From positions 124,001 to 188,000 of the forward strand of contig NZ_JAQPCG010000001.1 of NCBI RefSeq assembly GCF_028464145.1: a stretch of DNA of 64,000 nt, in the 5' to 3' direction. Position numbers and translations under genes: made by a program. This DNA is from Maribacter sp. PR1 (GTDB taxonomy: Bacteria > Bacteroidota > Bacteroidia > Flavobacteriales > Flavobacteriaceae). Under the pieces are notes generated by a model. It made no database searches. It saw only the letters and a program-made list of their open reading frames with translations, and had not been told where the DNA came from. Positions 1 through 64,000 of this stretch are shown in pieces; positions within the stretch are counted from its first letter, which is position 1; every line of letters starts with the position of its first letter.

Positions 1-14
1 TATTCTAAGTTCAA

Positions 15-1256
15 ATGATGTTATTTTTAGACCAACTCAAAAATACCCTTTTTTTATCTTTTTTGATTTGCCTATCCTGTGGAAACTCGGGAAAAAAAAG
101 TGTAGAACAATCAGATAAAGGCACAACAACCAAAGTCGAAAAAAGTTATGCCCCAATAACGGTTGCAGCCAATAGGACCAATGAATACACCCCCTTGCTG
201 AAAGGTAAATCCGTTGGAATCGTGGCGAATCAGACTTCCGTTATTTTTACGGATTCGGGTTATACCCATTTGGTAGATTCCCTTTTATCAATGGATATTG
301 ATATCAAAAAAGTATTCTCTCCGGAACATGGTTTTAGGGGCAAAGCGGATGCGGGAGAAAAAGTAGAAGACGGTATTGACCAACAAACAGGATTGCCTAT
401 TGTTTCTTTATATGGAAAAAACAGAAAGCCTTCTGCGGATCAATTAAAAGGTCTAGATGTTGTGCTTTTTGATATCCAGGATGCTGGTACCAGATTTTAT
501 ACCTATATCGCCACCTTACAACTCATTATGGAGGCTTGTGCCGATAGCAATATTCCTGTAATTGTTTTGGATAGGCCGAATCCCAACGCCCATTATGTCG
601 ATGGACCCACCATGAAAAAAGAACATTTTGGTTTTTTAGGAATGAATGAAATACCGTTGGTTTATGGTATGTCCATTGGTGAATATGCCAATATGATCAA
701 TGAGGAAGGATGGCTTAAAAGTTCTGAAAAAACGGATTTGACGGTAATCCCTTTAGAAAACTGGACCCACGAATCCGTTTATCATTTACCCATTAGACCT
801 TCACCAAATTTACCAAACGATATAGCTATAAACCTGTATCCCAGTCTTGGCCTTTTCGAGGGTACCCATGTGAATGCAGGACGGGGAACAGAGTATCAAT
901 TTCAGCGATATGGTGCTTCCTTTATGGATTCTACCGCCTACAGTTTCTCCTATATACCGGAACCGAATTTTGGCTCCAAATACCCCAAAGAAGAAGGGAA
1001 AATCTGCTATGGAAAAGACCTTTCCAATACCTCGAGAATAAACCAAGTATCCTTGCGGTGGATATTGGATGCCTATAACAACACAAAGGACAAGAGTTTA
1101 TTTTTTCTCACTGCTGGATTCACCAAACACGCCGGAACTGCCGAACTTCAAAAACAGATTGAAGCCGGACTTTCCGAGGAAGAAATAAAGAAATCTTGGC
1201 AAGAAGATTTAGAAAAATTCAAAAAAATTCGAGGTAAATATTTAATGTATGATTAG
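15..1256 (+). CDS. DUF1343 (NamZ-like) lipoprotein, putative exo-beta-N-acetylmuramidase
   Basis: A 413-residue protein of the DUF1343 family, whose characterised member NamZ of Bacillus removes N-acetylmuramic acid from peptidoglycan fragments. The N-terminus is a lipoprotein signal ending in LSCG (Cys22), so the enzyme is probably anchored in the envelope. The family core is clear: SPEHGFRG at about 102-109 and DIQDAGTRFYTY at about 153-164. There is an in-frame stop just upstream, and two consecutive ATGs at 15 and 18 could both serve as start. It converges with the next gene with a 6-base gap. A role in muropeptide recycling is inferred from the family. Confidence 0.88.
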   Translation: MMLFLDQLKNTLFLSFLICLSCGNSGKKSVEQSDKGTTTKVEKSYAPITVAANRTNEYTPLLKGKSVGIVANQTSVIFTDSGYTHLVDSLLSMDIDIKKVFSPEHGFRGKADAGEKVEDGIDQQTGLPIVSLYGKNRKPSADQLKGLDVVLFDIQDAGTRFYTYIATLQLIMEACADSNIPVIVLDRPNPNAHYVDGPTMKKEHFGFLGMNEIPLVYGMSIGEYANMINEEGWLKSSEKTDLTVIPLENWTHESVYHLPIRPSPNLPNDIAINLYPSLGLFEGTHVNAGRGTEYQFQRYGASFMDSTAYSFSYIPEPNFGSKYPKEEGKICYGKDLSNTSRINQVSLRWILDAYNNTKDKSLFFLTAGFTKHAGTAELQKQIEAGLSEEEIKKSWQEDLEKFKKIRGKYLMYD

Positions 1257-1262
1257 TTCAAT

Positions 1263-2102
1263 TCAGTCTTTATCCAAAATGGTTGTAGGTCGCCTATAGG
1301 TATGAAAAGGCTGTTTTAAAAGACCCTGGATACTTGAATTCTCTTTTTCATCGGGAAAGGTGTCCACTCCGTAGACAATAGCATCCCTGTCCAAATATCT
1401 GTAAGTCCCCAATAATCGGTCCCAAATGGAAAAAATATTTCCATAGTTACTATCCGTATAGGGTAATACATAATGATGATGTACTTTGTGCATATCCGGG
1501 GAGACCACGACCCAACTCAAAAATTTATCGATTTTTCGTGGGAGCTTAATGTTGGCATGATTGAATTGTGACAATACCACCGAAAGACTCTGATAAAGCA
1601 TTATTATCCCGATTGGGGCACCCACTACAAAAACTCCGACCAATGTAAAAACATATCTTATCAAAGATTCTAAGGGGTGGTGTCTATTAGCAGTGGTCGT
1701 ATCCACATGGTGATCGGAATGATGCACCAAATGAACCATCCATAATGGTTTTACCTTGTGCTCTACCCAATGGGCTAAATAAGCACCAATAAAATCCAAC
1801 AACATTAATCCCAATACTACATACAACCACAAGGGCATGTTCGGTAACCAATTGATAATACCGAAATCATTGGCTATGGTCCAGTCCGATGTTTTTAAAA
1901 GAAGAAAAGCCAAGGGAAAATTGACGATAATTGTGGTAAGGGTAAAAAAGAAATTAGGAAGGGCATGTCGCCATTTTCCATACCTAACCGTGAACAAGGG
2001 AACGATTCCCTCCAAAACCCAAAAAAAGGTAATTCCCCCTACAAGTATCAGGGATCGATGTAAGGAAGGAATGTTTTCAAAATATTGGATCAACTGCTCC
2101 AT
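1263..2102 (-). CDS. Sterol desaturase / fatty acid hydroxylase family membrane protein
   Basis: A 279-residue integral membrane di-iron protein. The histidine clusters of the family are all present: H111-x3-H115, the HLVHHSDHH run at about 124-132, HH at 141-142 and HKVHHH at 205-210. Hydrophobic segments lie at about 18-37, 52-70, 90-110 and 150-178. Members hydroxylate or desaturate lipids such as sterols, carotenoids or fatty acids; the substrate cannot be read from the sequence. It is transcribed alone and converges on the DUF1343 gene. Confidence 0.88.
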   Translation of the reverse strand: MEQLIQYFENIPSLHRSLILVGGITFFWVLEGIVPLFTVRYGKWRHALPNFFFTLTTIIVNFPLAFLLLKTSDWTIANDFGIINWLPNMPLWLYVVLGLMLLDFIGAYLAHWVEHKVKPLWMVHLVHHSDHHVDTTTANRHHPLESLIRYVFTLVGVFVVGAPIGIIMLYQSLSVVLSQFNHANIKLPRKIDKFLSWVVVSPDMHKVHHHYVLPYTDSNYGNIFSIWDRLLGTYRYLDRDAIVYGVDTFPDEKENSSIQGLLKQPFHTYRRPTTILDKD

Positions 2103-2150
2103 AAACTAAATATACAAAATTGGAATGTTTAATTGCATTTAGCGGAGAGT

Positions 2151-2648
2151 TCAAAAAATAGGAATACGACGTTTCATTTCCTCTACGATATTATAAGCTG
2201 CCGGGCAAATGGCTACATTTTTAATGGTCAAATGACTAATTTGCTGAAACTTTTTCCTATCCGTATGCGGAAACTCCTTGCATGCCTTGGGACGTACATC
2301 ATAGATAGAACAATAATTATCCTGACCTAAAAAAGCACAGGGAACTTCTTGTAAAATATAATCGTTCTCTTCATCTATTCGTAAATAGGTATCTATAAAT
2401 TCCTGGGGCTTTTGCTTAAAATGTTTCGCAATTCTCTCAATATCGGAATTGGTAAATAATGGTCCTGTGGTTTTGCAGCAATTGGCACAGGTAAGACAGT
2501 CCGTTCGTTCAAATTCCTGATCGTGCAATTCCTGCATTATAGAGTCCAATTTCTTTGGTGGCCTCCTTTTCAACTTGGCAAAGAATTTCTTGTTTTCCGG
2601 TTTTTTATCCGATGCCCGTTGTGGGAGTTTTTGCAGCACTTTTTCCAT
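2151..2648 (-). CDS. YkgJ family cysteine-cluster protein
   Basis: A 165-residue soluble protein with the YkgJ (UPF0153) cysteine pattern: C51-x2-C54-x2-CC57-58, then C104, C113, C123 and C148, which probably bind a metal or Fe-S cluster. The biochemical function of the family is unknown. A longer reading frame begins at a TTG at 2678, but that start lies next to a good -7 promoter box (TAGTTTTG on the minus strand, 2666-2673). I therefore take the ATG at 2648 as the start. The first 40 residues are basic. The gene is divergent from the methyltransferase. Confidence 0.85.
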   Translation of the reverse strand: MEKVLQKLPQRASDKKPENKKFFAKLKRRPPKKLDSIMQELHDQEFERTDCLTCANCCKTTGPLFTNSDIERIAKHFKQKPQEFIDTYLRIDEENDYILQEVPCAFLGQDNYCSIYDVRPKACKEFPHTDRKKFQQISHLTIKNVAICPAAYNIVEEMKRRIPIF

Positions 2649-2665
2649 CTTCGAATTTTTCTCCT

Positions 2666-2673
2666 CAAAACTA
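2666..2673 (-). promoter_or_regulatory. Putative -7 promoter box of the YkgJ gene
   Basis: TAGTTTTG on the minus strand matches the Bacteroidota -7 consensus TAnnTTTG, 18 bases before the chosen ATG at 2648. No matching -33 TTTG at 19 bases was found, so support is partial. Confidence 0.4.
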
Positions 2674-2725
2674 GGCAAGTCGTTTTAAAAAGGAGATTTT
2701 TGTAAAATAAAAATTAAAAAGATCA

Positions 2726-3430
2726 ATGGACATTTTGGGCAAGGCCTTGATGGATTACCATAATCGTTCATATACGGAGGAGATTATTACTCATTCTTCT
2801 TTAGACGAAGAAGATGTACTTCCCCTACCCTACATGTTTCGGGAATACAAACAAATGCCTGTGCTGGAACAGGTAGCGCTAAACCATTGTAAAGGAGAAA
2901 TTTTGGATGTGGGTTGTGGTGCTGGAAGCCATAGTCTTTACTTACAGAAAAATGGATTCAACGTTACAGGATTAGACAAATCACCAGGCGCTATATCCGT
3001 CTGCAAACAAAGGGGGATATTGAAAACAATTAACAAAGATTTTCTTGGTATAGAAAAAATGCAGTTCGACACCTTATTATTCTTAATGAATGGAATAGGA
3101 ATTGCAGGCAAACTAAAAAATCTGGACCGATTTTTGAACCAAATAAAATTAGTATTACGTCCAGAGGGTCAAGTTTTGCTAGATTCCAGTGATATTTTAT
3201 ATATGTTTAAGGCCGATGATGACGGAGGGTATTGGATACCTGATGATTTGAGTTATTATGGGGAAGTAACCTTTAAAATGACCTATAAGAATGAAGAAAG
3301 TGAACCTTTTGAGTGGTTGTACGTAGATTTTAACACCTTAAGTAGGGCAGCCAATTTTAATGGAATGGCGTGTGAACTTATAAAGGAAGGGGAACATAGC
3401 GACTATTTAGCACGTTTAACCTTTAAATAA
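2726..3430 (+). CDS. Class I SAM-dependent methyltransferase
   Basis: A 234-residue cytoplasmic methyltransferase of the Rossmann fold. Motif I is DVGCGAGSH at residues 61-69, followed by an acidic residue at the end of strand 2 (TGLDKS at about 85-90) that would hold the ribose of S-adenosylmethionine. The substrate is not recognisable. The gene stands alone between the divergent YkgJ gene and a lipoprotein gene. Confidence 0.85.
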   Translation: MDILGKALMDYHNRSYTEEIITHSSLDEEDVLPLPYMFREYKQMPVLEQVALNHCKGEILDVGCGAGSHSLYLQKNGFNVTGLDKSPGAISVCKQRGILKTINKDFLGIEKMQFDTLLFLMNGIGIAGKLKNLDRFLNQIKLVLRPEGQVLLDSSDILYMFKADDDGGYWIPDDLSYYGEVTFKMTYKNEESEPFEWLYVDFNTLSRAANFNGMACELIKEGEHSDYLARLTFK

Positions 3431-3475
3431 TACTAGTACCTTATCTTTATCGTTTTACTTAGGAAAAAATAGATT

Positions 3476-4342
3476 ATGAAAGAACTTAGGATTTTGTATA
3501 TGCTGGTGTTTGGGTTTTTAGCATTTTCATGCTCTAAAGATTCCGAACCAGAAGTGGTTATAGATAAGTCGGCCAATTTATTATCGGCAGGAGATTCAGC
3601 AAATGATATCCTATCCAACGAGACTTATGACAAAATCCAAATAGAAATTGCCTATGTTACTGGATTTAGACCTACTGTTACGGCAATTTCTGATTTTACG
3701 GATTTCTTAAACCAACATACCTTTAAACAAAATATTGAAATAATATACAATGAACTAGAATCCCCTAACGAAGAAAATTTAACCTTGCAGAAGGTTGCAG
3801 AATTAGAAAAAGAAAATAGAACGGCCTACAGCAGTGGGGATACCTTAGCAATATATATCTATTTTGCAGATTCCCCTTCCGAGGACGATGATGAGGATGA
3901 GGGTTTAGTTACTTTAGGGGCAGTTTATAGAAATACATCCATGATTATTCATGAAATTACCATTCGTAAGTTGGCCAGCCAAAGCCTTGCTATTTCCAAT
4001 GCGGATGTAGAGGCTGCGACCCTAAATCATGAATCTGGACACTTATTTGGGCTTGTAAATTTAGGCACTACCGCATTATCTGACCATGAGGATACAGAGG
4101 CGGAGAACCATTGCAACGTTGATGGTTGCCTTATGCGTGCAGAACTACAATTTACACTTTCCGGAAAATCCAAATATGACCCTTTAACTGGTGTCTATGC
4201 GAAAAATCAGAATCCGGCCTGCATACTTTCAGGAGCCACTATCATGAGTTTATTAAGTCCTACAAAAACAGGTAAAACTGTTGAAGTACCTGGACTGGAC
4301 GCTGCTTGCATAGCGGATATTCAAGGAAACGGCGGACGATAA
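3476..4342 (+). CDS. Lipoprotein with zincin-type metalloprotease motif
   Basis: A 288-residue lipoprotein (lipobox AFSC, Cys19). Residues 185-192 read HESGHLFG, the first part of a metzincin zinc site, but position 195 is Asn where the third His is expected. About 20 residues later comes H212-C213-x4-C218-x-M220, which resembles the HC-x4-C-x-M segment of archaemetzincins. The third ligand and the Met-turn may therefore be displaced by an insertion. The likely role is a cell-surface or periplasmic metalloprotease, inferred from these motifs only. An acidic run (SEDDDEDEG) sits at about 135-143. Confidence 0.7.
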   Translation: MKELRILYMLVFGFLAFSCSKDSEPEVVIDKSANLLSAGDSANDILSNETYDKIQIEIAYVTGFRPTVTAISDFTDFLNQHTFKQNIEIIYNELESPNEENLTLQKVAELEKENRTAYSSGDTLAIYIYFADSPSEDDDEDEGLVTLGAVYRNTSMIIHEITIRKLASQSLAISNADVEAATLNHESGHLFGLVNLGTTALSDHEDTEAENHCNVDGCLMRAELQFTLSGKSKYDPLTGVYAKNQNPACILSGATIMSLLSPTKTGKTVEVPGLDAACIADIQGNGGR

Positions 4343-4365
4343 AACGCCATTTTCTATCCTAAAGA

Positions 4366-4998
4366 TCAAGGTATATTTAAGTATTTATGCGTCTGTAAGG
4401 AAACCTTCCATTTTGGATTTTTCATTACATAATCCACAATCATTGGGGTAACCTTATCCCGAACACTCCATTCAGGCTGTAAATACAGAATACAGTCCTT
4501 ATTCGTCAAGGCAGCCTGCTCTTCGGCGAAAATTAAATCATGTTTATTATAAACGATGACTTTAAGTTCATGCGCTTCATTATAAATTCGACCAACCGGA
4601 AGTTTGTTTTTTTTTGGTGAAAGACAAATCCAATCCCAGTCTCCCGTTAGCGGATACGCTCCAGATGTCTCAATATGCGTTTTAAGGTTTCTGCCCTTTA
4701 ACCTATCGGTTAACGGTCCCATATCCCAAGTAAGAGGTTCTCCCCCTGTAACCACAATGGTATCCGAGTATTTGGCGGCATTTTCAACAATGAGTTCGAT
4801 ATCGGTTGGCGGATGCGTTTCGGCATTCCAACTTTCCTTTACATCACACCAATGACAACCTACGTCGCACCCTCCTACTCGAATGAAATAAGCTGCAGTA
4901 CCTTTGTGAAATCCTTCGCCTTGAATCGTATAGAATTCCTCCATCAACGGGAGTAGCAGTCCCTTATCCACCAACGCCATGGTATCCTTTTTTTCCAT
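4366..4998 (-). CDS. queE: 7-carboxy-7-deazaguanine synthase (radical SAM)
   Basis: QueE rearranges 6-carboxytetrahydropterin to 7-carboxy-7-deazaguanine in the queuosine/preQ0 pathway. This 210-residue protein has the QueE signature FYTIQGEG (22-29) and the atypical radical-SAM cysteine set C44-x3-C48-x2-C51, with TGGEPLTW further on for SAM binding. A second possible start is Met7. No other queuosine gene and no preQ1 riboswitch was seen beside it. Confidence 0.93.
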   Translation of the reverse strand: MEKKDTMALVDKGLLLPLMEEFYTIQGEGFHKGTAAYFIRVGGCDVGCHWCDVKESWNAETHPPTDIELIVENAAKYSDTIVVTGGEPLTWDMGPLTDRLKGRNLKTHIETSGAYPLTGDWDWICLSPKKNKLPVGRIYNEAHELKVIVYNKHDLIFAEEQAALTNKDCILYLQPEWSVRDKVTPMIVDYVMKNPKWKVSLQTHKYLNIP

Positions 4999-5050
4999 TC
5001 GGCAAAGATAAGAAAAGACATGGGCATAGTTTCAGCGGAGCGAACCAATT

Positions 5051-6811
5051 TTAGGATGAAGCGGCTTCTCCTTCAATGCAATCCACCACCTTGTAGACCT
5101 TGCCGTCATATTTGGTGAAAAGATAGAGCTCGCCCACGCCGTCCATGCCCCATCTAAGGTCTACCCGGGCACCGCCCAACAAGGCATCAAAGGTAGTGGC
5201 CTCTCCGCCTAGGAGAAATTCCATTTTTTGGATGGATGCTTGATGGCCACTCTGTACACTATCGACATCTGCGATAAAAAGGGTGCCACGTGGAATATCC
5301 CCAAAGAGATATTTGCCTTGTAATTGTCCTAACTTTCCATAATACACATAGCCCCCAGAAACAGCATTGCCCTCGTCATGGTCATATTGTATGATGGGAT
5401 AGGCGAAGCCCTTGTCATCTTTGGGAAGTGGATAGACAACCTCAGTATTGGCACCGGAATCAAATACAAAGGTACCCTCCCTATTCGGCCAACCGTAATT
5501 ACGCCCTTTTTCCACAAGGTTCACTTCCTCAACACTATGTCTGCCTATGTTGGAAACATACATGCGTTGCGCATCCAAAGCATCCCAAGAAATCCGATGG
5601 GGATTCCTGAATCCGTAAGCCCATATTTCTGGGATGCCCTCCTTATTCCCTACAAATGGATTATTGGACGGAATTCCATATTGACCATTGGTGCTGTTTC
5701 TTCCCAAGGGGTCTATACGAATCACCGACCCCCATATTTGGTCCTTTTGGCCAACCAATTGAGGCTGATTAGCATATATGGCCCCTCCATCACCAACGCA
5801 AAGGTATAGGCGTCCGTAATCGGAATCCCCCCTTTTTGCAAAAGGATTGAAGGAAACCTCTTGAAATCCGTGCACGGTACCTATCATATCTATTCGTAGT
5901 AGTTCCCTTTTTGATCCCTTGAACCGTAAAGCTCCGGGATTTTCGGTCTTCCATTCGGTAAGGACCCATTGCAACCCTACCTTTAAACTATCTGGCAGTG
6001 CGAAATCAGCTTCTTGTGTATGGGCCGGATCCGTATGGGTGGAATATAGCAGACCGTTTTCCTCAAAATTTGGGTGAAAATCAAAACTGCCCAAACCGGT
6101 TCCAAAACCCGGGATATTGATGAATTTGGGTAACTGCTGGGCCATGTCCAGATACGGTTTGACTTGGGAACCCTTGACCTCATATAAAATCCCATTAAGA
6201 TCCGAAATGAAAAGTCGTTCACCAATAGAGGAAGGCAAGGCCGCCAATTTATTGATACGGGCCTTAGGGTGATGGTCCGCACTGGCGGGTACTTGAAATA
6301 CCTCTTCTAAAACCAACAAGAGATTAGACTGGGTTATTTTTTCTGTAATGGGGTCCGTTATGGCCCCTGGTCTTTTCTTCTTGCTCTTTATTTCTGCCTC
6401 TGAAAACTTATGAATAAATCCCAATAATGCTTCCAATTCATCCACCGAAAAATGTTCAAAAGCAGGCATATAGCTCCTGTAGTTTTCGTAAAGCCGAACG
6501 CTTCTTTCATCACCAGCCTCTATTTTTTTCTTGGGGTTTTTTATAAAATCGATAAGCCAAGCCTTGTTCACTTTACCTGTAACACCAGCCAAATTTGGAC
6601 CTATGATATCAGCATTAAAATCATGGCAACTGGCACAATGCATATTGAACAATTGCATACCCTCCTGCACGGATAGTTCATCTTGCTGGTAGTTGTCTAC
6701 TAGGTCCTCTTTATCTTGACTCGTCTTTTCGCCATTGCTTTTACAGGAAAAAAGGACGAGACTGAGGCCGAAAAGCATGGAAATCTGCCTCTTTGGTATA
6801 AAAAATAACAT
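5051..6811 (-). CDS. Cytochrome c / PQQ-dependent sugar dehydrogenase fusion lipoprotein
   Basis: A 586-residue lipoprotein (Cys23 in LFSC). Residues about 48-140 form a class I cytochrome c domain with heme motif C59-A-S-C-H63 and a likely axial Met in YMPAF. Residues about 180-575 are a six-bladed propeller of the glucose/sorbosone dehydrogenase (PQQ-dependent sugar dehydrogenase) family, with segments such as GLGSFDFHPNF, YGFRNPHR and YGWPNREG. The enzyme probably oxidises an aldose or similar polyol at the outer face of the membrane and passes electrons straight to its own heme. The substrate is unknown. Confidence 0.85.
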   Translation of the reverse strand: MLFFIPKRQISMLFGLSLVLFSCKSNGEKTSQDKEDLVDNYQQDELSVQEGMQLFNMHCASCHDFNADIIGPNLAGVTGKVNKAWLIDFIKNPKKKIEAGDERSVRLYENYRSYMPAFEHFSVDELEALLGFIHKFSEAEIKSKKKRPGAITDPITEKITQSNLLLVLEEVFQVPASADHHPKARINKLAALPSSIGERLFISDLNGILYEVKGSQVKPYLDMAQQLPKFINIPGFGTGLGSFDFHPNFEENGLLYSTHTDPAHTQEADFALPDSLKVGLQWVLTEWKTENPGALRFKGSKRELLRIDMIGTVHGFQEVSFNPFAKRGDSDYGRLYLCVGDGGAIYANQPQLVGQKDQIWGSVIRIDPLGRNSTNGQYGIPSNNPFVGNKEGIPEIWAYGFRNPHRISWDALDAQRMYVSNIGRHSVEEVNLVEKGRNYGWPNREGTFVFDSGANTEVVYPLPKDDKGFAYPIIQYDHDEGNAVSGGYVYYGKLGQLQGKYLFGDIPRGTLFIADVDSVQSGHQASIQKMEFLLGGEATTFDALLGGARVDLRWGMDGVGELYLFTKYDGKVYKVVDCIEGEAASS

Positions 6812-7052
6812 ATTCCTAATTTAAATGATATGTCGCTAAAGCAAGGTTAAACCCTTTTCAGCGCACTAAACATAATGATTTCACTTGATTTTTGAGGGCT
6901 TGCAACCCACACTGTACGAACCCTAAGATACATATAGCAACATAAATACGATATATAGGACTGGTGCTTAATGGTATCTTTTTTCAATCATGGCATACAT
7001 TCTCTTTTTCTATTGCTCAAAAATCTTCTATTTTTAACAAAAAATAAAACGA

Positions 7053-8564
7053 ATGGCTTCCAAGGAAGATTTTTTTGAACATATTGAAAAAGGGTATAGC
7101 ACCAAAGGAGACTTTATTACCATGGGTGCGGCCATGTTGAACGGTGAAGCCATTAACAGTGCCTTGGTAAAGGTACCCCTCAAAACATTGAACCGGCATG
7201 GTCTAATTGCGGGAGCTACCGGAACCGGAAAGACAAAAACCTTGCAGGTACTGGCTGAAAATTTATCGGATAAAGGTATTCCGGTACTTTTAATGGATTT
7301 AAAAGGGGATTTGAGTGGACTTGCGCAACCCAGTCCAGGCCATCCAAAGATTGATGAACGCCATGCAAAAATTGGAATTCCTTTTGAGCCAAAACGTTTT
7401 CCGGTTGAAATTTTATCCTTATCGGAACAAGATGGCGTAAAACTAAGAGCGACAGTTTCGGAATTTGGGCCTGTGCTACTTTCTAGAATCCTAGATCTTT
7501 CCGAAACTCAGGAAGGAATTACGGCCGTTATTTTTAAGTATTGCGACGACAACAAACTACCGCTTTTAGATTTAAAGGATTTTAAGAAAGTGTTACAATA
7601 TGCTACCGGTGAGGGAAAAGAAGAATTCACAAAAGAATACGGACGCATTTCTACAAGTTCTACTGGTACCATACTACGGAAAATAATTGAGCTTGAACAG
7701 CAGGGTGCCGATTTGTTTTTTGGAGAAAAGTCGTTCGATGTAAATGACCTTACACGTATAGACGAAGAAGGTAGAGGCTACATTAACATTTTAAGATTAA
7801 CGGACATCCAGGATAGACCTAAGCTATTTTCGACATTTATGCTAAGTCTTCTTGCCGAGATCTACGATACCTTCCCGGAACTTGGGGATAGTGAACGTCC
7901 CGAATTGATATTATTTATTGATGAGGCCCATCTTATATTTAACGAAGCCTCTAAAGCGCTGTTAGATCAAATTGAGAGTATTGTAAAATTGATTCGATCA
8001 AAAGGCATAGGTCTTTATTTTGTAACCCAGAACCCAACCGATGTCCCTAATGAAGTACTGGCTCAATTGGGCTTAAAGGTACAACACGCTTTAAGGGCGT
8101 TTACCGCGAGAGACAGAAAGGCCATAAAGCTAACTGCAGAGAACTATCCTTTATCTGAGTTCTATGATACCAAAGAGGTGTTAACATCTTTAGGGATTGG
8201 CGAAGCCTTAATTTCAGCTTTGGATGAAAAGGGACGGCCAACACCCTTGGCGGCTACTTTGCTGAGAGCACCAATGAGCCGTATGGATATCCTCACTGAG
8301 AATGAATTGAAGGATGTTATTGATTCCTCCAAATTGGTTAAAAAATATGGAGAAGTCATAGACAGAGAGAGTGCCTATGAAATTTTAAACGAGAAAATAG
8401 AGAAGGCCGAAGAATTGGCAAAAGAGGAAAAAGAAGAGGCTCAAACGAAAAGAAGAACATCTAATACCCGAAGAAGTACCAGACAAAATCCAGTTATTAA
8501 AGTTCTCACCAGTGCTACCTTTATAAGAGGAGTCCTCGGTGTATTAAAAAAAGTGATGCGTTAA
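7053..8564 (+). CDS. HerA-like / DUF853 P-loop ATPase
   Basis: A 503-residue ATPase of the helicase HerA-like (DUF853, E. coli YjgR) family. Walker A is GATGTGKT at 54-61 and Walker B is LILFIDEAH at about 287-295, with an arginine-bearing SKGIGLYFVTQNP sensor region after it. The C-terminal 90 residues are charged, with an acidic helix followed by a basic stretch (KRRTSNTRRSTRQ) that could contact nucleic acid. Physiological function is poorly known in the family. The next gene follows after 5 bases and may be co-transcribed. Confidence 0.88.
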   Translation: MASKEDFFEHIEKGYSTKGDFITMGAAMLNGEAINSALVKVPLKTLNRHGLIAGATGTGKTKTLQVLAENLSDKGIPVLLMDLKGDLSGLAQPSPGHPKIDERHAKIGIPFEPKRFPVEILSLSEQDGVKLRATVSEFGPVLLSRILDLSETQEGITAVIFKYCDDNKLPLLDLKDFKKVLQYATGEGKEEFTKEYGRISTSSTGTILRKIIELEQQGADLFFGEKSFDVNDLTRIDEEGRGYINILRLTDIQDRPKLFSTFMLSLLAEIYDTFPELGDSERPELILFIDEAHLIFNEASKALLDQIESIVKLIRSKGIGLYFVTQNPTDVPNEVLAQLGLKVQHALRAFTARDRKAIKLTAENYPLSEFYDTKEVLTSLGIGEALISALDEKGRPTPLAATLLRAPMSRMDILTENELKDVIDSSKLVKKYGEVIDRESAYEILNEKIEKAEELAKEEKEEAQTKRRTSNTRRSTRQNPVIKVLTSATFIRGVLGVLKKVMR

Positions 8565-8569
8565 AATTT

Positions 8570-9124
8570 ATGAAATCAATCAAAACAATCATTATCCTGT
8601 TTTCTTTTATAATGCTTACCCAATGTAAAAAAGAGGAGGATGCAACTTTTAAGATTACCACAAATAATGTAGGCAAACTGGATAAGGCCAGCCTTGCAAG
8701 AGACATTGACCTAATTTATGCGAAAGATTCCATTGTTAAAGATACTATAGAATCGAACTTTGGCCATGGCTCCAGTAAGATCAAAATTTTTGAAAAGGGA
8801 GGACCATTACTTCTAACACTTACTCCAAACTCCGATAGCATCCCTACAATACAAAACGTATTGATAAACGATAAGCGCTTTAAGACGGATAAGGGTATCA
8901 ATATTGAGAGTACTTTCAAGGATATTCAGGAGAATTATGAAATCAAAAAAATAATTACATCCATTAATAATGTAGTTATCCTACTAAAGGATAGTGATAT
9001 TTATTTTACGATTGACAAGGATCAATTGCCCGAAAGTCTTCGCTACAATGCCAATACAAACATCGAAGCGGTACAAATACCCGATGCGGCTAAAATAAAA
9101 TATATGATGGTAGGTTGGGATTAA
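8570..9124 (+). CDS. Hypothetical lipoprotein
   Basis: A 184-residue protein with a lipoprotein signal (LTQC, Cys19) and no recognised domain. The mature part is rich in Lys, Asp and Ile, with alternating polar/hydrophobic stretches typical of beta strands. It begins 5 bases after the HerA-like gene, so the two are probably one transcript, and it converges on the HxlR gene 18 bases away. No function can be assigned. Confidence 0.75.
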   Translation: MKSIKTIIILFSFIMLTQCKKEEDATFKITTNNVGKLDKASLARDIDLIYAKDSIVKDTIESNFGHGSSKIKIFEKGGPLLLTLTPNSDSIPTIQNVLINDKRFKTDKGINIESTFKDIQENYEIKKIITSINNVVILLKDSDIYFTIDKDQLPESLRYNANTNIEAVQIPDAAKIKYMMVGWD

Positions 9125-9142
9125 TAGAAGTAATGAACTACC

Positions 9143-9571
9143 CTATTTTACTTGAAACTTTTTCTTATTCTTCAAAACCTTAGGGCTATTGATCTGCATC
9201 CACTCGGTAAGCTCTATCAATTTGTCTACATAATTTTTACCAAAATTTGTCAATCGATATTCTACACGTATGGGAACTTCGGCATACATCCTTCTGGTTA
9301 GATAACCATCGCTTTCCAAAGCTTTTAAACGCTCGCTCAACACCTTATTGGATATTCCATACACATATTTTTTTAGCTTATTGAACCGCAACACCGGAAA
9401 AAAACCCAGGTAAAGAATAATTAAGATGCTCCATTTGTCCGAAGCCAGGGAGAGCACATCTCGAACAGGGCACATTTCCGGAGGATTCTTATAATCGATA
9501 TGCCCGAACATCTTTTTTAATTTTTTTGCCGTCTCAATCTGCTGATTATCAGCACTGGTTACCATTTCCAT
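9143..9571 (-). CDS. HxlR family winged-helix transcriptional regulator
   Basis: A 142-residue DNA-binding regulator. The HxlR core is complete: CPVRDVLSLASDKW at 34-47 with the conserved Cys34 that in several family members (YodB type) senses thiol stress, then the winged helix KKYVYGISNKVLSERLKALE and wing YLTRRMY...VEYRLT. It is divergent from an alpha/beta hydrolase gene, with a perfect palindrome in the shared 91-base gap. The regulator probably controls that hydrolase and itself. Confidence 0.92.
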   Translation of the reverse strand: MEMVTSADNQQIETAKKLKKMFGHIDYKNPPEMCPVRDVLSLASDKWSILIILYLGFFPVLRFNKLKKYVYGISNKVLSERLKALESDGYLTRRMYAEVPIRVEYRLTNFGKNYVDKLIELTEWMQINSPKVLKNKKKFQVK

Positions 9572-9644
9572 ACTATGTTATTTAAAACTCCCCTGACCTA
9601 TTTTAAAAAAGGTTTTATTACTTTTGATTACAATTACCTACTAA

Positions 9645-9659
9645 GTTACAAAAAGTAAC
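9645..9659. promoter_or_regulatory. Palindrome, putative HxlR operator
   Basis: GTTAC-AAAAA-GTAAC is a perfect inverted repeat with 5-base arms, placed 4 to 18 bases before the hydrolase ATG in the gap between the divergent hxlR-type gene and the hydrolase. HxlR proteins bind as dimers to short palindromes of this kind. The assignment is inferred from position. Confidence 0.5.
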
Positions 9660-9662
9660 CTA

Positions 9663-10502
9663 ATGAAAAAATTACTAAATAGGGTTATTCCTAAATGCTA
9701 TGGGGCCTTCTTAAACGTATATGTATTTTTTAATCCAAAAAAAGCTGCTGCCAAAGCATTTAAAATATTTTCTAAAGTAAGGAAGGGAAGTGTTTTACCC
9801 CATCAAAAAACCTATTTGGACCCTGTGAAGCATAAACGCCTTAATGTTTCCGATCACACGATACAAACCTACCAATGGAAGGGTTCCAGAGAAACCGTTC
9901 TATTAGTACATGGTTGGGAAAGCAATACTTGGCGTTGGCATAAATTATTAGAGAAACTCACGGAGGCCGACTTTAATATTATTGCTTTTGATGCTCCCGC
10001 ACACGGTTATTCCTCTGGTAAATATTTATACGTACCTCTTTACGCAGAAATAGTGGAGCATATGATTCATTCCTTTCAACCCAAGCATTTAATAGGTCAC
10101 TCTGTTGGTGGAATGACCATCCTTTACAACGAGTATAAAAACCCTAAAACAAACATTAAAAAAATAGTAACAATAGGCTCCCCTTCGGAATTTCATGAAA
10201 TCATGGCTCATTTTCAAAATCTTTTAGGGTTATCAAACCGTATGTTACAAGCTCTGGAAAAATATATTAAAAAGAGGTTTGGATTTACCATTAGAGAATT
10301 TTCTTCCTCTATTTTCGTAAAAGCAAACAACAAAAAAGGACTACTTCTACATGACCGCCTAGATAAAATAACGCCCTACCATGCTTCTGAAAAGGTCCAT
10401 GCGGTATGGGCCGAAAGTAAATTGATCAGTACAGAAGGTTTGGGGCATTCCATGCACCAAGAAGAGGTAAACGATCAAATTATTGCTTTTTTACAAGAAT
10501 AA
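9663..10502 (+). CDS. Alpha/beta hydrolase
   Basis: A 279-residue serine hydrolase. The nucleophile elbow is GHSVGG with Ser147, the oxyanion strand carries HGWESN at 83-88, and a probable Asp lies in HDRLDKITPY (about 235) with the His in GLGHSMH (about 262). The first 40 residues are basic and hydrophobic and may associate with the membrane. It is divergent from the HxlR regulator, which suggests induction by a stress or small molecule. The substrate is unknown. Confidence 0.87.
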   Translation: MKKLLNRVIPKCYGAFLNVYVFFNPKKAAAKAFKIFSKVRKGSVLPHQKTYLDPVKHKRLNVSDHTIQTYQWKGSRETVLLVHGWESNTWRWHKLLEKLTEADFNIIAFDAPAHGYSSGKYLYVPLYAEIVEHMIHSFQPKHLIGHSVGGMTILYNEYKNPKTNIKKIVTIGSPSEFHEIMAHFQNLLGLSNRMLQALEKYIKKRFGFTIREFSSSIFVKANNKKGLLLHDRLDKITPYHASEKVHAVWAESKLISTEGLGHSMHQEEVNDQIIAFLQE

Positions 10503-10562
10503 TGTACCCTATCCATTTTCATACCCCTTTCACCTTTCATTTTTGGCTATTTTTAAAGAAAA

Positions 10563-10814
10563 ATGCCTAAAGACAAGAAAAGATCCAGAGTTAAGAACGA
10601 GGATCAATACGAAGCCTTAGTTGAAAAAGGGTATAGCAAAGAAAAAGCAGCACGTATCGCCAATTCACCCAATTCGGGCAAAAAGGGAGGTAAAGCCTCT
10701 AATTACGAGGAGCGTTCCAAAAAAGAGCTCTATGAAAAAGCCAAGGAAATTGATATAGAAGGGCGTTCCAAAATGAACAAAAAAGAGTTAATTTCGGCTT
10801 TAAGAAATAACTGA
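10563..10814 (+). CDS. Small basic protein with Rho-N-like domain
   Basis: An 83-residue Lys-rich protein. The N-terminal half (YEALVEKGYSKEKAARIAN) resembles a short helix pair seen in DUF7218-type proteins. The C-terminal half, KKELYEKAKEIDI followed by MNKKELISALR, is a Rho N-terminal / SAP-like helical motif that often binds nucleic acid. It lies 3 bases before the VOC gene and probably forms a two-gene transcript with it. A DNA- or RNA-associated role is inferred only. Confidence 0.75.
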   Translation: MPKDKKRSRVKNEDQYEALVEKGYSKEKAARIANSPNSGKKGGKASNYEERSKKELYEKAKEIDIEGRSKMNKKELISALRNN

Positions 10815-10817
10815 AAT

Positions 10818-11243
10818 ATGAGCCACGTGTCACCCTTTCATATTGCCATACCCGTTCACAACTTGGCAGAATGCAGAAAATTCTATGGAGAAATACTAAA
10901 TTGTAAAGAAGGAAGAAGTAGCGACCAATGGGTCGATTTTAACCTTTTTGGTCATCAATTGGTCATCCACTACAAACCAAAATCCGAAACGGAGGAACTT
11001 CACCATAATCCTGTGGATGGGCACGATGTGCCCGTTCCACATTATGGTGTTGTGCTACCTTGGGAAACCTTTGAGAGTTTCTCCGAGGAGCTTAAGAAAA
11101 AAAATGTCAAATTCGTGATTGAACCTTATATCCGATTCAAAGGATTGGCTGGGGAACAAGCCACGATGTTCTTTTTGGACCCTGCCGGAAATGCTCTAGA
11201 ATTTAAGGCGTTTAAGGATATGGGGCAATTATTTGCCAAATAG
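10818..11243 (+). CDS. VOC family (glyoxalase/dioxygenase fold) protein
   Basis: A 141-residue single-chain VOC-fold protein. The start, [19 protein letters not shown], carries the first metal-ligand His of the family, and [15 protein letters not shown] near the end carries the last Glu. Members include glyoxalases, ring-cleaving dioxygenases and antibiotic-binding proteins; this one cannot be placed further. It converges on the aldo/keto reductase with a 1-base gap. Confidence 0.87.
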
Positions 11244-11244
11244 C

Positions 11245-12216
11245 CTATTGCGACCAAGAAGTTGGCACCCTGTCCCAGCGATGCTTTTTAAGTTCCGCAT
11301 AAAGTTCTTTAGGTAGGGACTTACCATCACTTGTTGCGGTATTGGCCAATACATTACGCTGTTTCCTCATTCCCGGAATTGTCGTACCTACATTCTTATT
11401 CTCCAAGATAAATCGAAGAGCCATCTCTGCCATGGTCATACCGTCCGGAATTAATGGCCTCAACGCATCAGCATGTTCTACGGATGAATTTAGATTCTCA
11501 GGAACAAAATAAGTGCCCCTCCAGTCCCCCTCTGGAAAAGTGGTCTCCTTTGTAATATTGCCGGTTAAAGTACCCTCATCGAAAGGAACACGTGCAATGA
11601 CTCCAATATCCAGTTTTTCACAAAGTGGGAAAAGTTCGTCCTTAGGAGCTTGGTCAAAAATATTATAAATGACCTGCACAGCATCCAACAATCCTGTTTT
11701 AAGCGCTAAAATTCCATTTTCTGGCTCCCAACGGTTCATACTTATACCCATAGCAGCAATCTTACCGGATTTCTTTAAATCCTCAACGGCCCTTTGCCAC
11801 TCTTCCCTGGAACTCCAGGTATCGTCCCAAGTATGAAATTGCATCAAGTCTATTTGTTCCAGTCCCAAATTTTTGAGGGTTTTATGGGTATATTCCATAA
11901 TATGCTCCACGGGATATGAGTCTTCAAAGGCGTATTCCGGTTTGGCCGGCCATTGAAAGTTTTTTGGTGGAATCTTACTTGCCGTATATAGTTTTTGCGA
12001 AGGATGTCTTTTTACTAGGTCACCCAATAGTTCCTCACTATGACCTTCACCATAACCCCAAGCAGTATCAAAAAAATTGACTCCGTTTTCCACAGCCAAA
12101 TCCAATGATTTTGCGGATTGTTCGTCATCCGAGGCTTTCCAACCTGCCATTCCCCACATACCATACCCTATTTCACTTACTTTCCAATCTGTTTTTCCAA
12201 ATCTTCTATAATTCAT
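11245..12216 (-). CDS. Aldo/keto reductase
   Basis: A 323-residue NADPH-dependent oxidoreductase of the AKR family. The catalytic tetrad is visible: Asp and Tyr in FFDTAWGYGEGHSE (about 49-62), Lys in TASKIPPKN and His in LMQFHTW. The cofactor end is IPGMRKQRNVLANT. The fold covers the whole chain and no signal peptide is present. The substrate is not identifiable, and no operon partner is seen. Confidence 0.9.
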   Translation of the reverse strand: MNYRRFGKTDWKVSEIGYGMWGMAGWKASDDEQSAKSLDLAVENGVNFFDTAWGYGEGHSEELLGDLVKRHPSQKLYTASKIPPKNFQWPAKPEYAFEDSYPVEHIMEYTHKTLKNLGLEQIDLMQFHTWDDTWSSREEWQRAVEDLKKSGKIAAMGISMNRWEPENGILALKTGLLDAVQVIYNIFDQAPKDELFPLCEKLDIGVIARVPFDEGTLTGNITKETTFPEGDWRGTYFVPENLNSSVEHADALRPLIPDGMTMAEMALRFILENKNVGTTIPGMRKQRNVLANTATSDGKSLPKELYAELKKHRWDRVPTSWSQ

Positions 12217-12324
12217 TACTGGTAATCTTTTTAAATATTCATATTAAATTCTATTACACTTTTGCCTCTAGCTTTTCCGTGTTACATCAGATAAAATAAT
12301 ATAAATGCTATTTCATCAAAAGTC

Positions 12325-12390
12325 CCGGAATAAGGTCTCGCATCTCGACTGCGCTCGACATGAAGGCTCGACCTGACGCCTCAATCCGTT
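12325..12390. repeat. REP-like GC-rich intergenic sequence
   Basis: In an otherwise AT-rich gap, CTCGACTGCGCTCGAC (centred near 12352) is followed by a second GGCTCGACCTGACGCC. Closely similar words recur as dispersed repeats between genes in many Flavobacteriia, in my recollection of such genomes. Only one copy was noticed here, so its repeat nature is inferred. Confidence 0.35.
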
Positions 12391-12423
12391 TTATTATGGA
12401 CAAGGACTACACTTTTTTATTCA

Positions 12424-13452
12424 CTATTTGATTATCCTTCTCTCAACTCCCTCAAAAGTGATTTTCACTGGTTTAATCGTTCCGTCTTCATTGAATTCCA
12501 TTTTATCCAGGCAAGTTACTCTATGGTCCCTATCCTCATTGGGAATAGGTCTGCGATGGTACACCATGATCCACTCATCCTTGCCAGGCACATTAATTAC
12601 CGAATGATGACCTGCTCCAGTAGCAACTTTCTCATCAGAATCCAATACGGTTCCGATACGTTTATAGGGCCCTGTTACGGCATCTGCCATGGCGTACACC
12701 ACTCTATAACTTCCGTCCGTCCAATTTCCTTCGGACCACATAAAATAATAGATTCCTTTTCTTAAAAACATAAATGGACCTTCAACATAGCCCTCCGGAG
12801 TGATCTCCCTGAATAAATTTCCATCCTCCCAAGGAATAAAACCTGTAAAATCCTCATTCAGTTTTCCCAAGTTACAATGACTCCAGCCCCCATAGAAGAA
12901 GTAATGGGTTCCATCCACATCTTTAAATACAAACTGATCTATAGGTTGTGCGTCATTATAAAAATCCGAAATCAGTGGTTCACCTAAATAATCTTCAAAT
13001 GGTCCTCGTGGATTTTCGGCAACTGCTACCCCAATGCCCCCGTAATGGTTAATATCGTTATTAGGGTCGTATGATGACCTTCCTGGTCTTTGAATATCGT
13101 TTGCTCCAAAAAATAAATAATACTTATCATTCCTTTCTACAATAGATGGAGCCCATAGCGCCTGCCTTAACCACTTTATTTTTGTAGTATCCAATATATT
13201 CTCATGTTTTTCCCATTGAATTAAGTCCTTTGAGGAAAAAGCATCAAAATGTAATTGTTTATCATAATCATCAGAATACGTAGGGTATATCCAATATTCA
13301 TTACCAAAAACAACACCCTCCGGATCAGCATACCAACCTTCAAATATAGGGTTACCGGACATTGTTATAGATTCTGTCCTTTCTATAGTTGCAGACTTAC
13401 ATCCCAACATCAAAGAAACTGCAGAACACAGTACAAATAGTTTTTTTATCAT
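12424..13452 (-). CDS. Glycoside hydrolase family 43 lipoprotein
   Basis: A 342-residue five-bladed-propeller glycosidase with lipoprotein signal (LGC, Cys18). The GH43 start FEGWYADPEG (38-46) holds the catalytic base Asp43, WAPSIVER is the second blade, and YVEGPFMFLRKG holds the general acid Glu. Family members are mainly arabinofuranosidases, arabinanases and xylosidases acting on plant or algal polysaccharides. The next gene down is 100 bases away and the esterase operon upstream may belong to the same carbohydrate module, but no SusCD pair adjoins it. Confidence 0.9.
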   Translation of the reverse strand: MIKKLFVLCSAVSLMLGCKSATIERTESITMSGNPIFEGWYADPEGVVFGNEYWIYPTYSDDYDKQLHFDAFSSKDLIQWEKHENILDTTKIKWLRQALWAPSIVERNDKYYLFFGANDIQRPGRSSYDPNNDINHYGGIGVAVAENPRGPFEDYLGEPLISDFYNDAQPIDQFVFKDVDGTHYFFYGGWSHCNLGKLNEDFTGFIPWEDGNLFREITPEGYVEGPFMFLRKGIYYFMWSEGNWTDGSYRVVYAMADAVTGPYKRIGTVLDSDEKVATGAGHHSVINVPGKDEWIMVYHRRPIPNEDRDHRVTCLDKMEFNEDGTIKPVKITFEGVERRIIK

Positions 13453-13552
13453 TTTATGATATTCGAAAATAGATTCAATTATTATAATTCTTTTGGAAGA
13501 TATTTAATTGATAGCGAATACACCGGTTTAACAAAGTAAAATTCAAGAATTT

Positions 13553-14173
13553 TCACCCTATTATAAGCCCTTTGCGCCTAACCCAAAAATAAGCAAAAAC
13601 AAGATTAGGAACCCAAGCCAACCAGGCAACAATTCTATATGCAGGAATAAATGACCCAATAATAAGCGTTAACAAGGGCAACCAAATACGAAGCGTCACT
13701 GCACCAAAACATGCGGCGTAACTATAAATCATAAATACCCTATGTTTCTCGATATCACCATTTCTAATGGCCAAATACGCAGAAAGCGTAAAAAACAGCC
13801 AAACAACGGCCAAAGAGAAAAAGCCCAACTTCGCTATAAAACCACCCGTAGCATAAAATGCTATAAAACCACCACAAAGTCCGCTAATCAATGCTGTAAT
13901 CACATAAAGTTTACCTATTGCCCTATGCCTTTCTAAATTTGAATTGCGAAAGCGTTTACTGAATTGAACCCAGCCCACCATAAGTGCAACGCCACCGAAT
14001 AAAATATGCCCATAAAATCCAATGTTCCAAATAGTATTGGACAGCAGTTCCTTGCTTTTGGATAATAGCAATCCCATTTCTCCTTCTGCAAAAACATAGC
14101 TTAACGGATAAAGGCCTACACCAATGGCCAAAAAACCAAAAACAAACCAGGCTATTTTGTTTGTCTTATTCAT
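13553..14173 (-). CDS. DUF2306 family membrane protein
   Basis: A 206-residue integral membrane protein with about six hydrophobic helices. The family core includes H56 in GFYGHILFG and H84 and H121 in ERHRAIGKLY and IEKHRVFMIYSY, spaced as in DUF2306 proteins, which resemble heme-binding four-helix cores. Function is unknown. Its ATG overlaps the stop of the esterase gene by 8 bases (ATGAATAA), so the two are translationally coupled. Confidence 0.82.
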   Translation of the reverse strand: MNKTNKIAWFVFGFLAIGVGLYPLSYVFAEGEMGLLLSKSKELLSNTIWNIGFYGHILFGGVALMVGWVQFSKRFRNSNLERHRAIGKLYVITALISGLCGGFIAFYATGGFIAKLGFFSLAVVWLFFTLSAYLAIRNGDIEKHRVFMIYSYAACFGAVTLRIWLPLLTLIIGSFIPAYRIVAWLAWVPNLVFAYFWVRRKGLIIG

Positions 14174-15896
14174 ATCTCCAACTCGTTAAATCGGCATTAT
14201 TTGGGGCACTTTCAGCAATTCGCTCCATAATCTTTGGCACATACATAGAATTATATCGCAATCTACTTATGGCATTGGGCAATTCGGGGTCACCATTCCA
14301 ACAATGCTCGGCTCGGTCCCCGTATAGGACCTCCCCATCATAATAGGGCTCCGTTGTACTTTCGAGAAAGTCCTCCATTAAATAGACTGCATTATTGAGG
14401 TAGTAGTTATCCATATCTCCACAATATATATGGATTTTTCCCTTAAGATCTTCTCCCAATTTATCCCAGTCGCGCTCCATGATATAGCGCAAATCATAAT
14501 TTTCTTTCCAATACTCCGCTACATCATGGTCGATAACACCTGTCATTTTATCCCAAATCCTAACGGGATATCCATCTTCACCTTGGGGAGAATAGGTTGC
14601 CTCCCAAATATCCCATTGTTGACCGGACCTGGATTTATCACCCAGCACGAGTTCTAAATGATTTCCTTGTTTCAAAGTAGATTGAATGTTACCCAAATAA
14701 TCCCTATGGGAAGGTACTTCCAATTTCTTGTGAGGGGCATCATAGTAATAAGCGTTTTCATCCTCATAGATATTGGTAAGACAATAGGCCCTAAAATCGA
14801 TAGGGTCTGGACAAGCGGCAAAACAACCATTATACTCCTCTGGGTATTTAACTTGAACGGCCAATGCCTCCCAGCCTCCGGTAGAACCTCCATATAAAAA
14901 GCGTGACCAACCCTCACCCATACCCCGAAATTCCTTTTCAATGTAAGGAATAAGTTCATACGTGATGGCATCACCATAGGGTCCTTGACTGGCAGAATTA
15001 ACGGCATAGGAATCATCATAATAAGGCGTTGGATGCTGAATTTCAATAATCAACATTCTTGGAAAGTCAGGTTCATTCCATCTTTTGTAAAAATCATAGG
15101 CTTCCTGCTGTTGAATAATATTGTAACCCTCCAGGTCAAAACGTTCCGAATATTCTGGCTCCAAGTCAGGATCCGGGGGAGTTGTTCTAAAACCTCCAAA
15201 ATCACCCGGAAAATGTCCATGAAAAACCATCAAAGGATATTTTGCTTCGGGATGTTCTTCAAAACCTTTAGGTAATAAAACATGAGCTCCCAGGTACATA
15301 TCCCGACCATAAAATTCTGACAGTTTCTCCGATTTTATTTTTATATGCTTTATCCATTCCGTATCCTCTGGTTCCGGTATCGGTGGAATGACTTGGTCCA
15401 TTACCACTGAAACATTTTCAATACCAGTGCTGCCCACTCTAATCTTAAATGGCTTGCTATAGAGGTTGCCTGGTGAACTTCGCCACTGCTGACCTTCGCC
15501 ATTGTCCATAGGTAATTTTACGGTGTGGCCTGTTGCCAAATTGAAGGTTTCATACACATGTAACAGCGCCTGAACATTGTATTCTCCAGGTGGAATCTCT
15601 GCCATACTAGAATAGGGATATCCAAATACAGTTTCATCAAAGGTTATCGCCTCACCTGGTGACAAACTATCCACGTTAACGCCGAAAATTAACTGCGTAT
15701 TCAATCCATCATTTATCTGAAAACGAGGTTCTTTGCTATCGTCCGTAGAGAGCATCAACAGCAATCTTCCATCCATATTATCAGAGCTTGCCGACTCCGT
15801 AAAACTTACATCAATATTATAGGTTGATTCCTTTATTTTCTTGCAGGAAGAAAATATAAGAACACAAATGCAACTAAATAAGAAATATCGGGTCAT
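14166..15896 (-). CDS. Putative esterase lipoprotein (alpha/beta hydrolase fold)
   Basis: A 576-residue lipoprotein. I place the start at the internal ATG at 15896, which gives a compact signal ending FSSC (Cys18); an in-frame ATG at 15929 adds 11 residues. About 170 N-terminal residues form a beta-rich domain, followed by an esterase domain with YPLMVFHGH and the nucleophile GGSTGG. The catalytic His probably lies near the C-terminus in RAEHCWNGD. The fold resembles esterase-D/feruloyl-esterase-like enzymes that trim acyl groups from polysaccharides. The following DUF2306 gene overlaps its stop. Confidence 0.8.
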   Translation of the reverse strand: MTRYFLFSCICVLIFSSCKKIKESTYNIDVSFTESASSDNMDGRLLLMLSTDDSKEPRFQINDGLNTQLIFGVNVDSLSPGEAITFDETVFGYPYSSMAEIPPGEYNVQALLHVYETFNLATGHTVKLPMDNGEGQQWRSSPGNLYSKPFKIRVGSTGIENVSVVMDQVIPPIPEPEDTEWIKHIKIKSEKLSEFYGRDMYLGAHVLLPKGFEEHPEAKYPLMVFHGHFPGDFGGFRTTPPDPDLEPEYSERFDLEGYNIIQQQEAYDFYKRWNEPDFPRMLIIEIQHPTPYYDDSYAVNSASQGPYGDAITYELIPYIEKEFRGMGEGWSRFLYGGSTGGWEALAVQVKYPEEYNGCFAACPDPIDFRAYCLTNIYEDENAYYYDAPHKKLEVPSHRDYLGNIQSTLKQGNHLELVLGDKSRSGQQWDIWEATYSPQGEDGYPVRIWDKMTGVIDHDVAEYWKENYDLRYIMERDWDKLGEDLKGKIHIYCGDMDNYYLNNAVYLMEDFLESTTEPYYDGEVLYGDRAEHCWNGDPELPNAISRLRYNSMYVPKIMERIAESAPNNADLTSWRYE

Positions 15897-16104
15897 AAGG
15901 TCGGTTTTTGGATTAAAAAGGTAGTCCATTTTACCAACAATCCAAAGTAGTCCCGATTTTTAGTTTGATAATATCTGAATGAAGAACTATTAAAAAGGAA
16001 AGCTTAAGGCTCGATTATACCAATACACGAATTTTTACGTTTTATGTTTGGCTGAGATTGAAACATTTCATGCTAAAACTTGAAGGACCCCAATTCTTAA
16101 GACT

Positions 16105-16245
16105 ATGAAAAAACTAATGGCAATATTAATTATTTTACTCGCTATTTTTGCCGTAAGTAGCTGCGATTACGATGACAGTGATGATATTGATATTCTTACA
16201 CCCAATGATTCTACGGAGACCGGGATAGAGGCTTCTAAACATTAA
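16105..16245 (+). CDS. 46-residue acidic lipoprotein
   Basis: A short frame reading MKKLMAILIILLAIFAVSSC then an acidic tail DYDDSDDIDIL, ending at TAA 16243-16245. The basic start, hydrophobic core and VSSC lipobox (Cys20) are typical of a lipoprotein signal, leaving a mature peptide of 27 residues. It is alone between the esterase gene (divergent) and folD (convergent). Function unknown; it may be a real small lipoprotein or a decayed longer gene. Confidence 0.6.
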   Translation: MKKLMAILIILLAIFAVSSCDYDDSDDIDILTPNDSTETGIEASKH

Positions 16246-16300
16246 AATTAAAAACCTAATAAAGCAACTGTAGGGTAAAATACTTTCCCAAAAGCTATTT

Positions 16301-17185
16301 CTAATTTTTACTTGTATGCCTTTCTCTCGCTAACAACGTATTTTTAAGTAGCATAGCAATGGTCATGGGACCTACCCCACCTGGTACTGGTGTGATATAT
16401 GAGGCTTTTTCCTTCACCTTTTCATAATCCACATCACCGGTAATATAATATCCCTTTTCACGGGTTTCGTCCGGAACACGGGTTATGCCCACATCAATTA
16501 CGGTAACACCTTCTTTTACCATATCGGCTTTTAAAAATTTAGGAACCCCCAAAGCTGAGATTATAATATCCGCCTGAAGGGTCAACTCCTTTAAATTTTT
16601 GGTTCTACTATGTGCAAGGGTTACGGTAGCATTTCCTGGATTTCCTTTTTGGCTCATTAATATACTAATGGGCCTACCTACAATATGGGACCTACCTATA
16701 ACTACGGTATGCTTACCCTCAGTATCCACGTTATAGCGCTTAAACAATTCCATGATACCAAAGGGAGTAGCAGAAATGAAGGTTTCCATATCCAAGGCCA
16801 TTTTTCCAAAATTTGTAGGGTGAAATCCATCTACGTCCTTGTCCGGGTCAACGGCCATAAGGACTTTTTCCTCATCGATATGTTTTGGCAATGGAAGTTG
16901 AACAATATAACCATCAATCTCCGGGTCATTGTTCAATTGTCGTACCCTATTCAATAATTCGTCTTCAGTAGTCTCTTCGGGGAGATGTATCAAAGTAGAC
17001 TCGAATCCTATCTTTTTACAAGATCGTACCTTACTGCCCACATAGGTTAAGCTTGCACCGTCATTACCCACCAAAACAGCAGCCAAATGAGGTACCTTCT
17101 CCCCTCGCTTTTTCATTTGTGCAACCTCAACGGTTATTTCTTCTTTTATCTGGTTCGATACTTTTTTTCCGTCAAGTATTTCCAT
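16301..17185 (-). CDS. folD: Bifunctional methylenetetrahydrofolate dehydrogenase/cyclohydrolase
   Basis: FolD interconverts 5,10-methylene- and 10-formyl-tetrahydrofolate using NADP. The 294-residue protein is full length: [16 protein letters not shown] carries the catalytic Lys of the Y-x3-K pattern, [12 protein letters not shown] and QLPLPKHI form the folate site, and [14 protein letters not shown] binds the nucleotide. The C-terminal [15 protein letters not shown] signature is intact. It lies 39 bases after ffh, probably in one transcript. Confidence 0.97.
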
Positions 17186-17224
17186 GTTGGCCTTTTACTA
17201 AATTATTTTTGGTAACTATTATTC

Positions 17225-18556
17225 TTAACGGCCCAGACCGCTCATCATTTGCATCATTTTTTTACCGCCACCACCTTGCATCATCTTCATCATTTTGCTC
17301 ATCTGGTTAAACTGTTTTAGAAGTTGATTTACTTCCTGTACCTCTCTACCACTACCTTTGGCAATGCGTTTTTTTCTACTTGCATTTAATTTTGATGGAT
17401 TAGATCTTTCATCAGGGGTCATTGAATATATAATCGCTTCAATATGTTTAAAGGCATCATCATCGATATCCATGCCCTTGAGCGCTTTTCCGGCACCAGG
17501 AATCATCCCCATGAGGTCTTTCATGTTACCCATTTTCTTTATTTGCTGAATCTGTCCTAAGAAATCATCAAAACCAAATTTGTTCTTGGCTATTTTCTTC
17601 TGAATCTTTCTTGCTTCCTCTTCGTCAAATTGTTCCTGAGCCCTTTCCACCAGAGAAACTACATCTCCCATTCCCAGAATACGATCCGCCATACGCGATG
17701 GGTAGAAAACATCTATGGCCTCCATCTTCTCACCGGTACCAATAAACTTAATCGGTTTGTTTACCACCGATTTAATGGAAATGGCAGCACCGCCTCTGGT
17801 ATCACCATCCAATTTGGTAAGGATAACACCATCAAAATTTAAAAGATCATTAAAGGCTTTTGCCGTATTTACGGCATCTTGTCCTGTCATTGAATCTACT
17901 ACGAACAAGGTTTCCTGTGGTTTTATCGCCTTGTGGATATCGGAAATTTCGTTCATCATCTTTTCGTCTACGGCCAAACGACCAGCAGTATCAATAATGA
18001 CAACATTGTTTCCTTCGGCCTTTGCCTTTGCTATACCCGCTTTTGCTATGGCTACGGGGTCTTTATTTTCCCTATCCGAAAATACGGGTACGTTAATTTG
18101 TTCACCGACCACATGCAATTGGTCTATCGCTGCAGGACGATACACGTCACAAGCCACCAATAATGGGTTCTTGGATTTTTTAGTCTTTAAAAAGTTGGCA
18201 AGCTTACCGGAAAAGGTCGTTTTACCAGACCCTTGCAAACCGGACATTAAAATGACCGAAGGATTGCCGGAAAGGTCGATGCCTTCAGACTCACCCCCCA
18301 TTAACTGTGTCAGCTCATCCTTGACAATTTTGACCATCAATTGGCTTGGTTGCAGGGTATTTAGAACATTTTGCCCCAAAGCCTTTTCCTTCACTCTGTT
18401 GGTGAATTCTTTGGCTATTTTAAAATTGACATCTGCATCTAGAAGTGCTCTACGAACCTCTTTGGTAGTCTCTGCTACATTAATTTCCGTTATCTGCCCG
18501 TGACCTTTAAGTACGTGAAGGGCCTTATCTAACTTATCGCTTAAATTATCAAACAT
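17225..18556 (-). CDS. ffh: Signal recognition particle protein Ffh
   Basis: The SRP GTPase that binds signal sequences and SRP RNA and targets membrane proteins to SecY through FtsY. The 443-residue protein has the N domain (1-90), the G domain with GLQGSGKTT, DTAGR and TKLDGD motifs, and a Met-rich M domain ending MSKMMKMM and KKMMQMM; ARKKRIAKGSG is the RNA-binding helix-turn. The SRP RNA gene was not found nearby. A -7 box lies 24 bases upstream. Confidence 0.98.
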   Translation of the reverse strand: MFDNLSDKLDKALHVLKGHGQITEINVAETTKEVRRALLDADVNFKIAKEFTNRVKEKALGQNVLNTLQPSQLMVKIVKDELTQLMGGESEGIDLSGNPSVILMSGLQGSGKTTFSGKLANFLKTKKSKNPLLVACDVYRPAAIDQLHVVGEQINVPVFSDRENKDPVAIAKAGIAKAKAEGNNVVIIDTAGRLAVDEKMMNEISDIHKAIKPQETLFVVDSMTGQDAVNTAKAFNDLLNFDGVILTKLDGDTRGGAAISIKSVVNKPIKFIGTGEKMEAIDVFYPSRMADRILGMGDVVSLVERAQEQFDEEEARKIQKKIAKNKFGFDDFLGQIQQIKKMGNMKDLMGMIPGAGKALKGMDIDDDAFKHIEAIIYSMTPDERSNPSKLNASRKKRIAKGSGREVQEVNQLLKQFNQMSKMMKMMQGGGGKKMMQMMSGLGR

Positions 18557-18579
18557 CCTATTATAATTTATGGGGAATG

Positions 18580-18587
18580 CAAATTTA
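18580..18587 (-). promoter_or_regulatory. Putative -7 promoter box of ffh
   Basis: TAAATTTG on the minus strand fits TAnnTTTG and sits 24 bases before the ffh ATG, after the terminator of the preceding gene. A good -33 element is not visible. Confidence 0.42.
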
Positions 18588-18630
18588 AGAATATCATCGC
18601 CAAATGGGCATAAACACTACGAAAATCTAT

Positions 18631-18664
18631 AAAACAAAAAGAGCATCCAAATATTTGGATGCTC
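18631..18664 (-). terminator. Intrinsic terminator of the 159-residue lipoprotein gene
   Basis: A perfect 24-base palindrome, GAGCATCCAAAT/ATTTGGATGCTC (18641-18664), followed on the minus strand by TTTTTGTTTT. It ends transcription from the lipoprotein gene at 18811 before ffh. The transcript would have a 3' untranslated stretch of about 150 bases before the hairpin. Confidence 0.9.
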
Positions 18665-18810
18665 TTCGTTCTGGGATGTGGGGCAAAAAAGGTATTAAAT
18701 GTTAATCATTTCAATAATACTCCCAGTTAAAACCTCCATCAACACCACCAACGAGGCCCAACTCTTTACTGTCGGCGGTGTGTTTTTGGATGTTTTTTTA
18801 TCTAAAAATC

Positions 18811-19290
18811 TTAAATTTTCTCAAAAACCAATCGATCAACGCTTCCATCACCTCCGCTCTCGTCCACAAGCTCTATTCTAGAGCTACTATAAGAAACGAT
18901 TTCCCAATCCTCAGAAATCTCAGCGAAGTTTACCGGTGAAGAGAAAAATATATTAAAGTCAATATCATCATCCGAGCTACTATCATCATCACTACTATTG
19001 GAGTCTGAAGTAATGCTCCAAGCACCTGAAAGAGATGTTTCACCGTTATCCGCACTTAGTTCTCCCGTAGCGGCAAAGACAAAGGTGTAATCTGTAAAAT
19101 AAGAAGTTTGATTAACCCCATCTTCTTCAAAAAGGGTTATTACCCAGTTACCGGAAGTTACGGTAGACTTGATATCTTCCACATTGGCAATGGAATTCAT
19201 ATCGTTCGAATCATCAGTTGATTCACATGATGTAAAAAACAAACTAGCATAAACGATAACAGCTAAACTTAAAAATTTTAATCTTCTCAT
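18811..19290 (-). CDS. Lipocalin-like lipoprotein, single module
   Basis: A 159-residue lipoprotein (FTSC, Cys23) whose mature part is one beta-rich module of about 100 residues: GNWVITLFEEDGVNQTSYF at the start, an internal GTW/GAWSI turn and a closing RIELVDESGGDGSVDRLV. The same module appears three times in the neighbouring 586-residue lipoprotein, so the two are paralogues. An acidic Ser/Asp run (SDSNSSDDDSSSDDD) interrupts the middle. Related small lipoproteins carry lipocalin-like domains; the ligand is unknown. It probably belongs to the sigma/FecR system by position. Confidence 0.75.
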   Translation of the reverse strand: MRRLKFLSLAVIVYASLFFTSCESTDDSNDMNSIANVEDIKSTVTSGNWVITLFEEDGVNQTSYFTDYTFVFAATGELSADNGETSLSGAWSITSDSNSSDDDSSSDDDIDFNIFFSSPVNFAEISEDWEIVSYSSSRIELVDESGGDGSVDRLVFEKI

Positions 19291-19319
19291 TCTATTTTTA
19301 GTTTTAAGTGGTATAAAAT

Positions 19320-19349
19320 GAGTCCATCGGGTTTATTCCCGATGGACTC
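19320..19349 (-). terminator. Hairpin between the two lipoprotein genes
   Basis: GAGTCCATCGGG and CCCGATGGACTC form a perfect 12-base stem with a 6-base loop. On the minus strand it is followed by ATTTTATA, a weak U-tract. It lies 9 bases after the stop of the 586-residue gene and before its paralogue, so it may act as a partial terminator that lowers expression of the second gene. Confidence 0.75.
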
Positions 19350-19358
19350 TTCAGAAAT

Positions 19359-21119
19359 TTATTTTTCTAGAACCAAAACACTCACGGTACCATCACCGCT
19401 AATGTCCTTTAGCTCCAATCTACCTTCTTCTACGGAGACAAAATCCCAATCATCGGTCAATTCATCAAAAGGCATGTTATCTCCAAAGTTTAGATAGACC
19501 TTAAGTTTTTGATCTGCATTTCTAATTACTCTCCAAAGTCCGGCTCCAAAAGTTTCGCCACCTTCTTTGATTGCTATTTGGTATTCCGTCATAAAATTGA
19601 CACTATAACCGCCATAGCTATCTGTTTGGTCATTATCACCCTCAACATAAGAAGCAACACTCCAGTCACCACCCATCATAAAGTTTCTAATTTCCATAAC
19701 ATCCCCATCTCCGGCATTGTCATCACAAACACGTTGTAAAATAAGTTCATAATCAATTTCATCCACTTCGAATTTTAATCTACTGTTGGTCAACTCACGG
19801 ATTGGCCACTCAAAACTAACTCCTGGCTCATCTCCCATAGTAATTGCCATTACCAACTTAGCTTCCGTATTTAGGGCAACCTCCCATGTACCTTCGGATG
19901 TATTTATCCCGTTGCTCAAGGTAATTACACCATCGGTCATGAATTTGAACTCATATCCCAATAAACGGTCAATCTCTTCTCCTTGATTTTTCACTTTTTT
20001 TATCACCCATTCACATTCTTTAAGTATTTCCCTTAAAGAATCTGGATCGTTTTCATTAGGATTATCACCACAAATCTGTTTCATGATAATTCGATTACCC
20101 TCACCATTGTAAAGTTTAATCCTTCCTTCTTCAATCTCATAAATTCTCCATTCCAAGGTAAAATCCACCAAAGCTTCGAATTCCATGGTCAATATTGCAC
20201 CATTATCGTCCATCGAGGTACTCCATGTACCATACAAAAACTGTTCTGAACCTGTAATTGCTGTGACTTCTCCGTTTTCCTTGAAATTTAAAGCATAGTC
20301 AAAATACTGATCGGTTTGATCAACATCGTTTCTGTCAAATTCTTTTATGAACCAAGGGCACTCCATTAAATAAGCATCAAGACGTTCCTCGTCAAAATCA
20401 TCATCGTTATAATCATTGTCATCATCTTCATCACATGCATCCTTGGCATTTCTAATGTTCATTGCCAACTCTTCATTACTGTTTACCTCCACTTTAGAAC
20501 CATCGTACAATTCTAGCGTAATGGGAAAATCAAAGCTTACAAGATCGTTGTCCCCTAAACCTTTAAAGAAAAGTCTCAGATCCATATCACTTTCAACAAA
20601 CACCTCTCCCGTTTGTTCTAGATTGATGTCGAATGTATAAAGGGTCATAGGGTATACAAAATCTATGCATTCAATATCATCGTCTTCTCCACCTTCCTTA
20701 CATTGCTCAGCCAACGCTCTTAAATCTTCTAACCCATTTATGGTAATTTCAGTAAAATCACCAGAGGTAATGGTAACAGGAAATAATATTTCCAAGAAAT
20801 CTTCGTCATCATCTAAAGAATCAAAAATTTCCTCGATCAATTTCAAATCTGCTCGTGCATTTATGGTCAATTCCAATCCATTTGCCTCTACGGTGTATGG
20901 AAACTTAATATCATAACAACTAGTGCCATCTACAATATTATCAAAAGACCCATCTTTTGTCGCTGTGTTCTGTATGAGAACTGCGGTTGAAGAACTTGCG
21001 GTAATTGCCGCCTGGTCTTCACCAGTATTAATCTCTTCGAATTCATCTTGACATGAAGTAAAACTCAATGCCATAATAACTAAGCTTAGGTAAGCTGCAT
21101 AACTCAAAAACTTTTTCAT
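19359..21119 (-). CDS. Modular acidic lipoprotein with lipocalin-like repeats
   Basis: A 586-residue very acidic lipoprotein (FTSC, Cys23). Residues about 68-140 and 151-229 hold four short units that each begin with [FY]P-x-T and end in a helix, the pairs being closed by Cys68/Cys140 and Cys151/Cys229. Then come three beta-rich modules at about 246-350, 361-465 and 474-586, each opening with a Trp motif (CPWFIKEF, CEWVIKKV, GDWSVASY) and centred on GTWS, GTWEV or GLWRV. It is divergent from the ECF sigma gene and has the same candidate ECF promoter as fecR, so it is probably a regulated surface partner of the TonB receptor. Function unknown. Confidence 0.8.
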   Translation of the reverse strand: MKKFLSYAAYLSLVIMALSFTSCQDEFEEINTGEDQAAITASSSTAVLIQNTATKDGSFDNIVDGTSCYDIKFPYTVEANGLELTINARADLKLIEEIFDSLDDDEDFLEILFPVTITSGDFTEITINGLEDLRALAEQCKEGGEDDDIECIDFVYPMTLYTFDINLEQTGEVFVESDMDLRLFFKGLGDNDLVSFDFPITLELYDGSKVEVNSNEELAMNIRNAKDACDEDDDNDYNDDDFDEERLDAYLMECPWFIKEFDRNDVDQTDQYFDYALNFKENGEVTAITGSEQFLYGTWSTSMDDNGAILTMEFEALVDFTLEWRIYEIEEGRIKLYNGEGNRIIMKQICGDNPNENDPDSLREILKECEWVIKKVKNQGEEIDRLLGYEFKFMTDGVITLSNGINTSEGTWEVALNTEAKLVMAITMGDEPGVSFEWPIRELTNSRLKFEVDEIDYELILQRVCDDNAGDGDVMEIRNFMMGGDWSVASYVEGDNDQTDSYGGYSVNFMTEYQIAIKEGGETFGAGLWRVIRNADQKLKVYLNFGDNMPFDELTDDWDFVSVEEGRLELKDISGDGTVSVLVLEK

Positions 21120-21153
21120 AACGATTTGGTATTGTTTGTTTATTCAGCATTAA

Positions 21154-21179
21154 AACAATTGACTTTAAAAAAACCCTAC
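21154..21179 (-). promoter_or_regulatory. Candidate ECF sigma promoter of the modular lipoprotein
   Basis: On the minus strand GTAGGGTTTTT (21169-21179), 10 bases, then TTGTT (21154-21158), ending 34 bases before the ATG. The same element at the same spacing stands before fecR. The spacing fits the -35/-10 layout of ECF sigma promoters; recognition by the adjacent sigma factor is inferred. Confidence 0.6.
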
Positions 21180-21202
21180 CTACATTTTTATTTTTTTTAA
21201 AA

Positions 21203-21210
21203 TATCTTTG
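21203..21210 (+). promoter_or_regulatory. Putative housekeeping -7 box of the ECF sigma gene
   Basis: TATCTTTG fits TAnnTTTG, 22 bases before the sigma factor ATG. No TTTG is seen 19 bases upstream. This suggests the sigma gene itself is read by the primary sigma factor, unlike fecR. Confidence 0.45.
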
Positions 21211-21232
21211 GTAAAAACCAGTCAATCTGAAT

Positions 21233-21739
21233 ATGGACGACCACCAAAATGTCTGTAAGGAAAGTACGTATAGCGAATTGTTTCATGCTCATTCAAAAAC
21301 GATTTTCAATTACATATATTATAAGTTCGGTAACAAGGAAAAAGCACATGATGCCGTGCAGGAAGCTTTTGTAAAACTTTGGGAGAACTGTGCAAAGGTT
21401 ACCCCGGGAAAAGCCAAATCCTACTTATACACAGTTGCAAACAATCTGTATTTAAATGTAATTAAAGCTGACAAGGTTAGGCTTAAATATGCCGATAAGA
21501 CCCTTAAAACAATACATGAGACGCCAGAATTTATAATGGAGGAGAATGAGTTCAAGGCAAAGTTGGATAAAGCTCTTAACGATTTGCCCGAAAATCAACG
21601 GTCCACGTTTTTATTAAATAGAATTGATGGTAAAAAGTATGCAGAGATTGCCGAATTGGAAGGTGTAAGTATTAAGGCCATTGAAAAACGGATGCATTTG
21701 GCATTAAAAACACTAAGGGAAAAAATTGATGGAATTTAA
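21233..21739 (+). CDS. ECF RNA polymerase sigma factor
   Basis: A 168-residue sigma-70 family factor of the extracytoplasmic type, with only regions 2 and 4. Region 2 covers about residues 8-75 (YSELFHAHSKTIFNYIYYKF, then DAVQEAFVKLWENC), and region 4 covers about 113-165 (LPENQRSTFLLNRIDGKKYAEI, EGVSIKAIEKRMHLALKTL). It is the first gene of a sigma-FecR-receptor array; the FecR protein is the expected membrane anti-sigma factor. A 151-base gap with its own promoter-like element separates it from fecR. Confidence 0.95.
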   Translation: MDDHQNVCKESTYSELFHAHSKTIFNYIYYKFGNKEKAHDAVQEAFVKLWENCAKVTPGKAKSYLYTVANNLYLNVIKADKVRLKYADKTLKTIHETPEFIMEENEFKAKLDKALNDLPENQRSTFLLNRIDGKKYAEIAELEGVSIKAIEKRMHLALKTLREKIDGI

Positions 21740-21841
21740 CTATGATAGTCGATATCATGAATAATTAATTTTCTGTAAAATCGATTTGATAAAGAAAAAT
21801 TATAAATGGCGACGATTGAATACTGTATACTGAAATAAAAA

Positions 21842-21867
21842 GTAGGGTTTTTCAATCGATAGTTGTT
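21842..21867 (+). promoter_or_regulatory. Candidate ECF sigma promoter of fecR
   Basis: GTAGGGTTTTT (21842-21852), 10 bases, TTGTT (21863-21867), 23 bases before the fecR ATG. It is identical in both blocks and in spacing to the element on the other strand upstream of the modular lipoprotein. It points to positive autoregulation of the anti-sigma/receptor operon by the adjacent sigma factor. Confidence 0.6.
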
Positions 21868-21890
21868 AATAAGGTATAACGCTAGAAATC

Positions 21891-22802
21891 ATGCAAGAAA
21901 ATTACTTGGCAAAATGGCTTAACGGTGAGCTTTCGGAAAAAGAGGTTTCCGAATTTAAAAAGTCCAAAGAATACGCTTCTTATCTTAAGATTGCGAATGC
22001 TTCCCAGGATTTACGGGCACCGAATTTCGACGTGAATCAATCTTGGGAACTCCTACAGGCACAAAATGCCCAAAAGCATCCAAAAGTGATTACTATATCT
22101 CCGTTTAAATCCTTCTTAAGGGTGGCTGCAGTAATTGCCGTATTACTTACTGGTGCCTATTTTTATATCAATACCCTTGACGATAACATCAAGACGCAAC
22201 TAGCTGAAAACAAGGAGATAATTTTACCAGATAATTCTGAAATTCTTCTAAATGCAGAATCGGAACTATCCTACAGCGAAAAAAATTGGGATAGTAAAAG
22301 AGCTATTAAATTAGAGGGCGAGGCATTTTTTAAAGTGGCCAAAGGTAAAAAATTTACCGTTACTACCGACCAAGGAACAATCGCTGTATTGGGTACGCAA
22401 TTTAATGTTGAGAACAGGGACGGTTTTTTTGAAGTAACTTGTTTCGAAGGCTTGGTCAGTGTTACTATTGATGGGGAAGAGCAAAAGCTTCCGGCCGGTA
22501 ATTCCATCATTTCACTCAACGGTAATATAACAAAGTCACAAGTTGAAATCAATGGACAACCCTCTTGGTTAAATCAAGAGAGTTCCTTTAAAAGTATTCC
22601 TTTGAAATACGTACTTGCGGAATTTCAGCGACAACATAATATAGAAGTCGAATTAAAGGATATAGACGAAAATCTGCTATTCACAGGAACCTTTAGTAAC
22701 ATCGATAGAGATTTAGCGTTAAAAAGCATAAGTACCCCTCTCCAAATAAAGTTTAAATTAGAGGGAAACAAAGTGCTATTCTATGAAGAAAGCGCCCCTT
22801 AA
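21891..22802 (+). CDS. FecR family anti-sigma factor
   Basis: A 303-residue inner-membrane protein. A cytoplasmic N-terminal segment (1-73) that should hold the sigma factor is followed by one membrane helix at about 75-95, the FecR domain at about 100-215 (IILPDNSEILLNAES, LEGEAFFKVAKGKKF, VLGTQFNV, CFEGLVSV) and a C-terminal DUF4974 domain at about 230-300 that contacts the receptor's STN domain in this family. The stop overlaps the receptor gene by 20 bases, showing tight coupling. Confidence 0.94.
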   Translation: MQENYLAKWLNGELSEKEVSEFKKSKEYASYLKIANASQDLRAPNFDVNQSWELLQAQNAQKHPKVITISPFKSFLRVAAVIAVLLTGAYFYINTLDDNIKTQLAENKEIILPDNSEILLNAESELSYSEKNWDSKRAIKLEGEAFFKVAKGKKFTVTTDQGTIAVLGTQFNVENRDGFFEVTCFEGLVSVTIDGEEQKLPAGNSIISLNGNITKSQVEINGQPSWLNQESSFKSIPLKYVLAEFQRQHNIEVELKDIDENLLFTGTFSNIDRDLALKSISTPLQIKFKLEGNKVLFYEESAP

Positions 22803-25311
22803 AAAGCTTACGGTCCACCTCACACTACTCTTCCTGGTGTTCCTTGGGAACATAAGTAGTGCACAGGAAAAAACCATCAAAGAGATTACGATTATAGATT
22901 ATCTCCATGAACTGGAAAATTCATTTAGCGTTAAATTTTCCTTTATCGATGCAGATTTAGTCGGATTGCAAATTCCAAAATCCAATACGGATGACTTGGA
23001 ATCTTCATTGAAGCACATCTTACGGAATACCCCACTGGAAATACAAAAATTAAGTGAGCGTTATTATTCAATAATACTTAAAAACAAACTTTCAATTTGC
23101 GGGACAGTCCTCGACAATTTTGAAGATAATGCCATTTCTGGAGCTACTATACGAGTATTGGATGGTAAAAAATCGACCATTTCAGATAACACAGGGACAT
23201 TTTACTTGGAGGATGTACCTAGAAACTCGGTTATACAAATCAGCCACTTGGGTTTCAAACCCTTTTTAACCAAAGCTGAATACCTCATCAGTTCCACTCC
23301 CTGTGCTACGATTACTTTAGCCCTTAGTTATCAAGAGTTGGAAGAAGTGGTTGTTTACAAATTTCTTACAGATGGTCTAGCTAAATTTTCTGACGGAAGT
23401 ATACAAATGAATACGAGCGAATTTGGTATACTACCCGGACTCATTGAACCGGATATATTACAAACAGCCCAATCCCTTCCCGGTATTAAAAGTGTTGATG
23501 AAACCGTTTCGGACATCAATATTAGAGGAGGTACCAATGACCAAAACCTGATTCTTTGGGATGGAATTAAAATGTACCAGTCCGGTCATTTTTTTGGTCT
23601 TATATCGGCTTTTAATCCTTACTTAACGGATAAGATTACGATTATAAAAAATGGCACTAGCTCAATTTATGGGGATGGTGTCAGCGGTGTCATGGATATG
23701 CGCACCAAAAATTCCATTGAAACCAGTTTTTTTGGAGGTGCAGGAATTAATCTAATCAGTGGTGATATTTTTGGTCAAGTCCCTCTTGCCGAAAATTTAG
23801 CTATACAATTCTCCGGTAGACGTTCCCTTACAGATTTTTTGCAAACACCTACATATAATACCTTTTCGGAAAAAGCCTTTCAAGATAGTGAAGTAAATAC
23901 CGATAATGACTTTTTCTTTTACGACTTTACGGGCAAGTTGTTGTACGATATCAGCCCCGATCACAAAATTAGGTTGAGTCTTATACATATCAACAACGAC
24001 CTTGACAATATAACAACGAATACCAATGATAACGAGGCCACAGAAAGTTCCTTGGACCAAATCAACATTTCCTTCGGCGGAAGCCTTGAAAGCGAATGGA
24101 CAGATAACTTTTACACCCAGGCGAACCTCTATTATACCCAATACAGGCTCACGGCCTTTAGTATTACGGAAAATGCGTCCCGGCAATTATATCAAAATAA
24201 CCTCGTAAAGGAATCCAGTGCAAAATTCAATACCATTTACAAAATAGCACCCACTTTACAATGGACGAACGGATATCAATTCACGGAAACCGGTATTGAA
24301 AACATTACCAGAATAAACCAACCCTTCTTTGAAAGCAGTATAAAGGGCGTCATAAGGTCGCAAAGCCTATATTCAGAATTTCGCCTTGAGACGGAAGACA
24401 AAAATTTCTTTGCCCAATTTGGGGGAAGGCTTAATTATATTGCAAACATCAATACTTTTGAACAAGTATTGGTAGAACCCAGATTAAGTATCTCCTATGA
24501 GTTCGCCCCCTATTTTAAATTGGAGGCCTTGGGCGAATTCAAGAGCCAATACACCAACCAGATTATTGACCTCGAACAAAACTTTTTAGGCCTGGAAAAA
24601 AGAAGATGGACCCTTGCAGATGGCAATGTCCTACCTATTGTCCAAAGCAAACAAGGTTCTTTTGGCATCAACTATGATGAAAACCGCCTCTACATAGGTG
24701 TTGAAGGCTTTTATAAAAAGGTTACGGGTATCAACGTATATACACAAGGGTTTCAGAACCAAAACCAGTTCAATGGTGAAATTGGACAGTATCTAATTAA
24801 GGGCGTCGAATTTCTAATAAACAAAAAAACCAATGACTACAGCGCTTGGTTCAGTTATGCATACAATGACAACAATTACACTTTTGAAACTATAACACCC
24901 CCTAACTTCCCAAATAATCTAGAACTTAAACATTCCTTTACCCTGGCAGGAAATTATAACTATAACAATTTTAAGCTGGGTATTGGATTTAATTATCGAT
25001 CAGGAAGACCATTTACAGAACCCAGTACAAATAACCCGGTCAATACGAGTGTAGTTCCAAATGAAATCAATTATAATACTCCAAATAGTAGTAGCTTACC
25101 GGAATATTTTAGAGCAGATGCCTCCGCTACCTATGATTTTAATATAAGTAGTTCCATAAAGGGATCAGTGGGAGCTTCCATACTGAATTTCACCAACAGA
25201 AAAAATATACTGAACACCTATTACAGACTCAATGAAACGAATGAGATAGAAACTGTACAACGTGTGTCTTTGGGCGTTACTCCCAATGCCAGTTTTCGAG
25301 TTAATTTTTAA
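22783..25311 (+). CDS. STN-containing TonB-dependent receptor
   Basis: An 842-residue outer membrane receptor with signal peptide (to about residue 28, ISSAQ). In order: an STN signalling domain at about 30-105, a CarboxypepD_reg-like domain at about 107-190 (GTVLDNFEDNAISGATIRV), a plug at about 220-310 (LPGIKSVDETVSDINIRGG, GDGVSGVMDMRT) and a 22-strand barrel ending with an aromatic residue (ASFRVNF). The STN domain relays ligand binding to FecR and so to the sigma factor. No SusD partner is present, so it is not a typical glycan SusCD pair; the ligand is unknown. It converges on argS 4 bases away. Confidence 0.93.
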   Translation: MKKAPLKKLTVHLTLLFLVFLGNISSAQEKTIKEITIIDYLHELENSFSVKFSFIDADLVGLQIPKSNTDDLESSLKHILRNTPLEIQKLSERYYSIILKNKLSICGTVLDNFEDNAISGATIRVLDGKKSTISDNTGTFYLEDVPRNSVIQISHLGFKPFLTKAEYLISSTPCATITLALSYQELEEVVVYKFLTDGLAKFSDGSIQMNTSEFGILPGLIEPDILQTAQSLPGIKSVDETVSDINIRGGTNDQNLILWDGIKMYQSGHFFGLISAFNPYLTDKITIIKNGTSSIYGDGVSGVMDMRTKNSIETSFFGGAGINLISGDIFGQVPLAENLAIQFSGRRSLTDFLQTPTYNTFSEKAFQDSEVNTDNDFFFYDFTGKLLYDISPDHKIRLSLIHINNDLDNITTNTNDNEATESSLDQINISFGGSLESEWTDNFYTQANLYYTQYRLTAFSITENASRQLYQNNLVKESSAKFNTIYKIAPTLQWTNGYQFTETGIENITRINQPFFESSIKGVIRSQSLYSEFRLETEDKNFFAQFGGRLNYIANINTFEQVLVEPRLSISYEFAPYFKLEALGEFKSQYTNQIIDLEQNFLGLEKRRWTLADGNVLPIVQSKQGSFGINYDENRLYIGVEGFYKKVTGINVYTQGFQNQNQFNGEIGQYLIKGVEFLINKKTNDYSAWFSYAYNDNNYTFETITPPNFPNNLELKHSFTLAGNYNYNNFKLGIGFNYRSGRPFTEPSTNNPVNTSVVPNEINYNTPNSSSLPEYFRADASATYDFNISSSIKGSVGASILNFTNRKNILNTYYRLNETNEIETVQRVSLGVTPNASFRVNF

Positions 25312-25315
25312 AATC

Positions 25316-27097
25316 CTACATTCTTTCAGGAACCTCTATACCTAGCAATTTGAATGACGCTTGTATTGTATCCCCAACTTTTTCGGACAATTGCACCCTC
25401 AATATCTTCTTCTCCTCGTCTACTTCACCTAAAATGGAAACCTGTTGGTAAAAAGAATTAAACTCCTTTACTAGGTCGTAGGTATAATTAGCGATCAAGG
25501 CGGGACTATAGTTTTCCGCAGCTAGTTGAATAGTATCGGGGAATAACTGAATTTGTTTTATCAGCTCTTTCTCCTTAGGGTGTAGTTCAGTGATCTTTGC
25601 GGTGGATTTTTTCTCTACGTTCATCTCCTCCGCCTTTCTTAAGATTGATTGAATCCTTGCATACGTATATTGAATAAAAGGACCGGTGTTACCCTGAAAA
25701 TCCACCGATTCTTCGGGGTCAAATAAAATTCTTTTCTTTGGATCAACTTTAAGTATATAATATTTCAAGGCACCTAAGCCTATCATCTTATACAATCGTT
25801 GACGTTCTTCTTCGGAATACCCTTCCAGCTTGCCCAACTCCTCCGAAATATCCCTAGCAGTTTTGGTCATATCGGCCATTAAATCATCTGCATCCACAAC
25901 AGTTCCTTCCCTGCTCTTCATTTTACCGCTTGGAAGATCTACCATTCCATAGCTTAAATGATACAACTTCTCTGCCCATGAAAAGCCAAGTTTTTTTAAG
26001 ATTAAGAACAAAACCTTAAAATGATAATCCTGTTCATTTCCTACGGTATACACCATACCATTAATATCAGGATGATCCTTGACACGTTGAATGGCCGTGC
26101 CAATATCCTGTGTCATATAAACAGCAGTTCCATCGGAGCGAAGTACAATTTTCTCGTCAAGCCCTTCATCGGTCAAATCTATCCACACACTACCGTCTTC
26201 CTTTTTGTAAAAGACACCTTTCTTTAGTCCATCAGCAACAACATCCTTACCCAGTAAATAGGTATCACTTTCGTAATAATAGGTATCAAAGTCTACTCCG
26301 AGATTTTTATAGGTTTCTTCAAAACCAGCATAGACCCAACCATTCATTTTCTTCCATAAAGCTACAACTTCCTCATCTCCAGCTTCCCATTTCTGAAGCA
26401 TTTGTTGGGCCTCCAATAAAATCGGCGCTTCTTTTTCTGCTACTTTTTTATCTATTCCTTCAGCTATGAGTTCGGTAATTTCTTCCTTATAGGCTTTATC
26501 AAAAGCGACATAGTAGTTACCAACCAACTTATCCCCTTTTATACCGGTTTTTTCTGGAGTTTCCCCATTCCCAAATCGCTGCCATGCCAACATACTCTTG
26601 CATATATGGATGCCACGATCATTAATGATCTGAGTCTTGTAAACTTTCTTCCCCGAAGCTTTTAAAATCTCGGAAACAGAATAGCCCAACAAATTATTAC
26701 GAATATGCCCTAAATGAAGCGGTTTGTTCGTATTTGGCGAAGAATATTCTACCATTACGGCATCGGTCGATGTTGGTACTAAACCGAAGTTGGTGTCGTT
26801 CTTTATTTTGTTGAAAAATTCAAGATAAGACCTATCCGATATAATTATGTTCAGAAAGCCTTTTACCACATTAAAGCCAGCAACCTCCTCCATCTCCCTT
26901 TCCAAAAAGACACCTATCTTTTCTCCTATTTGTAAGGGGTTGCCTTTAATTTGTCTTAGCATCGGGAAAACTACTACGGTTATGTCCCCCTCAAAATCCT
27001 TTCTCGTCGGCTGAAATTCTATAGAAGATAATTCTACATCATAAGCGGCCATGACCACTTCTTTCACTTTCGCTTCAATGACACTCTCTATATTCAT
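25316..27097 (-). CDS. argS: Arginine-tRNA ligase
   Basis: Charges tRNA-Arg. This 593-residue class I synthetase has the arginyl N-terminal Add-1 domain (1-110), the HIGH box as HLGHIRNN in VEYSSPNTNKPLHLGHIRNN, the KMSKS region as KMKSREGTV and the C-terminal DALR anticodon domain (about 470-593, FIQYTYARIQSILRKAEE onward). It is full length for the family. It is monocistronic, with a -7 box 19 bases upstream of the ATG. Confidence 0.98.
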   Translation of the reverse strand: MNIESVIEAKVKEVVMAAYDVELSSIEFQPTRKDFEGDITVVVFPMLRQIKGNPLQIGEKIGVFLEREMEEVAGFNVVKGFLNIIISDRSYLEFFNKIKNDTNFGLVPTSTDAVMVEYSSPNTNKPLHLGHIRNNLLGYSVSEILKASGKKVYKTQIINDRGIHICKSMLAWQRFGNGETPEKTGIKGDKLVGNYYVAFDKAYKEEITELIAEGIDKKVAEKEAPILLEAQQMLQKWEAGDEEVVALWKKMNGWVYAGFEETYKNLGVDFDTYYYESDTYLLGKDVVADGLKKGVFYKKEDGSVWIDLTDEGLDEKIVLRSDGTAVYMTQDIGTAIQRVKDHPDINGMVYTVGNEQDYHFKVLFLILKKLGFSWAEKLYHLSYGMVDLPSGKMKSREGTVVDADDLMADMTKTARDISEELGKLEGYSEEERQRLYKMIGLGALKYYILKVDPKKRILFDPEESVDFQGNTGPFIQYTYARIQSILRKAEEMNVEKKSTAKITELHPKEKELIKQIQLFPDTIQLAAENYSPALIANYTYDLVKEFNSFYQQVSILGEVDEEKKILRVQLSEKVGDTIQASFKLLGIEVPERM

Positions 27098-27116
27098 CAG
27101 CTTGGAATTAAGGCTG

Positions 27117-27124
27117 CAAAACTA
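27117..27124 (-). promoter_or_regulatory. Putative -7 promoter box of argS
   Basis: TAGTTTTG on the minus strand (TAnnTTTG), 19 bases before the argS ATG. A TTG lies upstream, but with a spacing of about 23 bases, which is longer than usual. Confidence 0.4.
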
Positions 27125-27221
27125 AGCATTTTTTGTCCTTTTATAGGCAATGCCTGTTCATTCCTCCTTCTTTTCGTTAACTTTAATTAAAAATGACAAA
27201 TAGTTATGAAAGAAGAAAGTT

Positions 27222-27647
27222 ATGATATTAAATGTCTCCTATAACAATAAGTCCATTACCCGTAAAATTGAAAATGAAGTTGGCAAGCCCTTTACCCTTA
27301 AAGAGCGGTGGGCAATAGGAGGTATTGGGTCTCCAAGACTTATCATTACAGAAACTAGTTTAGAAATAAATAATCTGCTTATTTTAGATAATAATAGGGA
27401 CACCTGTAATATAGAGCTTAGACCAAAAGGCATTATTGTTAGGTTCAGATCTCTATTGGAAACCTTTGCCCTAATTATTCCGTTCTACAAACTAACCTTA
27501 TATAAAGGAGAATCCTCGGTTTACTCTATTTACAGAGACAATTATTTCATTAAGGTAGCTTCTGACACCAAAGCCGTTCAGAAATTTTTCAAAAAGCTAT
27601 TGGCGTATAAAGCAGATAATGCACCCACCTCATTGGAAGATTTGTAA
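27222..27647 (+). CDS. Hypothetical protein
   Basis: A 141-residue protein with no signal peptide. The pattern of alternating beta strands followed by a C-terminal helix (about 118-130, TKAVQKFFKKLLAY) resembles a PH-like domain, but I cannot name a family. A hydrophobic stretch FALIIPFYKLTLY lies in the middle. It stands alone, divergent from argS and 62 bases before the SDR gene. An earlier ATG at 27207 is in another frame and closes after 12 codons. Confidence 0.7.
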   Translation: MILNVSYNNKSITRKIENEVGKPFTLKERWAIGGIGSPRLIITETSLEINNLLILDNNRDTCNIELRPKGIIVRFRSLLETFALIIPFYKLTLYKGESSVYSIYRDNYFIKVASDTKAVQKFFKKLLAYKADNAPTSLEDL

Positions 27648-27709
27648 TATTTCCTAGAAGGAATTTCAATATTACACCAAAACATATAAATGAATAAAGT
27701 CTCTAAATC

Positions 27710-29137
27710 ATGAAAATCTTACTCACTGGTGCCAATGGTTATATTGGAATGCGCTTACTACCGCAATTGATTGCCGCAGGCCATAACATGGTATGTACTG
27801 TCCGGGATATTGGTAGATTTTCTATTGATGAGGAGACGAAGGGTAAAATAGAAATTATCGAAATAGATTTTCTTAAGGAGGTCATCCAAGATAAACTTCC
27901 CAAAGATTTGGATGCAGCTTATTTCCTTATTCACTCCATGAGCTCTTCCACAAAAGATTTTGATGAAAAGGAAGCCGAAATGGCAAGAAATTTTAACGCC
28001 TATATCAACCAAACCAACATAAAACAGGTTATTTATTTAAGTGGTATCGTTAACGATAAAAAACTATCGAAGCATTTGAGCTCTAGGAAAAATGTAGAAG
28101 ATATTCTAAATAAAGGTAATTTTTCATTGACCGTATTACGCGCTGGTATTATTGTAGGTTCAGGAAGTTCTTCCTTTGAAATTATTCGGGATCTCTGTGA
28201 AAAACTACCCATAATGATAACCCCAAAGTGGGTGCTGACTAAAACCCATCCAATAGCCATTAGGGATGTTATTGCCTTTTTGACGGGTGTTTTAGGTAAT
28301 CAAAAGACGTATGACTCCTCCTTTGATATAGCTGGACCAAATGTACTTACCTACAAGGAAATGTTGCATCAATATGCTGACGTTCGCGGATTCAAAAACT
28401 GGATTTTTACGGTTCCGGTTATGACTCCCAAACTTTCCTCCTACTGGTTATATTTTGTCACCTCAACCTCTTATAAGTTAGCACTGAACCTAGTTGATAG
28501 CATGAAAATTGAGGTTATAGCCCAAGACAACGAACTTGCAGATTGGTTACAGATAAAACCCCATAGCTACAAAGAAGCTATAGCACTTGCCTTTAAAAAA
28601 ATAGAGCAGAATTTGGTGATTAGCAGTTGGAAAGACAGTATGGTGAGCGGACGTTTTAACAAAAGCTTGGAAAAATATATACAGGTACCCAAATACGGTG
28701 TTCTAAAGGATGAGCAGACAATTAAAGTTGACGACCCTAAAAAAGTAATGGATAATATTTGGAAAATTGGAGGGGAACATGGTTGGTATTACGGTAATAT
28801 GCTATGGAAAATCAGGGGGTTTTTGGACAAATTAATAGGGGGTGTAGGACTAAGAAGGGGTAGAACGCATCCGGATAAAATATATTCAGGTGATTCATTG
28901 GATTTTTGGCGTGTGTTATTAGCGGAAAAAAAGAAAAAAAGACTTTTGCTTTTTGCTGAAATGAGACTACCCGGAGAAGCTTGGTTGGAGTTTAAAATTG
29001 ATGAGGATAACGTATTGCATCAAACCGCTACGTTTCGTCCAAGAGGGCTCAAAGGAAGATTGTACTGGTATTGCCTAATTCCTTTCCATTATTTTATTTT
29101 TGGAGGAATGATAAAAAACATTGCAAAAACGAGTTAA
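27710..29137 (+). CDS. SDR family NAD(P)-dependent oxidoreductase with DUF2867 domain
   Basis: A 475-residue protein. The N-terminal 290 residues are an atypical extended SDR/NmrA-like Rossmann domain beginning LLTGANGYIGMRLLPQL (Gly motif at 7-13) with FDIAGPNVLTYKEM typical of this subgroup. The C-terminal part (about 310-475) is DUF2867 (GEHGWYYGNMLWKIRG, HPDKIYSGDSLDFWRV, PGEAWLEF). Such fusions are common in bacteria but not biochemically defined. An aldehyde dehydrogenase gene follows after 3 bases, so the two may act on the same metabolite. Confidence 0.88.
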   Translation: MKILLTGANGYIGMRLLPQLIAAGHNMVCTVRDIGRFSIDEETKGKIEIIEIDFLKEVIQDKLPKDLDAAYFLIHSMSSSTKDFDEKEAEMARNFNAYINQTNIKQVIYLSGIVNDKKLSKHLSSRKNVEDILNKGNFSLTVLRAGIIVGSGSSSFEIIRDLCEKLPIMITPKWVLTKTHPIAIRDVIAFLTGVLGNQKTYDSSFDIAGPNVLTYKEMLHQYADVRGFKNWIFTVPVMTPKLSSYWLYFVTSTSYKLALNLVDSMKIEVIAQDNELADWLQIKPHSYKEAIALAFKKIEQNLVISSWKDSMVSGRFNKSLEKYIQVPKYGVLKDEQTIKVDDPKKVMDNIWKIGGEHGWYYGNMLWKIRGFLDKLIGGVGLRRGRTHPDKIYSGDSLDFWRVLLAEKKKKRLLLFAEMRLPGEAWLEFKIDEDNVLHQTATFRPRGLKGRLYWYCLIPFHYFIFGGMIKNIAKTS

Positions 29138-29140
29138 TAG

Positions 29141-30514
29141 ATGATTACATCATTGGTGAAAAAGCAAAAGGACTTTTTTAGTTCCGGATCTACAAAAGAT
29201 TTAAAATTCAGGAAGACTTACCTAAAAAAACTGCAAAAAGCCCTGACCTATTACGAGGATCAAATTTGTGATACCTTATATGAAGATTTTAAAAAGCCTA
29301 AGTTCGAATCACTAGCCTCGGAAACGCAGTTTGTACTTTTTGAACTAAAGGAAGCTCTTAAGAACATTGATTCTTGGAGCAGACCCAAGCGTGTATCCGG
29401 TACCTGGATAAATTTTCCTTCTTCCGATTGGATCTATTCGGAACCTTATGGAAATGTACTGATCATGGCCCCATGGAACTATCCGTTCCTTCTTAGCTTA
29501 TCACCCCTTATTGGAGCCTTAGCGGCCGGGAATACCGCTATCCTAAAACCTTCGGAATTCACACCCGCCACCTCTGGTATTATAACGAAGATCATTGCGG
29601 AAATTTTCCCCGAGGAATATGTAACAGTGATTGAGGGGGGAATTAAGGAATCCCAAGAGCTTCTTTCACAGAAATTTGATTATATTTTTTTTACAGGAAG
29701 TACCAAAGTTGGTAAAATAGTGTATCAAAAAGCTGCCGAAAACCTTACCCCCGTAACCCTGGAACTAGGAGGAAAATCTCCTTGCATTATTGATAATACG
29801 GTATCCATTCCAGTTACTGCAAAACGAATCGCCTGGGGAAAGTTTTTAAATTGTGGACAAACCTGTATAGCGCCCGATTACCTTTTGGTTCATAAAGATG
29901 TAAAAACTAAATTGGTTGAGGCCCTTATAAAAAGTATCAAGGAATTGTATGGTAATTCTCCCCAGGAATCTCCAGATTTAGCCCGCATTGCCCATAATTC
30001 ACATTACAACACTCTAAAAGAAATGTTGATAGGTGAACAACTTTTATTTGGTGGTGATTTTAATGATAAAACGCTATTTATTTCTCCAGCTTTAGTGGAT
30101 GAACCCGATTTAAAAAGTAAAATTATGGAGGATGAAATCTTTGGGCCTTTACTTCCCATCATTTCGTACGATTCTGAAGAGGATATTAAAAAACATCTCT
30201 CCCACTATGGAAAGCCCCTCGCCCTATACATTTTTAGCAAAAATAAAAAGTTCAGAGAAAGACTATTAAACGGATATAGTTTTGGGGGAGGCGTAATTAA
30301 CGATACCCTTTTACATATAACCAACAGCAAACTTCCTTTTGGTGGTGTAGGAGCTTCTGGAGTAGGACACTACCAAGGTAAATATTCCTTTGAATCCTTT
30401 TCACACCAAAAGTCGATTATCAAAAAAAGATTTTGGCCAGAAATCCCTTTTCGATATGCACCCTATAAGGTTACGGAAAAAATAGCAAAAAAACTTAAGT
30501 ATCTATTTAATTAA
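29141..30514 (+). CDS. Aldehyde dehydrogenase family protein
   Basis: A 457-residue NAD(P)-dependent aldehyde dehydrogenase of the short group-3 (fatty-aldehyde/ALDH3-like) type. Motifs: MAPWNYPF, FFTGSTKVGK, the Glu motif LELGGKSP and the catalytic Cys in NCGQTCIAPDY, then EIFGPLLP. The C-terminal 25 residues are basic and hydrophobic, possibly a membrane-associating tail. It is the second gene of an operon with the SDR/DUF2867 protein. Its stop codon is the first base triplet of a 12-base tandem repeat. Confidence 0.93.
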   Translation: MITSLVKKQKDFFSSGSTKDLKFRKTYLKKLQKALTYYEDQICDTLYEDFKKPKFESLASETQFVLFELKEALKNIDSWSRPKRVSGTWINFPSSDWIYSEPYGNVLIMAPWNYPFLLSLSPLIGALAAGNTAILKPSEFTPATSGIITKIIAEIFPEEYVTVIEGGIKESQELLSQKFDYIFFTGSTKVGKIVYQKAAENLTPVTLELGGKSPCIIDNTVSIPVTAKRIAWGKFLNCGQTCIAPDYLLVHKDVKTKLVEALIKSIKELYGNSPQESPDLARIAHNSHYNTLKEMLIGEQLLFGGDFNDKTLFISPALVDEPDLKSKIMEDEIFGPLLPIISYDSEEDIKKHLSHYGKPLALYIFSKNKKFRERLLNGYSFGGGVINDTLLHITNSKLPFGGVGASGVGHYQGKYSFESFSHQKSIIKKRFWPEIPFRYAPYKVTEKIAKKLKYLFN

Positions 30515-30572
30515 AAGGAACTGTAAAAGGAACTGTAAAAGGAACTGTAAAAGGAACTGTAAAAGGAACTGT
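30513..30572. repeat. Five perfect tandem copies of a 12-base repeat
   Basis: The unit AAAAGGAACTGT occurs five times without mismatch in the gap between two convergent genes; a sixth copy starts as AAAGGGAA and decays. The array begins inside the stop codon of the aldehyde dehydrogenase gene. It contains no hairpin, and its copy number is likely to vary between strains. Confidence 0.98.
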
Positions 30573-30587
30573 AAAGGGAAAAAACTA

Positions 30588-31523
30588 TTATTCCTTAGGT
30601 AAAAAAACCTCGGCCATCATACAACGAGCGCTTCCACCACCACATGCTTCAATAGTATCCAAAGGACTATGAACAATTTTACAATGTTCTTCAATTTTTG
30701 CAATCTGACCTTTATCCAAGCTACTATAGGCCGCTGAACTCATCACCAAAAGTCTTTGGTCCCCACTGCCCAACACTTCGAGCATATTACCAGCAAAGCT
30801 ATGCATCTGTTGCTCACTTATAGCGATAATTTCCTTTTGGTCATTTTTAAGACTGTCAACGACTAATTTTCGCTCTTTTTTGTTATCGATACTATCCAAA
30901 CATATAACAACTAAATTTTCGCCCAAGGCCATCATTACATTGGTATGATAAATAGGCAGTCTTTTTCCATCCACGGATTGATTGGCCGTAAAAATAACCG
31001 GCATAAAATCAAAATCCTCACAAAATTCGATGAACAGGTCCTCGTCCGCGCGTTCGGAAAGTGCACAATATGCTTTTTTATGTATTCGATCCATAATAAT
31101 ACTTCCTGTACCTTCTAAAAAAAGCCCTTCCTCTTCGGCCGAGGTATAGTCCATAACATTATTAATCTGAAACCCATTTTTCTCAAGTACCTCTAAGATA
31201 TCCTCTCTGCGCTCATTTCTTCTGTTCTCAGCAAACATGGGATATACACCTACGGTTCCATCTGCATGAAAAGAAATCCAATTATTCGGGAAAATACTGT
31301 CTGGCGTATCTGGTTCTTCCGTATCATCAATAACAATTACATGGACTCCTGCGGACCTAAGCACCGCTACAAAGACATCAAACTCTTGTTGAGCCTTAGA
31401 ATTAATCGAATTGTTTTTTTCGTCCAAATCTTCCATAAAATAATTATTTACGGCAGTTTGTTCGTTCATTCTAAAACGTACTGGACGAATCATCAATATA
31501 GAATTGGTAATCTGCATCATCAT
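30588..31523 (-). CDS. ctlX: CtlX-type amidinotransferase superfamily hydrolase
   Basis: A 311-residue guanidino-group-modifying enzyme of the CtlX (citrulline utilisation hydrolase) type. It starts SILMIRPVRFRMNEQTAVNNY, has IFPNNWISFHADG (the Asp/His substrate loop), LEGTGSIIMDR and the catalytic Cys region CGGGSARCMMAE. It probably acts on citrulline or a related guanidino/ureido compound in the cytoplasm. It follows a DDAH-like gene directly (0-base gap), so both are one transcript. Three consecutive Met codons leave the exact start open. Confidence 0.85.
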   Translation of the reverse strand: MMMQITNSILMIRPVRFRMNEQTAVNNYFMEDLDEKNNSINSKAQQEFDVFVAVLRSAGVHVIVIDDTEEPDTPDSIFPNNWISFHADGTVGVYPMFAENRRNERREDILEVLEKNGFQINNVMDYTSAEEEGLFLEGTGSIIMDRIHKKAYCALSERADEDLFIEFCEDFDFMPVIFTANQSVDGKRLPIYHTNVMMALGENLVVICLDSIDNKKERKLVVDSLKNDQKEIIAISEQQMHSFAGNMLEVLGSGDQRLLVMSSAAYSSLDKGQIAKIEEHCKIVHSPLDTIEACGGGSARCMMAEVFLPKE

Positions 31524-32435
31524 CTATTCTCTTATTAAGGGTAATGTACTACACCGCAATAGGCCTTCCTGTTTTGATATTTCGGCATAGGGAACCTCCT
31601 CTACGGTAAAACCTTGCACTCTTAGCCAATTATTTAATCTTGTAAAATTTTTTTCGGAAACGACCACTTTCGGAGAAATTGAAAATACATTGCTAAACAT
31701 TTGATACATTTCCTCAGAAGTAATTTCAAATATGTTTTCCTTACCAAAGAAATCTACCAACCATTGATATTCCTCTTCTACTAAAAAACCATTTTTATGG
31801 AGGATAGCCTTGCCCATGCCCAAGGGTTGGAAACAGCAATCTAGATGAAGTGCGTTCTCCTTGGCATTTTTTGACTTTCTCAGTTCAAAGGACTTTACAG
31901 TTTTATCTGGAAACTGATTCCTTAAGTAGTCTACGGCCTGTTCGTTTGTTCTTGCCGTAATATGATTAGCGTAATCCGTTCCCGTGTATGTGCCAACAAA
32001 AATATAATTGTTCCATGGCATTACATCACCTCCCTCTACGTGGACCTCCTCGGGAGGGTGCAAAATGTTCTCCTCGGCAATCCTATCAAGAACATGTAGA
32101 ATGGCATCGACCTCCTTTTCCCTTTCAGGCAAAATATTGGAAATAATTAATTTATCCTCTATTACAAAGGCAATATCCCGAGAAAAAATCTGATTACAAT
32201 TTTCCAAGACTTCAGGCCTAAAAACAGCAACTCCGTATTTTTTTAAAATGTTTGAAAAAGCCTCCATCTCCTCAATCATATCCTCCTCTGTAGGATAGGT
32301 GCCTGCAAGAATATGCTCCAATGATTTTGGATCATAGGCTTCTTCGGGCCTCGGAGTTGGACCACTACTTTCTGCTGTTCCAAGTACGACCGCCTTTAAC
32401 CGTGATACTTCATCCTTAATACGTAGCCTAAGCAT
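31524..32435 (-). CDS. Dimethylarginine dimethylaminohydrolase-like protein
   Basis: A 303-residue member of the guanidino-group-modifying superfamily. Signature segments are FSRDIAFVI, VEGGDVMPWNN, HLDCCFQPLG with the catalytic His, and the C-terminal catalytic Cys in GLLRCSTLPLIRE. Members of this group hydrolyse arginine derivatives to citrulline-type products. Paired with CtlX it suggests a two-step route from an arginine derivative through citrulline. The pair lies just downstream of the gltA terminator. Confidence 0.85.
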   Translation of the reverse strand: MLRLRIKDEVSRLKAVVLGTAESSGPTPRPEEAYDPKSLEHILAGTYPTEEDMIEEMEAFSNILKKYGVAVFRPEVLENCNQIFSRDIAFVIEDKLIISNILPEREKEVDAILHVLDRIAEENILHPPEEVHVEGGDVMPWNNYIFVGTYTGTDYANHITARTNEQAVDYLRNQFPDKTVKSFELRKSKNAKENALHLDCCFQPLGMGKAILHKNGFLVEEEYQWLVDFFGKENIFEITSEEMYQMFSNVFSISPKVVVSEKNFTRLNNWLRVQGFTVEEVPYAEISKQEGLLRCSTLPLIRE

Positions 32436-32463
32436 AATTATAAATTTAGGCGCTAAGTTAGCA

Positions 32464-32496
32464 TTAAAAAACGCCCTCTTAAAACTTAAGAGGGCG
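32464..32496 (-). terminator. Intrinsic terminator of gltA
   Basis: CGCCCTCTTAA and TTAAGAGGGCG form an 11-base perfect stem around a 3-base loop (32472-32496). On the minus strand it is followed by TTTTTAAT. It lies 30 bases after the gltA stop and isolates gltA from the DDAH-like gene. Confidence 0.93.
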
Positions 32497-32525
32497 TATG
32501 ATACTATTAATCCTATTATCCTAAA

Positions 32526-33812
32526 TTATCTAGATTTTAAATCTACAAAAGGACGTAAATTTTCTCCTATATACACCTGGCGTGGTCTTCCTATCGGTTC
32601 TCCCCTTAAACGCATTTCTCTCCACTGTGCAATCCAACCGGGCAATCTACCCAAGGCAAACATTACAGTAAACATCTCCGTTGGAATTCCTAGGGCACGA
32701 TAAATTATTCCGGAGTAAAAATCAACATTCGGATATAATTTTCTATCCACGAAATATTTATCCTCTAGGGCCTCTTTTTCCAAACCTTTGGCAATATCCA
32801 GAATAGGGTCGTCTATTCCCAGATCACCTAACACCTCATCCGCCGCCTTTTTAATAATTTTCGCCCTTGGGTCAAAGTTTTTATAAACTCTATGACCAAA
32901 GCCCATCAGCCTAAAAGGGTCATTTTTATCCTTTGCTTTTGCCATATACTTTTTAGTATCACCACCGTCAGCTTCAATGGCCTCTAACATCTCTAACACA
33001 GCTTGATTTGCACCACCGTGAAGTGGTCCCCAAAGTGCAGATATGCCAGCGGAAAGGGATGCAAATAATCCCGCATGTGAAGAACCTACGATCCTTACGG
33101 TAGAAGTAGAACAGTTTTGTTCATGATCTGCATGGAGAATCAAAAGTTTGTCCAATGCTTCAATGACAACCTTGTTCTTATTGTATTCTTTATTTGGACG
33201 CTTAAACATCATCTTATGAATGTTTTCAACATAACCTAACGTATCATCGCCGTAGTCCAAAGGCAAGCCTTTTTTCTTGCGTAAAGTCCATGCTACCAGT
33301 ACAGGGAATTTTGCCAGAATTCGGACGATTGATCGATACATATCCTTCTCTGAGCTTACATCGACGGTAGTAGGATTAAATGCTATCAAAGCACTAGTAA
33401 GAGAGGATAGGACACCCATAGGATGGGCAGATTTTGGAAATCCGTCCAAAATCTTTTTCATTTCTTCGTCCACATGCGATTCGTCCTTAATATCCTTATG
33501 GAATTTCGCCAATTCTTCTTTATTTGGTAATTCCCCAAAAATCAACAGATAAGCCACTTCCAAAAAGTCAGCTTTTTCGGCAAGTTCTTCTATGGAATAT
33601 CCACGATATCTTAAAATACCCTTTTCACCATCCAAAAAAGTAATGGCACTTTCACAGGAACCCGTGTTTTTGTAACCTGGGTCAATAGTAATGATACCTC
33701 CTGTAGAGGCTCTCAAGGTTTTAATATCAATGGCAAGTTCATTTTCCGTTCCTTCAATAACCGGAAACTCAAACTTTTTACCATTATATTCTAAAGTAGC
33801 TTTATCTGACAT
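32526..33812 (-). CDS. gltA: Citrate synthase
   Basis: Condenses oxaloacetate and acetyl-CoA at the head of the TCA cycle. The 428-residue protein is the hexameric, NADH-sensitive bacterial length. Catalytic His residues lie in LHADHEQNCSTSTVR and GPLHGGANQA, and the Asp/Arg loop is GFGHRVYKNFDPRA. The N-terminal 60 residues have the beta-rich domain of the Gram-negative type. It is monocistronic, with a hairpin terminator 30 bases downstream. Confidence 0.98.
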   Translation of the reverse strand: MSDKATLEYNGKKFEFPVIEGTENELAIDIKTLRASTGGIITIDPGYKNTGSCESAITFLDGEKGILRYRGYSIEELAEKADFLEVAYLLIFGELPNKEELAKFHKDIKDESHVDEEMKKILDGFPKSAHPMGVLSSLTSALIAFNPTTVDVSSEKDMYRSIVRILAKFPVLVAWTLRKKKGLPLDYGDDTLGYVENIHKMMFKRPNKEYNKNKVVIEALDKLLILHADHEQNCSTSTVRIVGSSHAGLFASLSAGISALWGPLHGGANQAVLEMLEAIEADGGDTKKYMAKAKDKNDPFRLMGFGHRVYKNFDPRAKIIKKAADEVLGDLGIDDPILDIAKGLEKEALEDKYFVDRKLYPNVDFYSGIIYRALGIPTEMFTVMFALGRLPGWIAQWREMRLRGEPIGRPRQVYIGENLRPFVDLKSR

Positions 33813-33928
33813 TTTAAAATTTTACGTGTTATTCTATTAACGGTAAATTTACTAAAACAGGAGTATTTTAACAATATACCAAACCTGTTTGGGCTAAAAT
33901 TAACAATAAGTCCGTTATGGGGAAAAAC

Positions 33929-35464
33929 CTATAACAAATAGAGGTCTTTGTAGTATTCATCCACAGATACTTCCCAAGTAAATCGCATCTTTTTGGCATT
34001 GGCCTTAATACGGTTCCATTTAGGCCTATCATTCTCCCATATGTTCAAAGCCTCATCGAAAACCTTAACCATATTTTTTATTTGGAGCTCATATGTTTTA
34101 CCTTCAAAAGCAAATCCGGTCTTCAGATGACTTACGGTATCTTTCAACCCTCCAGTGTGATGAACAAGACAAGGGTTACCATTTCTCATAGCCAACATTT
34201 GGCTAATCCCACAAGGTTCGAACAGACTGGGCATAAAGTACAAGTCCGTTTCCAAATACATGGAGTCGATTAAATCCTCGGACTGACCATTGGTAAAAAC
34301 AAAATTCTTGTGCTTGTAGCTCATTTTACGAAACAAATCCTCATAATCCGGATTTCCAGTCCCCAGTAACATAAAAATACCCCCCACTTTATCCAGACGC
34401 TTAAGAATCTTTTCAAAAGCTTCGGGAGATCGCATTAAAAAGTAAAACTTCTGCTCTGTCAATCTCGCTACACTGGAAACAATAAACCTAGGCCTATTAC
34501 CAACGTACTGCATAATTTTTTCACCGGTATGCGCCAAAAAATCAGCCTTGTACTTTTTTGATTCATCCTGAAGCCATCTAAACAAAGCCTTAACCGTATT
34601 ACGATAAAGATTTCCTTTTTCTACCGTTCGAATGTTATTGTAATTCGATGCATTTAAAATTCCGAACAACCTGCCTTCATTATTTGCCCTCTGCAAGTCC
34701 TTTTCCAATCCTTCTCCTCCAATAAATTCCGGTGGTCTACTTGGAAGCATAACATCTTCCTTGTAAGATGGTGAAACTGTATGAACGGCATCGGCAAGCC
34801 GTATACCTACGGCCATTAAGTTTATACAATCAGGATACCTTGGGTCCATTAAAGCCTTATGATCTAATTGAATCTCAGGGAACCAATTATTTACAGATGC
34901 ATAATTATTGTAAAAAGGCCTAATACCTTGAATCGCTAAATTATGTATACTATATACATATCGCATCTTTTTTAAATCGCGATATTCCGGATGATACGAC
35001 TTTAGAAATAAGAGCGCACTGGAATGCCAATCATGCATATGTACAATATCCAATTCTCCAAAGGCACCTATCTTTATTGCCTCCGCAACAGCTGTCGAGA
35101 ATATCATGAACTTTACGAAGTCATTAAAAAAAGGTTCGGTAGGATCATCATGATAAATGTGTGCAATACCACCTTCCTGAATTTCAGGATGGTGTATCAC
35201 ATAATGTGTGATGTTTTTGAGGGTTTTTTTGGGTAGTACCTCATATAATTCGGCTTTATAGACCGTTCCCCTTAAATTGAATTCCAATGTTGCCTTAAAA
35301 ATTCCATTTTGGTGTAATCTTCCATAAGAAGGAACTACAACATTTGCATTGTCCCCGCGCCTAGCAATTTCCCTAGGGACATCCCTGACTACGTCTCCCA
35401 TTCCACCAGCTTTACAATCTGGAATTGCATCGTTCTCCGCAGAAACAAAAAGAAAATTATTCAT
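33929..35464 (-). CDS. Glycogen/starch synthase (GT5)
   Basis: Adds glucosyl units from ADP-glucose (or UDP-glucose) to glycogen. From the ATG at 35464 the protein has 511 residues and begins NNFLFVSAEN, as the family does. The sugar-nucleotide loop is KAGGMGDV (family K-x-GG), and the C-terminal half carries the GT-B motif EPCGISQMLAMRNGNP followed by HHTGGL. An in-frame ATG at 35524 adds 20 unlikely residues and lies inside the eno terminator, so I reject it. No glgB or glgC is adjacent. Confidence 0.92.
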   Translation of the reverse strand: MNNFLFVSAENDAIPDCKAGGMGDVVRDVPREIARRGDNANVVVPSYGRLHQNGIFKATLEFNLRGTVYKAELYEVLPKKTLKNITHYVIHHPEIQEGGIAHIYHDDPTEPFFNDFVKFMIFSTAVAEAIKIGAFGELDIVHMHDWHSSALLFLKSYHPEYRDLKKMRYVYSIHNLAIQGIRPFYNNYASVNNWFPEIQLDHKALMDPRYPDCINLMAVGIRLADAVHTVSPSYKEDVMLPSRPPEFIGGEGLEKDLQRANNEGRLFGILNASNYNNIRTVEKGNLYRNTVKALFRWLQDESKKYKADFLAHTGEKIMQYVGNRPRFIVSSVARLTEQKFYFLMRSPEAFEKILKRLDKVGGIFMLLGTGNPDYEDLFRKMSYKHKNFVFTNGQSEDLIDSMYLETDLYFMPSLFEPCGISQMLAMRNGNPCLVHHTGGLKDTVSHLKTGFAFEGKTYELQIKNMVKVFDEALNIWENDRPKWNRIKANAKKMRFTWEVSVDEYYKDLYLL

Positions 35465-35520
35465 ACACAAAAAATAGGGGGTTGATAACCAAGAAAAGGT
35501 AACTAAAGTTTTAGACTGTT

Positions 35521-35552
35521 CCAAAAAAAAAGGCTTTCTAAAAAGAAAGCCT
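35521..35552 (-). terminator. Intrinsic terminator of eno
   Basis: AGGCTTTCT and AGAAAGCCT form a 9-base stem with a 4-base A loop (35531-35552), followed on the minus strand by eight T. It lies 17 bases after the eno stop. It supports the downstream start chosen for the glycogen synthase gene. Confidence 0.93.
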
Positions 35553-35568
35553 TTTAAATTATAAGTAG

Positions 35569-36918
<1,350 letters not shown>

Positions 36919-36958
36919 CTAAATTCCCTCTTCCAATTCTAAATAATATAACGATTTT

Positions 36959-38086
36959 TTAAACTTCCGTGGATTGCATTGAATTTTTCTCGATCAATTT
37001 GAAAAATTCATCAAAAAGATAATCGGCATCGTGTGGGCCAGGACTAGCTTCCGGGTGATATTGAACGGAAAACACATCTTTATTTTTCATCCTAATACCC
37101 GCGACCGTTTTGTCGTTAAGATGCACATGGGTAATTTCCAAATTCTTATTTGCCTCGGTTTCCTCCCTATTGATGGCAAAACCGTGGTTTTGTGAAGTGA
37201 TTTCTCCCTTCCCGGTAACCAAATTTAATATAGGATGGTTTATTCCTCGATGTCCGTTATGCATTTTGTACGTGGACACACCATTGGCCAATGCAATAAT
37301 TTGATGCCCTAAACATATTCCGAATAAAGGTTTATTCGTTTTTATTATCTCCTTGGCTAGGTCAATTGCCTCTGTTAAAGGTTCTGGGTCCCCTGGGCCA
37401 TTGGATATAAAATAGGCATCGGGATTCCAAGCAGACATTTCCGAAAAAGTTGCGTTATATGGGAACACTTTAATATAAGCACCTCGCTTTTCAAGATTTC
37501 TCAGTATATTCTTTTTTATACCAATATCCAAAGCTGCTATTCTAAAATTTGAGGACTCATTACCAACGAAATAGGGCTCCTTTGTCGCCACCTTGGATGC
37601 CAACTCCAAACCTTCCATACCAGGAACTTTTTCCAGTTGCCTCTTTAACCCAGGAATGTTATCTACATCTGTGGATATTACAGCGTTCATAGCTCCATTA
37701 TCCCTTATATAACTAACCAAAGCGCGAGTATCTACATCTGATATTGCAAAAAGTTTATTCTTATCCAAGAATTCCTCCAAGCTAGCATCGGCTAATGGTC
37801 GTGAATACTCATAACTAAAGTTTCTACAGATTAAACCGGAAATCTTTACACTATCGGATTCTACTTCTTCTGAATTTGTTCCATAGTTCCCAATATGCGC
37901 ATTGGTGGTAACCATTAATTGCCCAAAATACGATGGGTCCGTAAAAATCTCTTGATACCCTGTCATACCCGTATTGAAACAAACTTCCCCAAAGGAAGTC
38001 CCCTCCTTGCCCCCCACAGATTTACCATAAAAAATTGTTCCATCCGCAAGTAATATTAACGCTTTCTTTTTGGCTTGATACTTCAT
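36959..38086 (-). CDS. carA: Carbamoyl-phosphate synthase small subunit
   Basis: The glutaminase subunit that supplies ammonia to CarB for pyrimidine and arginine synthesis. The 375-residue protein has the N-terminal CPSase domain (GTSFGEVCFNTGMTGYQE) and a class I glutamine amidotransferase domain with nucleophile LFGICLGHQIIALA and catalytic His in QYHPEASPGP. carB is not in the window. It follows the ribosomal cluster but is separated from it by a terminator. Confidence 0.98.
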   Translation of the reverse strand: MKYQAKKKALILLADGTIFYGKSVGGKEGTSFGEVCFNTGMTGYQEIFTDPSYFGQLMVTTNAHIGNYGTNSEEVESDSVKISGLICRNFSYEYSRPLADASLEEFLDKNKLFAISDVDTRALVSYIRDNGAMNAVISTDVDNIPGLKRQLEKVPGMEGLELASKVATKEPYFVGNESSNFRIAALDIGIKKNILRNLEKRGAYIKVFPYNATFSEMSAWNPDAYFISNGPGDPEPLTEAIDLAKEIIKTNKPLFGICLGHQIIALANGVSTYKMHNGHRGINHPILNLVTGKGEITSQNHGFAINREETEANKNLEITHVHLNDKTVAGIRMKNKDVFSVQYHPEASPGPHDADYLFDEFFKLIEKNSMQSTEV

Positions 38087-38124
38087 GCTATTTCTCTACT
38101 TTTTATCTATTCACAAAAAAACAT

Positions 38125-38158
38125 AAAAAAAGGATAAGCTTTAAGGCTTATCCTTTTA
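38125..38158 (-). terminator. Terminator of the ribosomal supercluster (after rplQ)
   Basis: AAAAGGATAAGC and GCTTATCCTTTT form a 12-to-13-base stem around a 6-base loop (38127-38158), followed on the minus strand by a T run. It lies 26 bases after the rplQ stop. The A/T flanks would also allow termination in the other direction. Confidence 0.9.
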
Positions 38159-38183
38159 TAATTATCAATATTTATTGACATTT

Positions 38184-38768
38184 TTATTCTTTAGAATCAT
38201 CTTCCTTTTTAACCTCGTTTTCAGGTTGGGTTTCAGCTTCCTGTTTGGACGCTACTTCTGGAGCTTCTTCTGCCACAGGCTCCTTAACCTCTACTTCTTC
38301 AACCTTAGATGCTTCCTCATTAGAACTCTTACCTCCTCTTCTACTTCTTCTAGTAGATTTCTTCTTAGGTTTACCTGCATTATAAAGCTCATTAAAGTCT
38401 ACCAACTCTATCATGGCCATATCTGCATTATCACCAAGACGGTTTCCTAATTTGATGATTCTTGTGTAACCACCTGGCCTATCAGCAACCTTTTCAGATA
38501 CTACGCTAAACAATTCGTTAACAGCATATTTATCCCTGAGGTTTTTAAAAACAATACGCCTGTTATGGGTTCCTTTTTCGGCGGACTGATTATTTTCGGC
38601 TTTTGACTTTGTTATCAATGGCTCAACAAATTGTTTCAAAGCCTTGGCTTTAGCAACTGTAGTGTTGATTCTCTTATGTTCGATTAAAGAACATGCCATA
38701 TTCGCCAACATAGCCTTTCTATGCGCAGCCTTTCTACCTAAGTGGTTAACTTTTTTACCGTGTCTCAT
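38184..38768 (-). CDS. rplQ: 50S ribosomal protein L17 with acidic C-terminal extension
   Basis: The first 125 residues are canonical L17 ([20 protein letters not shown], then [12 protein letters not shown]), which sits near the exit of the peptide tunnel. About 65 further residues form a basic linker (RRSRRGG) and an acidic Glu/Val/Ala-rich tail, giving 194 residues against about 127 in E. coli. It is the last gene of the alpha operon, 59 bases after rpoA. Confidence 0.98.
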
Positions 38769-38827
38769 TTTATAGTATTATCATCTTGCTACCAAACTCG
38801 AAAGAACGAGGAGCAAAATATGATTAA

Positions 38828-39820
38828 TTAATCCTTATCTAATTTGTATTTTGATAAATCCATTCCAAAGCTAAGACCTTTGTTGATGACCAACTCCTCT
38901 AGCTCAGTTAAAGACTTTTTACCGAAGTTTCTAAACTTCATCAAATCATTTTTGTTGAAAGAAACCAAATCACCTAAGGTGTCCACTTCTGCCGCCTTTA
39001 AACAATTTAAGGCACGTACAGAAAGATCCATATCGACCAATTTAGTTTTCAACAACTGTCTCATGTGTAATGACTCCTCATCATACGTCTCTGTCTGAGC
39101 AATCTCATCAGCTTCTAGCGTAATACGCTCATCGGAGAACAACATGAAATGGTGAATTAAAACCTTGGCAGCTTCTGTTAAGGCATCCTTTGGATGTATA
39201 GAGCCATCAGAAACAATTTCGAAAACTAATTTTTCGTAGTCCGTTTTTTGTTCAACACGAAAGTTCTCGATACTATACTTAACATTCTTTATTGGAGTAA
39301 AGATAGAGTCAACTGCAATAGTCCCAATTGGTGCACCAGATTTTTTGTTCTCCTCTGCAGGAACATAGCCTCTTCCCTTATCAATAGTAATCTCCATATT
39401 GATACTCACCTTTGGATCCATGTTACAGATAACCAGGTCAGGGTTCAACACTTGATAGCCAGAAATAAATTTTTGGAAATCCCCAGCAGTTAATTGTTCC
39501 TTTCCACTTACCGAGATAGAAACCACCTCTGCCTCCGAGTCCTCGATTTGTTTTTTAAAGCGAACTTGCTTCAAGTTCAATATAATTTCGGTTACATCTT
39601 CTACAACACCGGAAATTACAGAGAACTCATGTTCTACCTTGTCTATCCTTACGGATGTAATGGCATGGCCTTCCAAGGAAGAAAGCAACACCCTTCTTAA
39701 TGCATTCCCAACAGTTAATCCATAACCAGGTTCCAAAGGACGAAATTCGAACTTTCCTTCGAAATCTGAGGAATCGATCATTATTACTTTATCGGGTTTC
39801 TGAAAATTAAATAATGCCAT
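38828..39820 (-). CDS. rpoA: RNA polymerase alpha subunit
   Basis: A 330-residue alpha subunit. The N-terminal assembly domain (about 1-230) includes [20 protein letters not shown]. The C-terminal helix-hairpin domain (about 255-320) includes [20 protein letters not shown], the surface that binds UP elements and activators. It lies between rpsD and rplQ as usual. Confidence 0.99.
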
Positions 39821-39839
39821 AATTGGATCAGTGTTGTTT

Positions 39840-40445
39840 TTATTTAGAGTATAACTCGACTATTAATTGTTCTTTGATGTTTTCTGGAATCTGAAGTCTT
39901 TCAGGAACAGTAACAAACGTTCCTTCCTTTTTCTCAGTATTCCAAGTAATCCACTCGTAAACACTACTGCTAGCAGCTAGTGAATCTTGAATACTCTGTA
40001 AGGATTTAGACTTTTCCCTAACACCAACTACGTCTCCAGCTTTTAGGGAGTAAGATGGAATATTAACTATCTCTCCATTAACTGTTATGTGTCTATGCGA
40101 AACTAATTGTCTTGCACCACTTCTTGTAGGGGAAATACCCATTCTAAAAACCACATTGTCCAGACGGCTTTCACATAATTGCAATAGGATTTCACCAGTT
40201 ACTCCTTCTTTTCTTTTTGCGGTGGAGAAAAGATTTCTAAACTGTTTTTCTAAAATACCGTATGTATATTTAGCTTTTTGTTTCTCCATTAACTGTACGG
40301 AATACTCAGACTTTTTTCCTCTACGTCTGTTATTCCCATGCTGTCCTGGAGGGTAATTTTTCTTTTCAAAAGACTTATCGTCTCCGAATATCGCCTCACC
40401 AAACTTACGGGCGATTTTTGATTTTGGTCCTGTATATCTTGCCAT
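39840..40445 (-). CDS. rpsD: 30S ribosomal protein S4
   Basis: A 201-residue primary 16S-binding protein with the S4 domain at about 93-155 ([27 protein letters not shown]). S4 is the autogenous repressor of the alpha operon in E. coli. Here a 91-base gap with short hairpins precedes rpsD itself, unlike most other gaps in the cluster. Confidence 0.99.
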
Positions 40446-40477
40446 TTTCTAAAATTGTGAAGATGAGATTATGAATT

Positions 40478-40516
40478 AAGGCTTATCCTTCGATAATCGT
40501 AACTACACCTTCGGTG
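40478..40516 (-). promoter_or_regulatory. Three mini-hairpins upstream of rpsD, candidate S4 leader
   Basis: Within the 91-base rpsK-rpsD gap, three small inverted repeats follow each other: CACC-TTC-GGTG (40506-40516), CGA-TAA-TCG (40491-40499) and AAGG-CTTAT-CCTT (40478-40490). Ribosomal protein genes often carry such leaders. Regulation by S4 is a guess from position. Confidence 0.35.
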
Positions 40517-40536
40517 AAATTTATATTAATACTTGA

Positions 40537-40929
40537 TTAAACTCTTCTTCTTTTTGGAGGCCTACATCCATTATGTGGCATTGGAGTAACATCAATAATT
40601 TCTGTTACCTCAATTCCTGAATTATGAATCGAACGGATTGCAGATTCCCTGCCGTTTCCTGGTCCTTTAACATAAACCTTTACTTTGCGTAAGCCCGCCT
40701 CATGGGCAACCTTCGCACAATCTTCCGCTGCTACCTGAGCCGCATAAGGAGTATTCTTTTTGGAACCTCTAAAACCTAACTTACCAGCCGATGACCAAGA
40801 AATAACATCTCCCTTCTTATTTGTCAATGATATGATGATATTGTTAAATGAAGCCGTTACGTGGGCCTCACCTACTGAATCAACTATAACTTTACGCTTT
40901 TTGGTTACCTTAGTATTTGCCTTTGCCAT
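40537..40929 (-). CDS. rpsK: 30S ribosomal protein S11
   Basis: A 130-residue platform protein with the conserved [26 protein letters not shown] and the C-terminal signature [18 protein letters not shown]. It follows rpsM after 9 bases and precedes the rpsD leader gap. Confidence 0.99.
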
Positions 40930-40938
40930 AACTATCTA

Positions 40939-41313
40939 TTATTTAGTAGCTTTCTTCTTGTTAGCAACTGTTTTTCTCTTTCCTTTTCTAGTCCTAGAGT
41001 TGTTCTTTGTACGTTGACCTCTTAATGGCAAGCCGGATCTATGACGTATACCTCTGTAACATCCAATATCCATTAATCGCTTAATGTTCAATTGAGTTTC
41101 AGAACGTAACTCACCTTCAATAGTGTAGGAAGAAACTGCATCCCTAATACGACCTATTTCATCATCGTTCCAATCAGAAACCTTAGTATCCTCACTAACT
41201 TGGGCTTTTTCCAAAATTTCCTTGGCCCTACTTTTTCCAATCCCGAAAATATAGGTCAAGGCTATTACGCCCCTCTTTTGTTTTGGTATATCAATACCCG
41301 CGATTCTTGCCAT
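40939..41313 (-). CDS. rpsM: 30S ribosomal protein S13
   Basis: A 124-residue 30S head protein with [20 protein letters not shown] at the start, [20 protein letters not shown] as signature and a basic tail that contacts P-site tRNA. It follows rpmJ by 2 bases. Confidence 0.99.
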
Positions 41314-41315
41314 AA

Positions 41316-41432
41316 TTACCCTTGTCTTTGTTTAAATCTAGGATTCTTTTTGTTGATTACGTACAATCTGCCTTTTCTGCGAACTATTTTGCAGTCGGCA
41401 CTTCTCTTTTTTATTGATGCTCTTACTTTCAT
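41316..41432 (-). CDS. rpmJ: 50S ribosomal protein L36
   Basis: A 38-residue protein, [20 protein letters not shown] followed by [18 protein letters not shown], with the L36 Lys/Arg pattern. Of the family's zinc-ribbon cysteines only C14 is kept, so this is the zinc-independent (C-minus) form. It lies between infA and rpsM, its usual place. Confidence 0.96.
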
Positions 41433-41445
41433 CTTACTTGCTTTC

Positions 41446-41661
41446 TTAGTATCTATAAGTAATTCTTGCTTTCGTAAGGTCATATGGACTCATCTCCAAT
41501 TTAACCTTGTCTCCAGGTAACAACTTTATATAATGCATGCGCATCTTACCTGAAATATGCGCTGTAACTACATGTCCATTTTCCAATTCTACTCGAAACA
41601 TTGCATTTGACAATGCTTCTATAATGGATCCATCTTGTTCTATCGCTGCTTGTTTAGCCAT
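41446..41661 (-). CDS. infA: Translation initiation factor IF-1
   Basis: A 71-residue OB-fold protein that blocks the A site during initiation. Conserved residues: [33 protein letters not shown] and ITYRY at the end. It follows secY after 3 bases. Confidence 0.98.
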
Positions 41662-41664
41662 AAA

Positions 41665-43008
41665 TTATGCTACTTTTCTATTTTTTCCGGTTTTCATTAA
41701 TCCGTCATAATGTCTATTCAAAAGGTAAGAATTTACCTGTTGCACAGTATCTATTGCCACTCCCACCATAATTAACAGGGAAGTACCTCCATAAAATAAG
41801 GCCCATCCTGCTTGTACATCTAACAATTTTACCACTATTGCGGGCAAAACGGCCAGCAAAGCTAAAAATATAGATCCAGGTAACGTAATTAATGACATTA
41901 TTTTATCCAAGAAATCTCCAGTTTCCTTTCCTGGCCTAATACCTGGGATAAATCCGCCACTACGTTTTAGATCATCGGCCATTTTATTTGTTGGTACGGT
42001 AATAGCCGTGTAGAAATACGTGAAAATAATGATTAGAAAGGCGAACAATAAATTATAGGCCCAACCAAAAATATCACTGAACTGTACTTGCATCCATTGT
42101 CCAAATGATGTATCATCAAAAGCTCCTCCAATCATTCCAGGCACAAACATGATTGCTTGGGCAAATATGATTGGCATAACCCCGGAGGCATTTAATTTTA
42201 GAGGAATGTATTGCCTTGAGCCCATGACATTCTTTTCATATCCACCAGATGCCGTTCTCCTAGCATACTGTACGGGTATTTGACGAGTTGCCATAACTAA
42301 AAGCACACTAGCCAAAATAACCAGGAACCATACAATTACCTCTATAAGTATAAACATTAAACCACCATTATTATTGGTAGTTCTTGAAACAAATTCTTGA
42401 ACAAAAGATTGGGGCATTGTTGCTATAATACCAATCATAATCAATAAAGAAATACCATTTCCAATACCTTTATCCGTAATTTTCTCGCCCAACCACATGG
42501 CAAATACACATCCAGATACCAATATAATTACGGCCGGAATCATAAAATCCAAACCTTTTCCAAGTATAAAGGCAGTATCAGGAACACCAAAAGCTCCCAA
42601 TCCATACAAATATGCCGGTGCCTGAACGATACAAATACCAATTGTTAACCAACGGGTAATTTGATTAATCGTTTTTCTTCCGCTTTCACCTTCCTTCTGT
42701 AATTTTTGAAGGTAAGGAATCGCAATACCCATTAACTGAACCACAATCGAAGCGGAGATATAAGGCATAATACCCAATGCAAAAATGGAAGCATTGGCAA
42801 AAGCCCCACCGGTAAAAGCATTTAATAGACCAAAAATACCCTGATCTGTACCGTCGGCCAATCCCCCTAACTGGGTTGAGTCTATACCTGGAAGAACAAT
42901 TTGGCAACCAAATCTATAAACCAATAGAAGGCCTAGAGTTATGATAATTCTATTCCTTAGCTCTTCTATCTTCCAAATATTGGATATTGTATCGATAAAT
43001 TTCTTCAT
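41665..43008 (-). CDS. secY: Protein translocase subunit SecY
   Basis: A 447-residue channel with ten membrane helices, the core of SecYEG. Signature 1 is in LVYRFGCQIVLPGI and the plug follows; GIGNGISLLIM and the cytoplasmic loop RRTASGGYEKN are typical. It sits between rplO and infA, in the spc part of the cluster. Confidence 0.99.
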   Translation of the reverse strand: MKKFIDTISNIWKIEELRNRIIITLGLLLVYRFGCQIVLPGIDSTQLGGLADGTDQGIFGLLNAFTGGAFANASIFALGIMPYISASIVVQLMGIAIPYLQKLQKEGESGRKTINQITRWLTIGICIVQAPAYLYGLGAFGVPDTAFILGKGLDFMIPAVIILVSGCVFAMWLGEKITDKGIGNGISLLIMIGIIATMPQSFVQEFVSRTTNNNGGLMFILIEVIVWFLVILASVLLVMATRQIPVQYARRTASGGYEKNVMGSRQYIPLKLNASGVMPIIFAQAIMFVPGMIGGAFDDTSFGQWMQVQFSDIFGWAYNLLFAFLIIIFTYFYTAITVPTNKMADDLKRSGGFIPGIRPGKETGDFLDKIMSLITLPGSIFLALLAVLPAIVVKLLDVQAGWALFYGGTSLLIMVGVAIDTVQQVNSYLLNRHYDGLMKTGKNRKVA

Positions 43009-43022
43009 GTTCCCGCTTATAC

Positions 43023-43475
43023 TTATAAACTTATTGCTTCACCACCTGCAGCTTCAATAGCAGCTTTTGCCGAAGCAGAAAATTTATGTACAGATACTTT
43101 AAGGGCAGCCTTCAATTCTCCTCCCCCTAAAATTTTAACCAAATCATTTTTACCCACTAAACCATTCTCAACCAAAGTATCGAAAGAGACAGCGTCTTTT
43201 ATTACCTTATCATCTACTAGTTCCTGTAGCTTATTAAGGTTTATACCTTTGTAGTCCTTACGATTAATATTCGTAAAACCAAACTTGGGAACACGTCTTT
43301 GCAAAGGCATTTGACCACCTTCAAACCCGATTTTCTTTGAGTAACCAGATCTAGATTTAGCACCTTTATGGCCTCTTGCAGCAGTACCACCCTTTCCAGA
43401 GCCCTGACCTCTACCTAATCGTTTACCATCTCTATTTACGGAACCTTCTGCAGGTTTTAGATTACTTAAATTCAT
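43023..43475 (-). CDS. rplO: 50S ribosomal protein L15
   Basis: A 150-residue late-assembly protein with the Gly/Arg-rich N-terminus (RLGRGQGSGKGGTAARGHKG) and GFEGGQMPLQRRVPKFGF. It is followed by secY after 14 bases. Confidence 0.99.
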   Translation of the reverse strand: MNLSNLKPAEGSVNRDGKRLGRGQGSGKGGTAARGHKGAKSRSGYSKKIGFEGGQMPLQRRVPKFGFTNINRKDYKGINLNKLQELVDDKVIKDAVSFDTLVENGLVGKNDLVKILGGGELKAALKVSVHKFSASAKAAIEAAGGEAISL

Positions 43476-43486
43476 TAGATCTATAT

Positions 43487-43666
43487 TTAAGCTTCTTCTG
43501 TAGAAACTAAATGTTTAACTTTATTTATCATGCCCAGAATATTGGGTGTTGCATCGTGCTCAACTACCTGTCCAATTCTTTTCAGTCCAAGAGCTTCCAA
43601 AGTCCTTTTTTGATTTTGAGGCTTTTTAATACCGCTCTTAAGTTGTGTTACTTTAATCTTTGCCAT
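43487..43666 (-). CDS. rpmD: 50S ribosomal protein L30
   Basis: A 59-residue protein: AKIKVTQLKSGIKKPQNQKR, LEALGLKRIGQVVEHDATP and ILGMINKVKHLV match the L30 fold. The frame runs from ATG at 43666 to TAA at 43487. It lies between rpsE and rplO and completes the spc order. Confidence 0.97.
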   Translation of the reverse strand: MAKIKVTQLKSGIKKPQNQKRTLEALGLKRIGQVVEHDATPNILGMINKVKHLVSTEEA

Positions 43667-43698
43667 TTTATATAGTAATTAGTTTAGTATTTAATAAA

Positions 43699-43735
43699 AA
43701 GTACTGGATTTCTGTTCAGATAACTTTAAGTACTT
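43699..43735 (-). promoter_or_regulatory. Hairpin in the rpsE-rpmD gap
   Basis: AAGTACT and AGTACTT pair across a 23-base loop, followed on the minus strand by TTTATTAAA. The 97-base gap is long for this cluster. It may be a weak attenuator or a processing site. Confidence 0.3.
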
Positions 43736-43763
43736 CTTTCTATATACTTTTTACTATTAATAT

Positions 43764-44288
43764 TTATCCTTTAAAAACCTTATCCATAGAAATTCCACGT
43801 TGTTGTGAAATTGTTCTGGCATCCCTTAATTGCAACAATGCATCAAAAGTGGCTTTTACTACATTGTGAGGGTTGGAAGACCCTTGTGACTTGGACAATA
43901 CATCATGAACACCAACAGCTTCCAATACGGCCCTTACTGCACCTCCGGCAATCACACCTGTACCATGTGAAGCTGGCTGAATATATACACGCGCACCTCC
44001 ATATTTTCCTTTTTGCTCATGAGGGAGGGTGCCTTTATTCAAAGGAATTCGAATCAAATTCTTTTTACCATCTTCAATTGCCTTGGCAATTGCAGTAGCA
44101 ACCTCTTTTGACTTTCCAAGACCGTGCCCTACAACACCATTCTCATCACCAACAACAACGATAGCAGAAAAACCGAAAGCCCTACCACCTTTAGTTACCT
44201 TGGTTACACGTTGTACCCCAACTAACCTATCTTTTAAATCTAAACCTCCCGGTTTAACAGTTTCTACGTTTTTGTATTTTTGGAACAT
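43764..44288 (-). CDS. rpsE: 30S ribosomal protein S5
   Basis: A 174-residue protein of the accuracy centre. The double-stranded-RNA-binding-like N-terminal domain includes [20 protein letters not shown] and [17 protein letters not shown]; the C-terminal domain includes [15 protein letters not shown]. It follows rplR after 9 bases. Confidence 0.99.
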
Positions 44289-44297
44289 ACCTTTAAT

Positions 44298-44654
44298 TTA
44301 GAATTTTAATCCTGCTTCCCTTGCGCCTTCCGCTAAAGACTTAACTCGTCCGTGATAAAGGTTACCACCTCTATCAAATGCAACCTTTTCTATTCCAGCC
44401 GCTTTAGATTTCTCAGCGATAGCCTTGCCTACAAGTGCAGCAATTTCTGTTTTGTTACCCTTAGAGGTAGCAATATCCTTATCTCTGGATGAAGCTGCAG
44501 CCAAGGTTACACCTTTTACATCATCTATCAATTGTGCATAGATTTCGCTGTTACTTCTAAAGACTGATAGTCTTGGCCTTTCGGCAGTTCCATTGGATAC
44601 CTTACGGATTCTCCTTCGAATTCTATACTTTCTTTGTGTTTTTGATAATCCCAT
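44298..44654 (-). CDS. rplR: 50S ribosomal protein L18
   Basis: A 118-residue 5S rRNA-binding protein with [18 protein letters not shown] and the C-terminal [20 protein letters not shown]. It lies between rplF and rpsE with about 10-base gaps. Confidence 0.99.
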
Positions 44655-44664
44655 AATACTTTTA

Positions 44665-45207
44665 TTAAGCCGATTTACCAGCTTTTCTTCTTAATTGTTC
44701 ACCAACAAATTTGACTCCTTTTCCTTTGTAAGGCTCAGGCTTACGAAATGATCTGATTTTTGCCGCTATATGTCCCACTAACTGCTTATCGTGAGAAGTT
44801 AATTTAACTATAGGGTTCTTTCCTTTTTCAGAAATAGTTTCAACTTTAACCTCTGGTGCCAAGTCAAAAACGATATTGTGAGAAAAACCTAATGCCAAAT
44901 CAAGCTTTTGACCCTGATTACTGGCACGGTAACCAACACCTACCAACTCTAGTTCTTTAGTCCACCCTTTGGATACACCTTCAACCATGTTAAGTATCAA
45001 AGATCGATACAAACCGTGTTTTGCTTTATGCTCTTTAGAGTCTGACGGTCTTGTTACCCAAGCCTGTCCATCTTCTACTTTTACATCAACACCTGAAAAA
45101 TCTTGAGTCAACTCACCTAATTTACCTTTTACGGTAATTACCTTGTCTTTGACTTCAATTGTAACTCCATCAGGAATTGCTATCGGATTATTTCCTATTC
45201 TAGACAT
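44665..45207 (-). CDS. rplF: 50S ribosomal protein L6
   Basis: A 180-residue protein with two L6 repeats, [15 protein letters not shown] at the start and the signature [19 protein letters not shown] near the end. It sits near the factor-binding site. It follows rpsH after 20 bases. Confidence 0.99.
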
Positions 45208-45227
45208 CTTCTAACTCTTTAATTCTA

Positions 45228-45626
45228 TTAATAAACGTAGCATAAAACCTCTCCACCAACATTCTCCGCCTTGGCCTGCTTACTCGTCATAACACCATGT
45301 GATGTCGACACAATAGCAATACCGAGACCGTTAAGGACTCTAGGCAAATTATCATTGGATGAATACTTTCTCAAACCTGGCTTACTTATACGTTGTATTC
45401 TCTTGATTACAGGTTCTTTCGTCATCTTATCATATTTCAGGGCAATCTTAATTGTTCCCTGAACTTTATCATCTTCGAACTTGTAACTTAAAATATATCC
45501 TTGGTCGAATAATATTTTAGTTATTTCCTTTTTTAGGTTGGAAGCCGGGATTTCCACAACTCTGTGTCCTGCCCTACTCGCGTTTCTAACTCTTGTTAGA
45601 TAATCTGCTATAGTATCTGTTACCAT
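45228..45626 (-). CDS. rpsH: 30S ribosomal protein S8
   Basis: A 132-residue 16S-binding protein ([19 protein letters not shown], and [19 protein letters not shown] at the C-terminus). In E. coli S8 represses the spc operon at rplE; no equivalent leader is obvious here. It follows rpsN after 66 bases. Confidence 0.99.
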
Positions 45627-45692
45627 TTATATATAATTCGGTGACGGTTTTTAGCGTTAGACTAAACCTGAAACCAGTTATTAATTCTATTT

Positions 45693-45962
45693 CTACCAGC
45701 TGGCCTTTTTAACCCCAGGTATCAAACCTTGGTTAGCCATTTCCCTGAACATAACCCTAGAGATTCCAAAAGTCCTCATATAACCTTTAGGTCTACCAGT
45801 AAGCTTACATCTGTTGTGCATACGTACTGGTGAGGCATTTTTTGGCAATTTCTGTAGTGCTTCGTAATCGCCAGCCTCCTTAAGAGCCTTACGCTTTTCA
45901 GCATATTTAGCTACAGTCTTTGCCCTTTTTCTCTCACGGGCTTTCATTGATTCTTTAGCCAT
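45693..45962 (-). CDS. rpsN: 30S ribosomal protein S14
   Basis: An 89-residue protein of the zinc-independent (C-minus) type, with the basic start [16 protein letters not shown] and signature [20 protein letters not shown]. It follows rplE after 1 base. Confidence 0.98.
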
Positions 45963-45963
45963 T

Positions 45964-46515
45964 CTAGTTCTTTTTAAAAGGTAATCCTAATTCCGTTAAT
46001 AATGACTTTGCTTCCTTGTCCGTTTCGGCCGAGGTAACAAAAGTTACGTCCATCCCATTAATTCTATTGATTTTATCAATATTAATCTCTGGGAAGATAA
46101 TCTGTTCGGTAATTCCTAGATTATAGTTTCCACGTCCATCAAAGCCTGTAGCCTTAATTCCTTGAAAATCCCTAACCCTAGGCAATGCGGAGGTAACCAA
46201 TCTATCTAAAAATTCATACATCCGATCGCCACGTAATGTTACTTTTGCCCCAATTGGCATTCCCTTTCTTAACTTGAAAGCAGCAACATCCTTTTTAGAA
46301 AGAGTAGCAACAGCTTTCTGACCAGTAATCATGGTCATTTCATCCACTGCATGGTCAATAAGCTTCTTATCCGCTACCGCTGCACCAACTCCTCTACTAA
46401 CAACAATTTTTTTCAACTTAGGAACTTGCATTACGTTATTGTAACCAAATTCTTCGGTCAAGGCCGCAACTATACGGTCCTTGTATTCTTTCTTTAATCT
46501 TGCAACGTAAGCCAT
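45964..46515 (-). CDS. rplE: 50S ribosomal protein L5
   Basis: A 183-residue 5S rRNA-binding protein with [37 protein letters not shown] and [19 protein letters not shown]. It follows rplX after 2 bases. Confidence 0.99.
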
Positions 46516-46517
46516 AA

Positions 46518-46832
46518 CTAAATTACTTCATTTGATTTCTTGGAAAACCTAACCTTTTTTCCATCTCTCATTTCATACCCAACTCGTGTAGTTTCACCCG
46601 ATTTGGAATCAATTAACGATAGATTGGAAACATGAATAAAAGCTTCCTTTTTTACGATACCACCTTGAGGGTTCTTTGCACTTGGCTTCTCATGTTTAGA
46701 AACCATATTTACTCCCTCTACAATCGCTTTATTCTTTTCAAGATTTACGGTCATTACCTTACCTTCAGAACCTTTATGGTCCCCAGCAACGACTCTTACC
46801 GTATCTCCTGTTTTTATTTTTAACTTTTTCAT
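46518..46832 (-). CDS. rplX: 50S ribosomal protein L24
   Basis: A 104-residue assembly-initiator protein with a KOW motif ([20 protein letters not shown]). The ATG at 46832 is chosen because the family starts [10 protein letters not shown]; the longer frame from 46874 would overlap rplN by 29 bases. The gap to rplN is then 13 bases. Confidence 0.97.
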
Positions 46833-46845
46833 CTTGATAATCAAA

Positions 46846-47214
46846 TTATAGTACCTCCGGGGCCAATGAAACAATTTTCATAAACTGCTTGTCCCTAAGC
46901 TCTCTTGCCACAGGACCAAATACACGAGTTCCGCGCATTTCACCAGTAGGGTTTAACAAAACACATGCGTTATCATCAAAACGGATATAAGAACCATCCG
47001 GTCTTCTAACCTCCTTTTTTGTTCTAACCACTACAGCAGTAGAAACAGCACCTTTTTTTATACCTCCGTTTGGAGTAGCTTCCTTAACGGTAACAACAAT
47101 TTTATCACCAATAGAAGCATATCTTCTTTTTGTACCCCCAAGAACACGGATAGTTAAAACTTCCTTTGCTCCGGTATTATCCGCTACCTTTAATCTAGAT
47201 TCTTGCTGTAACAT
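46846..47214 (-). CDS. rplN: 50S ribosomal protein L14
   Basis: A 122-residue protein, canonical from [19 protein letters not shown] to the C-terminal [16 protein letters not shown]. It contacts 16S rRNA in an intersubunit bridge. It follows rpsQ after 3 bases. Confidence 0.99.
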
Positions 47215-47217
47215 AAC

Positions 47218-47475
47218 TTATTTGGCTCTTTCTAAGATTTCTACTAACCTCCAACACTTGGTCTTGCTCATAGGACGTGTCTCCATAATCTTTACGGTAT
47301 CACCGATATTACAATCGTTCTTTTCGTCATGAGCAACATATTTCTTTGTTTTCAAAACGAACTTACCGTACATGGGGTGTTTTACTCTTTTAACCTCGGC
47401 GACAACGATGGATTTTTCCATTTTATCACTTGTTACTACCCCGACTCTCTCTTTTCTTAAGTTTCTTTTTTCCAT
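47218..47475 (-). CDS. rpsQ: 30S ribosomal protein S17
   Basis: An 85-residue OB-fold protein with [19 protein letters not shown] and [20 protein letters not shown]. It lies between rpmC and rplN. Confidence 0.99.
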
Positions 47476-47488
47476 AAAGCAGAACCAA

Positions 47489-47680
47489 TTATTGGTTTTC
47501 CCTTTTAGTTAATTCAGTAGCTAATCTTGCAACCGTTCTTCTTACTTTTCTAATTTGAAGAGGGTTTTCCAATGGAGTCACAAAATGAGCCATTTTTAAA
47601 TCCGCATGCTGCTTTTTATACTCTGCAAGTTTTTCCGTAAGTCCTTCAACAGACAATTCCTTAATTTCTTGTTTTTTCAT
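47489..47680 (-). CDS. rpmC: 50S ribosomal protein L29
   Basis: A 63-residue two-helix protein ([20 protein letters not shown], then [19 protein letters not shown]) near the tunnel exit. It follows rplP after 12 bases. Confidence 0.98.
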
Positions 47681-47692
47681 GATTTCCTACGA

Positions 47693-48118
47693 TTAATTGT
47701 CAACTGTATAATCTCTTGCAACAATAAATTTTGTTCTAACAGGAAGTTTCTGTGCGGCCAGTCTAAGCGCCTCCTTAGCTATATCGATAGAAACACCTGC
47801 AATTTCAAACATTACCCTTCCAGGTTTCACAACGGCTACAAAATATTCCGGCGCACCCTTACCTTTACCCATACGTACTTCTAGAGGTTTTTTGGTAATC
47901 GGCTTATCTGGAAATATTTTAATCCATAATTGACCTTCCCTTTTCATATATCTCGTAGCTGCAATACGAGCGGCTTCGATTTGACGGGATGTCAAAAAAG
48001 AAGAGTCCATAGATTTTATTCCGAACATACCATTTGAAAGTTGATGCCCTCTACCGGCATTGCCTTTCATACGGCCTTTCTGCATTTTTCGGAACTTCGT
48101 TCTTTTTGGTTGTAACAT
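47693..48118 (-). CDS. rplP: 50S ribosomal protein L16
   Basis: A 141-residue protein at the A-site tRNA elbow. Canonical [20 protein letters not shown], then [18 protein letters not shown]. It follows rpsC after 21 bases. Confidence 0.99.
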
Positions 48119-48139
48119 TTTTCTCTACTTCTTTAATTA

Positions 48140-48859
48140 TTACTTTCTACGACGAGGTTTTCTTCCACCGTCTTTCTTTCCACCTTTAGATGATTGTCCT
48201 TTTTGCATTCCAACCAATGGAGAAAGCTCTCTTTTTCCGTAAACCTCACCCTTCATAATCCAAACCTTGATACCTAGTTTTCCATAAGTAGTCTGGGCTT
48301 CGTGCAAGGCATAATCTATATCCGCCCTAAAAGTAGACAGCGGAATCCTTCCATCTTTATAAGATTCGGAACGCGCCATCTCAGCTCCGTTAAGACGACC
48401 TGAAATTTGAATTTTAATACCTTCGGCATTCATTCTCATAGCAGCTGCAATCGCCATTTTTATAGCCCTTCTAAATGAAATTCTACTTTCTATTTGGCGT
48501 GCAATACTCGCAGCCACAAGGTTGGCATCCAACTCCGGTCTCTTAATCTCGTAAATATTAATCTGAACCTCCTTGTTGGTAATTTTCTTAAGCTCTTCCT
48601 TTAGCTTATCTACTTCTTGCCCACCTTTACCGATAATAATACCCGGTCTAGCAGTGGTTACAGTAACCGTTATCAATTTTAGCGTTCTTTCTATAATAAC
48701 TCTAGAAACACTTGCCTTTGACAACCTAGCATGGATATACTTTCTGATTTTGTCGTCCTCTGCCAGTTTATCACCGTAATCATTTCCTCCGTACCAGTTA
48801 GATTCCCATCCCCTGATGATTCCTAGACGATTTCCTATTGGATTAGTTTTCTGTCCCAT
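48140..48859 (-). CDS. rpsC: 30S ribosomal protein S3
   Basis: A 239-residue protein at the mRNA entry. The KH domain includes [20 protein letters not shown]; the C-terminal domain includes [21 protein letters not shown] Gly/Lys/Arg-rich tail ends GGRKPRRRK. It follows rplV after 1 base. Confidence 0.99.
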
Positions 48860-48860
48860 T

Positions 48861-49268
48861 CTAGCTTTCTGTATTATTATTAGAACCCAAAATTAAGGTT
48901 ACATGGTTCGAACGTTTTCTTATCCTGTGTGCTCTTCCTTGTGGAGCCGGACGTAATCTTTTCAACATAGCGCCACTATCCACACGAATTTCGGCAACAA
49001 CCAAATCTGCATCCTCCAAGCTGGCATCTTCATTTTTTGCTTGCCAATTAGCTAAAGCTGAAAGCAATAATTTTTCCAACTTTCTTGAAGCTTCCTTAGG
49101 GTTAAACCTTAAGATAGCAAGGGCCTTTTCAACCTTCTCACCACGAACCAAATCAGCTACTAGCCTCATTTTTCTTGGCGAAGTAGGGCAATTGTTCAAT
49201 TTTGCAAAAGCCACTTTTTGCTTTTCTGCCTTTATTCTTTCGGCCATTTGTTTTTTACGAACTCCCAT
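48861..49268 (-). CDS. rplV: 50S ribosomal protein L22
   Basis: A 135-residue protein lining the peptide tunnel. [20 protein letters not shown] at the start and the beta-hairpin [20 protein letters not shown], where macrolide-resistance changes arise in other bacteria. The N-terminal 20 residues are a Lys-rich extension. Confidence 0.98.
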
Positions 49269-49271
49269 AGC

Positions 49272-49550
49272 TTACTTCTTACCTTTATTCTTTGCACCTG
49301 CATGACCTCTAAAGGAACGCGTTGGTGAAAATTCTCCTAATTTATGTCCTACCATATTCTCAGTAATGAAAACAGGTACAAATTGTCTTCCATTATGAAC
49401 AGCTATTGTAAGCCCTACAAAATCCGGAGTAATCATTGATGCTCTAGACCATGTTTTTATTACGGACTTTTTACCGGAAGAAACACTTTGCTGTATCTTC
49501 TTCTCTAAACTGTAATGAACGTAAGGTCCTTTTTTTAGTGAACGTGCCAT
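49272..49550 (-). CDS. rpsS: 30S ribosomal protein S19
   Basis: A 92-residue 30S head protein ([18 protein letters not shown], then [17 protein letters not shown]). It follows rplB after 13 bases. Confidence 0.99.
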
Positions 49551-49563
49551 TTCTTTCTACTTT

Positions 49564-50388
49564 TTATTTCTTTCTACGTTCTATTATATATTTATTGGTA
49601 CTTTTTGTTCTAGAACGAGTTCTATACCCTTTAGCAGGCACACCGTTTCTAGATCTTGGATGACCACCAGACGCTCTACCTTCTCCACCTCCCATTGGGT
49701 GATCGACAGGGTTCATAGCAACCGGTCTAGTACGTGGTCTTCTACCCAACCATCTACTTCTACCAGCTTTACCGGAAACCAACAATTGATGATCCGAGTT
49801 TGAAACTGCACCAACAGTTGCCATACATCCAGACAAAATCAATCTGGTTTCACCTGAAGGCATTTTAACGGTGACAAACTTACCGTCCTTGGCCATTAAC
49901 TGTGCAAATGTACCGGCACTTCTCGCCATTACAGCACCTTGACCCGGACGTAATTCTATACAGGAAACAATAGTCCCTAATGGAATTTCACTTAAAGGCA
50001 GTGCATTCCCTATCTCAGGGGCAGATCCTGACCCAGCAGAAACCTGTTGATCAACCTTTAAACCGTTTTGTGCAACCACATATCGCTTTTCACCATCAGC
50101 ATACTCCAACAAAGCAATAAATGCAGTTCTATTAGGATCGTATTGAATTGATTTTACGGTAGCCGCAACATCTTGCTTATCCCTTTTAAAATCAATAACA
50201 CGATATCTTCTCTTATGACCGCCGCCTTTCTGACGTATAGTCATTTTTCCTTGACTGTTTCTACCTCCCGACTTTTTTAACGGAGCAAGCAAGCTTTTCT
50301 CCGGCTTATCAGTAGTTATGGCGTCAAACCCATTAACTACTCTAAAACGCTGTCCAGGAGTGATTGGTTTTAATTTTCTAACTGACAT
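49564..50388 (-). CDS. rplB: 50S ribosomal protein L2
   Basis: A 274-residue protein near the peptidyl transferase centre. [36 protein letters not shown] and the signature [17 protein letters not shown], with the conserved His of that motif, are present. It follows rplW after 9 bases. Confidence 0.99.
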
Positions 50389-50397
50389 TTCTCGTCT

Positions 50398-50688
50398 TTA
50401 TAGATTACTGTAAAAATCAATTATATCACCCTCTACAACATCAACAATTGCCTTTTTCGTAACATTTGTTTTTCCATGTTGTACACCAGTTTTCGTATAT
50501 CTGGATTTTCTTGTAGGCCCATAATTCATGGTTCTAACTTTTTTGACCGAAACACCATAAGTAGCCTCAACAGCATCCTTAATCTGAATCTTGTTGGCCT
50601 TCGGATCAACCAGGAAACCATAACGGTTGTTCAACTCGCTGTCCGCAGTCATTTTTTCCGTTATAATTGGTTTTATCAACACACTCAT
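50398..50688 (-). CDS. rplW: 50S ribosomal protein L23
   Basis: A 96-residue tunnel-exit protein that docks trigger factor and SRP (LIKPIITEKMTADSELNNRY, AVEATYGVSVKKVRTMNYG). It follows rplD after 4 bases. Confidence 0.98.
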   Translation of the reverse strand: MSVLIKPIITEKMTADSELNNRYGFLVDPKANKIQIKDAVEATYGVSVKKVRTMNYGPTRKSRYTKTGVQHGKTNVTKKAIVDVVEGDIIDFYSNL

Positions 50689-50692
50689 GATT

Positions 50693-51325
50693 CTACTTAT
50701 TATTTAAATTCGATTCAATTCCTTCTAGAGAGCCCTCCAACAACACAACACTTGATGCATTTAGTATTTTGTAAGTGCTTAATTCTGAATTAGTTATAAC
50801 ATCAGAACCCCCAAAATTACGAGAAGACAAATATACGCCTTTATTTGAATCACCCAACACAATTAAAGACTTTTTGTTTTCCAATCCCAAAGACTTTAAA
50901 ACATTTACAAAATCCTTTGTTTTCGGGGTGTCAAAATCAAAGTCCTCAACTACCATTATAGCCTTGTCTTTAGACTTAATGCTAAGAGCGGATTTTCTGG
51001 CCAAACGCTTCAAATTTTTATTCAATTTTTGCGTATAATCCTTTGGTCTTGGCCCAAAAATTCTTCCTCCTCCTCTAAAGATCGGAGATTTAATACTACC
51101 GGCTCTTGCCGTACCCGTACCTTTTTGCTTCTTTATCTTTCTTGTACTCCCGGCAATCTCACCACGCTCCTTAGCTTTGTGAGTACCTTGTCGCTGATGA
51201 GCCAAATATTGCTTAACATCTAAATAAACCGCATGTTCGTTTGGCTCTATTCCAAAAACGGTATCAGAAAGTTCCGCCTTTCTGCCTGTATCTTTTCCTG
51301 TAATATCTAAAACTGCTACTTTCAT
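50693..51325 (-). CDS. rplD: 50S ribosomal protein L4
   Basis: A 210-residue tunnel protein. [19 protein letters not shown] and [20 protein letters not shown] form the loop that lines the tunnel. The ATG at 51325 overlaps the rplC stop as TAATG; a GTG at 51334 would add three residues and is less likely. In E. coli L4 represses the S10 operon. Confidence 0.98.
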
Positions 51326-51948
51326 TACATCCACCTTTGTATGGTTACATAAGCATTCTTATGGCCCGGAACACAACCTTTTACAACCAAAAGATTTTTT
51401 TCTGGAACTACTTTTAAAACTCTTAGATTTTGTACCGTAACACGATCAGAACCCATTCTACCAGCCATTTTCATTCCTTTGAAAACTCTAGCCGGATAAG
51501 ACGCGGCACCAATAGAACCAGGAGCTCTAAGTCTGTTGTGCTGGCCGTGGGTAGATTGTCCAACACCACCGAAGCCATGCCTTTTAACAACCCCCTGAAA
51601 ACCTTTACCTTTAGATGTTCCTATCACATCTACAAATTCACCTTCTACAAAAACGTCCACACCTACAGTGTCTCCCAATTTGTAACCCTCTCCAAAACCA
51701 TGAAATTCAACGACTTTTTTCTTGGGAGAAGCACCTGCTTTTTTAAAGTGACCGGATTCGGCCTTATTAGCACGTTTTTCTGCCTTGTCATCGAAACCAA
51801 GCTGAAGGGCTTTATACCCGTCAACCTCTTCGGTTCTGACTTGGGTAACTACACATGGTCCAGCTTCTATAACGGTACATGGAATGTTTTTTCCATTCTC
51901 GTCGAAAATGCTAGTCATGCCTACTTTTTTTCCTATTAACCCAGACAT
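51325..51948 (-). CDS. rplC: 50S ribosomal protein L3
   Basis: A 207-residue protein with [19 protein letters not shown] and the long loop [17 protein letters not shown] near the peptidyl transferase centre. It begins the S10 group after a 147-base gap that contains hairpins, and is coupled to rplD. Confidence 0.99.
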
Positions 51949-51985
51949 ACTTAAATTATTAATTACTTGTTATTAAAAATTATTC

Positions 51986-52016
51986 AAAAAAATAGGGTCA
52001 AAAATAATTCAACCCT
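51986..52016 (-). promoter_or_regulatory. Attenuator-like hairpin before rplC
   Basis: AGGGT and ACCCT (51994-51998, 52012-52016) pair across a 13-base AT loop, and on the minus strand ATTTTTTTG follows at once. It looks like a weak intrinsic terminator 38 bases before the rplC ATG, inside the operon. Confidence 0.4.
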
Positions 52017-52064
52017 GAAATTATTTTATCTCCGTTTTTCCCTCGCCCGCAGCTCAGGACATGT

Positions 52065-52089
52065 AGTTGGAAGTTATTTACTTCCAACT
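52065..52089 (-). promoter_or_regulatory. Stem-loop after rpsJ, upstream of rplC
   Basis: AGTTGGAAGT and ACTTCCAACT form a perfect 10-base stem around a 5-base loop, 7 bases after the rpsJ stop. There is no U-tract behind it on the minus strand, so it is more likely a leader or stabilising element than a terminator. Confidence 0.55.
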
Positions 52090-52095
52090 TTAAAC

Positions 52096-52401
52096 TTATA
52101 CCTTTATCTCTACCTCAACACCACTGGGAAGCTCCAACTTCATTAGGGCGTCAATTGTTTTGGAAGAGGAGCTATAAATATCCAAAAGTCTTTTATATGA
52201 ACTTAACTGGAACTGCTCTCTCGATTTCTTATTCACGTGCGGTGAACGCAATACTGTGAATATTTTCTTATGTGTTGGCAAAGGAATTGGTCCCGTCACA
52301 ACAGCACCGGTAGTCTTTACCGTTTTTACGATTTTCTCAGCAGACTTATCTACCAAATTGTGATCGTAAGATTTAAGTTTTATTCTAATTTTCTGACTCA
52401 T
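52096..52401 (-). CDS. rpsJ: 30S ribosomal protein S10
   Basis: A 101-residue protein ([40 protein letters not shown]), also the NusE partner of NusB in antitermination. It is attached to the str group, 9 bases after fusA, and separated from rplC by 147 bases. Confidence 0.99.
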
Positions 52402-52410
52402 TACCTTAGA

Positions 52411-54543
52411 TTATGCTGTTATACCTTTTGCTGCCTTTATCACTTCTTCAGATATATTTGAAGGTGTTTCCGCATAGTGCGAGAACTCCATGGTAGAAGT
52501 TGCTCTACCAGATGAGAGGGTTCTTAAAGAAGTTACGTACCCGAACATTTCTGATAATGGAACGGTACCTTTAACTACTTTAGCACCTGCCCTATCACTC
52601 ATATTACTTATCGTACCCCTTCTTCTATTCAAATCACCTACTATATCACCCATGTTTTCTTCAGGTGTGATAACCTCTATTTTCATTACCGGCTCCATGA
52701 TTACCGCACCAGCTGCTTTACCAGCGGCCTTATAACCCATTTTTGCCGCCAATTCGAAAGAAAGGGCATCTGAATCCACAGGGTGGAAAGATCCATCCTT
52801 CAACACAACTTTCATCGTATCCATTTCATATCCGGCTAAAGGCCCGTTTTGCATAGCAGCGGTAAATCCTTTCTCCACAGCAGGAATGAATTCTTTTGGT
52901 ATACGACCTCCTTTAATTTCATCTACGAACTGCAATCCTTCCCCTTCAAAATCTTCATCAGCAGGTCCCATTTCAAAGACAATGTCACCAAATTTACCAC
53001 GACCACCAGATTGCTTTTTATAAGTTTCCCTGTGTGCAGCTGTTTTCGTTAAAGCTTCCTTATATTCAACTTGTGGCTCACCTTGTGTAACCTCAACCTT
53101 GAATTCTCTTCTTAATCTATCAACAATAATATCCAAGTGAAGCTCACCCATTCCTGAGATGATGGTTTGCCCTGATGACTCATCAGTTTTTACCTGGAAA
53201 GTTGGATCCTCTTCAGCTAATTTGGCCAAAGCCATACCTAGCTTGTCTACATCAACTTTAGTTTTAGGCTCAACAGCGATACCAATAACCGGATCAGGGA
53301 AGTTCATACTCTCCAAAACAATAGGATGTTTTTCAGAAGACATGGTATCTCCTGTTTTAATATCCTTAAAACCTACGGCAGCACCAATATCACCCGCTTC
53401 AATGAAGTCAATAGCATTCTGTTTATTTGAATGCATCTGATAAATACGTGAGATACGTTCCTTTTTACCTGACCTATTATTTAAGATATAAGAACCTGCA
53501 TCCAAACGACCGGAGTAGGTTCTAAAGAATGCCAGCCTACCAACAAACGGGTCGGTTGCAATCTTAAAGGCCAATGCAGAGAAAGGTTCCTTTACATTTG
53601 GCTTGCGGCTTTCTACCTCACCTGTTTCAGGATTAGTTCCTTCAATAGCCTCTTTGTCTATTGGTGAAGGCAAATACCTACATACTGCGTCCAACAAAAA
53701 TTGAACACCTTTGTTCTTAAAGGAAGAACCACAAATCATAGGTATAATAGCCCTATCCATTACAGCCGCTCTTAAGGCCGCATGTACTTCTTCTTCTGTT
53801 ATGGAATCTTCATCTTCAAAGAATTTTTCCATCAACTCTTCATCATATTCAGCAACAGCTTCTATTAGGGCAGCTCTAAACTCCTTAACTTCAGCCTTCA
53901 TTTCTTCAGGAATATCAATAACATCGAAAGTAGAACCAAAGTTATCTTCATGCCAAACGATAGCCCTGTTCTTTGCCAAATCGACGATTCCTTTAAAATC
54001 GGCTTCCTCACCAATAGGAAGAACAATAGGAACAGCATTTGAACCTAACATCTCCTTAACTTGCTTACATACCATAAGGAAGTTAGAACCTTGACGGTCC
54101 ATTTTATTGACGAAACCTATTCTTGGCACCTTATAGTTATCGGCCAATCTCCAGTTAGTCTCCGATTGAGGCTCAACACCATCAACAGCACTAAACAAAA
54201 AGACCAATCCATCCAAGACACGCAAAGATCTGTTTACCTCAACGGTAAAATCAACGTGGCCTGGGGTATCTATAATATTAAAATGGTAATCCTTTGCATC
54301 CGGTGTAGGCTGTGCATTTTCCATAGGAAAAGTCCATGAGCACGTAGTTGCAGCGGACGTTATGGTAATACCTCTTTCCTGCTCCTGCTCCATCCAGTCC
54401 ATCGTGGCAGCACCATCATGAACCTCACCAATTTTATGGCTTACACCTGTATAAAAAAGTATACGCTCCGTTGTTGTTGTTTTACCAGCATCAATATGAG
54501 CCGCAATACCTATATTTCTTGTATATTTTAAATCTCTTGCCAT
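52411..54543 (-). CDS. fusA: Elongation factor G
   Basis: The 710-residue translocation GTPase. G1 [12 protein letters not shown], switch [11 protein letters not shown]4 [10 protein letters not shown], then domains II to V with the EF-G C-terminal fold ([20 protein letters not shown]). The genes around it are the str operon, and rpsG precedes it by 6 bases. Confidence 0.99.
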
Positions 54544-54549
54544 TTCTGA

Positions 54550-55026
54550 TTAAAATCTAAAGTGAGAAAATGCTTTATTCGCTTCTGCCATCTTGTGGGT
54601 ATCAACCCTTTTCTTAACGGCAGCACCTTCTTCCTTAGCTGCAGCTAAAATTTCAGCTGCCAACTTTTGGGACATTCCTTTTTCATTACGCTTTCTTGAA
54701 TAGCTTATCAGCCATTTCATTGCCGTAGAAATCTTTCTATCCGGCCTAATCTGCATTGGTATCTGAAAGGTTGCACCTCCAACTCTTCTACTTCTAACTT
54801 CAACGTGAGGCATTACATTACTCAATGCATCTTTCCAAAGCTCTAAAGCAGTTTTTTCTTCATCGGTTTTTTTTGCATCCACGATATCGATCGCATCATA
54901 GAAAACACTGAACGCTACCGATTTCTTACCATCCCACATCATCATGTTGACGAATCTGGTTACCAACTGATCGTTAAATCTCGGATCTGGTAAAAGTGGT
55001 CTTTTCTTTGCCTGTCTTTTTCTCAT
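54550..55026 (-). CDS. rpsG: 30S ribosomal protein S7
   Basis: A 158-residue 16S-assembly protein ([40 protein letters not shown]). It follows rpsL after 23 bases. In E. coli S7 represses the str operon at this gap. Confidence 0.99.
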
Positions 55027-55049
55027 TACTTCTCTTTAAAAAGTGTTAA

Positions 55050-55424
55050 TTACTTCTTAGGACGTTTAGCTCCGTACTTAGACCTACGTTGGGTTCTACC
55101 GGCCACACCTGCTGTGTCCAATGCCCCACGAACGATATGATATCTAACTCCTGGCAAATCCTTAACTCTTCCGCCTCTTACCAATACTATCGAGTGCTCT
55201 TGCAAATTGTGACCCTCACCTGGGATGTAGGCGTTAACCTCTTTCCCATTAGTCAACCTCACCCTAGCAACCTTTCGCATTGCAGAGTTTGGTTTCTTAG
55301 GGGTAGTCGTATATACACGTGTACATACTCCCCTCCTTTGAGGACACGAATCCAAAGCAGCCGATTTACTCTTCTTGGTAACTGTGGCCCTTCCTGTTCG
55401 TACTAATTGTGAAATTGTTGGCAT
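55050..55424 (-). CDS. rpsL: 30S ribosomal protein S12
   Basis: A 124-residue decoding-centre protein. The loop [16 protein letters not shown] keeps Lys43/Lys44 and [16 protein letters not shown] keeps the second loop Lys, i.e. the streptomycin-sensitive residues. It is the first gene of the cluster, 44 bases below the -7 box of a well-formed promoter. Confidence 0.99.
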
Positions 55425-55468
55425 ACTATATAAATATGTATAAAAATTACCCTTTGTTTAAGGGTCGG

Positions 55469-55499
55469 CAAATGTAGTGATATTTCACTATAAATCAAA
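55469..55499 (-). promoter_or_regulatory. Promoter of the str-S10-spc-alpha cluster, with palindromic spacer
   Basis: On the minus strand TTTG (55496-55499), exactly 19 bases, then TACATTTG (55469-55476): a full match to the Bacteroidota TTTG-N19-TAnnTTTG promoter. The palindrome TAGTGA-TATT-TCACTA (55475-55490) fills most of the spacer. Just downstream ACCCTT-N5-AAGGGT (55449-55465) would form a hairpin at the very 5' end of the mRNA. Confidence 0.8.
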
Positions 55500-55690
55500 C
55501 CCTGTTGTAAAAATTTTCAAAGTTTTTTTAAGACCCCGTTAGAACCTGATTTGATTATTCGAAAAAGCAATTCTAAACCACTTGACAACGAAGAATACTC
55601 AACATCTTCTAAAAGGAACTACGGGCAAGTCATATTTTTGTTCGGGAATTTGAAAAACATTATGATATTCTCAATAATTCACGTGTTATA

Positions 55691-55703
55691 TTACATAATG
55701 TAA
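55691..55703. promoter_or_regulatory. Small palindrome upstream of susC
   Basis: TTACAT-A-ATGTAA is a perfect inverted repeat with 6-base arms, 128 bases before the SusC ATG. It could be an operator, but AT-rich palindromes of this size also occur by chance. Confidence 0.3.
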
Positions 55704-55771
55704 AATCCCAATAGTGTTTAATCTATAACTTCTGATAATACTTCGGATTCTTAAAGTTTTATTAAAATTCA

Positions 55772-55803
55772 CTTGGATTATTAACTCCATTTTGTGATTT
55801 TTG
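55772..55803 (+). promoter_or_regulatory. Weak candidate promoter of the SusCD operon
   Basis: CTTG, 20 bases, GATTTTTG, 28 bases before the ATG. It matches the last three bases of each box of the Bacteroidota consensus, with one base more spacing than usual. Confidence 0.33.
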
Positions 55804-55830
55804 CCTCTAGCTAATTCAAATAATTAAAAA

Positions 55831-58800
55831 ATGAGAACAAAACTAAATGGATTGTTGACGCTCTTGTTGGCGTTGATTGTGCATATTACCTATGCACAGG
55901 AAAAAACGGTTTCTGGTACAGTTACCGACCAAAGTGGACTCCCGTTGCCCGGCGTAAATATAGTTGTGCAGGGCACAACTACAGGTACACAGTCGGATTT
56001 TGATGGGAACTATTCCATAACTGCTTCTGTAGGGCAAAATTTATTGTTCACTTACATTGGCCAAAGACCAGTAACACAAACTGTAGGTGCCAGTAGTACA
56101 ATTAATGTACAAATGGAAGAGGACGCCCAAGCTTTGGAAGAGGTTGTAGTGGTAGCACAAAACATAAAAAGGGAGGCAGGTTCTCTTGGATATGCCGTAA
56201 GTGATGTTGGAAGTGAGCAAATCGAGGACCGAGCGCAAGGCGATATCGGTAGGATTTTACAAGGTAAAGCCGCTGGTGTAAATATTACCGCCACCAATGG
56301 TGTTTCCGGTTCGGGTACTAATTTTATTATTCGTGGTTACACCTCAATATCGGGAAGTAACCAACCCCTATTCATTGTAGATGGGGTACCTTTTGATGGT
56401 GGCGCAAATGAACAATCCGATTTCTTTGATAGTGCGGGTGAATCTAGCCGTTTCTTGGATTTAGATCCAAATTCAATAGAAAACGTTAAAGTTTTGAAAG
56501 GTTTGAGTGCTACGGTACTTTATGGTGAAAGAGGTAGAAACGGTGTTGTTTTGATTACTACCAAAGGAGGTAGTTCTAAGGCTACAGCAGAAAAACTGGA
56601 AGTTTCGGTTAACTCATCTTACTTTATAAGTAATGCGATCTTGCCAAAATTCCAAAAACAATATGGAGGAGGTTTCCACCAAGCATTTGGATTCTTTTTC
56701 AGTAACTGGGGACCCGATTTTGCCGACCAGAGACAGTTTCCTTATGGATCAAATTTCCGAGGAATTGCTGATGATGGTACAGTATTGGTTCGCCATCCAT
56801 TTTCTGCGATAAACGATAACACCTTAACTGCCGAATTTCAAGATTTAGCAGCGTCGGACTATAGGTATCAAAATTATAATAGTGTCCAGGAATTCTTTAG
56901 AACGGGTGGTGTTTCAACGAACTCGGTAAACCTTCGTGGTTCTTCTGACAACGCAACCTATAATGTTAATTTAGGACATTTGGAAGATAAAGGATTTACC
57001 CCTGGCAATAAAGTTATTCGTAACAATATTAGTCTTGGAGGTTCTGCTAACCTATCCAATAAAATAACGGTAAGCGGTACATTAAATTACGCAAATACAG
57101 ACTACAGGACACCACCAATATCGGCTTCTGCTGGTAGTGGTACCGTCGGAGATGGTTCCTCCGTATTCGGAGATGTAATGTATACTCCAAGAGGAGTCGA
57201 TTTATTTGGACTTCCATTTCAAACTTCAACCGGTAGGAGTATTTATTATCGTTCTGGTAATGATATCCAAAACCCTCGTTGGACGTTGGCGAATGCCAAA
57301 ACCAGTCAAAATACGGAACGTATATATGGTAATTTAAGTTTTAACTATCAGATTTCCGATGTGCTTGGACTATCTTATCAATTAGGCCTTGATACCTATA
57401 CGGAATTGGGAACTTATGGACAAAATAAAGGTGGTGTTGATGGTGACCCAAATGGTATATTTAGAACTACTACCGTAAAAAATAAAATTTGGAACCATAC
57501 AATAAATCTTACATACGATAAGGATTTATCTGAAGACTTTAGTTTGCAGACCGTCCTAGGGGCGCAATCACGTAATGACACGTTTGACAGGGATGGTGTT
57601 GAAAGTACCCAACAATTGGCTTTCGGGGTTTTAAGACATTTCAATTTTGTAAACCACGCTACGGTAAATAGCTTTACCGGTAACGAAATTGCGTTTCTAT
57701 CCGAAGAAAACCAAATGGGTATATATGGAGATGTAACTCTAGGTTACAAAGAAGGATTGTTCCTGAACTTGGCAGCCAGAAATGACTGGAGCTCAACCTT
57801 GGAGCGGGACAACTATAGTATTTTCTATCCAGCGGCCAGTGTATCCTTTATTCCTACCAAATTTATAGAAGGAATGGTTAGCGATAATTTCTTGAGTAGT
57901 TTAAAAATGAGGGTAGGCTACGGTACATCCGCAGGTTTCCCAGATGTATATGGAACAAGAAATCAACTATCATTGTCTTCACGGGCATTTGTTAATCAAG
58001 GAGGTACTGTTTTATCCAGTAATTCAGTTGCCAATCGATTAGGTAATCCTAATTTAAAGGCGGAAACCGTATCCGAAATAGAAGCTGGGATAGATGCCCA
58101 ATTCTTTAGAAATCGCCTTTCCTTGAATGTGAGTGTTTACAAAAAAACTTCTGAGGACTTGATTACCGATCAAAATCTAGATCCTTCAACCGGTTTTGAA
58201 GTAACACGAATTAACGCAGGTTCATTGGAAACCAAGGGTATCGAGGTAGATTTTGATTTCACGCCGATCAGTACACAAGACTTTAGATGGAACCTTTCCG
58301 GTAACTTTTTTGCCGATGAAAGTTTGGTGACTGCCTTACCAGAAGGAACCGATCAAATTGTATTGACTTCCTCTATTGGCGGTCGACCTGCTAATTACGC
58401 TGTAGAAGGCCAACCATTTGGTGTTTTACAAGGTAGGGCTACACTTAGAGACGATGCAGGAAACAGGATTGTTGGTGGTGATGGTCTTTATTTAGTGGGC
58501 AACGATATAGAAATTATCGGAGACCCTAACCCTGACTGGAATGCAGGTTTAACAACATCTTTTACCTACAAAGGATTATCATTATCGGCAAATATCTTAT
58601 ATCGTCATGGTGGGGATATTTTCTCTCAAACCGCCTCAACCCTTTTAGGTAGAGGAACCGTAGCAGTTGCCGGTGTTGATCGTGAGGCTACTTACATTCT
58701 ACCAGGTGTATTGGAAAATGGTGACCCGAACAATATACAGGTAACCGCTACAAACGTCGGTTTTGACATTATCGGTTTTAGTGACGGGAACGACCTTCAA

Positions 58801-59064
58801 ATTTACGATGGAACTACGCTAAGACTTAACGAAGTAAGCATAGGTTACGCCATGCCACAAAAATGGTTGGATAAAACTCCCTTCGGCAAACTAAGCTTTA
58901 CGTTAAGCGGTAACAATATTTGGTACAAGGCATTTAACTTCCCGGATGATGTAAGATTCGACACCAATACCCTAAGTACTGGAGTTGGTAACGGACAGGG
59001 AATTGATTACATCACAGGACCAAGTTCTCGAAGATATGGTCTTAGTATAAATGCAACATTTTAA
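55831..59064 (+). CDS. SusC/RagA family TonB-linked outer membrane protein
   Basis: A 1077-residue outer membrane transporter. Signal peptide to about residue 22 (ITYAQ), CarboxypepD_reg-like domain at about 26-98 (GTVTDQSGLPLPGVNIVVQG), a TonB-contact segment EEVVVVAQ, the plug at about 115-245 with the SusC signature LKGLSATVLYGERGRNGVVL, and the barrel to the C-terminal Phe (YGLSINATF). It imports an oligomer captured by the SusD lipoprotein that follows; the two genes overlap as TAATG. No CAZyme or peptidase is next to it, so the substrate is unknown. Confidence 0.97.
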   Translation: MRTKLNGLLTLLLALIVHITYAQEKTVSGTVTDQSGLPLPGVNIVVQGTTTGTQSDFDGNYSITASVGQNLLFTYIGQRPVTQTVGASSTINVQMEEDAQALEEVVVVAQNIKREAGSLGYAVSDVGSEQIEDRAQGDIGRILQGKAAGVNITATNGVSGSGTNFIIRGYTSISGSNQPLFIVDGVPFDGGANEQSDFFDSAGESSRFLDLDPNSIENVKVLKGLSATVLYGERGRNGVVLITTKGGSSKATAEKLEVSVNSSYFISNAILPKFQKQYGGGFHQAFGFFFSNWGPDFADQRQFPYGSNFRGIADDGTVLVRHPFSAINDNTLTAEFQDLAASDYRYQNYNSVQEFFRTGGVSTNSVNLRGSSDNATYNVNLGHLEDKGFTPGNKVIRNNISLGGSANLSNKITVSGTLNYANTDYRTPPISASAGSGTVGDGSSVFGDVMYTPRGVDLFGLPFQTSTGRSIYYRSGNDIQNPRWTLANAKTSQNTERIYGNLSFNYQISDVLGLSYQLGLDTYTELGTYGQNKGGVDGDPNGIFRTTTVKNKIWNHTINLTYDKDLSEDFSLQTVLGAQSRNDTFDRDGVESTQQLAFGVLRHFNFVNHATVNSFTGNEIAFLSEENQMGIYGDVTLGYKEGLFLNLAARNDWSSTLERDNYSIFYPAASVSFIPTKFIEGMVSDNFLSSLKMRVGYGTSAGFPDVYGTRNQLSLSSRAFVNQGGTVLSSNSVANRLGNPNLKAETVSEIEAGIDAQFFRNRLSLNVSVYKKTSEDLITDQNLDPSTGFEVTRINAGSLETKGIEVDFDFTPISTQDFRWNLSGNFFADESLVTALPEGTDQIVLTSSIGGRPANYAVEGQPFGVLQGRATLRDDAGNRIVGGDGLYLVGNDIEIIGDPNPDWNAGLTTSFTYKGLSLSANILYRHGGDIFSQTASTLLGRGTVAVAGVDREATYILPGVLENGDPNNIQVTATNVGFDIIGFSDGNDLQIYDGTTLRLNEVSIGYAMPQKWLDKTPFGKLSFTLSGNNIWYKAFNFPDDVRFDTNTLSTGVGNGQGIDYITGPSSRRYGLSINATF

Positions 59065-60821
59065 TGATAAACGCTATAAATTTTAAAAAAATGTTAAAAA
59101 AATATCAACAAACAATAAACAAAGGACTGGGTGTTTTAGCCCTTGCCTTTGGATTGAATGCTTGTGAAAGCACGGAGTTGCAAATACTGGACAGTCCAAA
59201 TGCATTAACTCCTGCACAAGCTGATGCAGATTTATTCTTGAACTCTATCGAAGTAGGGCTTGGTATCTTCTTTGATGGCGACGCAAGAGGGTTGACTACA
59301 ATAGGCGTATCGGAGGAAGGGGCCGAGGTAACTAGAATGTTACACATGTTCGGACCAACGTATACAAACGCATATCCACCAAGTGACTTTGACACGGCAT
59401 GGGAACAGGCGTATTCGGAAGTTCTTGCGGACGTAAGGGCAATTGAACCAATTGCAGAGGAAGCGCAATTGTATACTCACATTGGTATAAGTAAAACTAT
59501 TGAAGCTTATATCGTAATGACTTTAGTAGACTATTTTGGTGAAATACCTTATTCTGAAGCTTTGTTAGGCGCAGAAAACACAAATCCAACTTTGGATGAT
59601 GATGCGGCTATTTATGCAGCGGTAGAAACTCTTTTAGACGAAGCGATTACTCAGTTTAACAGAGATGAACTTAATGGTGCTCCATCTGATATATTTTATG
59701 GCGGGGATGAATCCAAATGGATTAATTTAGCCAATACACTTAAGCTAAAACTGTATTTACAGACACGATTAGTAGATTCAAGTGTAGGAGGTAAAATTAA
59801 TGCCCTTTTAAGCGAGGGAAATCTAATTTTATCCGAAGCTGATGATTTTGCATATCAATATTCTGCTACCAACGCCAACCCGGATAGTAGACATCCTTTG
59901 TTTACAAGAAATTTTAATGTACCAGCGGATGTGGCAGACTATATGTCCAATTCCTATATGGTAAGGGTTAAGGATGAGTATTTAGGTAGGGACCCAAGAA
60001 CTCGTTACTATTTCTACAGACAATCATTGGACTTTACCGAAGACCCCAATGAAGCAGAATGTATAACACAACCAAGACCAACTAGCTACTCTCCAAGTGA
60101 TGTGTTCTGTGATCCGGGAGGTGGTTATTGGGGCCGTGATCATGGCGATAACGACGGAATTCCACCAGATGGAGGATTACGTTCAACTTGGGGAGTATAC
60201 CCAGTTGGGGGTCTATTTGACGACAGTAGAGGTGAAGCAGTATCAGGAAGGTTTATTGGATTGCAAGGTGCAGGAATTTCTCCAATCATGCTATCTTCCT
60301 TTACTAATTTCATGTTGGCCGAAGGAGCTTTGACCGCTGGTGTAAACGGAGATGCCAGGGCCTATTTAGAAGCAGGTATAAGGGCATCCATCACAAAGGT
60401 AATTGGATTTGGAGAAAGATTGGACTATTTGGATGATGTAGTAATCGCCGATGATCCAGATACGGCAGAGGACGAATCACTAACGGTTCGCGATCTTTAT
60501 GTTCCTACTACGGAGGATGTTGATAGCTACGTAGACACTGTATTATCCGCTTACGATAGTGCTAGTGGGGATGACAGATTGGAAATAGTTGTTAACGAGT
60601 ATATGAAAGCTCTTTGGGGCAACGGTGTTGAAGCCTATAACACCTATAGACGTACAGGCTTCCCATCAGATATGCAGCCTACTTATTTATCCAATCCTGG
60701 AGATTACATAAACTCTTTCCTTTATCCAAACGAATTAGTGAACCAAAATTCCAATGCTGAACAAAAAGCTAGTCAAGCTGAGAGAGTTTTCTGGGCAGAA
60801 GGTGGTCCAACTTTAGAATAG
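59064..60821 (+). CDS. SusD/RagB family nutrient-binding lipoprotein
   Basis: A 585-residue surface lipoprotein of the SusD-like (SusD_2) type, the lid of the SusC channel. The lipobox is LNAC (Cys34 from the first ATG). An alternative start at 59091 shortens the signal to 25 residues and looks at least as natural, while the first ATG overlaps the SusC stop. TPR-like helices include TLVDYFGEIPYSEALLG and WINLANTLKLKLYLQTRL. It is followed after 24 bases by a third lipoprotein. Confidence 0.94.
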   Translation: MINAINFKKMLKKYQQTINKGLGVLALAFGLNACESTELQILDSPNALTPAQADADLFLNSIEVGLGIFFDGDARGLTTIGVSEEGAEVTRMLHMFGPTYTNAYPPSDFDTAWEQAYSEVLADVRAIEPIAEEAQLYTHIGISKTIEAYIVMTLVDYFGEIPYSEALLGAENTNPTLDDDAAIYAAVETLLDEAITQFNRDELNGAPSDIFYGGDESKWINLANTLKLKLYLQTRLVDSSVGGKINALLSEGNLILSEADDFAYQYSATNANPDSRHPLFTRNFNVPADVADYMSNSYMVRVKDEYLGRDPRTRYYFYRQSLDFTEDPNEAECITQPRPTSYSPSDVFCDPGGGYWGRDHGDNDGIPPDGGLRSTWGVYPVGGLFDDSRGEAVSGRFIGLQGAGISPIMLSSFTNFMLAEGALTAGVNGDARAYLEAGIRASITKVIGFGERLDYLDDVVIADDPDTAEDESLTVRDLYVPTTEDVDSYVDTVLSAYDSASGDDRLEIVVNEYMKALWGNGVEAYNTYRRTGFPSDMQPTYLSNPGDYINSFLYPNELVNQNSNAEQKASQAERVFWAEGGPTLE

Positions 60822-60845
60822 TATTAATCTTAAGAAACTAGAATC

Positions 60846-61805
60846 ATGAAAAAAATAAATAAATTATTACTTTTTCTTCCTGCCCTTCTTGTTGTTGTGG
60901 CATGTACGGACGAAGAAAAAAATCCTTTCCCTCTGGATGCATTGGACCAGGCTGCAGTTCTAAGAACTATAGATGTAGTCAGTCCTAGGAATATCAACAA
61001 AAGTGCCCCGGAAGGATCTAATTTCTTCGTAGAAGTGGAAGCCGATGACTTCCAAGGCGGTACTCGTTTTGCATCTATGGAAGTTTATCTTTCCCTATTG
61101 GACAACTTTGTTGATGTTGAGGGAGAAACCGAAACCGAATTGGATGATGAAGATATCAGTATTCCCGATGTTTTGTTCACAACAGTTCCTGCTTCGGAAT
61201 TTACCATAAGCACGGAGAGTGGCAAACCAAGATATGTATTGAACATCAATGGAGCGGATGCCATATCAACACTGAACATAGGTGATGACCTTCCAAGAGT
61301 AGATGGTGGAGACATTATCAGAGTTCGTTTAGCGATGATTTTGGAAGATGGATCTGTGTATACGAGTACCAACGTAAACGGAAATGTTACAGGTCAATTT
61401 TTTGCATCCGGATTTCAATATGACAATACGATCGTATGTATTTTGGATTCACCTCCTGCCGGGGATTATACCGTTGTAATGCAAGATTCTTATGGAGATG
61501 GTTGGCAAACTTCCAATACCTCCGGTGGCCCTGGGATAACAATTACCTTATCGAATGGTGATGAAATCCAAGTTGGTCTTTGTTCTCCATATGAAACACC
61601 AGGTTACCCGTGTATAGATGACCCAAGTCAAGGAACGGCTACTGTTACTATTCCATCGGGTTTAACGTCAGCTGATTGGTTCTTTCCCGGAGATGCCTAC
61701 GGAGAAATATCCTTTCAAATATACGCTCCCAGCGGAAATTTAATTGCTTCTTATGAAGCCGGGTCCGCTGCCGGGCCCATACCATTGAATCTATGTAACG
61801 AATAG
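60846..61805 (+). CDS. SusCD-associated lipoprotein
   Basis: A 319-residue lipoprotein (VVAC, Cys20) and last gene of the SusCD operon. The N-terminal 190 residues are beta-rich with an acidic insert; the C-terminal 120 residues carry QDSYGDGWQTSNTSGGPG, the YGDGW motif common in secreted Bacteroidota proteins, closed by cysteines 198, 250, 257 and 317. By position it may be a SusE/F-like accessory glycan- or peptide-binding protein. I do not recognise a defined family for the N-terminal part. Confidence 0.75.
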   Translation: MKKINKLLLFLPALLVVVACTDEEKNPFPLDALDQAAVLRTIDVVSPRNINKSAPEGSNFFVEVEADDFQGGTRFASMEVYLSLLDNFVDVEGETETELDDEDISIPDVLFTTVPASEFTISTESGKPRYVLNINGADAISTLNIGDDLPRVDGGDIIRVRLAMILEDGSVYTSTNVNGNVTGQFFASGFQYDNTIVCILDSPPAGDYTVVMQDSYGDGWQTSNTSGGPGITITLSNGDEIQVGLCSPYETPGYPCIDDPSQGTATVTIPSGLTSADWFFPGDAYGEISFQIYAPSGNLIASYEAGSAAGPIPLNLCNE

Positions 61806-61830
61806 TGGTTTAAACATACATTTCAGTTGT

Positions 61831-61870
61831 AAAAAAAGTCAATCTAGAAATAGGTTGGCTTTTTTTATTT
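61831..61870 (+). terminator. Intrinsic terminator of the SusCD operon
   Basis: AAGTCAATCT and AGGTTGGCTT pair (with three G-U pairs) around a 6-base loop, followed by a T run TTTTTTATTT. It lies 31 bases after the lipoprotein stop. Confidence 0.87.
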
Positions 61871-61992
61871 AATAAGCTATTTGAATACACTGATCGAACA
61901 AAAAGAGACTAGCATTTTTCGGATAAGCTTAATTAAAGTCCCGTTCTTTTAGTAATTTAGTTCATACAACCTTTTATTAGTTATTAATAATA

Positions 61993-63324
61993 ATGAAAAG
62001 ATTTTTTTTGTACCCGTTTCTTTTGTTTTGCACTTTGGGTTGCCTTATCATTTCTTGTGAAAATCAATCGGATTCACCCATAATCGAAGAAATATCAGAA
62101 GAAAATATTTTATCCGAAGATGAAATAGAAGAAGAAATAGATAGTGAAATAGAAGAAGGTATTACCTACTCCCTTCCCTCTGAGGTTTATGATGGTTTGG
62201 TACTTATAAATGATGCCGCCGCCAATAGAGTTTACTTGATCAACAAGAATGGTAAAACCATTTATGAATGGCCTCTAGGGGAAGAACGTCTTGGTAATGA
62301 TGTATACCTAATGGATAATGGAAAATTACTCGCAATGCTAGAAGTTCCAGATCCAAAAATTAAGCTTGGAGGTTTTGGGGGTAAAGTTTCAATCCTTAAC
62401 AAAGATGCATCTGTAGAATGGTCTTATACCTATGCTACAGATAATTATATTCTTCACCATGATGCGCTTATGCTACCTAATGGAAATGTTCTAACTATGG
62501 TTTGGGAACGTAAAACAAGTACTGAATCTATTGAAGCGGGATACATCTTAAATACAGAAACATTTCCAGACGGACTCATTGAAATTAACCCTGACACAAA
62601 TACAATTGTTTGGGAGTGGTATGTTTGGGATCATTTAATACAAGATTTTGATGAGACCAAGGCAAACTACGGTAATGTATCTGCAAACCCACAACGAATA
62701 GACATAAATTATACAGTTGACGAAAGCGGTGACCTTACCCATGGGAATGGTATAGCATATGACGCCAGCAAGGACGTGATATACCTTAGTGCAAATTTCT
62801 ATAGTGAAATTTGGGTTATAGATCACAGTACAACCAAGGAAGAGGCAAAGGGTAGTAATGGAGGGAACTACAGCAAAGGAGGAGACTTAATATATAGATT
62901 CGGAAACCCATCAGCTTATAAAAATAATGCAGGAAAGAGACTTTTTACTAATAATCATTTTCCAAATCTTCTTGAGGGGATTGATACTGGAAAAATTATG
63001 ATATTTTCAAACGGAGGAGAACTAGAAAGATCCACCGTTTATGAAATTCAACTTCCAAACGAATTTGATTTGCACACTGGCATAGATAATGAACCGAATG
63101 TAACTTGGACTTACACCAACCAAAACCTTTATGCTCCCAAGGTATCCGGAGCAGTTAAATTACCTAACGGAAATGTATTAATCGCCGAAGGTGATTTTGG
63201 ATTATGGGAAGTTACCAAGGAAAAACAAATTGCCTGGAAGTTTAAGAGAAATGGTTTCTACTGGAGAGCTTATCACTATAACGAAAATGACGATTCCATT
63301 ATAAATCTTGGTTTAGAAGAATAA
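61993..63324 (+). CDS. Arylsulfotransferase (ASST)-like lipoprotein
   Basis: A 443-residue lipoprotein (IISC, Cys22) with an acidic linker of about 35 residues (rich in Glu/Ile), then a six-bladed propeller of the ASST type. It begins YDGLVLINDAAANRVYLINK, and candidate active-site His residues occur in LHHDALMLPNGN, LTHGNGIAYD and NNHFPNLL. ASST enzymes move sulfate between phenolic donors and acceptors without PAPS. It has its own promoter region after the SusCD terminator, so the functional link to that operon is uncertain. Confidence 0.8.
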   Translation: MKRFFLYPFLLFCTLGCLIISCENQSDSPIIEEISEENILSEDEIEEEIDSEIEEGITYSLPSEVYDGLVLINDAAANRVYLINKNGKTIYEWPLGEERLGNDVYLMDNGKLLAMLEVPDPKIKLGGFGGKVSILNKDASVEWSYTYATDNYILHHDALMLPNGNVLTMVWERKTSTESIEAGYILNTETFPDGLIEINPDTNTIVWEWYVWDHLIQDFDETKANYGNVSANPQRIDINYTVDESGDLTHGNGIAYDASKDVIYLSANFYSEIWVIDHSTTKEEAKGSNGGNYSKGGDLIYRFGNPSAYKNNAGKRLFTNNHFPNLLEGIDTGKIMIFSNGGELERSTVYEIQLPNEFDLHTGIDNEPNVTWTYTNQNLYAPKVSGAVKLPNGNVLIAEGDFGLWEVTKEKQIAWKFKRNGFYWRAYHYNENDDSIINLGLEE

Positions 63325-63329
63325 AATAT

Positions 63330-63355
63330 AAATTGTGCTATTTGGTACAATTTTT
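63330..63355 (+). terminator. Weak hairpin after the ASST-like gene
   Basis: AAATTGT and ACAATTT pair around a 10-base loop, running into TTG. The stem is AT-rich and short, so termination would be inefficient. Confidence 0.4.
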
Positions 63356-63390
63356 GATATTATTCTAAGGAACATCTAAAAACAATAAAT

Positions 63391-64000
63391 ATGAAAACAT
63401 TTCAACTACTCTCAGTATTTTTTTCGCTACTATTTACAAGTTTAACCGCATTTTCACAATATGGAAATGTAAATGGACGTCAATCAAATGCGAATTTTGA
63501 AGCCAATCTTGCCGCTAATAATATGATGCGTAGTAGAGATATATTTCAAGAGGTGCTAAAAAAAGGTATGAACAATGAACTTAAGGTTGAAGAAATTGAG
63601 GGTGAACCTTATTTTGATGAAATGTTCGTGAATGGAGAATTATCTTTTAAAGATAGTTTGGACTTAGGGCAATTCTTAATGAGGTATAATGCTTATGCAG
63701 ACGAAATGGAGGTCAGTAACCCAAAAGGTAACAACTTTATAAATAAAGTAGATGGTATTGCAGTCATATTAAAAAACGAAAAGTATGTAGTCCTTAATTA
63801 CAAAAGTGATGACCAAACTATCAAGAAGGGTTTTTTTATAGAAAAAAGTGATGGTAACAAAGTAAATTTGTACTTACGAAAATACGTTACACTAAAACCA
63901 GCAAAGGAAGCTAAAACTAGTTTTCACACAGCTACTCCAGCTAGCTTTAATAAGCATGAAGCTTATTTTCTAAAGTTTGGAAATGACGCACCTATTGAGA
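63391..64000 (+). CDS. Secreted hypothetical protein (3' end beyond window)
   Basis: An open frame from ATG 63391 to the window end (203 codons). The signal peptide KTFQLLSVFFSLLFTSLTAF ends near SQYG. The mature part is beta-rich, with LRKYVTLKPAKEAKTSFHTA and FNKHEAYFLKFG resembling a group of Flavobacteriia periplasmic proteins of unknown function. No stop is reached, so length and C-terminal sorting signal are unknown. It follows the ASST-like gene by 66 bases. Confidence 0.85.
   Translation, partial: MKTFQLLSVFFSLLFTSLTAFSQYGNVNGRQSNANFEANLAANNMMRSRDIFQEVLKKGMNNELKVEEIEGEPYFDEMFVNGELSFKDSLDLGQFLMRYNAYADEMEVSNPKGNNFINKVDGIAVILKNEKYVVLNYKSDDQTIKKGFFIEKSDGNKVNLYLRKYVTLKPAKEAKTSFHTATPASFNKHEAYFLKFGNDAPIE

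Follow-up and report, generated by a model that had tools for sequence, protein, structure and literature searches.

A putative ECF sigma factor promoter element shared by a FecR-receptor locus, a divergent lipoprotein gene and dispersed sites, including a predicted small RNA, in Maribacter

The window, by which we mean the entire 64,000-nucleotide stretch of Maribacter sp. PR1 DNA that was analysed, encodes an ECF sigma factor of 168 amino acids (21233..21739, + strand) matching the Pfam families Sigma70_r2 and Sigma70_r4_2. The protein scores 119.0 bits against NCBIfam TIGR02985 (Sig70_bacteroi1), below the curated cut-off of 126.4. Two further genes follow on the same strand, encoding a FecR-type anti-sigma factor of 303 amino acids (21891..22802; Pfam FecR, E 2.1e-21; FecR_C, E 1.4e-7) and a TonB-dependent receptor of 842 amino acids (22783..25311; Pfam Plug and CarbopepD_reg_2). 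No Pfam STN match was obtained for the receptor at E values up to 1, and about 100 residues precede its carboxypeptidase-like domain. Divergent from the sigma gene is a gene for a modular lipoprotein of 586 amino acids (19359..21119, - strand), in which a lipoprotein signal was recognized by eye and no Pfam family was matched at the cut-off. An ORF located 68 bp downstream on the same strand encodes a second lipoprotein of 159 amino acids (18811..19290), weakly similar to the first over this stretch (E 9.1e-5), and both genes are presumed to be carried on one transcript. An AlphaFold model of the larger lipoprotein, built from 48 sequences, is partly confident (mean pLDDT 77.7, pTM 0.43). In a Foldseek search, 114-122 columns of this model matched the lipocalin-like Bacteroides proteins 4qrl and 5byp (probability 1.00, TM 0.54-0.59 of the target); whole-length matches with an rmsd near 20 were disregarded. 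The lipocalin-like match would fall in the repeated C-terminal modules, and our guess is that the lipoprotein is a surface partner of the receptor. The sigma start codon was called mechanically; TTG is the first possible start in 18 of the 19 orthologous loci in which a sigma ORF was found, and the window copy has ATG. Elsewhere in the window, the dense small ORFs at 38828-55424 (- strand) are an ordinary cluster of ribosomal-protein, secY, rpoA and fusA genes.

The sigma gene is flanked by two copies of the 26-mer GTAGGGTTTTT-N10-TTGTT, which are free of mismatches, lie on opposite strands and have a spacing of exactly 10 in each case. The lipoprotein-side element (21154..21179, - strand) consists of a -35-like GTAGGGT (21179-21173) and a -10-like TTGTT (21158-21154), the latter ending 34 bases before the lipoprotein ATG, whose first base is 21119. 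In the element ahead of fecR and the receptor gene (21842..21867, + strand), GTAGGGT occupies 21842-21848 and TTGTT occupies 21863-21867, ending 23 bases before the fecR ATG (21891). These sequences, strands, spacings and distances had been reported by a first-pass annotation made from the sequence, and all of them proved exact, as did the presence of a housekeeping-type box upstream of the sigma gene described below. With up to two mismatches allowed, three sites were observed in the window, against a mean of 0.16 and a maximum of 2 in 100 dinucleotide shuffles; the third site, at 22418 inside fecR, has two mismatches and looks like a chance match. Within the whole window genome, four sites were found with at most one mismatch, compared with one for the reversed pattern, and one of them, with a single mismatch, lies between ORFs that by eye resemble outer-membrane efflux and thioesterase genes (L003). 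Relatives keep the core GTAGGGT-N14-TTGT(T/C), with a variable run of T behind its first box.

The sigma gene carries the housekeeping-type -7 box TATCTTTG at 21203..21210 (+ strand), 23 bp from the divergent GTAGGG. A TAnnTTTG box is found 22-24 bp from the divergent GTAGGG in 28 of 30 orthologous loci. By the usual geometry of housekeeping promoters, the expected place of the -33 contact falls on the ECF -35 box. Because the divergent element and the -7 box lie only 22-24 bp apart and the two promoters overlap in this manner, they should exclude each other, and active sigma factor may thereby damp its own synthesis.

Conservation of the element at orthologous loci, the lack of which the first-pass annotation had named as grounds for abandoning its proposal, was examined in the 30 best fecR loci, comprising the window genome, 28 further Maribacter genomes and one genome of another genus (G036), with the FecR proteins of the relatives being 59-76% identical. 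GTAGGGT-N14-TTGTT precedes fecR in all 30 loci, and the lipoprotein-side element is likewise present in 30 of 30, with ATGTT as its -10 box in one of them (L031). A chance resemblance within A/T-rich intergenic DNA, in which T runs do inflate apparent matches, has a negligible probability: base composition alone predicts about 8e-5 exact copies on the two strands of the window, and we rejected this explanation given the presence of the element at both genes in every orthologous locus. The comparison was widened to the best 80 named loci retained from a scan of named genomes, which overlap partly with the Maribacter genome set and come from Maribacter, Flagellimonas/Allomuricauda, Croceivirga, Zobellia, Arenibacter, Pricia, Eudoraea, Cellulophaga, Flavobacterium, Winogradskyella and others. 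An ORF of at least 600 amino acids follows fecR in 80 of 80, a criterion of size and not of family membership. On the fecR side, 75 of the 80 loci match the regular expression, four have a degenerate element by eye (L172, L234, L245 and L247), and one (L203) has no element there. The divergent side matches in 64 of 80, and five of the 16 misses have no upstream sequence available.

If one factor reads both sites of a locus, the two should change together. Among 71 loci with a divergent ORF of more than 300 amino acids, 55 have both elements by a strict regular expression, and within each of these 55 pairs the spacing is identical and the last -10 base agrees (T/T in 45 pairs, C/C in 10, never mixed), which is what a single reader for both sites predicts. 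The -10 forms in these pairs are TTGTT, TTGTC or CTGTT, and the first -10 base differs between the two sites in a single pair (L239). The TTGTC form is found mainly in Flavobacterium and its relatives, where both copies of a locus carry it; since it is confined to a few related lineages, the co-variation represents few evolutionary events.

The distribution of the element was then compared with that of the genes by scanning 36 Maribacter genomes with the strict pattern GTAGGGTW-N13-TTGTT, which gave 152 matches versus 20 for the reversed pattern. Orthologous FecR and lipoprotein are present in the same 32 of 36 genomes and absent from G008, which is only 83% complete, G018, G021 and G035; the lipoprotein match is partial in G002, G023 and G031, with an internal stop in two of these. 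The 32 system-bearing genomes account for 150 of the strict matches, against two in the four system-less genomes (1, 1, 0 and 0). Some of the strict matches fall within genes, where they seem to be due to chance. The genome-wide search with fixed spacing that the first-pass annotation had proposed yielded four strict matches in the window genome, namely the two locus sites, G000:C22:117644 and G000:C21:137161.

As the first-pass annotation had proposed, the neighbouring ECF sigma factor very probably uses the element as its promoter; the co-occurrence of the FecR system, the lipoprotein and the motif copies across 36 genomes and the agreement of the last -10 base in 55 of 55 site pairs support that proposal. 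GTAGGGT alone could be an operator, so that a separate transcription factor might act on the same genes with the adjacent sigma factor reading something else. We regard this as improbable, since the element has two boxes in one orientation with an invariant spacing (55 of 55 pairs), stands at a promoter-like distance beside a sigma gene and is lost together with the sigma system, and since the short leaders that separate element and start codon showed no TAnnTTTG box on inspection by eye in 30 loci. Slightly less improbable, though still unlikely, is recognition of the sites by one or more other ECF sigma factors of the same genome. The window genome has at least nine FecR-like genes, and overlapping ECF regulons are known from other bacteria (PMC9723704). 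Against this, the motif copies are lost from system-less genomes that retain FecR paralogues, and the paralogous sigma-FecR-receptor loci L052 (G000:C12:249500-257000) and L053 (in G012) lack the GTAGGGT element; both of these loci have a divergent lipoprotein-like gene.

The first-pass annotation had named fecR and the lipoprotein gene as targets; they are not the total, as further sites lie before other genes and before a predicted small RNA. At G000:C22:117644, the element precedes a 27-codon ORF for a single-span membrane peptide, followed by a terminator-like hairpin, with a gene for an AhpC-type peroxiredoxin on one side and one for a cyclophilin/FKBP isomerase on the other. This ORF, which has no Pfam match, is present in 8 of 8 aligned loci. 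Among 12 genomes examined, the element was found there in three of eight that bear the system (in one of them by eye, as CTGTT) versus none of four that do not. A second form of this microprotein, of 27-28 amino acids and ending in RKK or similar, is encoded beside the cyclophilin/FKBP isomerase gene (L464-L475); in place of the element, its upstream region has ACGCAACC(T/A)TTT and a box resembling ATCTA, and the four system-less genomes showed no other form. A gene for a 55-amino-acid membrane protein, adjoining an OmpA-family gene, follows the element in four other loci, and several further matches lie before genes that appear lipoprotein-like by eye. Eleven Flavobacterium-type genomes with the TTGTC form gave 26 strict matches versus three for the control, most of them being the two sigma-locus sites; in five of the Flavobacterium-type genomes (L482, L485, L488, L499 and L502) the TTGTC form precedes a gene for an exported protein of 152-155 amino acids, one member of which, scanned from one codon early, had no Pfam match. 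In L489 and L490, an extra copy of the element lies between the sigma and lipoprotein genes and is followed by a short ORF resembling a membrane span.

The site at G000:C21:137161 lies about 27 bp before the start of pdxH, which encodes pyridoxamine-phosphate oxidase, and points away from it, towards a convergent gene of the SIMPL family. No ORF follows the element; it is followed by a conserved stretch of about 110 nt that ends in an intrinsic terminator and that we predict to be a small RNA. The element and the predicted RNA occur in 31 of 32 system-bearing Maribacter genomes, the exception (G024) being 64% complete. Across 30 distinct sequences, the ten pairs of the terminator helix are paired in 100% of cells. 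Three pairs have changed on both sides, a number reached by 6 of 500 shuffles and by no slid version of the helix, which gave at most one; in further pair types the helix does not stand out (127 of 500 shuffles). A ATGAAAAAG-like start near the 5' end of the stretch, and the position of its element some 27 bp ahead of the pdxH start codon in the opposite reading direction, would also suit a short-peptide leader or a region regulating pdxH. Such an alternative to a small RNA appears unlikely, if somewhat less so than a different sigma factor acting at these sites, as the conserved part ends in a covarying terminator directed away from pdxH and the reading frame varies. Loci L096, L107 and L112 have no start codon at that place, and a coding peptide was rejected on these grounds. 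Rfam searches with seven loci, including L092, L100 and L113, gave seven matches with E values of 0.21-0.75, all far below the gathering scores, and a known Rfam family was therefore rejected as well.

A covariance model of the predicted RNA found matches in 30 of 149 genomes of the family at E values up to 0.01, the weak ones near this limit being doubtful. Outside Maribacter there are 28 matches, of which 17 have the element within 260 bp upstream and 11 do not. In 13 of the 17, the left neighbour shows by eye a pdxH-like start (HPFR or HPFK), and in L250, L257, L264 and L270 an inserted stretch separates the element from the RNA core. Some of the 11 matches without the element would be paralogues with another upstream region, and some are probably due to chance. 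Matches in L263, L268, L272, L267, L271 and L276 have a GCTATGAAAAAG-like 5' part, a TTGGTT stretch and a terminator; they stand elsewhere in their genomes behind different upstream sequences and are perhaps more paralogues of the RNA family. A third match in the window genome (G000:C5:40900-41000, E 0.003) falls at the 3' end of a protein-coding gene and was put down to chance.

Directly downstream of the first predicted RNA, a second, similar one with its own terminator lies in tandem (L092:927-1025, - strand, on G000:C21). It shares GCTATGAAAAAGA-like and TTGGTTG-like stretches with the first and was found in 28 of 31 system-bearing genomes; its upstream box differs, consisting of TGTAAGG, 14-15 bases and CGAC, and the tandem RNA may be under another ECF sigma factor. 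A trial pattern for its promoter was mis-spaced and found one place in 36 genomes. In the system-less genomes G018, G021 and G035, the pdxH-side element has been lost and the first RNA and its terminator have decayed, whereas the tandem RNA is intact in all three, which argues that the element and the first RNA follow the sigma system and not the locus.

Possible targets of the first RNA were sought by scanning 16 genomes with the reverse complement of its conserved core, giving 108 places against 83 for the reversed pattern. The 106 real sites fetched (two at the RNA locus were omitted) and 74 control sites were reduced to 94 real sites, after 12 were set aside as self, and 72 control sites, two being unrecovered. 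Translation starts accounted for 15 of the 94 real sites and 6 of the 72 control sites (p = 0.16), and among those with at most one mismatch the numbers were 4 of 8 and 1 of 5 (p = 0.56). An ATG at -3 to +5 of the match was found in 12 of 94 versus 1 of 72 (p = 0.007), with a cut chosen afterwards and a control that is biased because genuine start regions are rich in A and the reversed pattern, unlike the real one, does not end in AAA. Candidate sites at translation starts of exported-protein genes include an exact one (L302) and three with one mismatch (L305, L334 and, in the window genome, L309). The small RNA may pair with the translation starts of exported-protein mRNAs.

Taken together, these observations are best explained by the following model, in which we have considerable confidence as a whole. 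GTAGGGT-N14-TTGTT would be a -35/-10 promoter for the ECF sigma factor whose gene lies between the two copies. A housekeeping promoter would drive the sigma gene, and FecR would hold the sigma protein until a signal passing through the TonB-dependent receptor and FecR frees it. Free sigma factor would then drive transcription of fecR and the receptor gene, thereby acting back on its own inhibitor and sensor, and of the divergent lipoprotein genes. Its predicted regulon would also extend to dispersed envelope genes: almost every Maribacter would have the ~110-nt predicted small RNA divergent from pdxH, and subsets of genomes the 27-amino-acid membrane microprotein, the 55-amino-acid membrane protein and further lipoproteins.

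A wider reading, which we put forward as a conjecture and consider rather doubtful, would be an envelope-response circuit of Flavobacteriaceae that evolved independently of sigma-E. Each of several ECF sigma factors would have its own paralogue from a single small-RNA family and another from a single family of 27-28-amino-acid membrane microproteins, with distinct promoter boxes: GTAGGGT/TTGTT for the sigma factor described here, TGTAAGG/CGAC-like for the tandem RNA and the ACGCAACC type for the other microprotein. In this circuit the RNAs would cover A-rich translation starts and so silence the mRNAs of exported proteins, and the sigma gene's own housekeeping promoter would be blocked by the divergent ECF promoter.

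The open-access papers searched contained nothing naming a GTAGGGT/TTGTT promoter or the pdxH-side RNA; where published texts containing the letters GTAGGGT were looked into, these belonged to a primer and a gene sequence. The analysis outlines an undescribed regulon that would place a surface lipoprotein, very small membrane proteins and a predicted small RNA behind one DNA element in related marine bacteria. Flavobacteria have many FecR-linked ECF sigma factors, and the putative Maribacter promoter is recognizable by its sequence alone. Having both a conserved regulon of several genes and a predicted small RNA, such a promoter makes what these systems sense and control directly testable, and the promoter itself is a ready reporter for finding the signal.

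In enterobacteria, the envelope response of sigma-E (RpoE) includes the small RNAs RybB, MicA and MicL. The Maribacter system resembles it in having an ECF sigma factor and a predicted regulon that combines envelope proteins with a small RNA whose 5' region is conserved and whose terminator is intrinsic. It differs in the type of sigma and anti-sigma factor, in the promoter and in the sequence of the predicted RNA.

Alternative promoters have also been described in the same family, in Flavobacterium psychrophilum, where the accessible text of a transcriptome study (PMC9723704) assigns only one motif, SM6, to an ECF-type sigma factor; SM6 has a CGT box in its -10 region and drives type IX secretion genes, and a second motif, SM5 (TAnnTTGY), is associated with LPS, amino-acid and gliding genes. 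The Maribacter -10 box, TTGTT, is unlike that of SM6, with no CGT among the 55 scored pairs. SM5 also has TTG and a pyrimidine in its -10 region; the TA is not conserved in the Maribacter element and the consulted text mentions no GTAGGGT box, but judged by the description of SM5 the two may overlap (PMC9723704).

The closest likeness is to FecI-FecR-FecA and HasI-HasS, with which the Maribacter locus has in common an ECF sigma gene, an adjoining gene for a FecR-domain anti-sigma factor and a TonB-dependent receptor. According to PMC9249621, fecIR and hasI are not autoregulated and the anti-sigma gene hasS belongs to the regulon of its sigma factor. The Maribacter sigma gene would similarly not be under its own control, as for fecIR and hasI, and its anti-sigma gene would be in the regulon, as for hasS. 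In contrast to those systems as described there, the Maribacter element stands before fecR and not before the receptor alone, no STN domain is detected on the receptor by Pfam, and a divergent modular lipoprotein and dispersed targets including the predicted small RNA are added. The system would work like FecI-type cell-surface signalling with an added dispersed regulon.
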